From: Isoetes taiwanensis | Taxonomy: Eukaryota; Streptophyta; Lycopodiopsida; Isoetales; Isoetaceae | Reading direction: 5' to 3' | NCBI GenBank assembly: GCA_021234155.1 | Contig: JAJEKV010000002.1 | Coordinates: 10,344,725-10,408,724, forward strand | Length of the DNA stretch: 64,000 nt | Shown: positions 1-64,000 of the stretch, in pieces | Numbering within the stretch: the first letter of the stretch is position 1 | Layout of the letters: each line of letters begins with the position of its first letter | Made by a program: the position numbers and the translations under genes | Notes under the pieces: generated by a model | The model's database searches: none | What the model was told of the DNA's origin: nothing | What the model saw: only the letters and a program-made list of their open reading frames with translations

Positions 1-1850
1 AGTGTGCCATCTTAACGTGTGTCAGAGCATCAGCATCCCAGAACTTGCGAAGGAAACTAGCATCTAGGTACAGCTTTAGTGCATTGTGATCCTTCTTTGT
101 CCGGACCTGTACGCATCTGTTTGCCTGTACATCCCAATGTGAGAACCACTGAGCTTACTTGTCCTTCCAGCAGGCTTTGAGGTGTTGGGGACCCATTGCT
201 ACAGCCAAAGCAAGGTTGGGGCAAACGTGTATCACCCACACCTGACCACCTTCTGCAGTGCAGCCCATTGAAGGGGTAGAAAACCTGTCTCCTGGAGTAG
301 GATTTGGTATGGAATTGTGGACTTTACCCCAAGGACTCGTGCCAAGAAGGCTTTCTGCACCTGCTCGAGATCATTCCAAGTGGTGAGGGATATCACCGGA
401 CCTCACACTTCTATACCGTACAGGAGAACCAGCTCGACCAAGGCCCTAAACAGGTGTGACTGGTGGCCTCAGGCATACTACTCTGCCTTGTGGCTGTTGC
501 TCTGCATGGCATATAGTGCTTTCCAACCCAGCATCCCAGTGGGTGGTAGTAGAGAACTCGATCCCCGAGTACTTGTAGGTCGGAGCCACCTCTACACCTT
601 GTCCCTTGTAAGTGAATGAGGGAAGTCTTGGCTGACGGGATAACGGAACTAACAGCACCCTAGTTTTGGCCAAGTTAACTCGCATGCCAGTGAATTGGAA
701 AAAAGTGTCAAGAGCATCCAGGTGACATTGCATGTCCTCTGGAGTATAGGCCAAGAGGTCGACATCGTCAGCATATATGAGTTGCCGAATTGTGTGATGC
801 ATGATATGGGCGCCCACACCTCCGTGCTCAGAAAGCCAGTCTTCTAGCTGATCAATGTATAGGCCAAAGACTATGGGGGAGAGGGGGCAACCCTGACAGA
901 CTCCAATATTACTGACTACCGGCTGTCCTGATGATGTGATACGTCCTGAACATGCCTCGTATAGCCTGTATATTGCATTCTGCAAGTCAACGGGGGTCCT
1001 CAGCTGCCACAATCTGTCCCATAACTTGTCCCGGGGCACTATGTCAAAAGCCTTTGCGAAATCCACGAAACAACAGTACATGTTTTGCCGGCAATTCCTA
1101 CTATTTAATCTAATTTTAATAATGATTTTAATCAATGGAGCGGGGTATGATGCAACCTAATTTATGATATGCTTCAGACAAATAAATATTATTCCTTAAT
1201 CAATGTGTGCAGAGTGAAGATATGATCAATGGTAGAATGGCTGGGCCGAAAGCCTGCCTATGTCAGAGCCCGCACATCTGCCTCTTCTACCCATATCGTC
1301 AGCCGCTGCTCAAGGATGCCAGCCAACATGCAAAGAGAGAGCTGACCATAATAGTGTGATACTTGGCTGGACATTGAGGGTCCTTGTATATGGGCACAAC
1401 TCTACTAGTGGTCCATTGTGGAGGGAAGCCTTCTTGCAATGCTTTATTGAATATATAGTGCCGTGAGGACAGGCACCATTAGAGGCCCAGCCCACTTCAG
1501 AAGTTCTGCCTGCATGCCATCTAAATATGTTGCCTTCTCCTTAGCTGAGCATTGCAGGCCCATGATGACATCCCCCTCTGTGATGACCATAGCCAGGCCC
1601 ATCTATAGAGGCACTGTTGCCTGGTCCCCGAGCAGATCGTGAAACTGTTGGAAGTGATGTACCCATTGCTCCGTGGTGATGTTCCCTGTGGGCTGTACCG
1701 CCTTGCTCAATACCTTTCTCCAGAATGTCCTGGGATGCCGATCTAGGAGACTGAACATCTATTGCTAGTGCTCTACGAGGTATCTGGCTTTCTTGTTCTT
1801 GAGGAAGAGAAGATACCAGGAAATTACGAATAAAAAACAAAAAATACATA
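1..1850 (-). mobile_element. LINE (non-LTR) reverse transcriptase relic, truncated by window edge
   Basis: Read right to left, this stretch encodes pieces of a LINE ORF2. Fragments near 1,850-1,200 resemble the N-terminal part of the RT domain (a region ending IDHIFTLHTLI). The core at 1,100-446 has CCFVDFAKAFD, CQGCPLSP and the catalytic YADDVDLLAY (residues are those seen). Conserved post-RT sequence continues in shifted frames to position 1 (for example PLQWAALQKVVR near 240-280). The reading frame is broken by several shifts and stops, so the copy is dead. No endonuclease or poly-A tail is visible in the window. Family assignment to a non-LTR element rests on the RT motifs and lack of integrase; the clade is not determined. 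Confidence 0.85.
1093..1199. other. Short AT-rich insertion inside the LINE RT
   Basis: About 105 bp of A/T-rich sequence separates two LINE RT segments that would normally be adjacent (IDHIFTLHTLI before it and the CCFVDF block after it, read on the minus strand). It encodes no recognisable peptide. Exact borders are uncertain by several bases, and I saw no clear target duplication. Confidence 0.4.
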
Positions 1851-2079
1851 GAAATAACGGAGAAAGTATCTTGAAGATGTCGAAAAATAACAAGGGGGTT
1901 AAGGGATGGAATTGATTTGATTATAGAAAGGCGTTTCCAAAATCACTTTATGGTCGTGAGCACACACATACTTTGGGACATAGGATCAAAAGATCCGACG
2001 ACCCTGGGTAGTTGAGAGCAGGATCTATTTTCCATTATCAAGCAAGAGTCTTCACTTCCTACAGTTAACCCAAACGATA

Positions 2080-2911
2080 TTGCTGCTTCCCCCTCTCCTT
2101 CTAGCCCACCATTTTAGTCTAGTCCACAACAGAGTCCGCCGCCCACTGAAGATGATGCTTGAGTCTGAAAAAGTAGAAGTGATGGTAGTGGAAGCATTGA
2201 AGCCCAAAAGAAAGAGATCACGGAAGGAGACAAAGAAACTTGAGAAAAAACAACCAAGTTTTACGTACTAGATTCTCCAGATACTCAAATCGCTGGTAAA
2301 GATAAGAATATGGCCTAAGAAGTTGGAAGATATTGAAAATAGATGTCGTATTTCTGGAGTTATGCATCTTCTAGTGGACTTTGTAAAATTGTGTCCCAAA
2401 AATGAAAATGGTGAAAGGTCCCTCCAAGTTAGAATTATATATGCGGAATAGACCTAATACTGCCACAACCCCACATATATGGATTGTAGATCCTAAACAG
2501 GGCATCACCTTGAAGCAGTTTGTGAAGGAAGAAGATGAAAGGTACAGGTACTTCGTCTTAGGTGATACACACAGTTTTACAGCTAGGAGGCAGTTGTACA
2601 AAGAAACAAAAGCCCATGCTTTTTCCCAAATCTTTGCCTTTGTTTATGTTGGCATCACTGATTCAGAAGAAAAACTTCTTGCCATGAGCCACAATGTGGA
2701 TAACGAGTACAAGATGAGCATGAGTTTTAAGATAAAGTTTATCCACAAGGAGTATGAGCTCTTTCGAGCAGAACACCAGGGCAAAGACATTAAGAATGAT
2801 CAAGACTTCTATTCGCAATTGAAAGAACAATGCACTACAGAGTGTTGCTTGACTTACTCGGCTATAGATATCAGAAAGTATAACAATTATTTCCAGCTAG
2901 CCTTCGGGCAC
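2080..2911 (+). pseudogene. Left part of a ParB-like / DNA methyltransferase-like gene, interrupted by the chromovirus
   Basis: A degenerate S/P-rich and K/R-rich stretch (2,080-2,270) precedes a well-kept ORF segment at 2,402-2,911. That segment contains YFVLGDTHSFTARRQLY and, 20 residues on, FAFVYVGITDSEEKLLAMSHN. The order (G-x-H/R-S-x-x-A-R-R, then a hydrophobic strand, then a deeeAl-x-x-x-x-N-like helix) is that of the ParB/Srx N-terminal fold. The frame stops making family sense exactly at 2,911, where the LTR starts, and continues after the second TSD copy at 31,543. The right part carries methyltransferase motifs, so the original gene was probably a ParB-MTase fusion. The ParB assignment comes from pattern only and is moderate. 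Confidence 0.55.
2907..2911. repeat. Target-site duplication GGCAC, left copy
   Basis: GGCAC directly precedes the first LTR base (2,912) and recurs at 31,538-31,542 directly after the last LTR base. A 5-bp duplication is the normal product of Ty3/gypsy integration and shows that both LTRs belong to one insertion. Confidence 0.95.
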
Positions 2912-3780
2912 TGTGACATTCCAGGGGAATATACGCCTTAGATACGTGTATTCCTGGATTCGTCACTATACAAGTCGACCTTTGGTAGCCTTGTATAACT
3001 TAGGAAGTGACAAGGGGCCCATATCTAAGTTAATTGTTTAACTTAGATAACCTTAGGATAAGGCCCATTTCCACATGGCCTTACCCTATTGGGCATACCG
3101 CCACACGGCCCCATCCTAGAGGTGCCACGTGTCATCCCATGTGGACCCTCACCTATATTGGCACTAACCCTAACCCTAGACCTCTTTTCCTGACTCTAGC
3201 ACCTGAACACTCATCTACGCACTCGAAACCCCGTTTCGAGCATCGTTCGTAGTAGCATAGCCTGGCGCAGCAGCCCCCAGAAGTGTGTGTATGATCATAG
3301 AGGGAGCACGATCTCAACCCCGACAAGGAGCAATGGAGACACCAGGGATGGGAGGAAGCGCTTCTGGAGCAGGTAGGTGGAGTAGAGTCATAGTAGTTCA
3401 TCTGGAAGTTAGCACTCCAGATGGGTTTGTATGTTGTATCTTGAGTAGAGCCATCCTAGAACCTTTGATGAACATCTTGAACCCTAATCAAGGAACCCTA
3501 ACTGTTAGTTAGATATGTATGATTAGGTTAAGATATTCTTATTATGATTATCCTATATTATAAAGTTTTAGTGTATGTCGTGCATAAAACCCTAAAACTT
3601 TCGACGGCCCAGATTTGAACACGTAAGAACCTAAAAATAAACAAAAAGATCGTGAGGTTTTTTTTTGGCTATGGCGGCTAGCCTACTTTGCTTCAGAGTT
3701 TGCGTTCTGTTTATCTGACTCAAATCCTGAATCTGAGAGTCTGTTATGGAGAAGCAGCTATGGCGGCTAGCATGTAGCGT

Positions 3781-3912
3781 ACTTTGCTTCAGAGTTTGCA
3801 TTCTTCAGAGTTTGCTTCATAATTTGCATGTGATTTTTCTTCAAGCACTTTGCTTCAGAGTTTGCATTCTTCAGAGTTTGCTTCATAGTTTGCATGTGAT
3901 TTTTCTTCAAGC
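3781..3912 (+). repeat. 66-bp tandem duplication inside the Helitron
   Basis: Two near-identical 66-bp units (3,781-3,846 and 3,847-3,912) built from shorter CTTCAGAGTTTGC repeats. They differ by one or two bases. No coding function seen. Confidence 0.9.
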
Positions 3913-4226
3913 AGGGCACAAATCGAACCAGGGGAGTTTCCGCATCATTCTGACACAAATCCGGTTGAGATTTGATGCAATTTAGAGTTTAGGGTTATGG
4001 CGCCTGACGGATTTTCTCTTACAGAAGGCAGGGGGTTTTCTGCTTTCTAGCGTCAGCTATTCTTTTTCTTCCCATTGTTGTGATTCTTGGGGCTTCTGCT
4101 TTAGAGAAGGAGCTATAAACTGGATGATCCTGTCATTGACGAAGCATGGCCTCTGGATTCTGTAAGCCTCCTATTTTGCATAGAATTTGATTGTGTCAAA
4201 CTGGTGAAAGGATTTTGTATTGCCAG

Positions 4227-4334
4227 AGGATGGCTTTGCAAGCAACTCACCTTGCAAAAGAACAAGCGCAATTTAACGGAAATTTTTTTGTTGGAGCTTT
4301 AGGCTTTGCTTTTGAATCATCCCACATGCATCAG
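4227..4334 (+). other. Exon-like fragment possibly captured by the Helitron
   Basis: A 108-bp open block encodes 36 residues (starting RMALQATHLAKEQ, ending ESSHMHQ). It is bounded by a consensus acceptor (TGTATTGCCAG) and donor (CAG/GTAAAT). A second splice-like junction (CTTTGTAG/ATGG) follows near 4,475. I do not recognise the protein. Helitrons often carry exon pieces of host genes, so capture is a reasonable inference, but coding has not been shown. Confidence 0.35.
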
Positions 4335-5519
4335 GTAAATGATTAGACTTTTTCTTTCTATATTATTGCCTCCTACTTGGGTTTAATCAATTTCCGTTAA
4401 AGACAAAGCATTGCCTGTAGACCTCATAGCTTGCATTTTCGGTTATTCTCATGGACTCACATTCTGACCTTTGTAGATGGTCCAAAGGAAAGGGAAATAC
4501 TGGCTATGGGGACGTCATTTCTGATATCAGCTTCCAGCATGGAGTAGGCATTTGCTGGAGGAGGACCTTTAGTTTAGACATAAATTTCTAAAAGCTAATT
4601 GCATTTTATTGAACTCCAGGAAGCTAATCATGCAGCGCCCACAAGCACCACAGGCTTCAGCAAGTCATACATTCTAAAGTACAGCCCATGGTGAACAATA
4701 ATTCCCGCACAAGATATGTTGAACTTACGGTATAAACCAGCAGTGCCATCAGCGCAAAACTTCATTTTTGAAGCCATGTATCCACTTTTTTCATCTACTT
4801 ATTGTTGCATAGGATGATATGCTATTAAGCTTGCTTTCTTACCATGTTCTTCACCATATTAAAGCACTGCAAATCTCAAAGCAGGAGTTTATATAGAAAC
4901 CCATCATACTTCCTCTTTGTACTTTTGGTAAACCAGTTGCAGATCATACTTACTTGGACATATTGTTCAAGGAACTTTGGTCTTAAATTGGAGGACCAAG
5001 TCACAATGGGATCTTTATTAAGAAGACATTTGAGTAGCTGGGCTTGCTATATTGCTAGAATGCATAACATACATGGATGGAAAGACGATTTGAGGATAAC
5101 TACCATTATATATGTGCTTAATATGCACAACCGTTATAACTGTGTTCGATATTCACATATTCCAATTTAAATATAGATGCATATCATAGTGCTTTTACAA
5201 GTGAGATCATGAGAATGTATGTTTTCAAAAAAGAAGTCGCAGATTTCGTAAAGAAGTCGCATCAAGCGCATGACTTGACAAGTATATAGCTCTTCTTAAA
5301 GAGAGCTTGCACCTCTAAGTTAATTGACATAGCAACGATTATCAATGTACGAGGAAAATGATTGAATATAGTGTTTACAAGAGGCTTTCCTAAACAACTT
5401 AATCTTACACGCAGGTAAATGGCAAAATCCAAATTGGTTGGATCATGTGTACATGGTTTTACACCAACCACATGTAACACTTGATTTTGATTGTGCAATC
5501 ACCAAAACGTTCCCAATAA

Positions 5520-5641
5520 ATTTGCTACATTCAAAAAATTATATTTTAAGTTAAATCAATGTTTATATCATTATGCATCTCACTACACTCAAGAAATTAC
5601 ATTTTAAGTTAATCAATGCCTTTATCATTATGCATCTCTAA
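5520..5641. repeat. Imperfect tandem duplication, about 65 bp, in the Helitron
   Basis: Two diverged units share ACATTTTAAGTTAA-TCAATG and TATCATTATGCATCTC. The rest of 4,840-6,390 is AT-rich with no protein family I can recognise, although short open frames exist. Confidence 0.6.
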
Positions 5642-6387
5642 GAAAGGTAGCCGAAGCATCACAATGTAATCTATCAAAGACTTCATTATCAATTTTTACA
5701 TGTTTTCTCAATGTAGATTTCAGTTATATTGTATCTGATCTATGTTCCATAGAAATTGATGCAGGTCATCTCCACATAATGCTCACTCATAATGCTCACT
5801 TAGAGCAAATCATCTCGACATGAAACCCATGACACAAGGAGATCCTCCCCTTAAGAGATATATGGTTTCTCATATATAATATCAAAGCACATGTGCAATA
5901 CTATGTTCAGCATTTGCATCCTAAGTAGCTAAGATTTCCTTTACTAACTATATGACAATGACATCCTATTATTCTTGCATTCTGCAAGTTCTATGTGGAC
6001 TGCTTATGCAAGTTCTGTCTTACATGCTAGGCCAACACAACTTACATATTTTCAACTTACGCCCAATAGCCTCAACAAAGCCTTTGAAGGTTTGTGGTTG
6101 TGGTATTTTCTTGCATGCTTTCCTCATTGCGACCCAATACCCTTTCAACACTTATTGCATACACATCCATACACACTGTCTATTATTCACTTTACAATGG
6201 TATTTTGTCTTGAATGCTATTTGGTTTTGGAATTTTGCTTCTTGCATACAACACACAGGCAAGTCACAAACCAATTAATTCAGTTCAGTTGACATTTACA
6301 AAAGTATTTTGTATTGAATGCCATTTCGATTTTGTGTTCCCGCCCTAATCAACACTGTAGGAGCTATGCGTCTTTTTTAGCGTTGTT

Positions 6388-6498
6388 AAACCTTTAGAAA
6401 GTCATTGTGGCCAAAACATTTACAGGCTTCCAACCTTTAGAAAGCCATTGCGGCCAAAATATTTATAGGCTCCCAACTTATGCCCAGCAACGCTGGGC
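6388..6498 (+). repeat. Helitron 3' subterminal repeat pair and terminal hairpin
   Basis: A unit beginning AACCTTTAGAAAG and ending CAGGCTTCC (about 43 bp) is present twice, followed by the 7-bp-stem hairpin at 6,482-6,498. The hairpin serves as the rolling-circle termination signal in Helitrons. Confidence 0.75.
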
Positions 6499-7509
6499 AC
6501 CATTACTAGTCATGATATGATGTTATAAGATGTTGGTTTATCATGTTTGCTCCTCTTGTATTGGGAAGGGGGGTAGAGACCTAGGGCCATATGTAGTATG
6601 CTCCTAGTGTAGATCCCTTAGTTCCTATTAGTTGCGGCCTGTGCATAGGAACCCACCGGGTTATGGAGGCTATGATGTGACTCAGCACTACACAACGGGA
6701 CTAGAGGCGATGCGGAGGGAGGACCCTACCGAGTGGGGGCTACGGGGGATCCCATAGTGGGCTAGGCTTATGGTCGGTCACCTTGTGTGGGCCGAGCATA
6801 GGTCCGACACCTCCTGGGGCAATGGTGCCGCCCTGCCTCTCAAGAGTTGCAAGTGTTAGCTTGGCTCTTGTTTTGGGGGGTTCAGTCGGGTACGAATCGT
6901 GTGTCGCCACGATTCTCTAGCTGCCCGAGGAGTCTCTAGATCCCGGGAGGGGGAGATGCAACCCTTCGTGCCTCGACGGACCAGGGAGATGCAACCTGGA
7001 GTAGTCCCGATGGGTGATGCCATGGGATTGCGTATCCGGAAGGCTAGAGTCATGCCGAGCGATGGAGCCCATCCGCAAAGTATGCAATGGAGGGGCGGAT
7101 GGAGTGGTCAACCCTAGCCATTGTCTTATGCCAGCCCCGCCTTGTCATGATTCGGGCCTGCTCTATCTTGAGGCCTATCCAGTCAGTCGACTTCCTTGTG
7201 TGTCGGAGCCACGGGTAGGAGCTCTCATGTTTTATGGCATATGATTATGTTCTTTGCACCTATGGATATGAGGATGAGCTATCCTTCGAGGTAGTGTGAT
7301 GTATTGTTGTTGCTAGTTCTGACGATGTTTATGCTTCCGCTGTGATAGGAGCCCATAGGGGAAGGGCGCGCAAGACACCTTCGTGTCCCCTTCCCGCACT
7401 ACGGGGACCCCAGAAAGGGGATAGGCGGAGGGCCCCGCTCCGGAGGGGCCGGATGGGGATTTCCCTCACGGAGTGTTTGGCCGTAGATATTTAGTAGGGA
7501 GCGTCACAA

Positions 7510-7521
7510 TGGTATCAGAGC
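7510..7521 (+). other. Primer binding site (tRNA-iMet type)
   Basis: TGGTATCAGAGC starts two bases after the 5' LTR end. This is complementary to the 3' end of plant initiator methionine tRNA and is the commonest PBS of plant LTR elements. It fixes the start of the internal region. Confidence 0.92.
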
Positions 7522-8089
7522 GATGTTCTTGGTTGACCAGGAACTAGCACTGACCATAACCATGAAAGTAGTCTAACAGGCCTAATAGGGTGCGAAATGA
7601 AAATTTCCACCATGGAACCTCGAAAATAGGGGAAATTTTTTCTCCTAGGTAGTGGGTCCGTAAGAATAGGCTAAGTTGTTAGATGATGAAAAATAATGAG
7701 TCAAATTCACCTTCTAGTAAAATTGAAGTGAAAATTATGCATCTACATCAAATTTCACCTAAAATGGGTCGAAGAATCATGCCAATCCGAGACCTGGGTG
7801 AAAAATGGTGCAAATTCGTAATTAACACTCCAAACTATTAGGAAATTTAAAAATTTTAAGGTATAATACGAAGTTAAGTATATACGCCAATAATTAAATA
7901 TATACTAATAATTAAGTTATATGGGAGTAATTAATAAGGGGGGCTAATAAGTAGGCCTATTAATGGTAGGAGAATATTCCCTAGAGCACCTCCTTTTAAA
8001 TATCTTGCCACCTCATTTCCCCCCAACCTTTCCCTCCACCATATCTCTCTTGCTCAGCCTTACGTCACCTATTTCTTAGACCGTTAAAT
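7522..8089 (+). other. Leader between PBS and the H3-like ORF
   Basis: No coding family is visible. The first part resembles an untranslated leader. An AT-rich segment (7,840-7,930) with repeated AATTAA-type motifs precedes a pyrimidine-rich stretch at 7,985-8,085 just before the H3-like ATG. Confidence 0.5.
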
Positions 8090-9209
8090 ATGGCGTGCAC
8101 CAAGTAGACAGCCAGGAAGTTTGGTGAGAGACCCACACTCTCGATGGCACAGGTAGCAGCAGGTCGCCATGTTAAGCAGGTTCTGCCACACCTTCGACCG
8201 AAGCCAGGAGAAGAGGCGTTTTCCTCCAGCGATGATACCTTCCACATCTCCCAGGAGGAGGCCCCCAGTAGCAGCAGCAGCTCTTCGTCGGCGGGCACTC
8301 AGCGAACCGACGAGTCTCGCCATTTTGGACCCTCGTCTGACACAGAGGTGGAGCATCAAGATGAAGAGCAGGAGGGGGACCAAGAGCAGCACCAGACTCA
8401 GGAGCCAGGCCCCTCTTCACTGAAGAAGAAGGGCAAGAACAAAGTTGCAGAGTGGGAGGAGGAGAGGGCAGCTCGGAAGAGGAAGGAGAGGGAGCAGAGG
8501 GAGAGGGAGCGGCGAACCAAGAGAAGAAACGACAGGCCTCGCGGGACTGTCGTAATTGAGGAACGAAGGGTGGACGAGGAGGAAGAGGAGGGAGGAGCAG
8601 GTGATGAGGAGGAGGAAGTCCATGAGGAGGAGAACGAAGCCGTTGGGGAATCTTCAGACCCCAACGCACGCCCACCCTACCCGAAGTGGCCCAAGCCACC
8701 GGGCGCTGAAGAAGCGTATGGGGGCGAAGGCCATTCGGCCCATGAGGAACGCTAATTCAAGCGCAGTTTTAAAGCAATTCAAGAGTACCTTCGTCACGGA
8801 CGAGGTACAATGACCGGTATTGCGCGTAACGGAGCGCCCTACGGCCAAAGGGCGCCACCGGGTTAGAAGAACCAGCCGAAGCCGCCACCCCCACGTCCGG
8901 AGAAGCCGAAGAAGGTCCACCATGGGCCTAACTCTCGGCATGCCAAGGCTTTCGAGATTAAGCACTTCCAACAAAGGCACTAATCTCCGATCGAAGAAGG
9001 CCCTTCGAGCTCGATGGGAGGTGATACAGGAATTCGTGACGGACTACAGAGTAACTTCCTTAACCACACGAGTCTTGCAAGTAGCGGCCGAGGCGGAGCT
9101 GACGCAGCTTTTTGAAGAAGGGAACCTATGCGCCATCCACGCCAAAAGGGTGACAGTAATGCCTAAGGATCTCCATTTGGCCCGGAGAATACGTAAGGAG
9201 TATCCTTGA
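8090..9209 (+). pseudogene. Histone H3-like protein encoded inside the chromovirus (degraded)
   Basis: The frame starting at ATG 8,090 reads M-A-C-T-K-stop-T-A-R-K-F-G, which matches the H3 tail start (M-A-R-T-K-Q-T-A-R-K) with one stop (TAG 8,105, one base from CAG). The same frame runs on as a long Ser/Glu/Lys-rich insert (about 8,144-8,755). It includes a poly-Ser run, a basic KRKEREQRERERR-type coil and a Glu-rich run. Stops lie at 8,753 and 8,864. Around 8,930-8,980 it resembles the H3 alpha-N entry ([13 protein letters not shown]), then shifts by one frame. Positions 8,979-9,206 encode the histone fold, ending with [20 protein letters not shown], nearly the canonical H3 C-terminus. Canonical H3 is about 136 residues; this one would be about 370. 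It lies on the sense strand between PBS and gag, so it is part of the element. Confidence 0.88.
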
Positions 9210-9985
9210 GTTCTCCTAATTTTGTAATTAAAAGTTTTAATGTAAATTAACTGTTCTCTATAAATATATAGTTCCTTTGTTTTTGTAAATTGATTCAATT
9301 TTCACATAAAAATGCGGTTACGTAGCTCAAATTGTAGCCTAGTTTTTTGTGTATCATGATCAAAATGTTCATAATAATTTAAGTACTAAACACCCTAGCG
9401 AAAAAATGGAACCCTAAGCCAAAATTGGCGAAACCGGGTCGGACCGCACGAAAACGGCCTGCGTTCGCAACACAGAGGCTATTGGCGCGAACCAACCCGA
9501 TTTGGCCAAATTGACGCCATTACACGTCCAAATTGCATAAAATAAGTTGCTAGCTAAATCAGAAGCGAGCCAAATAGTCATGTTAGCATCTCAAAATTTC
9601 CAGAAATCCCCATCGGAACAAAAAATGACCCTAATCGAAGTCTGGACCGCAGCTGCCTGCGCCCTAGCATAACGAAAGATTTGGCGCGAACCAACCCGGT
9701 TTGGCCCTTGTTAGCCTAATTTGACCAAATTTGACCAAACAACATGCCATGTAGTGTTTCTTGCTTTGCTTTGCTTAGATTTGCACTTCATGGTAGCTCA
9801 TAGCCCTCGAACAAAAGTTTTTCCCATCAAGAACCCCTGCGCACGGAACCCAAGGCAGACCTTGGTCTAAAAAAGGGGGCTCCATTTGTCATTTTACCTC
9901 CAGCAGAACAGCTCTTAGCATCCTAGGCGATTTTTCAGTCTCCCATTGATCTTTGCAAACCATTTTCTACATCCATCTCTGCTTC
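9210..9985 (+). other. Non-coding spacer with a diverged ~200-bp repeat
   Basis: Two related blocks (about 9,400-9,600 and 9,600-9,800) share GGCGCGAACCAACCCGRTTT and a GGACCGCA...CCTGCG segment. No ORF of interest. The first 90 bp after the H3 stop are AT-rich and could hold a polyadenylation region, but no clear signal was identified. Confidence 0.6.
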
Positions 9986-11678
9986 ATGGCGCCTTCTAAC
10001 TTCGTCAGATGGTATGATGCTGCCAATCATATCCCTGATCTTCCTGCTGACCAAGCCTTCCATGTCTTCGACCATCTCTTTGATTTGCATGCAGCATTAA
10101 CCAGAACTCCCTTCTACACTGATATCATGTGCCAATATGACCAGCAGATCCTACCCTGGGAAGTTAGCTTGCCACCTAGGGGAGGGAAATGGGTATCCCT
10201 AGATTCGCTTACCCAAGCTGTAGGGGGAGGATCCAAGGGCAAGAGTAAGCTGTGGGATAGGACCAGAAATATGCCCGATTACATGACCTGCAAGCATAAT
10301 AGGCATAGATACCTCTCAGCCCAGACAGCCCTCGACTTATTTATGCAGTATAAATCAATCAACAAGACCAGAGAGCCCTCAATTCAGCCTTTAGACTTAG
10401 CACCTCTTGACACCCGAAGGGAGCAGATCAGCATCCATGAGATCGAGTCTTCAGAGTACGAGTACTATGGCCCGACCTCAGGAACGCCGATGCTGTAGAT
10501 TGAGCAAGACTACGAGCAAGAAGGGGAGGAGAATCCAAGTTGGAAGATGAGAGAAGCAAGGAGGATGGAGAGGCGAATAGCCCGGCAGGAAGGCATATTA
10601 AGGCGAGATTTCGAACCGCCAATCGGCATCACGACCCTGACTCCAGTGATTCATCGATGGCGAGGAGTACATCCTGGCCAACGATATCCTTAACCTTCCT
10701 TATTGCCAAGAAGAAGGCCTCAGGATCGATGAGCTCTTAAGCTTAATCGCAAAAGAGCAGGGCAGCGACTTCATCGACTACTCCTATCAGGAAATTCCAA
10801 GGGAGTTAGCAGAGCGGCACTCCTACGCCGGGGAGACAATGTCGGATATACAGGCCTATCAGCAGATAAGGCAGATGTATCAATAGCAGGAACCCATCAT
10901 CCCAGAGGAAGAGTTCCAGGAGATACAAAGCAGATTGTACAAGCCAGGAAGAGGCCCAAGCACCAAATACCGCCGGTGCGTTCCAGAGCATCTTGTGCTT
11001 CCAAAGAAACATCAACTTGGAGAACGCAACAATAATGTGGAGGGATCACGAAGACCTTGTCGCATTAGATGTCTTCGGCGAAGGAGCTCAGAGAAAAGGT
11101 ACGGGAACTGGGGGCACAGCGAAGGCTAAGGCACTCAGGTACTATCTCCCTGCCCTTAGTCAAGAGCAGATGATAGTCTTCCATAAGGAGTTCAGCCCAA
11201 GAGGGGAAGAGTCCGTAGCGCTCCTTATAGCACTCTCAGGCTTCGGGCAGCATGCCAAAATAGACTACGTAGTAAATCATGTTATCCTCTTTAAGAGATC
11301 CGTAGCTCATGGTCTCGACTTCGCCAGGGGACATCTTAGAGATGCGACATTATCAGTAGTGGCAGCCCAAGAGGGGAAGAGTCCGTAGCGCTCCTTATAG
11401 CACTCTCAGGCTTCGGGCAGCATGCCAAAATAGACTACGTAGTAAATCATGTTATCCTCTTTAAGAGATCCGTAGCTCATGGTCTCGACTTCGCCAGGGG
11501 ACATCTTAGAGATGCGACATTATCAGTAGTGGCAGCGACGGCACCCGAACTCCCCGCACCTCAGATGGCCAGAGCACTTGAAGGGGGATCGGCCGGAAAG
11601 ATCTTGCAAAACGTCAGCAAAGGCCTACGACTCAAGAACGTCAAGAACTTCTTCAAGTCCACGAGGGGGCATCGATGA
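9986..11678 (+). pseudogene. Unknown second accessory ORF of the chromovirus
   Basis: Starts at ATG 9,986 (MAPSNFVRWYDAANH) and reads to a stop at 10,496. Related coding sequence continues through further stops and shifts: an acidic block with DYEQEGEENPSWK, a helix-rich block with ILNLPYCQEEGLRIDELL near 10,670-10,750, and IMWRDHEDLVALDVFGEG near 11,030. The last part, FGQHAKIDYVVNHVILFKRS and a basic tail ending at 11,678, is interrupted by a 170-bp tandem duplication. I do not recognise the family. Position before gag and sense orientation suggest an accessory or extended gag-like protein. No zinc knuckle, protease or polymerase motif is visible in it. At roughly 560 codons it is too large to be a chance frame. 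Confidence 0.6.
11193..11532 (+). repeat. Perfect 170-bp tandem duplication in the unknown ORF
   Basis: 11,193-11,362 and 11,363-11,532 appear identical. The unit is not a multiple of three, so it shifts the frame and ends the ORF early. Perfect identity points to a very recent event or an assembly artefact. Confidence 0.93.
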
Positions 11679-11997
11679 TGGAAAATTTGCCTTGTTGTCA
11701 TTTAAATTGTATTGAATATTTTCTTTTAGATATTATCATGTATCCCATGAAATATATTTCTAAATATTAATGACTTATTATGATCTTGACTTGTAAGTGG
11801 AATTTTCACATGATTTCTTTTGTACCTAACAATAATTTAATTATAGGTATGATTGATGGTAACCTAAATAACAAGCATTGATGATCAATCCTTGCAGCCA
11901 GGAACACATGCTCAGGTTCCCAAGGCCAGGGCCGACATCACCAATGGGTACCTAGAAACCTATTTGGACGTGAACAAGAAGACAACAACGAGGAAAT
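11679..11997 (+). other. AT-rich spacer before gag, possible splice acceptor
   Basis: About 220 bp of AT-rich non-coding sequence ends with CAATCCTTGCAG/CCAGG near 11,898, a good acceptor sequence. It could allow a subgenomic spliced gag mRNA, but no donor was established. Confidence 0.35.
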
Positions 11998-13159
11998 GAC
12001 GGTGGAATCAATCAACGCAAGGCTCACCTAGATGAGGAACCAGATGCACCAACTGATTCACTGGGCCACCCCATTGATGAACGCCCAAGAATATGCACCT
12101 GCACCACTACCTCCTCCACCACTACCTCAGCAAGGCATTGAGGAGGGACCACAACCAAGGGCAAGACAACCAGGGACATGTCAGGGACATAAAGAGGAAA
12201 AGGAGAACCCGAAGGACCCCAACACCATCCAGCTCCAGTTCATCAGACACTTCTGACAGCCAAGACAGTTCTAGCTCAGACAGTGAGTCCGATAGATCAC
12301 AGGTAAGGGCCAGGGCAAAGAAGACAGATGACTATCAGAAGAAAGTTGACAAATATATGAGCAATGTATGGAAGACTAGAAAGTTGGGGCCGGTTCTCGT
12401 GGAAAGACAATTCGTATGGAGGCGTGCTTGACTTGATCAAATGGAAGAGTTTGGAAATTCTTATGGCATGAAGGACAAAGATATAGGGAAGGTTGCTACA
12501 GCCAACTTAATAGGAGCAGCTAGAATTTGGTGGAAAGGGTACGCGAAGTCCAATAAGCTGAAAAGGAATAGTTGCGCATTCAAGACCTTCAAAGAAGGCC
12601 TTTCGCAAACATTATGTGCCAAGATCACATACTAGCAGGCAGATCCAACAATTCTACAGATTGAACCAGGGTACCTTGTCGGTAGCAAAGTACACACGAG
12701 GAATTTCATGCGACTCGAACTCCATGTTCCCGGAGTTTCGAAAGGCAAGCGGTTGAAACCTACATTGAGGGATTGAACAAAGAACATCAAAAGGCTAGTT
12801 CGAGCAATCAACCCAAAGTCGATGGCGTAGCCGAGGATAAAGCCATAAGCTTGGAAGAAGCTCCGGCAACTCCGGTGAGAAACAAATGGCCTTCAAAGGG
12901 AAATCAACGTGGGGCAATATCAAGGGCGCATACCGAGTAAGCAATCAGCACCCACGCCATCGAGGAGGCCAGCAGCAAGAAAGAGCTCGTGGTAAGACCT
13001 TTGGGGACCGTAAGTCCATGCAGAATGCATCGGGGCAAAGGCGCTTCGCGCCTTTTTTGCGGTCTGCCCGAAAAGAGAAGAGACAAGAGTGTATCGAGAA
13101 GAAGCTATGTTTTAGGTGCTTCCAGCCCGTGACACCGAACACATGATTGTCCATTCGCC
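11998..13159 (+). pseudogene. gag: Chromovirus gag (capsid and nucleocapsid), broken
   Basis: Coding begins around ACGGTGGAATCAATCAACGC with an in-frame TAG at 12,029. A proline-rich and Ser/Asp-rich segment (12,100-12,300) follows, then the capsid-like part containing LIGAARIWWKGYAKSNKL and, in a shifted frame, YREFHATRT-type gag sequence near 12,690. Near 13,110 a nucleocapsid zinc knuckle survives in part (CFRCFQP), with its remaining His/Cys lost by mutation. Stops at 12,429 and 12,633 and several frameshifts disable it. The family is recognised from the ARxWW block and the CCHC remnant upstream of protease. Confidence 0.75.
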
Positions 13160-14310
13160 ATGCGAAAAGGCTTTGGCAGAGCTTGGGGATTGGGATTCAC
13201 CAAACGTAAGCGATCGAAGACGACAAACCCGGCCAGGACGGCGAACTTCATAGAGGGTGAGTGCCATATATGTGCAAACATTGAGTCAGATGATATTGAA
13301 AATCAGTCCACAGTCATTGCGGCTGAGGGGATGGGGATCATAGATAGCAGTCCATATCTAGTGTTGATAGATACAGGTAGCTCTCACAACTTTGCCTCTC
13401 CTAGGCTGGCTGCCCTAATGAAGAATAAAGTCTTGAAGTCTAAGCCAAGGCCAGTCAGCATGGAAAACGGTGCCATTCGGCACACTAAGGGGAGGAGGAT
13501 CACATTCGACATAGACCTTAGTGGAAGTAAGTGGCCGATGGGGGCAGAGGTCATGGAGATTGGAAGGTATGACCTTATAGTAGGAATGGAGTTCCTAAAG
13601 CCAGCGAAAGCCATGATCGACTGCGACCGTAATGAGATCGCCATGACAGACCAGACGGCACCAAATTCATAGTGAAAGGTAAGAAGGCAGCTTCCCCCAT
13701 GCAGTGTATTTCTTTGAAGCAGCTAAGGAAAAGTATAGAAAGAAATAAGGTGGATTATATCCTGAGGTTAGAAGCAATTGACCCAGCTAAAGAGAAGGGA
13801 AGTGACCTAGGTGGGAATCAGTTGCCCAAGCCAGTAGCAAGGCTCATTTCAGAATTCAAGGATGTATTCCCGGATGAAATCCGGTAGTTACCACCTTATA
13901 GGGGTGTGGAGTGTGAGATCACGCTAGCTCCAGATGCTAAGCCTACCAGCAAGGCGCCTTATAGGATGAGCACCCCGGAGTTGATTGAGCTCAAGAAACA
14001 GCTACAGGAATTGCTTGACCTTGGATTTATTAGGGCAAGTGTGTCTCCCTTTGGAGCACCCATACTCTTCATGAAGAAGAAGGACGGGAGTTTAAGAATG
14101 TGCATAGATTATCGCCAGCTCAACAAGCGGACGATAAAGAATAAGTATGCTTTGCCAAGGGCAGATGATTTGATGGACCAGCTCCAAGGAGCGAAAGTTT
14201 TCTCTAAGATTGACTTAAGGTCAGGCTACCATCAAATAAGGATTAAGGAGGAAGATATCCATAAGACCGCCTTTAGAACGCGGTATGGGCACTTTGAGTT
14301 TACAGTAATG
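13160..14310 (+). pseudogene. pol: Chromovirus pol, left part: aspartic protease and start of reverse transcriptase
   Basis: The protease shows VLIDTGSSHNF at about 13,360 (catalytic D-T-G) and IVGMEFL near 13,580. A stop at 13,670 and another at 13,885 interrupt the linker. RT then reads cleanly from about 13,906: [37 protein letters not shown] and [14 protein letters not shown], ending GHFEFTVM at 14,310. The next residues of the RT ([10 protein letters not shown]) are encoded at 26,665, on the other side of a 12.3-kb DNA transposon. RT holds the template-primer and polymerises cDNA in the virus-like particle. Confidence 0.95.
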
Positions 14311-14311
14311 C

Positions 14312-14327
14312 AAATTGGGATTATGTC
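14312..14327 (+). repeat. Left terminal inverted repeat of the DNA transposon
   Basis: AAATTGGGATTATGTC, starting two bases after the last intact RT codon. It pairs with 26,633-26,648 with one mismatch. Confidence 0.75.
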
Positions 14328-15435
14328 AACTCCAAAATCACGCCAACCTGCTATTGTCTTCTAGGGGGTTTTTGTTTTTTTTAATCTTTTTTTTTGGACT
14401 TCAAAAATAACATAAGGTTGCGATTCACGTGTGACTTTTCATATGCGAATTGAAATATGCAAAAATGAAGAGCAAGTTGCTAACATAGATGAGACCAAAA
14501 TTGCTTGCTCGATAGATGATAATATTAGGTTTGATAATAACAGATTGCATTATTTGCGAGGCAATTCCAGACTCGAAATTATCGATACATGGCACAAATA
14601 TCATACAAAAATATCATATATTCCAATAAAACATTAAGGGATCAATCCATGTTTTTCCACGTGTTTAACAAGGTGTGGTTCCATGTCACCGTTCTATCCA
14701 TTAAGGTATGAATCTAACACTTCACCCACCGGGCATCCCCATAGCCAAACTATGCATAATAGACACAAACTTCACCGTAAAATCATCCGTCGCAAAGTTT
14801 TTGGATCGTAAGATGGTGGATTCGGGGCTGCGTTTGATTGTAGAAGCATTTGAGAGCATCATCATCCACTATGATTATATCATCCTTATTCTCGATACCA
14901 AGTTCGGTCCATCATGTTACTCAAGTGTTTGATGAAGATAGGCTTGCTGTTGGATCCTTGGGATTAGTGAACTTCACACATTTGTTCTCGATCCCAAAAG
15001 GTCAACCAATGTCTACGCATTTCCCCCAGTGCCTCCAAAGTATCCTTGATGTTCCTTAGTTCCATGGATGACCAAATACCAACTCGAAATAACTTGAATG
15101 CCTCATCTAGCATCTCCTTCAAGTGCGGCCGCGGATAGATCCACTTGGTGTTTGATTCTACCGTGTCCGATGAAACCCATCTCTAGCCACTTTATTTTTT
15201 TGGAAAAGTCTTGCAAAGGACTTCGTTTAGGTCGAACACCACAACCTTCTTAGAAACGCAATGGAAGCTGAAACATCAAACATGTATCCGGTCAGCAAGA
15301 TACGATAACACAAACAATACAAACGCGCCAAGCGTGATTTGAGATAGTTAATCAAATCGCGCTCGGCGTGATTTAGTTTGACAACGAAAAATAATCAAAG
15401 CACGCCTGGCGCGATTTAATTCAAAGTAATACAAA
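14328..15435. other. Transposon left arm, no gene recognised
   Basis: AT-rich sequence with short open frames lacking family signals. The T-rich run at 14,370-14,395 and the AAATATCATA repeats near 14,600 are simple sequence. The dyad motif cluster starts at 15,324. Confidence 0.5.
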
Positions 15436-15454
15436 TTAAATCACGCGTGGCGCG
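15324..15454. repeat. Dyad motif cluster A (4 copies)
   Basis: Copies: CGCGCCAAGCGTG (15,324), CGCTCGGCGTG (about 15,360), CACGCCTGGCGCG (15,401) and CACGCGTGGCGCG (15,442), all followed by ATTT. Spacing is 30-45 bp. These are variants of a CACGCCWGGCGTG inverted motif that recurs through 15.3-23.3 kb. Confidence 0.85.
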
Positions 15455-15678
15455 ATTTCGTGGGCAAGGCCATACCTATCATCTTCAGTTTCGCTGCCGT
15501 CGTCGGCGTCATTCTCCCCATCGCCACCCTTAATCTTCGTCTTCTTCTGACTGTTAGAATTGTTATTTTCTATTAGTTCCGCTGCGTCCTTCACAACTGA
15601 CATTATTTTACTATTGATTTGGCAAACCTGTGAATCACTAGAGCCGCCTTGGTTGCCTTGATTTCGGTTTCCCGCCAA
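15436..15678 (-). pseudogene. C-terminal part of minus-strand transposon gene 1 (Asn/Gly/acidic)
   Basis: Encodes 80 residues rich in Asn, Gln, Ser, Asp and Glu, with a KKTKIKGGDGENDADDGSE segment. It lies downstream of 15,820-16,130 and 16,225-17,547 on the same strand and is probably the end of the same decayed gene, after intervening stops. No domain recognised. Confidence 0.4.
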
Positions 15679-15819
15679 TTATTTCATTGTTAACCCGTGA
15701 ATCTACTCTATTGTTGCTTGCATCACCCGCAATGTGGGCAAAGATATTCCCTAAGTTCGCCCATCCACGGTTACTTTGAGCAGCCCGGTTTAGCAGCTAT
15801 TTGTTCATTATTGCTTTCC

Positions 15820-16130
15820 TTATCGGTATTTGCGGATTACTAGGTCCCTCACCGAAGCAACGTCCACTTCGGAATTGGACAAGTCTACGAGACTTTTGAT
15901 TCTTGATGATTTCAGGTTGCCATAAGGGCCTTTAGGAGATTTGGCAAGCACATGCATGAGGAATGGTTCAAGAACTTTGGCACGCCCATCACTCACAAAG
16001 CAGTGACATCTTCTTGCACCCATAAGAGCCTCTCGCAATATAACCTCCAACATGAAGCTCCAAGCGGTTGTATCAATTGAAGCAAATGCCTCGGCGAGGT
16101 AAGCAGACCATAGACGGGAAATCCATTTTT
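15820..16130 (-). pseudogene. Middle part of minus-strand transposon gene 1
   Basis: Open on the minus strand from about 16,130 (SAYLAEAFASIDTTAWSF) through an ORF of 77 codons (MLEVILREALMGARRCH...). It follows the larger 347-codon ORF after a frameshifted acidic linker (SEEDEDRDP, 16,190-16,150). The continuity of hydrophobic and helical sequence suggests a single protein with the flanking parts. No family recognised. Confidence 0.4.
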
Positions 16131-16224
16131 ATTTAAGGGGCCCTTCTCCTTAGTTTGTAGCTCGTGCTTGATTTCCCCACTTAGGAGGGGGTCCCGATCC
16201 TCATCCTCTTCTGACTCATCCCCG

Positions 16225-17547
16225 TTACGACCGATCCTGATCCGTATGAAAGAATATAGTTCTTAAGTCTGGATCATCTAGAAGAAAACATTCCCATGCA
16301 CTGCTATTGTCACCCTTGGCCTTAGCAATATCATATTCCTCGTCTGACAGCATGGATATCATAATAAAGATCACATGTGCCATCTTCCGTTCTGTTCGCA
16401 GCTCATTATCCTTAACATCATATATTAGGCATCCCTCCCTAATAACTTTGAGGCACTCCAGATCATGAGCAGCGGATAGTGCATGCAGATGTGACTCACG
16501 GAAAGGACAAAAACGATGACAATAGTGAAGGACCTCTCGGTTGTCAATCCTATCTGGTGGTAAAGAAGCTGCTTTGTAGTCCTTCGGTTCATGCCCATAT
16601 CTCCTCTCCCACCCCCCGGCCGTCCCAACACAAAAGAGTGATATATTTTTAAGGCCAGAAGTTGATTCTGGCAAGAGACCTTTGTACCCAATGGAGACTG
16701 AATACTGGACAGCGTCGTCTTCTCCAGTAATCTTCTTCACAAGGGCCACTTTTCTTCTCAACTCGGCCAGTACCTTAGGGGGTAGAGTCTCCTTATGTTT
16801 TGTATTTTTAGCCTTCCAATTCTTTAGGAAGTCCTTTGACCAGAATACAAACTTCTTGATGTCATCATTACTGACCTTGTATTTGTCCAGCAATCCAATT
16901 TCAGATAATGCCACATCCCCCAATAGCCTTTGTAACTCAGCTCCTACAACTGACTTCATTGTACGTACATCCTTTACACGGCTGCAGCACTCAACGAAGG
17001 ACATCCTATCCTTGGTGAAAGCACCCTTCTTGTATAAGACTTCCTTCTTTAAGCACTGGTCTAAAACCCAAATGGTCTCAGCGTCGTCTAGCCCCTGAGT
17101 CTTTCTCATCTCTGTCACATTCAAGTCAAAGATGCTTACATCAACAGGAGGCACCCTACCCATAGTATCCGCGGCTTCCTTTGTGCATAAAAGCCCCGAA
17201 TTCATTCCACTTTTGCCATCTTGCATCCTTACAAAACACAATCTTATCTGAGTCATTTGGGCTGACACGCTAGATGAGCTTTTCGAGGAAAAAGATCTGC
17301 AATGTCATCACCACCTTTTTTTTCTTTGATTTTCTTGCAATTTTTCTTCTTCTCTGTATAATTGTTCCATGACGGTCCGGCTCCGGCCACTTGAAGCCTC
17401 GGACTTTGACCATGCAATGCGGTGGGTAATGGGCACCATATTCCACCCATCGTTGTTGGCGGGCGGGCGCGGCTTGCTCCACGTATGGACTGCCAAAAGT
17501 ACGCGAGGCATTGAATCGATGATCGAGACAAAAACGGGCGATTTCAA
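16225..17547 (-). pseudogene. Minus-strand transposon gene 1, main ORF (unknown)
   Basis: The first 79 codons run from 17,547 (possible starts at 17,547 or 17,511) to a TGA at 17,308. The same frame then continues through MSAQMTQIRLCF at 17,268 to 16,225 (347 codons). Together about 440 residues would be read across one stop. The N-terminal part ends in a basic/acidic coil (EQLYREEEKLQENQRKK). The larger part is helix-rich with scattered Cys and His (CHRFCPF near 16,510) and no motif I recognise. Its upstream region holds the densest dyad-motif cluster (17,569-17,833). A role as a transposon accessory or DNA-binding protein is inference from context. Confidence 0.5.
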
Positions 17548-17568
17548 TAGAAAAGATCAACCTCAAAG

Positions 17569-17833
17569 CACGCCTGGCGTGAAATGAATTAAATACCAAT
17601 GCAATTCACGCCAGGCGTGCTTTCGAATCGGTTGAATTCACGCCAGGCGTTATTTCAAATGAATTGAAATCACGCCAGGCGTGCTTTCAAATCAAATCAA
17701 TTCCACGCCCGGTGCTTTAACATTTCACCGGGCCCGAATCGGGTTTGATTTGATTGCCGCTGGCGTGATTTGGTTTCATTACAGAAATCACGCCTGGCGT
17801 GAATTGGTTTCATTTGAATGAACGCCTGGCGTG
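17569..17833. repeat. Dyad motif cluster B (7-8 copies)
   Basis: CACGCCTGGCGTG at 17,569 and 17,789. CACGCCAGGCGTG at 17,607 and 17,671, with CACGCCAGGCGTT at 17,639. AACGCCTGGCGTG at 17,821. Partial copies near 17,703 and 17,759. Copies are 30-40 bp apart with AT-rich spacers of the type AATT-motif-AATT. The cluster is directly upstream of the start of minus-strand gene 1. Confidence 0.95.
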
Positions 17834-18473
17834 AATATGAAAGTGCTAACATCCTAACACAGTTAGTTACCTTTTGTATAGAAATGTCTTCCCCATTTCA
17901 TTCAAAGTTGCACTAATCTCGACCAAATTTGCGGGTGAAGTATTGGCATCCAAGATCGACACCTCCTATACCCATAGTGATTGTAGAACGCGTTTTGGCT
18001 TTGTTTGTTACCTTTTTGCTGATGAGGGCCTTACGTGCCTCAACACGTCATGCTGCCGTCGATGGCGGCCAATTTAATGTGTTCCTTTAACATTACGTCC
18101 TCGGTTTAGGCCCCTTTCAGCCGGGCTTGTTCGAGATCATATCCCAAGGTAACACATCCGTGGCATAGGCATTTGACTGGATTACTAATCATGCTCAACA
18201 ATCTCCATGGCATGTGCTGGATCATATCTTCTGCTAACATAAATGGAGCTTGGTGAACGGATGAGGGACTTCACATGGATCGCAAAAGTTTCCTTAAGAC
18301 CCAATGGATAATGGTCAGGCGTACTTATTCAAATTGTTCATGGCCTCTAGTCGCGCCACCCCTGTCTGTTCATTCTCAAAAGCGGAAGCCTCCATGCCTT
18401 CGACAAACCGCAGGGTTGAACATCCTTCCCTAGATCTAGGACCCTCTTAGAAGCTTTCAAGTCGGCTAATTCC
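17834..18473. other. No gene recognised
   Basis: Mixed-composition sequence between two minus-strand genes. Short open frames on both strands show no family signal. It could be decayed coding sequence of minus-strand gene 2. Confidence 0.4.
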
Positions 18474-19551
18474 CTAGCTTTGCCGCAAATAGTGACTTGG
18501 TGTCGGTTTAGTGAACATGCCTCTACGCATAGCTGTAACCCCTTGGCAAATAGATATTGGCGTAACTGCTACATTGGTTGGCCAACCATACTTAAAACAT
18601 GTCTCACCGTTCACATCTGTCTTCATGAACGTATCCTTGTATGTAGTAGCTCTCACGCTGGAGTAAGTCCGGCGGATCTTTCTTACGCTTACATGTAATC
18701 TCCAAGAGCAATTTGCGCTGGTGTCATCTTCTTCCTCACAAGAGATTAGGATCCCTTGTTTGGTCATCTTATGCCTTCCTTTTTTCCTCGAGAAGAGAGT
18801 TAAGTCGAAGCTTGCCATTTGTCTTGGCAAGGTCAACGCGTTACCACTCGCACCCTCGCCCATTTCCTCTTAGGCGGGGTCGATGGTTGCTATAAGAATC
18901 GGCCCTTCATCATCTAAGGTGAGATCATATGGTAATTGCATCCGGGTCGCCTACCCTTGACTTCTTGGCGAGATTAGAACCCGAATTATTAGGGGTTTTC
19001 TTCCTCTTGGCCACCGCAAAAAGAAGATGAACATTTTTTAGTACTTTTCGTAACGGAGAGATCACGCTTGGCATGCATTAAAACCTAAATTAGTACAATT
19101 CACGCCATGCGTTTGGTAGCTCTATTCTTGACCATGCTATGCGATTTTGAAACTAAATTAGTTTGCATCCACATTTTAAGTCTGCATACCCTTTATGAAT
19201 CCATATTTCACACTATTTAACCTCATTGAACATTGCTATCTCCAACCTGCCTAACACCGCTATATTCTATATATAAAAAAGAGCAAAATTATGTTCTACA
19301 AAACGGACAATCAGAGCATTAACTGATGGTAATACTTAAAATTCATGCAAAGCATAATAACTCAAACTCATGCAAAGCATATTAAGGAAATATCTCAAAT
19401 TCATGCAAGCATAATACTCTCCACACAGTGTGTATTCTGTGGCAAATTAAATACCTTGAATAGAAACTTGAGAAGAGACGGGTTTTGAGATTCCTCTTCC
19501 ACCGCTTCCTCTGCCCCGTCCGCCTCGACCACCTCTGGTTTTAGAAGACAT
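18474..19551 (-). pseudogene. Minus-strand transposon gene 2 (RGG/NLS-rich N-terminus, unknown)
   Basis: Exon 1 (19,551-19,455) encodes MSSKTRGGRGGRGRGSGGRG and a further 12 residues, and ends at a good donor (CAAG/GTATTT). Near 19,010-18,940 an open block encodes KRKKTPNNSGSN and KKSR, a nuclear-localisation-like pattern. The expected acceptor there reads TTTTTGCGG instead of an AG. The frame then shifts, with DLTLDDEGPILIATIDPA, a stop near 18,866, and a 129-codon ORF (18,863-18,474) with CSWRLHVSVRK and ETCFKYGWP. A C-x-W-R-x-H layout can occur in transposase zinc-binding regions, but I do not claim a family. Broken by at least one stop and one lost splice site. Confidence 0.45.
19063..19113. 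repeat. Dyad motif cluster C (2 diverged copies)
   Basis: CACGCTTGGCATG at 19,063 and CACGCCATGCGTT at 19,101, each with two or three changes from the consensus. They lie within the presumed intron of minus-strand gene 2. Confidence 0.7.
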
Positions 19552-20406
19552 CTCCGAAGTCACCTAGTAATGAGTGGGAAGGTAAACCGGATACGCCTTC
19601 GAGCTGCTCGAAGAAATAGCTTTTTCTTTCATGCGAGAAATAGCGTTTTCTACCTGCACGAGAGAAATTTGAATTTCAAGAAAACACAAAATGCAGTTTC
19701 GAAATATTCTTGACACATACAAATAATAATGACGAAGACCCGTCCGCCGACTTCTTTCATTAAGTTTTTAAAAACCAATCTACCCAAAATGTATCCCGCC
19801 AAATTTATCCCGCCTAAACATAGTTAACCTAATCTTTCTTCTAATTCAATTTTTCCCGGCCTTGAGGAGTTTCTATAAGCTTTGTGATTTCAAATCGGCT
19901 TCTCAAGAATGGCTACGAATTACGGTACTCATCTCATTCCTATAGCTTGAACATTAATTTCCAATAGTAGGTAGTGTCGAATAGCAATTTTAGCAAGTAG
20001 CGAAGATGAATGTTTCATGTTAACTACAAATCGAAAAAGGAAAGTAGGATTATGCAAGATCGACTCCATCGATCCATCAGAAAAGCTGTCATGGAATTCC
20101 ACTTTCGGGGATAAGTATGTCCGAAAGTTACAGTGATTAATCTAACTGCGCTATGGATGAAGCTTTACCTCGCAGACACCCGGTGGGGATACGGTTGGAG
20201 AAAGTGTTGGAACATTTGTTGCATGGCCAAGAAACCGCTTAAAAAGGTATGTAACATGTTTACATTGTAGAAATATAGAAGTAGACAAAATTTGTTGTAT
20301 TCATTGGAAAAAGTTTACAATTGTATATAATCTGGATAAACCGGATAAACCGGACAAAATCCCGGACCCCTCTTGTTTCAAGCCCGGTCTCATCGAGTAG
20401 CCGGGC
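19552..20406. other. No gene recognised
   Basis: Upstream region of minus-strand gene 2 and flanking AT-rich sequence. Short direct repeats occur (AGCTTTTTCTTTCATGCGAG / AGCGTTTTCTAC near 19,620; CCGGATAAACCGG near 20,335). No convincing ORF or RNA gene. Confidence 0.4.
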
Positions 20407-21048
20407 CTATCGATACTCCCATTTCCATAGCCGGGCATAGTGAACGGACGTAAAACCCCAAAAAAAACACCGGGGCTCTAGCTCCACCTCCCCCCTTTGC
20501 TCCACCTCCACCTCCTGCTCCTCCTCCTGCTCCATTGGTTGAACCTCCAATGCATCGTTATAAACGCTGCGGTAGTGGTTCCATTGGTTGAGCCATCTCC
20601 ATTGCATCAGATTATCTTTTGTGGTAGTGGTTCGTGTTGGGGCATCCGGGCATAGAGGCTAACCACTAAACGCCCAGCTCCTCATTTTGAATCTCGAGTG
20701 ACGGATCACGCGATTCACTCTCGATCAATGCATGTCTTTGCATTCTCGAAGTGATTAGATAAGAGGGCCACCTCCATGCGATTGCAAGGGCCCCGAGCCC
20801 CGTCTATCATTGCCCCGCTCTGCTTTGCCATCATCATTACTTGATCCAAGTACTCGGGGGTTGCAAGGCCCGGTGCTCAGCCCGGACTGGTGCTCTACGG
20901 TGGGTTCAACCATTTGGATTGGAGCGAAACCGGAAATGGGCCGTGTGATTGCCGCCCAAATGTAATTCCAATGCATCTTCGTCACCAACCGGGTGATTAA
21001 TGTAACTTGGCATCTATCAATAGGAAGTGAGCGATATCGATTATTCAC
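20407..21048 (-). pseudogene. Minus-strand transposon gene 3 (unknown, acidic end)
   Basis: A 97-codon ORF starts at 21,048 (MNNRYRSLPIDRCQ), three bases from the dyad motif at 21,045-21,058. After a stop and frame changes, a second ORF (20,607-20,407) carries the acidic run EQEEEQEVEVEQRGEVELE. The two could be parts of one protein or separate frames. No domain recognised. Position directly after a dyad motif parallels genes 1, 4 and 5. Confidence 0.35.
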
Positions 21049-21109
21049 GCTTTGGCGTGTTATATTTATTTATTTATAAACTTAGAAACTAAGAGACACG
21101 CCCGGCGTG
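21045..21109. repeat. Dyad motif cluster D (2 copies)
   Basis: CACGCTTTGGCGTG at 21,045 and CACGCCCGGCGTG at 21,097, at the start of minus-strand gene 3. Confidence 0.85.
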
Positions 21110-21159
21110 TTTAGCGTAAAAGTTGAAAGTAGGGATAGGAAAAACTATACACTGCCTTC

Positions 21160-21321
21160 GTGCACTTTCAGAGAGGAGGGAAAAAAAAATGCGGATAGAT
21201 AAGTAAATAGATAAAGGCCAGGCAATTATTTACACGCTTAGTGTAAATAATTGCCTGGCCTTTATCTATTTACTTATCTATCTGTACAGGTTTTTTTTTT
21301 CTCCCTCTCTGCTGAGTGCAC
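21160..21321. repeat. 162-bp palindrome with a 42-bp perfect stem
   Basis: 21,194-21,235 is the exact reverse complement of 21,241-21,282, with a 5-base loop (GCTTA). The arms extend imperfectly outward through matching A/T runs and GTGCACT / AGTGCAC ends to 21,160 and 21,321. It would form a very stable hairpin in RNA or a cruciform in DNA. No coding. A dyad motif copy (CACGCCGAGCGTG) starts at 21,319 at the right end. Confidence 0.95.
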
Positions 21322-21376
21322 GCCGAGCGTGTATTCATGTTGAAGGCTAAGGTTAGCATAAAACACGCTTAGCATG
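21319..21376. repeat. Dyad motif cluster E (2 copies)
   Basis: CACGCCGAGCGTG at 21,319 and CACGCTTAGCATG at 21,364. Confidence 0.8.
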
Positions 21377-21484
21377 TTTCAAATATTATCTTTCGCATGT
21401 TTCAAATATTATCTTTCAGATTTTTCTAATGCTTTCTACTACACTTATTCATAATAGAAACTTGCATGCAATAGCATGATTAAT

Positions 21485-21905
21485 TCAGGAAGAGAAACTC
21501 AAGAATTTACTCGAAACAAAAAGAAGCAAATGAAGTTTATAAAAAACTATTCTGGTTTTCATAAACATCATCTCCTCCCTACCCTCGAAAGCAAATGCAA
21601 AAGCTTGTCTTCTTGGATTAAACCCCATTGAGATGAAACTTAAAACTAAATGAAAACTAACCTTGAGTTCGAGGCTTTTGGAAGGATTCAAGAACCGGAG
21701 GACTATGCTTGTGGTTTTAATTCGGGGCTTTTCGATTCGGACCTTAGTCCTCCTCTCAGATGATGCTCTGAACTAAAAGGCGGAGTTTTTTAGTAAGTTA
21801 GAATTGCGAAAACCAAACATCTAACATTGTTTGAATATAAATCGCTCACCAAGATTTCGGGAGGGCGATCCAAACACGCAGCAGAAGCAAACCGCAAATC
21901 GTCAT
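21485..21905 (-). pseudogene. Minus-strand transposon gene 4 (short, spliced, unknown)
   Basis: ATG at 21,905 is preceded by a TATA box (21,953-21,962, CCTATATAAATCC on the minus strand). Exon 1 encodes MTICGLLLLRVWIALPKS and ends at donor TTG/GTGAGC (21,850). A basic block follows at 21,755-21,665 (TKVRIEKPRIKT, then NPSKSLELK) and ends at another donor-like AAG/GTTAGT. The acceptor choice is unclear, so the mature product cannot be stated. Its promoter module is nearly the same as that of gene 5. Confidence 0.4.
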
Positions 21906-21935
21906 TATGAAGGAAGGAAGGAAATGTAGGAACTT

Positions 21936-22023
21936 TGAGAGCGTGAAATGGATTTATATAGGCATAATTAGAAATAAGTTAGCGTGAATAATTGATTGCT
22001 TGAATTAACACGCTGGCGTCACG
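21936..22023 (-). promoter_or_regulatory. Promoter module copy 1 (TATA plus dyad motif)
   Basis: On the + strand: TTGAGAGCGTGAA, then GGATTTATATAGG, TAATTAGAAAT, TAGCGTGAATAATT, and a dyad half-motif at 22,009. The same arrangement recurs at 23,161-23,250. Read on the minus strand it gives a TATA box about 50 bp upstream of an ATG. Confidence 0.7.
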
Positions 22024-22735
22024 ATCTTCACTTGGACATGACATGTATATGGTATATATGGAGAATATTGCATTTCATGCAATAAATTCTCACGGCATTT
22101 TATTCCATTTATTGCATTCGAAAAAATAGAATTTATAAATTTTATATAGGCTAAATTAAAAATGATTTTAAAGGCAAAATTATCAAGGCTAAAAAATGAC
22201 TTGTAAGGTTGGGGAATTGTTTTAGGTCGTATAGGAAAATTTCCTATGGTTACTGTGATGAATCAGAGATTTCTCATGTCGTTGATTTATAATGTTCCCG
22301 AGACTTTGTTGAGACAAAATTTGCAGATACAAAATTTTAGAGAAAACAGCAGACGAACAGGAGACAAAATAATTGGAGAAAACAGTTGGATGTAATTCAA
22401 ATAATTTTATGTACTGAAAAAAACTGCTCAAGAACACTTGTTTGAAGAAAATTTTATGAAAACTGCTTTAATTTCATTCATAAAAGTTATATGTACAAAG
22501 CAGTAAGCCCGAAGGCTTGTAAGCAGTGCCCGGCTTTTCACAAAATTACATGAAAAAATGCCCCGGAGGGGTGTCCAAAAGCTTCAGAGCAAACCAAAAA
22601 CAAAAGGGGCAGGGATTCACGCATCATTGATCTTCCACGCCTCAGAACAAAGAAGAAAGAAAGGTGTTAGAAAAGAAAGACCAGGTGAAAAAAAAAAAAA
22701 AGAGACATGCAAAACTGGCTCATCCCTCAACCATT
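22024..22735. other. No gene recognised
   Basis: AT-rich flank. Short open frames, including 22,222-22,437 minus, show only low-complexity hydrophobic residues. The stretch 22,440-22,735 is the 3' region of minus-strand gene 5. Confidence 0.4.
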
Positions 22736-23125
22736 CTAAAAAATGGTCAATTGTCGACCTTCCTCCTCATCTTCTTCCTCCGCCTCCTCCTCCTCTTCCT
22801 CCTCCTCCTCTTGAGATTTCATTCTCTGTTTTTTGGTCAAGCCAACCCCGGGCAGAGCGGTCATGTGCTCTTGAGAGGACATCTCCTCCTCTTCCTCCAA
22901 CTCCTCCTCTTCCTCCTCTTCATCAGAGGAGGAATCAGAGGAGCTCAACTCCTCCTCTTCCATGTCCAATTCCTCCTCTTCCTCCTCTTCATCAGAGGAG
23001 GAATCAGAGGAGAATTGGGCAAGAAAATCTATGGGGGGGAATAGAGGGGGTTCTTCAACCCGACGTCTCTTTGACGAGACCTCGGGTTCTTCATGAAGTT
23101 CGAGCGCTGAGGCTGAACGCTTCAT
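22736..23125 (-). CDS. Minus-strand transposon gene 5: acidic Ser/Glu-rich protein
   Basis: An intact 129-codon ORF, MKRSASALELHEEPEVSSKR at the start. It has an early basic KRRR and then two copies of SSDSSSDEEEEEEEL separated by an acidic linker, followed by a Glu run. The TATA box CCTATATAA (23,181-23,189) lies about 55 bp upstream of the ATG, with a dyad-like motif further up. The nucleotide repeat (CATCAGAGGAGGAATCAGAG, twice) shows internal duplication. Such acidic proteins often bind histones or basic partners, but I assign no function. The opposite-strand frame of the same region is a proline/leucine shadow. Confidence 0.55.
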   Translation of the reverse strand: MKRSASALELHEEPEVSSKRRRVEEPPLFPPIDFLAQFSSDSSSDEEEEEEELDMEEEELSSSDSSSDEEEEEEELEEEEEMSSQEHMTALPGVGLTKKQRMKSQEEEEEEEEEAEEEDEEEGRQLTIF

Positions 23126-23160
23126 GGCGGGCAGAAAAAAAATTTGGACAGAATGGAGGT

Positions 23161-23250
23161 CTTGAGAGCGTGAACCGGATTTATATAGGGTTAATTAGAA
23201 ATTAGCGTGAATAATTTATTGCCTCAAATAACACTCCAGGCGTACGAAAT
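23161..23250 (-). promoter_or_regulatory. Promoter module copy 2 (upstream of acidic gene)
   Basis: Same block order as at 21,936-22,023, with a few substitutions and a 4-bp length difference. It ends in AACACTCCAGGCGTACG, a diverged dyad motif near 23,227. Similarity continues weakly to AATAAATTCTCACG (23,290; also 22,080). Confidence 0.7.
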
Positions 23251-23623
23251 TCCCGCCAGCTATATCATCTAGGGTATATTATTATGTATAATAAATTCTC
23301 ACGTCTATCAGCTATATGTCTTTTCGTAATCATATATCCAAATTTTCGATAATTAAAATTAGGATATATTTATATAAATGTCATTTCCTTGTTGTTGCCA
23401 CGAAAATTCTTGTTTTAAATGATTTCGTTTACGCCCATTGTTATTATTATATTAAACCTATTTCCAAGGAATTTCTTGCTTTTAAAAAAATTTGATTTAC
23501 CTCTACATATTCCATAAATGTACGTACTTTTTTTATCTTATGGTGTAATAATTTTTTCCTACTCATTGACTAAAAAGGGTGCAATTTGCCTAGGTCAATG
23601 GTGCCTCTCCAACTCAAGATGGT

Positions 23624-26462
23624 GTGCAACATATTGAAAAGAGCAATATCAATGAAAAGCCAACTCCTAGCAAGAATGTTGAAGAAAAACAATTAGTCCT
23701 CTATAGTAGGGTGCAATGGAGGAACAAGAAGGTGAGAATCATGCACAAGTGCAACAAGGAAATAGTAGGCCAAGGAGTCATTGTGCTAGCAGATCCTGGT
23801 CAAGCTGTTAATGATGAAAGGCTAGGGGAAGACAATATTGGTATTGCAATTTCGATGTTGGAAGACAACTGGAAAGGTAAAGGTTTGGGTGACAAGGAAT
23901 GTTTTGGTTGTGTCAAGCAATTGGAGGTTCCTTGCATCATGGCATGGCCTATAAGTAGTGTTCAATTTGTGGAGGATTATATTTTTCCGAGCCCGAGGTT
24001 GTTGGGGACAATGATTGTCTTGATATTGATCCATTGGCGCTTGGAACTCTAAACCTAGGCAAAAGGGGAGAAGTATCGGTTGCCGACATTATCCTAGCAA
24101 AAGAGCCAAATTGAATAGTGACACCAAACGTGAGACAATGGTGAAGGTTAGGGGCCTCGATTGTTGTTGGAGTGCTTTGTATGCAATTCTTTACAATAGA
24201 ACAATTGGTGGAAGCAAGAGCCACTTTTCAAGAGTACAATCGTTGATGAGAGGAGGACCTACATGTACACAATCTTGAGCATGCACTTCAAGATGAAAGA
24301 AACCCAAATTTAAAAGATACCCTTTGCTAGGCAAATGGATATGTGCAAAAGCATGGCAGAGTATCCATGCAATTCCAACTTCTTCATGGCATAATTGGCA
24401 AAAAAAGCAGTGAGGGGAACAGGATTGCTTTACATGGAAATAACGGTTTGTTGAGACCAACAAATAGGACCTTGGCTCGCCAGGAGATATTTGAAAAATA
24501 TATTGATTTCAATCAGAGTCTATGCCACACAAAAGTAGAAGGGATGAAAAGGAAAGAGCGGTTGTTGAAAAAGGTTGCCATCACATTGTACTCAAAAAGA
24601 GTATTTTGGAAGAAGTGAATTCCCTACTTGAAATTGGGAATTCTTCCAATATCCCAACCTAGCTTTAGTAGGTTATGGAAGAAGCATTTCAATCATGTCA
24701 CCATAGCAACTTCAAACGACTTTGCAAAGTGCAATTTATGTGCTAAGTTGAAGGAGACTCTTGATAAGACTGTGCAACCTAGTGAAAGGGCTAGGATAAG
24801 GGAGCATATGAAGGACCATATGACTGACCAACTATCATGTAGATCATGTTATTGGATGTGGAGGACTTTATCCGCATTGGAACCCAATAACTATTTATGT
24901 ATTATACATGACAAGATGGACCAGCAAAAGACTTGTCTTCCACAATTCAAGTACCTACCAAAGTCATGTGGGAGATCATACCCTTTACAGATCTCAATGA
25001 CTGGGGCAATCTTGCATGGGCAGAATCAAACCTGTGGAGTGATGGTCTAGATTTTCATATTGGGAGTATCATGAGGTGTTTGAGAAACTATGAAAATGGA
25101 TACAATGGTCACCTCCAGGACCTTCTGACTAGCCGTGCACTACATAGAGCATTGTTAGATGGAAACCCTAACAATATTGAAAAGTTCAGCAAGGCAAGGT
25201 TTAGGAAGCATGGGTCTAATGAACATACTGGAGCTTCAACTTCACGTGCTAAACCTCAAGATCTACCCAAAAGGTTTCTCTTGCAACTTGATAATTGTGC
25301 TGGCCAAAATAAGAACATGTGGATGTTTTCTTTCCTATCCTACTTAACAGCTGTGGGGATATTTGAAAGAGTTAATTTAGGGTTTCTTATGCCCGGGCAT
25401 ACCCATGAGGATGTGGATGCATTATTTGGCAAATATAGTTGTATCTTTGAGCAGCAAAAACAAAGGACCAACTTTCCTAGGCTAATGGAAATCTTGCATG
25501 AATGCACTACTCCAAACCCTATAGCTTCTCTCATAGAAGAAGTGCCCGATTGGAAGAGCTTTGTGGATGGTTATACATTGGATCTTGAAGGTCATTCCAG
25601 GCCTCTGCAGTTCACTTTTTGGGTGAGAGATGGGATTCCAATCTTCCAATGGAAGATGAGACCTTCAGAGGATGAGTGGAGAGGAGGGGAGGAAATATGG
25701 CGTAGAGATGAGAATGGCAAGCCTATGATACCTCTAGGTCAACCAAAAGCTTTAAAACCTCATCAAGAAGTGAAGCAATTGGGATTGACTAAGGAAGGAA
25801 TCCAAGACTATATAAAGCATTGGCAAACCAATCCAGATGACACCAACCGTGCCTTGGTGGCTTACTGGAAGAAGGTGATTAACCTGTTGGGGGAGATAGA
25901 CACATCCTCAGATGAATTGAAAGAAGGGTGGTTGCCTAAAACTAGGTGGAAGACCTTAGCAGTCTTTGAGGATTTTGATGACACTGTAAGTAGCATTCGC
26001 AAGCAATATGCTCCTCCTCCTTCTGACAAACACTATGTTGGTCCTAAGAACAATAGGCCAAAGTTTCTAGGCATGGATGCTTATGAACCTTCCACTGACT
26101 TGGAATGCCACCAATTTGTGGTAGTAAAGCCATCAGATTTAGATACATATCCAAAGTGGTTGGGGTTCACTATCTCTCGATATTTGCAAAGAAGAAGGTA
26201 ATATTAACTTCAACCATGTGCGGGTGGAATGGTGGTGTCCAGTGCATCAGTTGACCAACGTATCGGATAAAGAAAGGTACTCAGATTATTGGACAAAGAA
26301 ATGGAGGAGAAATCCGAGTGATCCTGATCTTTGGTAGACTATGAAAGTGTTTTGTACTCATGGACTCCAAACACTATTCCAGCTAGAAATGCGAGAATTA
26401 CAATACCTCAGGATGTCAGGAAGAAGGCTATGATATCATTGGGGGTGCTTGAAGAGAGTTGA
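23624..26462 (+). pseudogene. DUF7869-like putative transposase, broken
   Basis: The 5' portion (23,624-24,052) carries VLADPGQAVNDERLGEDNIG and PCIMAWPIS, typical of conserved N-terminal parts of plant element proteins. From 24,343 the frame reads through an in-frame TGA (24,616-24,618) into a zinc-site-like region (CNLCAKLKETL ... CRSCYWMW) and DKMDQQKTCLPQF. It shifts near 25,030-25,045 into a 24,933-26,201 frame. That frame has LLQLDNCAGQNKNMWMFSFL and LGFLMPGHTHEDVDALFGKY, the signature of the DUF7869 family. It shifts again at about 26,195 (HVRVEWWCPVHQ) and 26,336 (ESVLYSWTPNTIP), ending at TGA 26,460-26,462. A DDE/RNase-H-type recombinase role for this family is inference. One stop and three shifts make it inactive. 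Confidence 0.75.
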
Positions 26463-26648
26463 ATAACTATGTAAATTTTTGTTATCACGTTTTTATGATA
26501 TGGTGCTATATTGTGAAATATTGACTATTTTGTAAATAACATGATAATTACGTTTTCATAATTTTGAGGTGAAATGTGTGAATTTGAATATGCTACTAAA
26601 AACATGCAATATGAAATTTGTCCCAAAATTAAGACATAAACCCAATTT
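26463..26648 (+). repeat. Transposon right end including the right TIR
   Basis: 186 bp of AT-rich sequence after the transposase stop, ending in the TIR GACATAAACCCAATTT (26,633-26,648). The chromovirus RT resumes at 26,665 after 16 bp of uncertain origin (target duplication or footprint). Confidence 0.65.
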
Positions 26649-26664
26649 AATTGAATGATGGTTC

Positions 26665-27229
26665 TTTGGTTTATCGAATGCGCCGGCAACTTTCATGCGT
26701 CTCATGAATGACGTCTTCAGGGAGTTCCTAGATGAGTTTTTCATTGTTTTCTTCGACGACATTCTAGTCTATAGCAAGTCCATTGAAGATCATTGTCAGC
26801 ATTTGAGAAGAGTGTTAGAAAAGTTGAGACGGCATCGCTTGTATGGAAAGCTCTCCAAATGCCACTTTGCTACCGAAAGAGTGGAATACTTGGGCCATGT
26901 GATATCAGCAGAAGGGATCTCCACCGACCCCACAAAGATTGAAGCAGTAGTTGATTGGCCAGCTCCAAAGAATGTGGCGGAAGTGAGAAGCTTTCTAGGT
27001 CTGGCAGGATATTATAGGAAGTTAGTGAAGGACTTCGCTAAGTGGGCGTCCCCTTTGACGGACCTCACTAAGAGTATTAAGGTGAAAGATTGGAGAACAC
27101 ATTGGCTAGAAAATGTGCAAGCTTAATTTGAAAAGCTTAAGGAAGCCTTAACAACAGCACCAGTGCTAGTTCTGCCGGATCCAGACAAGGACAAGATAAT
27201 AGCAACAGATAGCAACAGGTGGAGTCCTT
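26665..27229 (+). pseudogene. pol: Chromovirus pol, middle part: rest of RT and start of RNase H
   Basis: Resumes with [18 protein letters not shown] and the RT active site [11 protein letters not shown] (Asp-Asp near 26,752-26,760). It continues through [16 protein letters not shown] and [24 protein letters not shown] at 27,124 interrupts the RNase H lead-in, and the frame shifts between about 27,205 and 27,230, where the RNase H sequence resumes as LMQEGRVVYDSKTLN. Confidence 0.93.
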
Positions 27230-29077
27230 ATGCAAGAGGGAAGAGTAGTGTATGATTCCAAAACGTTGAACGACACCGAGCAGCGTTATCCAACCCATGA
27301 TCAGGAACTTCTAGCTATTGTAAGAGCTCTTCGTATTTGCAGGCATTATTTGCTTGGAAGGAAATTTCAGTTAGATACTGATCACCAGAGCCTCCAATAC
27401 ATCTTTACCCAACCACTCCTCAATCTAAGGCAAAGGAGGTGGATGGAATTCCTAGAAGAGTATGATTTCGAAATTGCTTACAAGCCGGGTAAGTTGAATG
27501 TGGTTGATGATGCTCTCTCTAGAAGACCCCTTGAAACGAGAACACATTGTAATGCTATATCAACTCTTTCGAGTGGGTATGGCAAGAAAATTGAGGAGAC
27601 ATTACCATCTGATGGTGATTTCAAGGAGGTATGGGAAAGCCTCTCTAAGAAGGCTAGAACAGATAAGGAACGAGAAGCCTTCAAGCATTATAGGAAGGAA
27701 GGCAACTTGTTGTACCATAAGCATAAGTTGTGTGTGCCCAAATCTTCAGGCATAAGGAAGTTAATTCTTCACGACACACACAACAGCCCAATATCAGGGC
27801 ATGCAGGTTTTATGAAGACCTACTTCAAGATTCGAAGTAGCTACTTCTGGCCGGGAATGAAGAAGCAGATAGCCAGATATATTCGGGAGTGCCAGTTGTG
27901 CCAACAGACCAAGGCAGAGCAGCTTCGAATCCCGGGAGCCTTGGAACCTTTAGCAGTGCCGAATGCAAAATGGGAAGTGGTAAGCATGGATTTTATCACA
28001 GGACTTCCTAGAACTCTACGAGGCAAAGATGCATTAATGGTTGTCGTAGACAAATTATCTAAGATGGCACACTTCATGCCTTGCAAAACTACGGACACAA
28101 CATTAGATACTGCCAAGCTATTTGTAAAGGAGATTTTTAGACTCCATGGCATGCCTCGGGAGATAATTTCAGACAGGGATTCCAAGTTTATGAGTGCTTT
28201 TTGGCAGGACCTCTTTAGCACCATTCAGACGAAGCTCTCCATGAGCACGGCTTATCATCCGCAGACGAATGGCCAGACGGAGAGGACGAATCACATCATC
28301 GAAGATATGCTTAGAAGTTATGTGTGGAATAAGCAATCCAAGTGGGATGAGTACATCCACTTGGTAGAATTCGCCTACAATAGTGCCAAGCAGGAGTCAT
28401 CTCAGATGTCTCCTTTCATGGTAAATTACGGGTACCAGTGCCTAACCCCGGATACTTGGCACAATCCTGTGTCAAAGGTTGAAGTATCCCAGCAGATGCT
28501 AGGAGATATGCAGCAGCTGGTGGAAGAAGTAAGGGGGTACCTCCTAGCAGCAAGAAGTCGGCAGAAGAGTGTAGCCGACAGGCACAAGACCGTAAGAGAG
28601 TTCAAGGTAGGCGATAGCGTGTGGTTGAAGATCAAGGTAAAGCAAGCTAAGCTTCGGATTGGGAGTTGCAAGAAGCTTGCCCCTAGGTGGGCTGGTCCAT
28701 TCAAGATTTTGGAGAGGGTGGGATCCCAAACCTACAAGTTGGATCTTCCGGCCCATCTCAAAGTTCACAAGGTCTTCCATGTAAGTCTATTAAAAAGGCA
28801 CAATCCTAACCCTGATGAGGTTTTGGATACTCCAACTTTGTTGGAAATGACTGAAGAGCAAGTTGAAATTGTGCCTGAACTACTTCTTGATAAGTCATTC
28901 AAGAAGACTAGGAGGTCGCAGTTCCTCCAGTATTTGGTCAAGTGGAAGCACTTGCCCGTGGAAGCCGCGACATGGGTATTGAAGCAGGATTTGGAGAAGC
29001 AATACCCAGAGTTTATGAAGGAGTTTGATGGACGAGTCGTCTCCGACTTGGTCGACCCCGACTTGCCAGGAGGTTAG
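27230..29077 (+). CDS. pol: Chromovirus pol, right part: RNase H, integrase and chromodomain
   Basis: A 615-codon open frame. Residues 1-105 are RNase H (HDQELLAIVRALR, LDTDHQSLQYIF, VDDALSRR). Integrase follows: an HHCC zinc site (HDTHNSPISGHAGF ... CQLCQQTK), then the catalytic core with MDFITGLPR, ISDRDSKFMSAFW and AYHPQTNGQTERTNHIIE (D, D, E in order). After the GPF/Y-type segment (PRWAGPFKILERVGSQTYKL), the last 80 residues form a chromodomain (FLQYLVKWKHLPVEAATWV). This domain class in other chromoviruses binds methylated H3 tails and directs integration into heterochromatin. The reading frame is intact although RT upstream is not. The listed start is only the first in-frame Met; the natural product would be a polyprotein. 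Confidence 0.95.
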   Translation: MQEGRVVYDSKTLNDTEQRYPTHDQELLAIVRALRICRHYLLGRKFQLDTDHQSLQYIFTQPLLNLRQRRWMEFLEEYDFEIAYKPGKLNVVDDALSRRPLETRTHCNAISTLSSGYGKKIEETLPSDGDFKEVWESLSKKARTDKEREAFKHYRKEGNLLYHKHKLCVPKSSGIRKLILHDTHNSPISGHAGFMKTYFKIRSSYFWPGMKKQIARYIRECQLCQQTKAEQLRIPGALEPLAVPNAKWEVVSMDFITGLPRTLRGKDALMVVVDKLSKMAHFMPCKTTDTTLDTAKLFVKEIFRLHGMPREIISDRDSKFMSAFWQDLFSTIQTKLSMSTAYHPQTNGQTERTNHIIEDMLRSYVWNKQSKWDEYIHLVEFAYNSAKQESSQMSPFMVNYGYQCLTPDTWHNPVSKVEVSQQMLGDMQQLVEEVRGYLLAARSRQKSVADRHKTVREFKVGDSVWLKIKVKQAKLRIGSCKKLAPRWAGPFKILERVGSQTYKLDLPAHLKVHKVFHVSLLKRHNPNPDEVLDTPTLLEMTEEQVEIVPELLLDKSFKKTRRSQFLQYLVKWKHLPVEAATWVLKQDLEKQYPEFMKEFDGRVVSDLVDPDLPGG

Positions 29078-29905
29078 CTTAGTATGTTTCTTAGTTAGCC
29101 TCTAGCTCTGGCAGATGTATTCTAGCTAGTGGAATACATATGCCAGAATCCTTGGAACATGTAGGCGATGATGAGATAAGCCTTTAAGGCATTCTCTAGG
29201 CCAACATGCACCAAGGGGTACGCATGACCAATAGGGTCATGCGAGAGAGGAAGTGAGGCATAGTGCGCGATGATGGGACATCGGTCGGATGCTCCCTATG
29301 CCACGATGCGGGGCTCGCACACCTGGCCATAGGGGGGTCACGGTGAAGGTCAAAGTAATCATGCGCGATGATGGGATCGTGAGACGTTCCCTAGCTTAAA
29401 ACCCTTGGGGCATGATGCACTAGGGGTACTCGGCACCGGGTAACCGAGTACAAGGTAGCACTTGATCATGGGCGATGATAGGATCATCTTAAATGGTCCT
29501 TAAGCTCAAATCCGAAAGGGCCATGATCGAGTGCAAGGTATGAGGTAAGGGGGGTGGTCCCCTAAAACCACAAATTTTATTAACTAAACTAACGTGATGT
29601 GTTACTCGTGCAGGCAAGTGAGAAGCGAGCATCGGGGAGGGGCGCATCACGAGGAGATGGGGGAACCATGATTTAGATTTAGATTATGGACCCTAGTAAC
29701 TCTTATAATAATGTTTTGAATTATTATAGGGAGTAACCTTGTTAAGGCTATATAATTTTGTATAAGTACAAATATAGCCTAAATTTTTTGATAACAAACC
29801 ATTTAATAAGGAAGTTGATCATTTAAGAAGTTGTGTACTTATGTTGTTTTGCAGGAAAAGTTTAGGTTCGTCGCCTTAGCGCAATGCTGAGGACAACATT
29901 GTCCT
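29078..29905 (+). repeat. Chromovirus 3' internal region with ~100-bp diverged repeats
   Basis: Four units centred near 29,165, 29,268, 29,363 and 29,465 share GCGATGATGGGAT followed by a CCCTA(G/T)GC-like segment and a GCATGATGCAC-like end. Units are about 100 bp and diverged. No ORF. Several plant gypsy lineages carry such arrays before the PPT. Confidence 0.65.
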
Positions 29906-29918
29906 AAGGGGGGGAGAA
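29906..29918 (+). other. Polypurine tract
   Basis: AAGGGGGGGAGAA ends exactly at the first base of the 3' LTR, where it would prime plus-strand DNA synthesis. Confidence 0.92.
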
Positions 29919-31537
29919 TGTGACGTTCCAGGGGAATATACGCCTTAGATACGTGTATTCCTGGACCCGTCACTATACAAGTCGACCTTTGGTAGCCTTG
30001 TATACCTTAGGAAGTGACAAGGGGCCCATATCTAAGTTAATTGTTTAACTTAGATAACCTTAGGATAAGGCCCATTTCCACATGGCCTTACCCTATTGGG
30101 CATACCGCCACACGGCCCCATCCTAGAGGTGCCACGTGTCATCCCATGTGGACCCTCACCTATATTGGCACGAACCCTAACCCTAGACCTCTTTTCCTGA
30201 CTCTAGCACCTGAACACTCATCTACGCACTCGAAACCCCGTTTCGAGCATCGTTCGTAGTAGCATAGCCTGGCGCAGCAGCCCCTGAAGTGTGTGTATGA
30301 TCATAGAGGGAGCACGATCTCAACCCCGACAAGGAGCAATGGGGACACCAGGGATGGGAGGAAGCGCTTCTGGAGCAGGTAGGTGGAGTAGAGTCATAGT
30401 AGTTCATCTGGAAGTTAGTACTCCAGATGGGTTTGTATGTTGTATCTTGCGTAGAGCCATCCTAGAACCTTTGATGAACATCTTGAACCCTAATCAAGGA
30501 ACCCTAACTGTTAATTAGATATGTATGATTAGGTTAAGATGTTCTTATTATGATTATCATGATATGATGTTATGGGATGTTGGTTGATCATGTTTGCTCC
30601 TCTTGTATTGGGAAGGGGGGTAGAGACCTAGGGCCATATGTAGTATGCTCCTAGTGTAGATCCCTTAGTTCCTATTAGTTGCGGCCTGTGCATAGGAACC
30701 CACCGGGCTATGGAGGCTATGATGTGACTCAGCACTACACAACGGGACTAGAGGCGATGCGGAGGGAGGATCCCTGCCGAGTGGGGGCTACGGGGGATCC
30801 CATAGTGGGCTAGGCTTATGGTCGGTCACCTTGTGTGGGCTGAGCATGGGTCCGACACCTCATGGGGCAATGGTGCCGCCCTGCCTCTCAAGAGTTGCAA
30901 GTGTTAGCTTGGCTCTTGTTTTGGGGGGTTCAGTCGGGTACGAATCGTGTGTTGCTTCTCTAGCCGCCCGAGGAGATGCAACCCTTCCTGCCTCGACGGA
31001 CCAGGGAGATGCAACCTGGAGTAGTCCCGATGGGTGATGCCATGGGATTGCGTATCCGGAAGGCTAGAGTCATGCCAGAGCCTGATGGAGCCCATCTGCA
31101 AAGTATGCACAGGAGGGGCGGATGGAGTGGTCAACCCTAGCCATTGTCTTATGCCAGCCCCGCCACTGTCATGATTCGGTCTGCTCTATCTTGAGGCCTA
31201 TCCAGTCAGTCGACTTCCTTGTGTGTCGGAGCCACGGGTAGGAGCTCTCATGTTTTATGGCATATGATTATGTTCTTTGCACCTATGGATATGAGGATGA
31301 GCTATCCTTCGAGGTAGTGTGATGTATTGTTGTTGCTAGTTCTGACGATGTTTATGCTTCCGCTGTGATAGGAGCCCATAGGGGAAGGGCGCGCAAGACA
31401 CCTTCGTGTCCCCTTCCCGCACTACGGAGACCCCAGAGTGCGGGATAGACGGAGGGCCCCTGCGGTCGGAGGACCGAATGGGGGATTTCCTACGGAGTGT
31501 ACGGCTGGGCGCCGTATATTTAGTAGGGAGCGTCACA
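29919..31537 (+). repeat. 3' LTR, complete (1,619 bp)
   Basis: Starts TGTGACGTTCC and ends GAGCGTCACA, a 7-bp terminal inverted repeat (TGTGACG/CGTCACA), and is followed by the TSD GGCAC. It matches the 5' LTR over its length and shows the empty site for the Helitron in that copy. Confidence 0.95.
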
Positions 31538-31542
31538 GGCAC
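31538..31542. repeat. Target-site duplication GGCAC, right copy
   Basis: Identical to 2,907-2,911. Joining the two flanks restores continuous exon sequence of the interrupted ParB/MTase-like gene. Confidence 0.95.
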
Positions 31543-33055
31543 GATCGTGTAAGTGTAAGTACTTTGTTGTTGTGTAGTAAGTACTTTGTTGTTGTGCTTT
31601 TGAAAGTGAATTTGTTATTTGGATTTTGAGCCTTTTGTTGCAGCCAAAAAGGACTGCACGGTCTGCCAACGGCAGCTTATGTTACACCTTAACTGTGACA
31701 ACTGAGAAAAAGTGAGAGAGTTGTATCCAACATTTTCCTCTAACAAAAAGATAAATGAATATGCCTCTAACTTCACCAATTGGATATGCATTTTTTTCAG
31801 TTCAAGTCGTCTATGTAATACTTCTTTTTTGCATGTTCGTTTTCTAGTGGTGTTCTTGCAATGCCATGTTGGATTAATTTCTAAATGCTTTTGTGTTATG
31901 CCGTCATAGACTCATGAGATTTCACTAGTTTTTTTATATTATATTGCGCTATGTGGTCATAGGCTTACAACATGTTTAACTACAGTTGCTTATCTAGTCA
32001 TGGGCGCTGCTCCTTTTTTCCTTCCATTTAACACTGCCATTTTGGATAATTTGTCATTTCATGGATATCATGCTTTTGTGCTTGCAGAAAAGAAGGATCC
32101 TGTGCCACCAGGATTTTTAAATCTTGTAAGGCTATGCAAGATGGAATATAGCAAGCTCAAATCAAAATAGGAGGCTGCCTTAAGTATTGTGCCATCTGAG
32201 TTTGAAAGCTTTACTCTCTATGGTCAAAATTGTTTATACTAAGTGTATCAAGGAAATTGTATTTACATTGATAGAGCCTCGAACCCTCGAGGCGTTACCT
32301 TGTGCACTGCTGATATTTCGTATAGCTTGAAGTTGCCAGACAATTGTGGAGATGAAAGTGCATTTACTTATGCTGAGTTCGATGCTTTTTTTAGTAGGTT
32401 TAAGAAAATAAAGACTGCTTGACTGTGGAGAATAATTGTCTTTCATTCTAACAATCAGGCGGGTCTAGTCCAGGCTACAATGAAGGAACATTGCAATCTG
32501 AGTTATGAGCCAGCAATATGGTAAGTCCTTAATGTTTAAATCACTTTAGCAACTTGGTACGTTTTGCTATGTCATCATAGCAATGACAACCAGATTAGCT
32601 ATTACCCTTTCCACCTTAGATATTACATATTCTCATACCATCATAGCAATGCTAAAACTTTGTCTCATTTATTCGTATACAGGTCAAAGACAAACGTGAG
32701 AGGACATGGTGGAGTGACTAGACTTGTTAATGTTTGGGAGATGCTCCACATTGGTTACTATAATTTAGATTCGAAAAAAGCATTCTCCATTATAACACTG
32801 CTGGAATGGACTTAAGAAATGTTTTTCAGTGTCGAGCTGACTTACAGATTTTGTGCATCAAGGAAGAGTTATCACCCCATATCAAAAGCCTCAATGTTTA
32901 ATCAACACGTTCTCTAACCAGGAGATTGGATTGTTGATGCATTTTCTGGTTCTGGGAATACTACTGCGTGTGCCTTGGATGAAATCATATTGCAATTGAT
33001 ATTGACAAGGACTCTATGGCATTTATTAGATCGAAAATTAGTTCTCTGCAAAACA
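31543..33055 (+). pseudogene. Right part of the ParB-like / DNA N4/N6-methyltransferase-like gene
   Basis: After the TSD the exon ends within about 6 bp (GATCGT/GTAAGTG donor). Later exons follow good acceptors at 31,644 (PKRTARSANGSL), 32,088 and 32,683. The 32,088-32,520 exon is one frame with three stops and ends at donor ATATG/GTAAGT. It contains VTLCTADISYSLKL, where DPPY-type motif IV has become D-I-S-Y, and WRIIVFHSNNQ. Near 32,860-33,050 frames shift through QKPQCLINTFSN to WIVDAFSGSGNTTACALDEN, the SAM-binding motif I (D-x-F-x-G-S-G). Motif IV before motif I is the beta-class order of amino-methyltransferases. The catalytic motif change and stops make it inactive. Confidence 0.65.
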
Positions 33056-33935
33056 TTCAGAGTGGATGAACCCTATTGTCATTGCCCTTAAGTGCGACGA
33101 TAAGATTAGAGTCTGTATAGACTATGCAAACTCAACATGGCCATGGAGCATCGCCATTTTCTGTTCCCCTTCACAAATCAAGTTCTTGAAGAAATTGCTG
33201 GTCATGAGTCATATCCATTTATAGATGGATTTTCAAGATACAATCAGATCTCCATTCATCCTGAAGACCAGCTCAAAATCACTTTTACCATCACTAAGGC
33301 ACTTGTGCCTACAAAGTGGTCCCTTTGGACTCTCAAATTCTCCTTCGACATTTTAGTGCATTAATATTTTTTGTCTCCAAGGACTTCATGAAAGGCAATA
33401 CTTTTTTACAAGTTTTTCAAGATGACTGCTCGGCTTATAACACTATGAAAGATCGCCTTTCCAAATTGGAGTTAGTTTTGCCGAAATGTGATGGATTCGG
33501 CATCAGTTTGAACCCAAAAAAGTGCACTTTTTGTGTCACTTTTGGTGTCCTTTTTGACCACGTTGTCAATCGGCATGGCATCATCACAAACCCAGTCAAA
33601 ATTAGCTGTATTCTTAAAGCTCGGGCATCCACAAACATCAAAGAGACTTGATCTTTTCTTGGCAAAGTCAAGAATTACTCAACTTTTATTCTAGGCTTAG
33701 CAGCCAAAGCTGATCCCATCCACAAACTTACGAGTGATGAATACTCTTGGGACTGCAATCATCAATCGGAAGGAGCTTTCCAGGGGTTAAAGGTTCTGCT
33801 CATGCAAGCACCTGTTCTTGTTCCATCACAATCGAACAAACCTTTCCATGTTCATGTGAATGACTCTGCCTTTGCTATTAGTGTTGTGTTGTCTTAAGAA
33901 TATAAACCATATCAGGACAAACCCATACCCTTGCT
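33056..33935 (+). mobile_element. Degenerate Ty3/gypsy pol fragment (RT)
   Basis: In successive broken frames: NPIVIALKCDDKIRVCIDYA, VLEEIAGHESYPFIDGFSRY, NQISIHPEDQLK, then FQDDCSAYNTMKDRLSKLEL, LNPKKCTFCV, FLGKVKNYS and DSAFAISVVLS. This is RT plus the lead-in to RNase H of a second, unrelated-looking gypsy lineage. Frameshifts are frequent, so it is much older than the chromovirus. It begins right where the MTase relic ends. Confidence 0.88.
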
Positions 33936-35035
33936 CACGATGCCGCAAACGGCCAAGGCAGTGGCCTGAGGTAGGGTCTGCTCCCCTCCCCTCCATCGGA
34001 ATTGCTGCCATATCTTGAAGAAAGTGAACTAGCTTGGTGCTAACAAGGAATTCAGCAGAGGCTTTTGAAGAATCAGGGATTATAGAAGCCAAATCTTGAA
34101 GCAAAATCGGGCATTTTTCTGGATTTCTGGTAAGCCACTAACGTGGTAATCCTGTTCTTTTGCTCTAAAAAGCAATATGCCTTTGTTTCAAGAGGTGAGA
34201 CCGGGCATTCTTGATGCTTACTCTGTCTTATTTCGTTTGATCAAAGACACACTGAACAGGCTGCCGAGAATGGGCAGATTGGATATTAAAGAGGATCCAG
34301 ATGAACCTAGGCGGGAGACTGGGTTACAACTGGAACACTAGCGAGTCTTATTGCCTAGGCTGGCAAGTGAGGATGCTTACAGGAGTGAGCAGACCACCCT
34401 ATTTAGGTAGGCTTGGATGTTCGACATAGTGGGAAGATAGTGCAGTGGCTCTTACAGTACCACCATGAAGGATGATAGTGCAAGTCAAGTTAACGCATGG
34501 GATGAAGTTTGCTCTCTTGAGCCCTTCATGTGCATAGCAAGGGCTTAGGCTCCAAATAGTGATTCCTTAATTCGATTTGGTTGTGACTGCATCAGCTCTA
34601 GACTCTTATCTCGGGTTATTTGTTTGGACACCCAAGTGGTAGGGCGGATTGAAGTGCTACTAATGGGCGGAAAAGATAAATGATGCTCCTTTAGTATGTG
34701 CTATTGGTAGGAAGAAGTTGGAGCTTGTAGAGGCAGGTCCGCCATAGTACTAGCATCAGCACAGAAGATGTAGAGCTTTCGTTATTCAAGTACATAGTTA
34801 GCGAATTCTTCACCACCCTCCCCTTTTGGGTGTGGTGTGAATACTTCCTATATAGCATATTTAAGAGGCTTAAATGTTTATGTTATAATTCTTCCTATTT
34901 GGCCCTTGTGGGGTCTAAATAAGGTCTTGTGTACCAAATAAGAGCTGTAGACTTATGTTGTATCATTGGGTTATAATCACTTTGTAATAATTTAGAAGGA
35001 CATCAGTGACAGGTAAAATATTGGCTCCCTAACTA
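33936..35035. other. No gene recognised
   Basis: About 1.1 kb of mixed-composition sequence without a long ORF or RNA gene I can support. It differs from the AT-rich flanks in base balance, which made me consider an organellar insertion; there is not enough to claim one. Confidence 0.4.
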
Positions 35036-35044
35036 AACATTCGA

Positions 35045-35069
35045 AACCATGCGTATATCGAGTTCGATA
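35045..35069. repeat. Palindromic TATATCGAGTTCGATATA motif, left copy
   Basis: CGTATATCGAGTTCGATATACG. The same palindrome recurs at 35,880-35,960. Confidence 0.85.
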
Positions 35070-35316
35070 TACGTATATCCGGCAGGGTGCCGAAAAATGG
35101 CGTATAAAAAAGCGTCTAGGAGGAGAGTAGGGGGGTGGTTGATTCTTCGCCGAGTTTTATAGATTGAGCTAGGCCGTGTGGGTTCTCACCGCTCGGGTAT
35201 GAGGATTACCATGTTCATGGTGTGCATCCATGATGGTTGCACACATCTAGCGTTGCGGAGGCAGCGAGAACGACGCTTATATTTTGTGTATTATACGGAA
35301 TTTTCCGGCCGGCCAG

Positions 35317-35585
35317 AAAAAAAAAAAAAAAAAATTCCCAGATCGAGTTAGATATCCCCTATTTTTTAAGCAAACAAAGACCACTCATGCAACACAAGGC
35401 AAAGAATGGACCATTAATAGAATTACCCACTAGGAAGGGTAAATAGGGGCAATATAGCTAATATTGAACTGAAGGGAAAGATACCCAGAAGGGAAAGATA
35501 GCTATACCCAGAAGTATAAGCCAAACACAAGGCAAAGAATGGACCATTAATAGAATTACCCGCTAAGAAGGGTAATTAGGCACAA
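35317..35585. repeat. A-runs and 55-bp direct repeat
   Basis: An A18-type run near 35,317 is followed by CCAGATCGAGTTAGATAT. A block starting ACAAGGCAAAGAATGGACC is present at about 35,394 and again at 35,526 with few changes. Confidence 0.8.
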
Positions 35586-35835
35586 CCATTGAGGCAGTGT
35601 CTACAATCTCGGGGCTACACATATTTACGAGGGAATTTTTGGCAATAATGCGGAGGTCAAGGCTTTATTCAAACTGAAAACTCAGACTAGACCTCATATG
35701 GGAAAACATAGATACTTAAAAAAACCAAAAGTGGGGCCAGGATATCAATCAAAATGCATATTTCTTTAAGGATTGAGATGAGACACAAAGTTTGAAAAGC
35801 AAGATGAGTATGAATGACATTCCAAATATATATAT

Positions 35836-35962
35836 AAAAAAAAAAAAAAAAAAAAAAACATCCCAGATCGAGTTAGATATACGGCGTATATCGAACTCGA
35901 TATACGCTGTATATTTGTATATCGAGTTCGATATACGCAGTATATCTAACTCGATATACATT
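35836..35962. repeat. A-run followed by four nested TATATCGA palindromes
   Basis: An A22-type run, then CCCAGATCGAGTTAGATATA, and alternating TATATCGAACTCGATATA / TATATCGAGTTCGATATA / TATATCTAACTCGATATA copies. The segment is almost entirely self-complementary. With the copy at 35,045 it brackets about 0.8 kb. Confidence 0.88.
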
Positions 35963-36204
35963 TGGTTTTGAATGTATAGTTAGGGTGCCAATAGTAGCAC
36001 CACATCAGTGACCAGTTATGTTTATAGCATAAATTTTTCATTCTACTAATGTGATGATCGTTTACCGAGGTCTATAATGGTGGATTCCTTTTTTCTATGG
36101 GGTGGTGTATTAGAAAAATGAGTGATAAATACTTTCATTGCAATCTGAAAATTATATTGTCTTTCCTGATCTCTTTAACTTTAGGAAACGTTCAAGATGG
36201 TTTC
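35963..36204. other. No feature seen
   Basis: AT-rich sequence between the palindromes and the solo LTR. Confidence 0.4.
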
Positions 36205-37853
36205 TGTGACGCTCCCTGCTAAATATACGGCACCCGGCCGTACACTCGGCAGGAAATCCCCCATCCGGTCCTTCAACCGCACGAGCCCTCCGTCTATCCC
36301 GCACTCTGAGATGATCGTAGTGCGGGAAGGGGACACGAAGGTGTCTTGCGTGCCCTTTCCCTATGGGCTCCTATCACAGCAGAAGCATAAACAACATCAG
36401 AACTAGCAATAACAATACAACATACTACCTCGAAGGGTAGTCCATCACATATCCATAAGTGCAAGGATGATAATCATAAACCATAAAACATGAGAGCTCC
36501 TACCCATGGCTCTGACTCATAAGGAGGATGACTGACTGGCTAGGCCTCAAGATAGAGCAGACCGAGTCATAACAATGGCGAGGGCTGGCATAAGACAATG
36601 GCTAGGGTTGACCACTCCATCCGCCCCTCCTGTGCATACTTTGCAGAGTGAGCTAGATCGGACTCTGGCATGACTCTAGCCTTCTGGATATGCAATACCA
36701 TGGCATCACCCATCAGGACTACTCCAGGTTGCATCTCCCTGGTCCGATGAGGCAGGAAGGGTTGCATCTCCCCTTCCCGGGGTCTAGAGGTTCCACGGGC
36801 GCTAGAGAATCGTGGGCGAATCACGATTCTGCACTGACTTAACCCCCAAAACAAGAGCCAAGCCAACACTTGCAACTCTTGAGAGGCAAGGGCACACCAT
36901 TGCCCCTGTGAGGTGTCGCACCCATGCCCGCCCACACGGTGTGACCGACCATAAACCTAGCCCACTATGGGATCCCCCAGAGCCCCCACTTTCGGCAGGA
37001 TCCTCCCTCCGCATTGCCTCTAGCCCTCAAGTATGTAGTGTCTTTGCATCATATCATAGTCCCCATAGCTCGGTGGGTTCCTATGCACAGGCCGCAACTA
37101 ATAGGAACTAAGGGATCTACACTAGGAGCATACTACATATGGCCCTAGGTCTCTACCCCCCTTCCCAATACAAGAGGAGCAACATGATCAACCAACATCA
37201 CATACATCATATCATGATAAACATCATAAGAACATCTTAACCTAATCATACATATCTAACTTACAGTTAGGGTTCTTTGATTAGGGTTCAAGATGTTCAA
37301 CAAGGGTTCTAGGATGGCTCTGCTCTAGATACAAGATACAAGCCCATCTGGAGTGCTATCTTCCAGATGAACTACTACGAACTCTACTCCACCTACCTGC
37401 TCCAGAAGCGCTTCCTCCCATTCCTGGCGTCTCCATGCTCCTTGACATGGGTCGAAGCCTTGCTCCCTCTACGATCATGCACACACTTCGGGGGCTGCTG
37501 CACCAGGCTATGCTACGACGAACGATGCTCGAAACGGGGTTTCGGGCGCGTAGATGAGTGTTCAGGTGCTAGAGTCGGGAAAGAGGCCTAGGGTTAGGGT
37601 TTAGGCTAATATAAGTTAGGGTCCACATGGGATGCCACGTGGCACCAATAGGATGGGGCCGTGTGGCGGTTGCCCAATAGGATAAGGCCATGTTGAAATG
37701 GGCCTTATCCTAAGGTTATCTAAGTTAAACAATTAACTTAGATGTGCACCCCTTGCCACTTTGTAAGGCATACAAGGCTACATATGTAGACTTGTATGGT
37801 GACGGGTCCAGGAATATACGTATATATAGCGTATATTCCCCTGGAACGTCACA
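36205..37853 (-). mobile_element. Solo LTR of the same chromovirus family
   Basis: Reads TGTGACGCTCC ... GGAACGTCACA, the reverse complement of the LTR at 29,919-31,537. It is full length (1,649 bp) with more substitutions and small indels than the 5'/3' pair show between themselves. Flanks are GTTTC (36,200-36,204) and GTTTT (37,854-37,858), a 4-of-5 TSD. Nothing internal to the element is adjacent, so it arose by LTR-LTR recombination. Confidence 0.92.
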
Positions 37854-37858
37854 GTTTT

Positions 37859-40800
37859 CAACCTTTATATTGTCCATAGAGGAAAGGTTTTATGCTTCTC
37901 TAATCGCTCTAACTTGCAGAATTTCTGCAAACTGCCCATAAAAAGTTATATTTGCATAGTTTTCTTTGAATCTGATGCTTCACATATTGTTTAAAAATAT
38001 AGTGCTTTTATCATGCACAAACTTAGATGCAAAAGTTCAAAACGTAATCATGTCAAAGACCTAAATCTGACATTACATAGACGAAAAGGTAAGGAATGCA
38101 GTGTAAGTGTCTAGCACCCTAAACATCTAGCATCATAAATGTCTTAACGACATATTGCAAATCTAATGATCATCAATAAACAAATTAAGCAAATGCCTCT
38201 ACAATTTGTCACCTCCACATAACAAGTATATGCTAGAAAAAAAAAATACAATGCTATGCACCTTCCGTCAACAGTATCCACATGCAATTGGATTTTACCC
38301 TTCACTTATATTGGATATTTGTTGCGGTGTGCATTAGCACAAGTTGAAAGATTTAAAGACATAATGCAAAAAAGCCATGTATTCTATAGCGCACGAGCAA
38401 AGTAATAACATTGTTCACTGAAATAAGGATTGAGATGACCTATTTGTTATAATTCCACATCAGTCCATGGGTTGGTTACATCCTAAACTACAATATTTTT
38501 CTTCGACCTCAAGATAGTTCTTTCACATTTGATTGCATCTTCAGACATTCAATCTATATGTCATCTATTTTCCATCTCTGAACCATTGATGACACTATTA
38601 TCCGTACAACTTTTAAACCTTCTCCAAAAGACAGCCATTGTTATTTTAGTACGTAAGTTCTAAAAAATTATTGATGCATCTACAAATGCGTAAATTGAAA
38701 AACAACAAAATTGATTGTCATACTAGGGCAACTCACCACACTGTGCACAAATTTTTTTTGCTATATCTATTGGAACTACATCTACAACCTCATTGTGCCT
38801 TGCATTAAAATCATACTTATGCTCGACAGCGCGGGGCACAATAGTTGATGATGGAGGCTAGCTAACTGGAGATACAAATGCTGCCAATGAAACTGCACCC
38901 ACAACATGCCGAATGAAATCTCAAGATACAGTTTAAATCTACACCATCTCAGCATAGCATGCTCAGAAGTACCCTATTCTCTTTTCTTTGAAACCATGCA
39001 GGGGAGGGGCTTCTCCATGCTTGGATTGACCAGTTTGGCGTTTCTTTCATGTTGTGGCATGTCCTTTCTCGGCCTTGCCTCTTCTTTAGCCATAATTTTT
39101 TTTTGACCTTGTCCTCGACCCCATTTTGATATGGAAGTTCTCTTCTATTCGGGAGGTCTTTGTCGTTTTCATGCGAGCTCCTTCTAGAATGCCATCGATC
39201 TGAGCCCTCGGATCGACATTTTAGAAGGAGCGAGCATGCATGTCTTGCATGCATGCATGCCTTCTCTGGTGGATTGCTATATTAGGCGGGGTTCTTCATC
39301 GACGTCTCATCGGCGCTTCCTCTTCTCTCTCAGCAGTACCCTCCTCTTCCCACCCTCCCCCCCTTAATTGTTTAATGTATTTGTCGCCTGGCACGCGTGA
39401 CCAGCCCCTCTATTTGAAGAGGTTTGTATTTTGTTGTCGCGTGGCACGCATGATCAGCCCCTCCACTTTAGGAGGTTTGTTTTGTCACATTTGTTCTCGT
39501 ATAGTGTTGTGCAGGTACAGGTTGGCAAGCGGCAGCGGCTTCAACTTCTCCATTCGTGGGTTTTTTGGGGAGCAAATTCTCAGCCTTACGTTTGTCCAAG
39601 CCCCTTATCGAAGGCTTATCACTAGGGTTTTTCCTCGAAAACCCGAAAGGGCGAGGTTTTTTAATCCCGATGATAAGCTTTCGGCAGGTACGCAAACAAA
39701 CATCTATTAGCATTGTATTTCATAGGGTCCAAGTTGTATAATCGGACGTTCCCTTTATTTTTCTTCGTGGGTAGTTCGCATGTGCGCGGCTATCCATTAT
39801 CCACCATTGTAGAAAATCTGCTGAGATGAATGAGAAGCCTATCTATCTCGGGAGGTTTTTGTCGTTTTCATGTGAGCTCCTTCACATATGCAAATTTTTT
39901 CTTCTTTTTTGCGTATATGTATGCAATCCCCAATGTTCTCATATGCGAAGAAGAGCTCGTGTACACGAATTTTTTTTCTTCTGGCCAACGAGTAAAAAAT
40001 ATGAAAAATATATACTTTTTTACATCAAAAATATGTATTTTCAACTTTATACATCGGGATTTGAACCAAGAGCTAATTTTTATGTTTGAAATGTGGTTGT
40101 CCTTTGAAGGAAGTGTAGACTAGAAAGTTACGCAAAAATTTATGAATAACAAGCGCATCAAATAAGTTGAATAAATAACAAATTTCTAACTAAAATTTAA
40201 AAACTAAACTCGACTGTAAGCATAGTCCTCAAATTGGATTTCAAATGGCAAATATTTGTTTGGAGTTCAAAATCTCGATCGTAATAATAGACAAGGACAA
40301 TAATAACAAGGTTAAATCAGGCTGAGCCCTTCCTAAATCCAAAATCAATGGATATGGAACGAAAAATGCAAATCAAAGATTCCATGAATAAGCTTTAATG
40401 TAGGTACAACTCTTATATCATACTATATGTGAGATGTTGATCAAGTTTTGTAGCACATAAAATCACAAGAAGATGTCAAATATTGCTCCAAAACTCGCGC
40501 TATGTCCGGTCCCAAGAATGCCCTACTTTTTGCTTTTGTAGATCAAATCCCACTCAAATCTTGTTGCAACTGAATTCTTCCAAATGGTCAAAACCATACG
40601 GATTTTTAGTCAAACTTCCTTGGCAATTTTAGGTTGCATACAAAACTTCATTTGGACGTAATATTCCACATGCCAAAAGAAAAAAATGAGCTTCGATATA
40701 TAAGGCCCTTCACACGGTTTTATGAAATCACGTCTGTGTGTGGTAGGGAGGCATTTAATGCCTCAAAGCATGCTTGAGGGGATGGGGAGGATTTGGCTTG

Positions 40801-42470
40801 GGCATGTGCCAACCAAAAAACACAATGTTCTCCATGAGCATCCGTTCCTTTTCCAAAAAAATTCTTCCCTCCATGATCTTCTTTGCTCATATTTTATCTT
40901 TGTGTAGTAAACATGGATATCAATGGCAACGGCAATGGCACGGCAATGGCAATGGCAATGGCATGGCAACTTTTTGAAGAATGACTATCGTAGAGGTTTC
41001 TTCAAGCATGTAGTAAACTCTTCTTCAGATCATGGCATTTGTGAATGCAACTGCACTTTTATTATGAAATGAAATTTGACCCTGAAGTGTTTTAAAGTCC
41101 CTGATGCCATAAGAAACTGCAATTGCTTAGAAAGCTTCGACTAGAATGTTGTATTGGAATGAGCAAACATGGCAATAGTCACTTATGATAGTGCCTTATG
41201 GAGTTGGGTACTGAGACTTAGGCCTTTTGTACGGACAAGAAAGTTACTGACAAAGCTGACAAGTCATCTGCAAATATGCTGAGGGTCCACTTTCATCCGT
41301 CTCGGTCTCCAACCTTGTGAGGATAGGGGGATCAACCACAAATGATCGAGGTGGGATCTTGGGCTTGGAGACTATAACATTTACAGCAGAGACTACACTA
41401 TTGTCCCAACTAGTCCAAAGACTTGCCGACATTCACCTCGACAACCAATTAATCACATGATCTAGGTACACTAAGGAGAACAGAGGATCGACACCTCTAG
41501 AACCCAACTAAGATACAACTCATTAGTGAGAGGAGTATGAGCTAGCTCGGCTTCAACAACTAACATCAGAGGGTAATCCACACGCCCTGCCCTCAACATA
41601 CAGCTCCCAAAAAAGTGAGGTTGTATTACCAAATCACCCTCGTCGATGCGAGAAATTGGCTAGACCTATCTAAACTAATGCTCAGCTTGTGCCTGATCCT
41701 CCAAGAAGCTCGTGAAGACCTCTATAAGGTATAATAGGCATATCCCTTTTATATATAAGTGCATCCCCTAGGACCACCAGTCATTAGACATGCTCTAGGT
41801 CAGGCCTAGGTCCAGCCAAAATAATGCTCAACCTCATGTCTAATCCTCCATGGATGATATCAAGGCTATAGGTGGGCTTGGCTCGGGAGCAAAATATGGT
41901 TTAATAGGCTGCTGGACTAGGAGCATACTGCTAATTCATTAAAAATAATCTTTCGGCCAAGGCATTAACTAGCTTAAAGTTGTACCTTTGTGTACATACA
42001 TGATCAACATCACATATCACACTTATAGCATTCATTCAAAATATAAAAGGACTCACGGAGAATCAACTTAGCTTAGTAATTTACCATGCAAAAAGAAACC
42101 ATATCTAGACAATGTGCTCAAAAGATAGATAGATAGATATTATCTTACCATCCACGCGAACCCCGTAACAAAGAGGAGTAAATGCAAGCAATTGAGAAAT
42201 CCTAAATGTGATAACGAGATCTGCTATAATCATTAATGGATGATAACGGGTCTATGTAACAGTAGACATATTATACATGTCAATTGCATGTCATTGGCAC
42301 ATACCATCACTCAATCTTTGGTATTCCTCTAAATTAAAAAGAGGTCATCGCGTGGAAAGAGACAACATTATAGAGAAGCATCTTACTTATTTAAAATGTT
42401 TTTGGAGTGGAAATATGTTTAGACGCCTGAAAAAAATGTGTGAAATTTTCTAGAAAGGGGAAGCACCCCT
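37859..42470. other. Long stretch without a supportable gene
   Basis: AT-rich intergenic sequence. Noted within it: a duplicated block CGGGAGGTCTTTGTCGTTTT / CGGGAGGTTTTTGTCGTTTT followed by CATG(C/T)GAGCTCCTTC (39,155 and 39,850). A roughly 65-bp tandem pair GTGACCAGCCCCTC / ATGATCAGCCCCTC lies at 39,380-39,480. A GGCAAT-type microsatellite lies at 40,920-40,972. A GATAGATA run lies near 42,125. Open frames up to 156 codons (39,240-39,710) look like low-complexity readings, not proteins. Confidence 0.5.
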
Positions 42471-42479
42471 ATCAAAAGA

Positions 42480-43095
42480 TATCAATATCTCAATGGTCGT
42501 TTTTCTCAAAAGATATGGGACGCAGTTACTTTGGCCCAAGTGAAAACTGGTCATTATCATGCACACATAAATCCCACCTTGGCACCAGGGCCCCAAGCTT
42601 ATTTGCTTGCTTCATTGTCCAGGAACAAGCTTGTAGCTATTGCATCAATTACGGATTGAGACAGGTAGATGGGAGCGGCCGCAATTGCCGCGAGAAGCGA
42701 GGCTATGTGCCTGTTGCCAGTTACAGGTTATTGAAGATGAAAGCCATACTCTTCTGAGTTGCCCTGGTTTTGAGATAGTCCGGAATCATTTTTTGACCTT
42801 AGCATTCCATTCCACGCTTCCACAACTTCCCAGAGCACCATCTGTGCATGACTTGGCATTATACATACTTGAGGTTCTAGATAAACATCTGCAATTACTG
42901 AGCCCTCAGTAGTCATTATCTCTGCTTGTCTAGTATCATCATTACTGCAAAGGTTTTTCCCTTGAAAACCTTTCGAGGCAGGGGTTTTTTAATCCTAGTA
43001 GTAATGATTGTACTAGCCCATTGTATGGGTCCCATGACCTATTGGTCTCCGTGGACGTTAAAAAAACTATTCTATTCTATTCCTTATCTTCAAAT
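42480..43095 (+). mobile_element. LINE 3' fragment (C-terminal ORF2 and 3' end)
   Basis: The first frame reads QYLNGRFSQKIWDAVTLAQ and KTGHYHAHINPTLAPG. After one frameshift near 42,640 it continues RIETGRWERPQLPREARLCA and CCQLQVIEDESHTLLSCPGF, a C-x2-C ... H-x4-C zinc-knuckle typical of LINE ORF2 C-termini. The stop is at 42,910. The 3' region to about 43,095 contains GAAAACCTTTCGAGGCAGGG and GGTTTTTTAATCC. This is a 5'-truncated copy. Confidence 0.8.
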
Positions 43096-45120
43096 TTCTA
43101 TCGGCTTTCTCTTTTCCAGCTAATGCCATTTGTTCCAAATAGTGAGAGAAGTAAAGTTCCCTGCTAGGATTTTTTTTATTTCCTTTTTTTCAGAGAACAT
43201 TTTCTTCTCTAGCTGTGGAGATGTACCGTCACCTAAGGTTCTGTCACTAGATCATGTTACACTTCTTTGTGCATAAAGATATTGTTGTAGACACCGTGTT
43301 GGTCTCTTTGTATTTAATAATGTTGCGTCGTCATGCATATTGTATTGAGGAAAAAAAATGCTATCAAGGTGCTACAAGGGTAGTTTGCTACTGCAGTGAG
43401 GCTCAACCATCTTGGAATAATTCACAACACATTTTGACAAATATAGAGATGCATCATAGCTTTTTATCATAGTTATCTTATATTGGTGTTGGGCCATACG
43501 TTTGCAAGTTTTGTTCCATGTGACATATTCATAAGAAAGAGCACATGAAGAATACTAATTGCTGCCTACTTTGTTGCAAGAAGGGACATGCCAATTCCTT
43601 CCCTCCATCATAGAAAATGCGAATTGCATGGGAATAAATTGCCTAAATTGACATATCCATTCCGTGACAAAATAGAAGTCCTCAAATTTCATATGATAAG
43701 ATGTGAAAGTACAATAACGTTTAAACACCTGCCATTTTATTCTGAGTGAATGGAACACAGTCTGAAGGAAATGATGAGGCAGTGATGACAACATGGCATT
43801 TTAGATTGATCAGGAAGGGAGTGAACATGATTATTTATATTGGTAATCTAATGGTAGTGGCCATTTACATGGTTGTACCTCATGTGGTAGGGTCGATGTT
43901 ACAAGCTGGCTTGTTCCATGCAACTTGCTTTTAAACTTTATAGAACCCAATTGTGGTCCTTTCCTTACTGCCATTGCACAGTCCTTGTTGTTTTGCACCA
44001 CTTGTTCCAACAAATATGACAAACATATTTACACTTCCCATCCCTTTCAAGCATTGTCTTTCAACCCTACGTCCCACAGATGATGTGACTAAAGACGCAT
44101 AACAACAAATATCTGCACCATATTTGTAAGCGCTCTTCCCCTTTTATGATTCCTTTTCTTTATTTTTATTTTTTTTTCCTCGTATTATTCTATTTCGTCT
44201 TGGTTGAAGTAAATAAAATGATTTCTTAATAATCAACTATTTCTGTTAATCATTTAAAACCCAATTGATTTAGACTCTTACTTTAAGTATATATATTCAA
44301 GTTTCTCGTGTTGAGCTAGCTAAGATCCTAGATTTTGTATCTAGTAATATATCACAAACGGTGTCATTTCATAAAGAAACTATTTTGTGTAATCAAATAT
44401 AGCAGGAAAGAAACTATTATGTGTACTCAAAACATAGCACCGAGTGGTTCTTGTATATTTTAATGTTGGATTTATGAACTTGATGTATGTGTGCTTTAAA
44501 CCGATCTTTTTAGCCTCATCAAGTGGGTTCAAAATTTTTGGTAGCTACTTTGTGAATTTCTAACCTATTTCTCAATCATCAACTACCACAACTTGAAATT
44601 CATAATTATCATTTAAGTAGCAACAAAATTCTTTGGAGCATTAAGGGCTTGTATAGAACTAAAGCGAAGTCTTTTGAAAAGTTTCAAAGGCACTTTGTTG
44701 TCCTTTATGAGTCTACTATGGCTTGAAATATATGAATTCTAAAGAACTAAAGCGAAGTCTTTTGAAAAGTTTCAAAGGCACTTTGTTATCCTTTATGAGT
44801 CTACTATGGCTTGAAATATATGAATTCTATGGGTTAAGTACTATCGAGTGCCCATCATTATGAGACATCAAGTGTGTTGTTTGATGTTATGATTAGTATA
44901 ATGTAGTTTAAAGTTCGTTTATCTGTTTCTTTCTAGATCCAATATATACAAGTGCTTTGGTAAGAGACTGAATAGTTTATGTCAAAAGAGCGGTATGCTT
45001 CTCCAATAGCAAGTTTCCCTAAGTTGAAGTAGTTTTATTAAAATAACTCCACTAGTTCTCCTAAGTTGCATATCGCAGCCTGCTATAAACTTCGTAGAAT
45101 TCAATAACTAAATCGTTGAA
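43096..45120. other. No gene recognised; one tandem duplication
   Basis: AT-rich. An 88-bp tandem duplication at 44,654-44,831 (units begin GAACTAAAGCGAAGTC at 44,656 and 44,744) has about one mismatch. No other feature. Confidence 0.55.
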
Positions 45121-45124
45121 AGAC

Positions 45125-46200
45125 CCCACCGTCACTTACAAACAACAGAAACAAATATATTACAAATATATTATCACATGAACGCACATAGCAATATAGT
45201 GTACCACCCTGTGAGAAGGCACGCTCCATCCATCATCACATCATTGAACATCCACATACACTAACAAACATATGGCGAGGCTCCTACCTAGGCTCTAAGT
45301 CTATGAGAGTATGACAAATGGCTAGGGCCTCCAAATGTCAGCAAACAAGGTCATGGCAATGGCATTGTCTGGCATAGAACAATGGTTAGGTTCACCAGTC
45401 CATCCGCCCTCCCTGTGCATATTGTATGGATAGGTTACTAGGCTTCAATGGTAGCCTACTAGAGACATAAGATGGGGTCACATATCCCATCTTGTAGACA
45501 CCATGCCAATGACAGACAACTAGAGAACAACAATTGCTTGATCGTCCATACCCCACCAAGGCAACACATTACCTAAGAGATGTTGGACTCATACTCTACC
45601 CATACATAGTGGTAGCCTGTTGAGCCTCACATATTAAGCCCCTCCCCGCGCGATAGACTCTACACACCAATGGTTCTGGGTATTGCTACATATAAAAATT
45701 AAGTAAGGACACCATCTACAATGACTACTAGATCTTTACACCCCTTTTTCTCATATGCAATGGGGACAAACAATGATCAAACAACATCATAGAATATCCA
45801 TAACTCAATAGATCATAATCACATGAAACTAACATGTAGTTAGGATTCATTGATCACGTTTCCTAAACTAGAACAGAAGGTCCTAGAAGAGCTCTATAAT
45901 AGATATAGCATGCTAATCTACCTTCTCATTTACACAAATACATGTTCCTTAGTCACTGCCTCCAGATGCTGGAGCCTCCATGACTTGCTAGGTGTTTGGT
46001 GAAGAGCTATTCAACCCACTACACACACAATGTTGAGCTCGAGCTTGAATACAATCATGTCAAAGACGATCCTTTTCTCCAATCTGCGTGGCACTGTCAG
46101 GGTTGGTTGACGGTTCGGATCCATAAGTTGACGTGGACTATGATTTGGGCCTAGTTATAGGTTAACATTCACTGTTATAGTTTTTACATGGTACCAATGG
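45125..46200 (-). mobile_element. Old, diverged LTR relic of the chromovirus family
   Basis: In reverse orientation it matches parts of the 36,205 LTR in order: a GAGGCTCCTACC(T/C)A segment, ACAATGGTTAGGTTCACCAG vs ACAATGGCTAGGGTTGACCA, CATCCGCC(C)CTCC, and GATCATGTTTGCTCC-like blocks. Many indels. Ends are not definable and no TSD is visible. Confidence 0.6.
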
Positions 46201-46564
46201 GATGGCTCAGGGTAAAAGCATTTACGTACAAAGCAAAGTTTCATTAATTTTGGAAATTTTGTGATTCCAATTTCTCGCAAAATTAGTTTCTTCCCTGTTT
46301 TATCACATAGTTATTGATAGAAATGGCACTATTTACTTGAAAAGACGTCAGTTATCCTGCAAAAACCGCTACATTAAAGATGAAACGACGCAATTTTACT
46401 TGGTTAGAAGAAAAGTATGGCGCCATTTACGAAGAAAGTGTGAGGAAAAGTAGCCCGAGAAATGAAATAGAAGATATTAAAATGCAAAAAAGCGCCAGGC
46501 AGGCAAGGCAAATGGTGTGGCTGCCCCGTTTACCTTAAAATAACGATAGAGCAATTAACGCAGA

Positions 46565-46660
46565 CGTGCTATTTGCTTTAACGTAAAGACCCAGCAAATA
46601 GTGCATGCGCATTATTTGCTTTAATGTAAAGACCCAGCAAATAGTGCACCTACGCCATTT
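46565..46660. repeat. Tandem pair of palindromic 45-bp units
   Basis: Each unit contains ATTTGCTTTAAYGTAAAGAC followed by CCAGCAAATAGTGCA, itself an inverted arrangement (CTATTTGCT ... AGCAAATAG). Confidence 0.75.
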
Positions 46661-49150
46661 TCCTAGAAGTAACACATTTTTACAAAATACCATATTCATA
46701 TATTAATATATTACAAAGTATAGATACAATGCCTTTTAATAGGCATCACCAAAGTGTTCATCATTGACTTTCTCATAGTCTGCAATGTTAATTTTATTGC
46801 GGTTATGTTCGTACGATAAGAATATCCGTATGGTCATCACGTTCAGGGACCATCTGAGCAAGTTCCTGACTCTACAAGGCACTATCTAAGCAAGTTTTCT
46901 GCACCATTATGATCTTTTGCAGTGTGTCTCGAATTATGTGTGGTATACGTATAATCAAACATAGAAGCAGTGCCCCATTTAAGGTTGAGAATGCCTTTAG
47001 TTCTAGGTGTCGACATAATTCCACACTTCTAACTTTGTAAGCAAGCTTTCTATCTTGTTTAAGATGGACACTGAAGTCTACTCTTGCCCTTGTTCTTTCT
47101 TGTCTTGGTTTTACTGAGTTCTAGAACATCAATTGAGAATTGATGTTGTCTTTTCCCAGTGATTAAAGGGTAGGTGCCCAGCAAAATTCCATCACACTAG
47201 AGGCTTTTACATATGGGCTTATGAACTGCCTATTCATTGCAGTATCTTGAATGACAAGAAGACCAGACACATTATACCATTTTTTCTGATATGTCTCTAT
47301 TTTATTCCAGCTAGCTATGCTTTGCTGACTTCTTATTACCATGACTCTGTGTGACCACTTAATTCCTTCTGATGAATTCATTCTAAGTTCAGGCTGCAGT
47401 AACTAGTGACATACTACGTATGCCTTGGGAATTTTGATAAACCAGGCAATAATTAGAATGATCATGAGTTTGGGACAGGCAGTTACTATTGACAGACTGC
47501 GAATTGTATTGCCAAATAGCTTCTTTGTTAAAATCCGCAGTAATGCATTGCCAAATAGCTTCCTTGTTAAAATCTGTAGTTATGAATACAACTTTTATAT
47601 CAGCCAAAGATATATAGTTTCCATATAGGTTAACAATCATACTTTCTAAAATAATATCTGTATATGAATTTGTATATGTTTTATGTGCATGTAGCAATTT
47701 ACCGATTATTACACATGCCACATTGTCTAAAGTGATCTTTTATAACTTTGGTTTCAGATTTGATATTTAGATTCAACTCTCTAGCAAAACATATTCCCCA
47801 CCAGAAAACGTGTGACTCCTATTTACAGAAATATCATACTTTGGCAAGGGTTTTCTGCTTGTTCTTTGCTTTTTCTTAAAGTTAACAATTGCTTGATTGC
47901 CTTATCCATGTTCTGCAGATGCATAGAAACCATATATTTGTACGTCATTTGTTCAATTAACTCCAATATCATACTAGCATCACAGGAAATCTCATTTGTA
48001 TGAGGCATATTATCAAAGCTTGCTTGAGCTTCACATGATACAGTAAGCCTCTCATGGCTATCTGTGGCCAAGTCTATGAGGCTTGAGATTTTTGGTGTGG
48101 CAAAAATTAAGTTGTTTTTTACATTTAAATATATCAAGGGTTTGCTCCACCTTCCAATTTGGTGCTTCAGCATGATTTAAATGTCCTAGTATGCTTCAAT
48201 ACATAATTATCTAGCTGCAAAAACTGAATAGAGGTTCATTTTGAATGACCTTGATTGGTGGTAGCGTCTTCTTTAGTATCTTATAATGATGAAACTTTCT
48301 TGCTTTTACGAAAATAATCATTTGTAAATTTGGTTTCAGATAGAGAGTAAAAAAATGGTACCAATTGCTTCCTTGCAGTGCTGGAGGAAGTACTTTATTT
48401 GCAAAAAGGACCACCTATACCACTTCTTCCTTATTATTTCCAAAGAGCTGTCTTCATTCTTTACATTCCAATACCTCTATGCATAGTATAATATTGCTAT
48501 TTTCTTGTTGCAAACTGGCCCATGTAATATGGTCAATTAGCTCCAAAGAGTGCAAAAGGTCAGTGCATCTTATGATGGGTACGAGTGAGTGCTAGCATTG
48601 TATGAGTAACTTCTATTATTTTTAATGATCCGTCTCAAGTGACGAAACCTATGTCAATGCAATAAAATTGCATGAGCTGCAACGCAACTGGTCTGTTGCA
48701 CCAAAACAAGCCAAGGAAACAGAGGCAAGATGTAGATATACAATGCTATATCATTTACTTCTATCATATCTGCATAAAAGGATAAATTTCCAAAATGAAA
48801 CTAAGACTAGATGACATGATTGAACATATTATTAGATCTTTTGTTGTGCCTTGTAGATTGTTGATCTTTAGGATCTTCAAAAACATTATACTCGCTTAGA
48901 TATTCAATGCTAAAAAGGAACATCAGTACACCATTTCTAGGACATATGTAATGAAGAACGCTGATCATTGCACAATCCTTTCAGTTTGTGTCTTAACGCT
49001 CGTATCAAAGTCACCCCACCCCAACAACTACAAAAACCACCCAACATAAAAAACTGCATATACGCACAAACTGCCATAACCTTGCAATTCAGTGTACTCC
49101 AATACATTTTTTCAAGTAGTAGTTTGTTCCTCCCTTATTTTCTATAACTC
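46661..49150. other. No gene recognised
   Basis: AT-rich with a 39-bp tandem pair (TTGCCAAATAGCTTC, 47,511 and 47,550). Possible isolated exon junctions (for example CTTCCTTGCAG/TGCTGG near 48,380) do not build a supported gene. Confidence 0.4.
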
Positions 49151-52100
49151 CTCTATGTCTTCATATATGTCCACAGGTGAACAACTTCAGGCTATCGAGA
49201 AGAATTTGACAACTCTAGGCTACGACATTCGAGCACATGCGTGATATGAAGCTCTAAAACATGTGACTCAAACACAAGTAAGTCCTCAATTCCATGCAGT
49301 GCTTTTAAGAAAACAGTATCCTTGCTGTTTACAACAAATCATATATTACATAATAATGGATCTCTTCCAAGCAACCGATTATGGAACACCAATCAATGCA
49401 CCAAAGAAGACAGGCAGCAAGATAGAGAGCCCAGTGAAGCAGGCAAAGGCCAACAAGGAACTCAATACGCAGCACAATGGGAAAAGAACTGCCGAACCAT
49501 CCAAGCCAACATGCTCATATGTGCATACTGTGGTAAGCTGACCATCCACAAAGACCAAAAGCGTGTAAAGAAGAAACGTCTAAGCACGCAGGAGGAGCAT
49601 CTACCATCTTGGCTGTTCAATCCGTTCCTCTACAACTACGTGAGGAACAACTCAAACAGCTTCTACACTTGCAACTGTTGTGCCAGACATTTGCCAACAA
49701 CATGGATGTCATCTCCTGCATACACCCGAGACGTGCACACGGTCCCAACATTCTATACCCAAATGCTCTCAACAATAGATGTATCCATAACTAATTAGAG
49801 ACGAATGAATGTCATAATCGTAGGTAGGCGGCAGAAGAGAAGCCTACTGGACAATCCTTTAGTCTCTTGGATGGAACCAGCCCGATCTAGATCAAGCAAC
49901 AAAAGCAAAAATAGAAGCCCTGCTCTCCCATCTCATCCACCACAATCCGATTGTCGGGAAGTACAAAACATTGTACAAGCATCCGAACCCAACAACAGGC
50001 CTCTGCATCATCTTCGCTGCAGGCATCTCTGACATCTTGGCTAGATCACATGAAGACAGTGCATATGCCACAAGCCAAAACTCAGTCATACGCACAATAT
50101 CCATCTGCGACACGACCAACATCCAAGACGCACCCACCGCCTACCAACAAGATGACGTATACCACCTTTCCGCCCCTCATCCTGAGACAAGAAAACAATA
50201 ACCAGAACCCTTTGACAATGACGACGATAGAAGAGAACGTCATCAACCACAGCACCACGTAGACACCAGTAACGCTGGAAGCATGCATGTTCTCTCCCTG
50301 TTCCCCGAAGGCCTCAGAATACATCGACGTCTCACTGACTTCAACATCTACATAAAGCCACGAATCTCTTGCCTCTTCTCCTCCACGCTATACAAGCCGT
50401 ATTTGCTAATGATGTACCAAATACGCCAATTGCTCATCATCTCAAAATCCATAACTACAATGGTACTCCACAAGGATATCCAGCACTACAAAGTAACCTC
50501 CAACTCCACAGAGCAAGGTTGCATGCGCCACATCATGAAGCACAAAATCCCCAAGAACATCCCAAACACCCCTGAATACCACAGGAAGCACCTCAAAGAT
50601 CTGCTTGCAATCGTCAACAAGTGGAGCATCCCAATGTTCTTCCCCATCCTCACAAAGCCACATGGAAGCTGGACATACTACGTCCTCAAGGATGCAACAA
50701 AGCTCAAACCACATGGCCACCTCAACCTAAATAGAGAAGACATCCTAAGGCTCGACCTCTCAGACAGACGAAAAGGAGGCAAGGCTGTTTTCCTCTGTTG
50801 CTCTCCAAACCGATCTCGCCCACTGAAGCCATGCTAGCATGCCTCTAAATACCAACCATATGGAGATCAGACGATGTCCACTTTGTCGACTCCTTCCCGC
50901 CATCAACCAGAGAGCGCCATGCCAATGCTCCACCCCATAGACCACTATGCAGCAAGGCCCGTCAACATGGACGACGTAACATACAAGCAATTCTGGCGCT
51001 CCTACACCATTTAACCAGCCACATCCACAAAGCAAGCCACATCCCACATGATTCTAAGCCACAAGTTCATCCCCCACAAACCAACTAGTACGCTTCACCG
51101 ACTACCATCCCATCCACCATACCGGAGAATCTGCTACAACATACTCTTTGACAAAATCCCGTTCAGAGCAGAAGCCGACTCCTCTCCCCAAACAAATGCA
51201 CAATCCTACGGCGTGGAATGCCAGCTCCGACACCTATTGTTAACCGAAGATGGCATCCTCGTCCATGTGCAAGCATATGCAGAATACCACCTTCTCGAGA
51301 ACAAGGAGTAGCAACAAATCGTGGACGCAATACTCCAAAATATCTCGTTGCTCAACATGCAGCATCAAGGCTCACCAAACGTCGAGCAAGAAGAGCAGCA
51401 ACCATATGCAGACAGCCACACGTCAAGCGCAACAGACAGACTGGTCAAACGTACCAACCAACTCGCCGATGAACGCCACGCTGTCACTCGAGCAAGCACA
51501 TGTCTATGAAGCAATCACAAGAGAAGCTCACGGGTTCCACGTCATATCAGGCACGCCAGGATCAGAAAAGATCTACCTGACGAAACACATGATATAGTAC
51601 TTCATCAGCAATGGGAAAGCAGTGCTGCCTACAACAACCACCAGAATGGCTGCAACAAAGCTATGGAGAGGAACGACTACTGCGCACTACCAATTCGCAA
51701 TTCCAGGTAAACACACATACCCAAAACACGAGCTGCAGCTCCCGAATTGCACTAACTCACGATGTTTTTTCATTGTGCAGTAAAAAAACAATGGCCGAAC
51801 ACAATCATACACACGGACGTAAGGCACCAACAGATCCAGGCGTTCCATGTCCTCATCATCGACGAGATGTCAATGCTCACATTCACCAAGCTCAACATGA
51901 TACTTAGGCAAATAGAAGAAGTGACAAAGCAACCACCAAGCGAGTTCCTGCGCACACGGGCAATAATTCTCGTTGGCGACCACGTCTGGCTCCCTCCCAT
52001 ATGCAAGCGCAAAAAGAGACACTGACAACATGTGCAAGCTGTGCACCCTCGCCAACAGCCCCTATTTCATGCAAGCAAAGAAGTACCACCTGATTCAATC

Positions 52101-52860
52101 CATCAGACACTCCTCCGACCCAAAGTACATAACATTCTTCAACGCCATAAGAGAAAGGTCGTCGACCCAGAGCGAGCTTGCGCAAACACTGGGAGCCCAC
52201 ATCATCGACAATGAAGAAGCACTCGGCAAGATCGACCGTAACACCACGGTGCTTGCATCCACCCCGAGGACGTCCGACATTACAGCGCGATGGCCATGAT
52301 CAAAATGTTCCCCAACGACCGTATCCACGAGATACGAGTCCACACTAATGCAACAACAGAAGGAATGAGCCACTGAACCGAAGACCCGACATTCCATCAG
52401 ATACCTTACGTCGTTGTGGATGCAGAGTCATAATCATTACCAACATGGATATACCGGGAGAAATAGTCAACGGAACAATAGGAACAGTCATATATATAGA
52501 GACCGATGAGCAAACAGGAGACGCGAAAGGCATCACAGTCCCATCGACAACTCTCTCCAACATATGCACATCAAGCGAATGCTGGTCGAGTACAGGCACC
52601 AAGGGCCCAAGACCAAGATTCCCACTCGCGCTGCCGTATGCCATGACAGGGCATAAGAGCCAAAGCTCCACAATAGGAGGACAATGCAGTCATAGTCATG
52701 AGAAGGGAATTCACACCTGGACTACTGTACGTGATGCTGTCACAAATAAAGAATAGAAAACAACTGTGGATCGTGTCGCCAATCATGACAGCGGACTTCC
52801 AGCCGAACAAAATGTTGCTAATGTAGCAGCAACCGCACGTGATAACTGACAAAACCCTGC
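49151..52860 (+). pseudogene. Helitron-type / Pif1-like helicase ORF, broken
   Basis: A series of overlapping frames gives a coherent protein. First a zinc-like region (ICAYCGKLTIHKDQ ... FYTCNCCARHL, 49,510-49,690), then the Helitron N-domain-like part (LFPEGLRIHRRLTDFNIYIK, 50,305; MRHIMKHKIP, 50,520). Next is ARPVNMDDVTYKQFWRSYTI at 50,950 and the helicase. Walker A is degraded to GTPGSEKIYLTKH (51,550); Walker B is LIIDEMSML (51,860); then ILVGDHVWLPPI (51,970), LPYAMTGHKSQSSTIGG (52,640) and a final LSQIKNRKQLWIVSP-type block (52,735). A GT-AG intron (51,709-51,780) lies between Walker A and B. Third positions are C-rich, unlike the flanks. HUH Rep motifs were not found, so an autonomous Helitron is likely but not proven. 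Confidence 0.7.
51709..51780 (+). other. Probable intron in the helicase ORF
   Basis: CAATTCCAG/GTAAACAC ... TTTTCATTGTGCAG/TAAAAAAAC. Removing it joins HYQFAIP to KQWPNTIIHTD, giving the expected spacing to Walker B. About 72 bp. Confidence 0.55.
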
Positions 52861-53216
52861 AGTGCTATAAGGGGGTTATGATCATTTCCCAAATGCCATC
52901 AAGAGGCGGATTCAAAAGGCGTGCAGCAAGGCACACTTCTCGGTTCTTGCTGCTTCAAATTTGCTGCTAACTCCACAAAGAATCTAAGCCTCGTCGAAGG
53001 CGACTAGTCCTGTGGTAATCCCCACTTTGTCAAAATTCTTTCTATCAAGATCCCATTTCGAAATGTCCAATGTAAGATTCATATATTAATACATGTTCTT
53101 GCCATCAAAAAAAGAAAGAAAAAGTGGACAATAGTGCACTCCCGTCAAACGTAAAAGCCTTCAGTAGCGTCGATTAACAATGCCACTATAAAGCCCTATC
53201 ACGTAACATCCAAATT

Positions 53217-53425
53217 CACACCCTCACCCTATCATGCCCCCACACTATTTCTAGGCACCAAGCGTAGAAGTAGTGCCCCCACACGCATAGCGTGCACTAC
53301 TTCTAGGGGCCAAGCAACTTTCGGCTCATGTCTTAACGCACAAACTCCACAAGGCAATCATGTCGATCAATGAAGCTACTCCATCCCACACCCTCACCCT
53401 ATCGCGCCCCCACACAGCCTAGAAA
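53217..53425. repeat. Direct and inverted repeats upstream of NSN1
   Basis: CACACCCTCACCCTATC(A/G) followed by (T/C)GCCCCCACAC occurs at about 53,217 and 53,389. Between them TAGAAGTAGTGC and GCACTACTTCTA (about 53,266-53,306) form a 12-bp inverted repeat. Possibly the end of the upstream element, or a promoter-proximal repeat. Confidence 0.7.
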
Positions 53426-53639
53426 TAGTATACCTTACCCGATTCCACCCCAACCCTGCATTTCAGCTAGTTTATTTATTTTTTTCTGAACGCAAGGATC
53501 TTGAAAAGTTCTTCCTCAAATTTGCTAGAATATTCTTTGGCATATTCGCGAATAGAACGACCCTAAAGATGCATTTGCTCGTTGACCTAAGGTTTATCAG
53601 TCCGAGTTAGGGTTTCGGATCGTCCATTGTCCGGCCAAA

Positions 53640-56600
53640 ATGGTGAAGAGGAGCAAAAGTAATCCTCTATCTCAACCTGGTAGTTCCGTCCATCAAATTC
53701 TATATGTCTTGATTGTTTGTTAATTTTGACAGAAAGCAAAAGCAAGCGAGTTTCCTTGAAGAAAAAGTACAAAATCATAAAGAAAGTGAAAGAACATCAC
53801 AAGAAGAAGGCAAAGGAAGCTAAAAAGCTTGGTAATCGTAAGCCCAAAGTAGAGAAGGACCCTGGTATTCCAAATGCATGGCCTTTCAGAGAACAGGAGT
53901 TACAGGCCCTGGAAGAAAGGCGTGCCCGAGCTCTCAAAGAACTGGAAGAGAAGAAGCAAGCAAAAAAAGAACGAGTAAGTAGAATGCTTTAAACATCCTG
54001 CATTTTGGTAAAATTCTCTTTAGGAATCAAGAATTTGGAGTTACTGTGTTGAACGATTTGCTAGTATTTCATGTAGTCCTTTCATCGTCTTGCAGGCCCA
54101 GAAGAGAAAGTTAGGCCTAGTGGATGAAAATGAAGAGACTGGGCTGTTGCAGCTCGCACAGGATGCAGAGACAAGGAAAAAAGCTTTTGATAGAAAACTA
54201 ACTCGAATTGGAGAGTCTGGCAGTGATGTTCATGGTTATGCCTCTTCTACTTTCTTCATTATGATGTTTGTAACTAGCTTTTGGTTGCTTAGCTTTCCTT
54301 TTTACCATAGACGGGTCGAAGAAAGCTTTTTACAAGGAGCTGCGAAAGGTTGTAGAAGCTTCTGATGTAATCATCCAAGTCCTTGATGCACGGGACCCTC
54401 TTGGAACACGATGCCTTGATGTTGAGCGATTGGCAATAAAATCTGGATCAACCAAACGTGTAGTCTTGCTTTTGAACAAGATTGGTAAGATGATTCCTTC
54501 TCTTCATTGTAATCTGGTGTTCATTTTAGTGTTCAAAACTAGCTTAATGTCAATAGAACTTGAAAACTGATCTTCACAATAGGTAGCAAGTCTTTGCAAG
54601 GAACATTTGAAAGCAATAGATCACCCAAGTGAGAGTCAACATCTACACGACTTCCAAGAAATATATGAGCTCACTCATATGTCGCCTTGTTCTCATCCTT
54701 GGTCATGCATCCCATGAATCCAACATCAGCAACCTGAACATGCCCACAGGAATTGGATATCTAATCCATTTTATTTAATAGGTCTTAGTTCTGTCCAATT
54801 CTTTGGTAAGCTTCTGTGCTCTTGCTTTGGTCTCAATAATTGGTTGACCGCAAGATTGGCTTCTAGTACTTGCCACTAGGTGTGCTTGCAATGGAGCTGA
54901 ACACGGTGAACATTGGCTAACTATTGACTCACAATCTAAATTTCTTCTATGGCACATTAGGGAGAATGATGTCCTGCCAGCCTCAACTTTCCATTGCCAT
55001 ATTGATATCAAACCTTGCAAGCTCATACGTTTCTGCAGCTTGTAGCCTTCCAACTGGAATTTGTAGATCAAGGCAATCCCTTAGCTTTAATACCATCAGC
55101 ATCAGTATTCAACCTCTTTCCAGCATCCATTAGCCTCTCTGGCAGTTTTTAAAGATTCTGGTTGAGAAACATCATATTTGATGATTGCCTCTGATGTGAT
55201 CATTCAAGTCCTTGATGGGACGGGACCCTCTTGGAACACGATGCCTTGATGTTGAGCGATTGGCAATAAAATCTGGATCACCAAACGTGTAGTCTTGCTT
55301 TTGAACAAGATTGGTAAGATGATTCTTTTTCTTCATTGTAATCTGGTGTTCATTCTAGTGTGCAAAACTAGCTTAATGTCAATAGAACTTGAAAACTGAT
55401 CTTCACAATAGGTAGCAAGTCTTTGCAAGGAACATTTGAAAGCAATAGATCACCCAAGTGAGCATCAACATCTATACGACTTCCAAGAAATATATGAGCT
55501 CACTCATATGTTGCCTTGTTCATGTATCAACATCATCAACCTGAACCTGCCCACATGAGTTGGATATCTAATTTATTTTATTTTAATAGGTCTTAGTTCT
55601 GTCCAATTCTTTGGTAAGCTTCTGTGCTCTTGCTTTGATCTCAATAGTTGGTTGACTGCAAGATTGGCTTCTAATACTTGCCACTAGGTGTGCTTGCAAA
55701 ATTGGCTAACTATTGACTCACAATCCAAATTTCTTCTATGGCACATTAGGACGAACGATGTTCTGCCAGCCTCAACTCTCCATTGCCATATTGATATCGA
55801 ACCTTGCAAGCTCACACATTTCTGCAGCTTGTAGCTTTCCAACTGGAATTTGTAGATCAAGGCAATCCCCTAGCTTTAATTTTCAGAGTCCCCATCAGCA
55901 TCAGTATTCAACCTCGTTCCAACGTCCATTAGCCTCTCTGCCAGTCTTTAAAGATTCTGGTTGAGAACCATCATATTCGATGACTTCAACCTTCGGAGCT
56001 CCACAATTAAAGATCAAAACTTATATTTTGGCTCATTGGCCTTTTGTGGTTCCCGGCTATGGAATTCCTGTTGTTTTTGTTACCCTTGATATCAGATTAA
56101 TTTTTATATGTAACCTTCTGTTACTGTGGTTATGGGTTCTGAGTTCAAATTTCTCTCTTTCATCCGTTACTGCTTATGCTCCTGGTTATGGCTTCTGAGC
56201 TCAAATTCTCTCTTATACTCCTTCCTGAGACCTCCAGATTTTCTGTGAGGCTCGTTACACGAATTTACCTAACATGGCATTTTTTATTTATTACAAATTT
56301 TGTTTCTGAATATGCTGTTAATGTTGGATCAATTGTATGTTTGTGCAGCTCTCACACTTGTATGTTTCCATATGATGTTAATGTATGAGGAAACATGTGC
56401 TACTATGTGTTATATGACATCAATAACATAACTAATCAACCATGTCATGTAAATGATATACGACGAGATGTGATTATGACATCAGTCAGTAGCAAATCAA
56501 CTAAACAGTTCATCAATCAGACACATCATGCGAGTTTTCTGCCAGTGCCCTCTCGTTCCTAGATCCCTGAAATTCTTAAAATTGTTCGGCAGTCGGGAAC

Positions 56601-59022
56601 AATATCATCTCCTGGCCCAGCGGTACTGCTTTCGTACACATGGGACTGAAGAAGCCCCCCACTGAAAGATTGAATTTAATTTGCCCATCTTTCTTGGCTG
56701 GTGTATAAGCAAGGTCATTTATGTGGGGTAGATGCTCATAAAGGTCATCGCTACCTACAACACAAGCATTTGACTTTCTGCATATGAAGTATTCATATAA
56801 AGATCAATTTTGCTAGGCTGGAACTGTTACTCCTGCACTCTGGTTTCATTCTGGGTGGGGGACAGGTCTAGTGTTCAGTTCTCATAGATGGGAACTTTTT
56901 ATTCGGCAGCATCTACAAATACGAAAGTGCTTAAGGATTTAAACATTTAAAAAATTAAATTGGTCCTTAATTTGGTTAATTTATGACCATTATTGGATGC
57001 TTGTTTTTTGTTATGAGGCCATTATGCTTGAGATGGTATAGCTGTTGAAAGTTTAGTATAAAACATGGAAAGGGTTGGCAAAACAGAATTTAATAAATCT
57101 GGCTGTTTTGAGTTATGAAACAATAAATATAAGCTATACAGTATGCTGCTTTATGGTGTCTCAGGAGTGACATTGCAGCAATTTAGTGAGAATTTGTTAT
57201 ACTGACATATGGAGGTCTGTTGGTTGTTTGAATGTTTGTCTATGTGTTTTATGATTTGAAACTTACATTGCTGTTGTTCAATTCCAGATTTGGTACCACG
57301 AGAAGTTGCAGAGAAGTGGTTAAATTATTTGAAGGAGGAATTGCCAACCGTGGTGTTCAAATGCAGTACCCAGAAGCAGAAAGCAAATCTTGGCCATAAA
57401 GGTTCAAAAAAAACAAAAGTGAAAGAAATTCTTGAAACAAGTGAATGTCTTGGAGCAGAGACCCTTCTACAGCTATTAAAGAACTACTGCAGAAATCAAG
57501 AAGTATGCTACTATTATCTCTTTGGAGACGGTTTTATATTTATGCATTATTACTAAGAACCATCTTGTTAGTACTTGCATTTCATGATATGTTAAAATAT
57601 TGCATGGGACGATAAGAATAGTGTTTCTTAGCCCACATGTGACTCCTGTTGACAGCTGAAGACTGCTATTACAGTTGGTGTTGTAGGCCTGCCAAATGTA
57701 GGAAAAAGTAGCCTGATCAATAGCTTGAAGAGAGTACGGGCTGTGAATACTGGTTCAGTACCTGGAATCACGAGAACAATGCAAGAAGTTCATCTTGACA
57801 AACATGTGAAGTTGATTGATTGTCCTGGAATAGTATTGCCGAATGCTAACACGGATAGTGCATCATTGTCCCTACGTAACTGCATATCGATTGAAAAACT
57901 GGAAGATCCTGTAAGTCCAGGTAAATGATATAGTTCACTGTTATAGCATTATTTTGATGCAAAATGCGCTCAATTTCATTGTAAACGTGGCATTAATTTC
58001 TTAGATTAAATATCTCCATAAGTGATACAGTTGATGTGCATAATTTGCCAATTGTTGTGATTTCTATGTCAAACAGGCTTTTCCCTCCATAGAATTTAAT
58101 TACCGCACATTATTTGCATAATAGCTGACAAGCTATTGTTTACATAAGTGCAGTAACAGAGATGTTGAAGTTATGCCCTCGTGAGAAGTTGATGTGCATA
58201 TACAAAATCTCAGAGTTTCAAGGCCCTGAAGACTTCCTACAAAATCTGGCATTGGTTCACGGGAAACTGAAAAAGGGTGGCCTAGTGGATATAAATGCAG
58301 CTGCAAAGATGGTGCTTCATGATTGGAATGCAGGTAAATTCTAAGCAAGTGCTAAAGGTTTACTCTTTTGATGGTGCATTTTCTTTACATGATACAGCAT
58401 TCAACCAAAAACCTACATTTATGCAGGCAAAATACCTCATTACACGCTGCCACCTGTTCGGGAGTCAAGTATCAATGTTGAAGCAGCAATTGTGGAAGCT
58501 TGGAGCAAAGAATTTAGTGTTGATGAGGCTTTCAAGAATGGACAGTCAGCTGTCATCGAAGGGTTGCCATCACAAGCCGAGATTGATAGCTTGGAACTTC
58601 CATCCGGTGCTCCAATGGCTATGGATGATGATTTGCAGGTTAGGGGCTGATGTTATGTTGATTAGATCTTGCATGGTCATAATGCTAACATGGCTGTATT
58701 ATAGGTATCAAGTGAAGATGAGATGCCTGAGGCAAATGCAATGCCAAATGATACTGGAATGGATGAAATAATTGTGGACCCTCTGAAGACTTGTGCTTCT
58801 AGTGGTCAAAATGCAAAGCTGTATGATGCAGAAGGTATATTTAATCCTCACAAGGCTCGTGCCAATAGAAAACGTGTAAAGAAACTTTCATCTTCAAGGC
58901 AGTTCACTGATGAAGATATGGATAAGCCGTACGACTTCAATGTTGATTATGAAGATGCGGGGAATGCTGATTTGGAAGATGGTGAGAATGAGAACGAACC
59001 AATGATGGAAGTGGAGCATTAA
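53640..59022 (+). CDS. NSN1: Nucleostemin-like 1 (NSN1) GTPase, nine exons, 587 aa
   Basis: Exons: 53,640-53,658; 53,733-53,974; 54,096-54,234; 54,311-54,484; 57,288-57,502; 57,656-57,920; 58,154-58,333; 58,427-58,638; 58,705-59,022 (1,764 nt with stop). All junctions are GT-AG and the frame is continuous. Residues 1-95 are Lys/Arg-rich ([20 protein letters not shown]), a nucleolar-targeting and coiled-coil region. The GTPase is circularly permuted, as in the YlqF/YawG group: DARDP at 159-163, G4 NKID at 189-192, then G1 GLPNVGKSS at 274-282, PGITR at 299-303, and G3 DCPG at 318-321. The C-terminus is acidic. The protein family acts in the nucleolus in 60S ribosomal subunit assembly and cell-proliferation control. 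Length matches plant NSN1 (about 580). It is the one clearly functional gene in the window. Confidence 0.96.
54361..55984 (+). repeat. 829-bp tandem duplication in NSN1 (exon 4 end plus intron 4)
   Basis: 54,361-55,189 and 55,190-55,984 are direct repeats. Copy 2 holds a dead version of the second half of exon 4. A G-rich insertion in GATGGGACGGG and loss of an A in GGATCACCAAAC shift its frame. The donor GATTG/GTAAGATG is kept, so mis-splicing into copy 2 is possible. The remaining repeated intron sequence has no recognised product. Confidence 0.92.
55985..57287 (+). other. Rest of NSN1 intron 4
   Basis: AT-rich intron sequence ending in TTCAATTCCAG. No nested gene seen; short duplicated CTTCTGTTACTG / GTTACTGCTTATGCTCC-like segments lie near 56,120-56,200. 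Confidence 0.6.
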
Positions 59023-60018
59023 GTGTATTTCTTCTATTATCATGATACAAATATGAACAAAAAGAGAGGAGGAATGAAGAGATCACCCAAGCACAAGCTC
59101 TTGAAGCCCAATTTGCTATTATTGGAAATAGAAGAGGAACTGCTTCATCAGCCTCAATGTAATTTGAGAGTTTGTTTAAAGTATTAAAGCGCTGGTTCAT
59201 CTATCCTATCCGCTTTTAAGAAAATATGTTATTTTTGTTTCGATTGGCTTCTAGAGGAAATGCGTTTTATTAACTTAGATTTGTTATGATCACCTTTGTA
59301 GTATTTTGTTGTGTGGATGTTTATCTTGTTCCTCCTGATACTATATTTTCTAAGTAATCATCTAAAAAATATTTTTGGAAACTTTTGCATCTTCTTCATA
59401 CGTTGAAGGTGCATGTCATCACGGTTGCATTGCAAGGCATACGGAGCAAGGTGCAAACAATGGAACGGTACATTACGTAAAGTGAGATACATGCATTAGC
59501 TAATCCAGCTCACACAGTCCAAAACAAACTAATACCTAGATCTACTTCTTTCTAATGTTTTTAAGGATTTTGGTAATTCTTTCTGGCATTAGTTTTGGCG
59601 CTTGGAGAAAGGTTTCCGGCTAGATTTTCCCTTCCATGGAACTTGCATTATTCTGGCCAGTTACAATCGGTTTAGCCGGAAGATGTAGCTGCCTTCCATG
59701 ATTTCTATTAAGTTCAAAGGGAGATGGCTGAGGCAAATCGTAAATCTCTGAAGCAGTCGTAGGATTTAAATTGGAACACTTGGTTGAGGCTTGAAATTAT
59801 CAGGAGAAAAAGATTTAAGCCTTTCCTTCCTGGTAAGCTGAGATTTAAAGAGTGTGAGCCCCGTTTCTGTTATATCATAAAGCGAATCACTGGTTTATGC
59901 TTTGTGCCAAAGCTTAGCTTCTTAGTTACATATAGACGTTTTCATGTGCAAGCTTCGTGCAGGAAAAGCTTGGGACATTAAATGGGAAAGCCTTTCTGGC
60001 TGCTTGTTGTATCAAGTA
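59023..60018. other. NSN1 3' flank, no further gene
   Basis: The 3' UTR probably lies within 59,023-59,350. The rest is AT-rich. A 65-codon open frame at 59,784 shows no family signal. Confidence 0.5.
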
Positions 60019-60439
60019 ACCCATGTTCAACTCAATAACACTACCAAGTCCTTCTGTTCCTGCATTTCCCAGTATGGGGATGAACCAATGTCCATGTTTG
60101 TCCTGTCTGTATGGGTTTGCCTGGAGCCCTTCCAGTCATGAATGCCAAGGTTGTTGAATTTGCAGCTAGGCTTGACTTGGCATTGCAATGTGGAATTGCA
60201 TTGAAACTCGAATTTGATCGAAAGCAATATTTTTATGCTGATCTTCCAAAAGGCTACAGTTTCAATTGCTTCGTCCATCGAAAGGCCTAAGGCAAGGGGT
60301 TTCGAGATTAAAAAGGTAATTAGTTTGGCTTTCCTGACTCTAAGAATAGTTGCTTGAGTGATATATCCGCTCTTTGTACACGCAGGGGCCCATTCCTGTA
60401 CACGGTTTCGTTGATGTGGACTTGCCTGAGGAATCTGGG
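60019..60439 (+). pseudogene. GATB: GatB-like fragment (glutamyl-tRNA amidotransferase subunit B)
   Basis: Reads THVQLNNTTKSFCSCISQYG, shifts one frame near 60,080, then [35 protein letters not shown] and a stop. After an intron (AAAAAGG/TAATT to ACACGCAG, 60,316-60,385) it continues GPIPVHGFVDVDLPEESG. These are in order the zinc-binding and active-site-proximal blocks of GatB, which converts mischarged Glu-tRNA(Gln) in organelles. Only about 130 of some 480 residues are present, with one frameshift and one stop, so it is a truncated gene copy. The retained intron argues against a processed pseudogene. Confidence 0.8.
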
Positions 60440-63055
60440 TAGCTGCCTCCACCCATGTTTTTCTCCTTCAAATCTGCCAGTTAATATTGCATTCATCATT
60501 TTGTAGCTAAATAACTCTGATCTGATTTGTGTCTTTGGCAGAACCACTGCACTCAAATGAATTATGCTGTAAGTGATGGTTGTAAGGTGAAGCACTCTAT
60601 TGTTAATTTGTAGAGCTATTTGCACCCAGATTATATCTTTGTGGACTCCCACATATCATTTTTTGGTTGCAATAACGCAGAGCTGCAGATAAATTCATAT
60701 TTTGCAAGCATCGTGATCATGTAATAACGTAGAGCTGCAGATAGATTCACATTTTGCAAGTATCGTGATCATATTGTAGATCCTGGCGTTAAACTGCATC
60801 AATAACGTTAGTGACTCGAAAGTGTAAACACTGGGGCTAAAAGAAACTCTCACGTGAGTGACACATAAGGCTGGCAAGGATTCTATTTAGTAAGCATTTT
60901 GTGAACACCAATCAACCACCAACCACTCCTTGTCACGTCTCATAATCATTTATTCTTTTAGAGAATGTTAAGAAAATTTGAAGCCACTCTTGTCACGTGT
61001 CATTTATTCATTTAGAGGATTAAGAAAATTCGAAGCAAACCATGGGCAAAACTTTTACTGTGGCATTCTTCCTGCGTTCTCCCTTCAGTCAGAGATTTTG
61101 AGTTTTCACCCCACATTTTGGAGTTTTCACCTCGCTTTCTAAATTTCACCCTGTTGAATTGCTGCTTCCCTTGGTTTCACATTTTAAGAATCACCTCTTA
61201 GTAGTGATTCTAAGAGCTGATTCTTATATACATAAACTCATGCTTATGTTCCATGTGCAAGTTTTTATAGACAACCATATTATTCCCCATATTGCCTAAT
61301 AAGTTGCTGCACTTTTATTGAAGGACTATACAGTCAAATGACATCTGAAAGTCAAAGCCCTATGGAAAAATCCTATCAATACAAAAGTTATATCATTATC
61401 TTTGTTTCAAAACTCAAACCACATTAAAAAACTAGAGTCCTATGGCTAAATACTACTAAGCATCATCTTGGTTTCAAAACACGATGCCCAATATCAAGGA
61501 AAATTAGCATTGCCATTTGGCATCTACCGTGTAGTTATGGCGTGTAATTTTCATTGGCATTCCCATGATGGCATTGTGTTTCGCATCTTGGCAACCTCAT
61601 ACTACTAACATTCACAACCCCTTTTGTTTTCAGAAAATGATGGCAACCATGTAGAGATAATTACAGTTCCATGATGGCGTGTAATTAGAGATAATTATAG
61701 TTCCATGACATTGGCAGACTAGGATGCCTATCTAACTTTGGACGTTAGACCAGACCACCCAGAATGCTTTCTACCCTAGGTTCAGTATGAACAAAGTGTT
61801 CCAGCAATGCGTTATGGTTGTTCACCATTTGAGGGCACTAGAATGTCTCGTGTACACAAGAGATTAGACAAGAACCTCAACATTAATAAGGCCTGTAACA
61901 ATGCAGCACTAGCTGCTACACGTTGGGTGAAAAACTTACTTCAAAGAGATATATGAGAAGTTACTTGTATCATCTCACAGAAAGCATTACAAAAATAGGA
62001 CGTTTTCCAGGAATACAAATAGATGAGCACTAACTCTCAGCACATCTCTTACTTATGCTTCACTAGACTTCCGAAGAGTGAATTCAGTTTAATGAAAATC
62101 CCTCGTAAACATAGAATGTTTATATATTCGAGAACTGCAGAAATAAAGAGTAAAAAAGAAACTGTAAAGATAGAGCTTAGGATGTAAATTACTATTCTGT
62201 TGCTCCCACTTCTTTAAATAAATTGCTTTAACATGCATTGTTCAACATATATTGTTCTATAGAACCTTGCAAGACACCATGAACAACAAGCAACCGAGAG
62301 AAGAAAATGGGCTAAGCATAGAAAAAAAAATCTCGACCATCCACTTGAATATATGTCCGTTGTAATTGATGGACATGGAATGAACCATGGGAAAACAACT
62401 CTACCTCATTTCCTTGAAATTCCTAAAGATGTCCCATACAAAGACTCACCTTGCAGGGGCAATGGTCTTCAAAGGCAGTTTAAAGTGCAAGGTCTTTTTG
62501 GCATATCTTAACTTGCATGATGACCCAGATAGAGCAATTACCACCAATACCTTACCTGCATCTTGACAATACTACTAGAGAGAACAAAGATTGAACACTA
62601 TTTCCTTATTGTTCCATTCTAGTGGAGCTCGTCATTTAAAAAAATGAAGCTTGAATTTCGACTTGCAAGTCACACTCATGATCAAACTGCTCAATTGCTC
62701 AAATGCTCAAATGCCCTTTAACCTTTCAACTTCAGTTCGAATTATTGAGGACCCTTACACTACAATGCTATAACTGAACTTATGAAGGAGACTGTTGACT
62801 TAAATACATAACTTGTCTTTTCACAACGTGATGCAGAGCATTGTCAATAGGCTGAATGATCTTACATTCAACCCCACATCAAGTTTTACGCGCACAATAG
62901 AAAAAGTTACTTGCACGGGAAACAATTATACACCACAATTAAAAGTTGGTGTCCACCAAAATGATTGCACTTCACCAAGCATGTTCCAGAGACGAGGTTG
63001 TTAGAAGGTGCAGAGCAACTTCCACTAGAAAATCCACGGGAGATACGTACTTCAG
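60440..63055. other. AT-rich sequence, no gene; short tandem repeats
   Basis: A 58-bp tandem pair (GAGCTGCAGATARATTCAYA) lies at 60,680-60,775. A roughly 60-bp diverged pair (CTTGTCACGTSTCAT) lies at 60,929-61,040. No ORF or RNA gene supported. Confidence 0.5.
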
Positions 63056-63268
63056 TGACATCCTTGCAGGTCATTGAGAGAGGAGCTTCTTGGGATTTAT
63101 GTACTTCACAGAAGAAGAAAAAGAGTGGTAGAAAAACTTTTTCTTGACCAAAACCTTATGGTTCAAAACTTACGTAGTAGGCAGTTGGAGAAACCTTTTT
63201 GTGGCCTAATACTTTCTGCCAATCCCAAAGCTGAGCAGGAACAAGCAATGCTCGATTCGATTCGATTC

Positions 63269-63308
63269 GAGGAGGAGGAGGAGGAGGAGGAGGAGGAGGA
63301 GGAGGAGA
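63269..63308. repeat. (GAG)n microsatellite
   Basis: About 13 uninterrupted GAG units, preceded by GATTC repeats. The Glu-rich ORF around it is a by-product of the repeat. Confidence 0.95.
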
Positions 63309-63569
63309 TGGTCATATACCTCAGACCAAGATACAATAAGCAGGACTCTTGTTGTGTTAGCATTACAAATATTGAAAAAGGAATATTAATTTCTCTTCAA
63401 ACTAAGTATGATGACAAAGGGTGATCTTTCTAAATAACCGACACCATCAAAGAAGAAGGGTTGGTGACTAAACTCAAGGTTCACTGACTTGCTACACATG
63501 CAGTAAATGCCTTCAGAAGATATGAGTTAGAGATGCAAACTCAATGGAAGGGAAACAAATCAAAGAAAT

Positions 63570-64000
63570 CACTACAAGAGGATAGGATTTTGCCGTCAAA
63601 CCCTGCGTCACTACCTTATAAGGTTTGTCAGATTTGTGTCAAAAGCTTGAAAGTGACACAAATTAATTTGATTGCGTTAGAACTTGTGTCAGTATAGTAG
63701 TGTCAAAAGCAACATCATATTTGTGACATATTTGTGTCAATTAGTTTTTGTAAAGATGATTGCATCATATATTGCGGAAAGATTAAGACATAATTTAAAA
63801 TCAAATCTAGCAATAGGTTTGTGCCTATCATAACATCGTTAATGCTAAGGTTTTGGGTCAATTTTGTTACACATTTGTGTCACATTTTATGATAGTTTTT
63901 TTGTCACATTTTGTAAAACATTTATGTCATTTGATAGTGTCAAACATATTGACAATTTTACATAGATTCTCCGTTTTCTATTATGGCACTTACGTCATGC
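63570..64000 (+). mobile_element. CACTA (En/Spm-type) transposon end, running off the window
   Basis: Begins CACTACAAGAGGATAGG, the terminal sequence class of CACTA elements. Within the next 400 bp about ten direct and inverted copies of TTTGTGTCA / TGACACAAA occur (63,632 to 63,950), like the subterminal transposase-binding repeats of this superfamily. The other end is outside the window, so the 3-bp target duplication cannot be checked. Confidence 0.75.

Follow-up and report, generated by a model that had tools for sequence, protein, structure and literature searches.

Histone H3-derived reading frames in chromovirus LTR retrotransposons of Isoetes taiwanensis

Results

A broken H3-derived frame lies inside a chromovirus element

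The window, a 64,000-nucleotide stretch of the Isoetes taiwanensis genome, contains an LTR retrotransposon with a frame derived from histone H3 between its primer binding site (PBS) and gag (Table 1). The order of protease, reverse transcriptase (RT), RNase H, integrase and chromodomain, with TG...CA LTRs, a tRNA-type PBS and a 5-bp duplication (GGCAC), is that of Ty3/gypsy chromoviruses; in a sister copy of the element (L012), gag was found as well. The original prediction had placed the H3 frame inside a single retroelement, and the LTR pair with its flanking duplication bears this out. The two LTRs differ by a K80 distance of 0.0248 over 1,601 sites, and the PBS is of what we take to be the tRNA-iMet type.

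Two insertions are nested in the element. The one in the 5' LTR starts with TC, ends with CTAG after a 3' hairpin (TGCCCAGCAACGCTGGGCA) and sits between A and T, and the corresponding empty site is found in the 3' LTR near 30556; we take these to be Helitron features. The one dividing the RT contains a DUF7869 frame of 422 aa (24933 to 26198, E = 4.6e-33) and an antisense frame of 347 aa (16225 to 17268) with no match in Pfam. Outside the element, a direct duplication of ~800 bp with 92 to 97% identity was seen at 54390 to 55983.

Table 1. Features of the H3-bearing element in the window
Feature	Position	Strand	Basis and remarks
Target site duplication GGCAC, left copy	2907..2911		Flanks of the LTR pair; right copy at 31538-31542
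5' LTR, with nested insertion	2912..7508	+	LTR pair, TGTGAC...GTCACA
Helitron-like insertion nested in 5' LTR	3551..6509		Letters; empty site in 3' LTR
PBS, TGGTATCAGAGC	7510..7521	+	Letters; LTR end and PBS also in 7 of 8 relatives
H3 tail codons	8090..8119	+	M-A-C-T-K-stop-T-A-R-K in the window copy
Long linker from tail to fold, charged and of low complexity	8120..8917	+	Reading of translations
H3 fold, alpha-N to C-terminus	8918..9209	+	PF00125 and PDB H3 matches; frame change in the window copy
ORF2 remnants, interval between H3 and gag	9986..11675 (end approximate)	+	Pieces match sister ORF2, 22-43% over segments
gag region	11676..13142	+	By position; Cys/His-rich end by eye; the gag Pfam match is from sister copy L012, not from the window
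Aspartic protease	13160..13669	+	PF08284, E = 2.5e-10
RT, part 1	13888..14310	+	82-89% identity to the RT of sister copies (11 of the 13 with usable RT)
Nested insertion dividing the RT, about 12.3 kb	about 14311..26660		Borders approximate
Remaining RT, RNase H, integrase, chromodomain	26661..29074	+	PF00078, PF17917, PF17921, PF00665, PF00385
3' LTR	29919..31537	+	LTR pair; G-rich polypurine stretch before it

The H3-derived frame (8090 to 9209) is broken. Re-reading confirmed the predicted interrupted tail at its start and the H3 fold at its end: the fold matched the Pfam Histone family PF00125 with E = 3.5e-18 (66.5 bits, compared to a cut-off of 26.4) and H3 chains in the PDB with E of about 6e-19, both far beyond chance. 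The final open stretch of this copy runs from 8820 to 9206, and the fold, which ends at 9206, is not in the frame of the start at 8090, so that the copy must contain, besides its several stops, at least one frame change. Among the 33 related copies described below, the R2C change of the tail was found in one other copy and the stop at Q5 in no other. The window H3 is a dead, decayed copy of an element gene. Its position had been given as between the PBS and gag, which was right (the PBS lies ~580 nt upstream), but a second region, ORF2, also precedes gag.

The ORF2 remnants include a perfect 170-bp tandem duplication (11193 to 11532), and no Pfam match was found in the two window pieces or the sister-copy frames that were scanned. 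ORF2 is conserved among the sister types (mean column identity of 74% in 8 copies), and several sister loci have an additional frame of 152 to 204 aa 3' of it.

Related copies keep the H3 tail up to K9

We searched the 1,658,258,908-base assembly (1,110 contigs) with the DNA of the window H3. This gave 40 further match rows with 75 to 88% identity, 35 of which covered at least 1,100 of the 1,120 bases; they represent 39 loci (one was split), and since scoring covered 40 of the 1,784 first-look candidates, the number of loci is at least that. Twelve were read, including the fully open L043, and a protein search with L043 yielded 109 scored rows, its own among them, with 63 free of in-frame stops and 46 with stops (counted by eye). 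Another 20 stop-free rows were read, and together with the twelve loci and the window copy they make up a set of 33 window-type copies. As far as the search was carried, the H3 region expected in other copies of the family was thus present, at 39 loci, and many of the copies in the protein search are open.

Open window-type ORFs are 365 to 385 aa long and consist of MARTKQTARK or a close variant, a long charged linker with the conserved YNDWY module and a stretch rich in proline at its end, and the H3 fold, for which four ORFs matched PF00125 with E values of 4.3e-29 to 1.1e-27. When compared to the canonical tail M-ARTKQTARKS, the first ten letters were exact in 20 of the 33 copies, K4 was present in all 33 and K9 in 31. 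Serine was never found at residue 10, where 21 copies have F, three A, three Y, two T, and one each C, P, V and W. The constraint on the window-type tail ends at K9. The fold carries K56Q, Y99E and alterations at positions 84 and 85 (by eye), and with this drift the entry of the window-type protein into nucleosomes is uncertain.

Upstream sequence (1.1 kb) was read for eight window-type relatives. The LTR end and PBS were located 574 to 591 nt before the ATG in seven; six had the strict pattern and the seventh, L070, with a single change in the LTR end, was counted by reading, while no PBS was found within this 1.1 kb at the eighth locus. The shared arrangement argues that the H3 segment is not a separate insertion, the outcome that would have undone the original prediction.

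The tail sequence was also counted across the genome. An all-codon pattern for MARTKQTARK had 1,051 places (516 + 535), and the same pattern reversed had none. Of 100 listed places, five or more coincide with canonical rows of the profile search described below and so are host H3 loci, and others may be host too; the 30-mers of the first 40 listed comprise 29 distinct sequences. Eight further loci (L075 to L082), chosen by eye for codon variety, contained neither a canonical H3 nor an S10 (0 of 8 for both); one was of window type and seven were of other long-linker types, with folds that are more drifted and partly broken. The exact PBS was present within 900 nt upstream in two of these seven and was not found within that distance in the other five. 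Given the eight non-canonical loci and the variety of sequences, the majority of the 1,051 places are probably element copies.

At least one additional H3 type with the tail is found among these eight loci; its fold has drifted strongly (such as HFEDSTACTVHAKRVTLMRQD). Elsewhere in the assembly (G000:C217:120970-132589), three identical MARTKQTARK-coding 30-mers occur with ~5.8 kb spacing, perhaps as a small array.

Sister elements carry a nearly host-like H3 fold behind a different N-terminal domain

When the genome was searched with the Histone family profile, 8,705 first-look candidates arose, a figure that is no copy number, and 150 of them were scored. Fifteen of the scored rows were read as canonical H3 and 135 were not. 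The eight host H3 loci that were read (L001 to L008) are canonical and encode 136 aa. From the non-canonical rows, 20 were read as a sample of three sister types, A, B and C (A-C). In 18 of these an open frame of 401 to 494 aa ends with the H3 fold, and two are shorter. The proteins consist of an N-terminal domain in place of the window-type tail, a linker and a nearly host-like fold; three ORFs matched PF00125 with E values of 3.2e-42 to 2.6e-41. The canonical tail is absent from these types.

Exact TGGTATCAGAG behind a window-like LTR end was present upstream in 13 of the 20 A-C loci, and no PBS was found upstream in the other seven. Four elements, three A-C and the window one, were read across both LTRs; each is bounded by LTRs with the H3 inside, and the 5-bp duplications are clean in the window (GGCAC), L012 (CAATC) and L019 (TCGGA) and show a one-base offset in L018 (TGACC).

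The 20 A-C folds aligned to host H3 over 97 positions with zero gaps, and 63 positions were invariant. C110, H113, R116, T118, D123 and R129 were each present in all 20 copies and the DNA-contact residues in 19 or 20, save for R42 (15 of 20); we take the first six to be H3-H3 contacts and the others to be contacts with DNA. As judged from this alignment, histone-histone contacts and most DNA-contact residues are kept in A-C. An ARK(S/T) motif upstream of the fold was absent in 18 of the 20, the exceptions being the C-type loci L018 and L027 with ARKS in the linker. Six of the 20 have H87, where the host H3 loci have S or T, a feature that presumably recalls plant H3.3.

A structure model was made from 16 of 17 full A-C ORFs. 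Block means (10 residues) ranged from 54 to 92 in residues 11 to 220, with a mean of 58.6 overall, and the model was poor outside these residues, the H3 fold included. Foldseek returned no match at E <= 0.001 for the modelled N-terminal domain.

The fold and tail are under purifying selection

dN/dS was estimated by the Nei-Gojobori method as means over usable pairs, in 21 open window-type ORFs (210 pairs) and in 17 open A-C ORFs (of 20; L016, L017 and L023 were dropped) with 56 within-clade pairs. Both sets were chosen via histone score or an open frame, and this choice lowers dN/dS. The window-type means were 0.070 for tail residues 1 to 10 (145 pairs) and 0.055 for the fold (147 pairs), compared to 0.141 for the module (197), 0.188 for the linker (200) and 0.187 for the proline-rich stretch (148). 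Pooled pN/pS values in this set were 0.13 for the tail, 0.10 for the fold and 0.33 for the linker. Within the A-C clades, dN/dS was 0.027 for the fold (54 pairs), 0.122 for the N-terminal domain (33), 0.125 for the basic tail (43) and 0.212 for the linker (47). The N-terminal domain lay outside the score used for selecting the ORFs, yet it is constrained within clades. Between the A, B and C clades dS was mostly saturated, and pooled pN/pS was lower in the fold (0.14) than in the N-terminal domain (0.57).

The dN/dS below 1 anticipated for other copies was thus obtained for the window-type fold and tail and for the sister fold. Based on the many copies and on ratios well below 1, the H3-derived frame is very probably an element gene kept by purifying selection.

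Two other identities were considered for these ORFs and rejected. CENH3 is marked by a longer loop 1 and a fast-evolving fold; the 20 A-C folds are gapless to host H3, and fold dN/dS is low in A-C and window type alike. A stand-alone host H3 gene encodes 136 aa, far from the lengths of the element ORFs of either type (365 to 385 aa in the window type, 400 to 453 aa in A-C).

Similar RT sequences are joined to different H3 modules

The window RT (part 1) is similar to that of most A-C copies, with only two of the 13 outside the range given in Table 1 (68% and 36% identity); usable RT was absent from 7 of the 20 A-C loci. In ORF2, the window and A-C pieces share only 22 to 43% identity, and comparison of the tail and N-terminal parts of the window type with those of the A-C types gave no match. 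In a tree of H3 folds, the window type formed a separate clade (support 100/100) on a long branch, and A-C formed a clade with moderate support (91/80). The similar RT sequences next to divergent ORF2, tails and folds suggest similar backbones with different 5' modules, which may have arisen by one capture with fast change, by several captures or by module exchange.

The capture and retention of a host H3 gene had been predicted from the window copy alone. Its retention is upheld by selection and by the many copies, but the picture of a single gene was too small: there are several H3 module types in the genome, and two of these accompany closely related RT.

Discussion

Retrotransposons are restrained by chromatin marks on histone H3. 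In Arabidopsis, KYP is a writer of H3K9 methylation and CMT3 and SHH1 are its readers; SHH1 requires unmethylated H3K4 alongside methylated H3K9 (PMC7617993, excerpts). The residues A1 to K9 are those read or written by such plant silencing factors, and their display without S10 could interfere with silencing. We tentatively favor, as the likeliest mechanism, a counter-silencing role in which the product of the H3-derived ORF (H3-ORF) would imitate H3 and so act on host chromatin. The window-type protein would display A1 to K9 on a long tether, without S10, and could either titrate H3K9 readers as a decoy or, together with host H4, enter nucleosomes on element DNA and disturb the loop between H3K9 and DNA methylation. 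The A-C proteins, which have no tail 1 to 10, would form nucleosomes that miss the usual K9 and K27 sites. Tail-bearing and A-C types would thus both counter silencing. On a broader and somewhat more speculative reading of the sequences, this retrotransposon clade could be using H3 variants as a weapon, its own nucleosomes or decoys defeating silencing by H3K9 and DNA methylation, and the differing H3 modules on similar pol could reflect an arms race with host readers. If so, the defeat of silencing would help explain the high copy number in the genome.

A landing pad or tether is a rather unlikely alternative, in which the protein would join host H4 in nucleosomes while the integration complex docks onto its N-terminal domain or its linker, labeling chromatin for insertion or for nuclear retention. 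The fold is the most constrained part of the A-C proteins, with histone-histone and most DNA contacts kept, the N-terminal domain is modeled with fair to good confidence, and the integrase already carries a chromodomain, all of which would suit a tether. It leaves unexplained why window-type copies retained A1 to K9 and lost S10, and, lacking a Foldseek match, the N-terminal domain gives no readable docking role.

It is improbable that the H3-ORF protein condenses element cDNA in the particle or soon after nuclear entry, in the manner of giant-virus histones. H3 alone does not fold, an H4, H2A or H2B partner was absent among the element frames scanned with Pfam, and the precision of A1 to K9 would be superfluous for packing. 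On the other hand, the proteins do combine basic tails with an H3 fold, and some virus-encoded histones are known to assemble into particles with DNA (PMC9145170, excerpts).

Slightly less probable again is a tail that attracts methylation at K4, or readers of this mark, and so supplies the element with transcription-friendly marks. The invariance of K4 in the window-type copies fits this, but K9 is nearly as well kept, and the A-C types have no such tail. That the H3 is an idle captured passenger whose decay is not yet complete would agree with the stops in the window copy and in 46 of the 109 protein rows, but this is very unlikely and already disfavored by dN/dS of 0.03 to 0.07 at synonymous distances around 1 and by the number and sequence variety of the MARTKQTARK places. 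Finally, a host H3 gene or an unrelated insertion that fell into the element by chance, with nothing but H3 similarity to recommend it, is scarcely credible and already disfavored by the position shared among window-type relatives and by the four elements with H3 within their LTR pairs.

Counter-silencing by an H3 mimic, the reading we prefer, can be set beside known systems. Virus histones (bracovirus H4, single H3s of DNA viruses, Marseillevirus doublets and those of medusavirus) are likewise core histones on mobile agents; in many cases their N-terminal tail is extended or altered, and the bracovirus H4 enters host nucleosomes, its extended tail being tied to host suppression (PMC9145170, excerpts). 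They are encoded by DNA viruses, whereas the H3 described here belongs to a many-copy group of LTR retrotransposons and can hold tail residues 1 to 9 far from the fold. A DNA-virus histone was rejected as an identity for the H3-ORF, which lies in LTR retroelements. Influenza NS1 (ARSK) and SARS-CoV-2 ORF8 (ARKS) also imitate the H3 tail and engage host chromatin factors, but with four-residue motifs on other proteins (PMC10208167, excerpts), whereas the element has an H3 fold and, at the true protein start, about ten tail residues.

ORFs additional to gag-pol, located 5' or 3', are likewise found in the plant Ty3/gypsy elements Ogre, Retand and Athila, with plant mobile domain, Transposase_28 and Athila ORF-1 among the domains named; the survey describes such ORFs as highly divergent and of doubtful function (PMC6317226, excerpts). 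None of those elements is a chromovirus, their domains are different, and the H3 part of the element described here is conserved and selected, although the full domain list of the survey may include a histone.

Chromovirus elements and virus histones are each known separately, and H3 on an LTR element appears to be a new combination. According to the original prediction, no LTR element with an H3 is known, and none was recognized among the titles and abstract openings of the open-access papers listed. The word "histone" had no hit in the genome papers of Isoetes taiwanensis (PMC8566536) and Isoetes sinensis (PMC10541799), and the text of the viral-histone review (PMC9145170) had 0 hits for "retro". 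If the counter-silencing reading is true, an H3 of the element's own, with tail residues 1 to 9 kept across large synonymous divergence and never S10, would be a direct molecular counter-move, would offer a natural test of the H3 residues that silencing factors require and would extend virus-encoded histones to retroelements.

Public contigs hold other long proteins with a C-terminal H3 fold (P0127, P0130, P0136, P0149, P0150, P0152, P0128 and P0125; 250 to 642 aa), whose N-terminal parts have no detectable similarity to A-C or the window type. The first six share a module before the fold (by eye, from an alignment), lie on contigs of 9.6 to 53.6 kb and may constitute another mobile H3 family. 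P0139 and P0142 are fusions in which H3 is followed, at the C-terminus, by what resembles an acetyltransferase domain (by eye). Distant H3-like frames, with 38 to 39% identity to the A-C fold, were also seen on two IMG/VR contigs (L033, 1973 to 2290; L034, 1054 to 1338).
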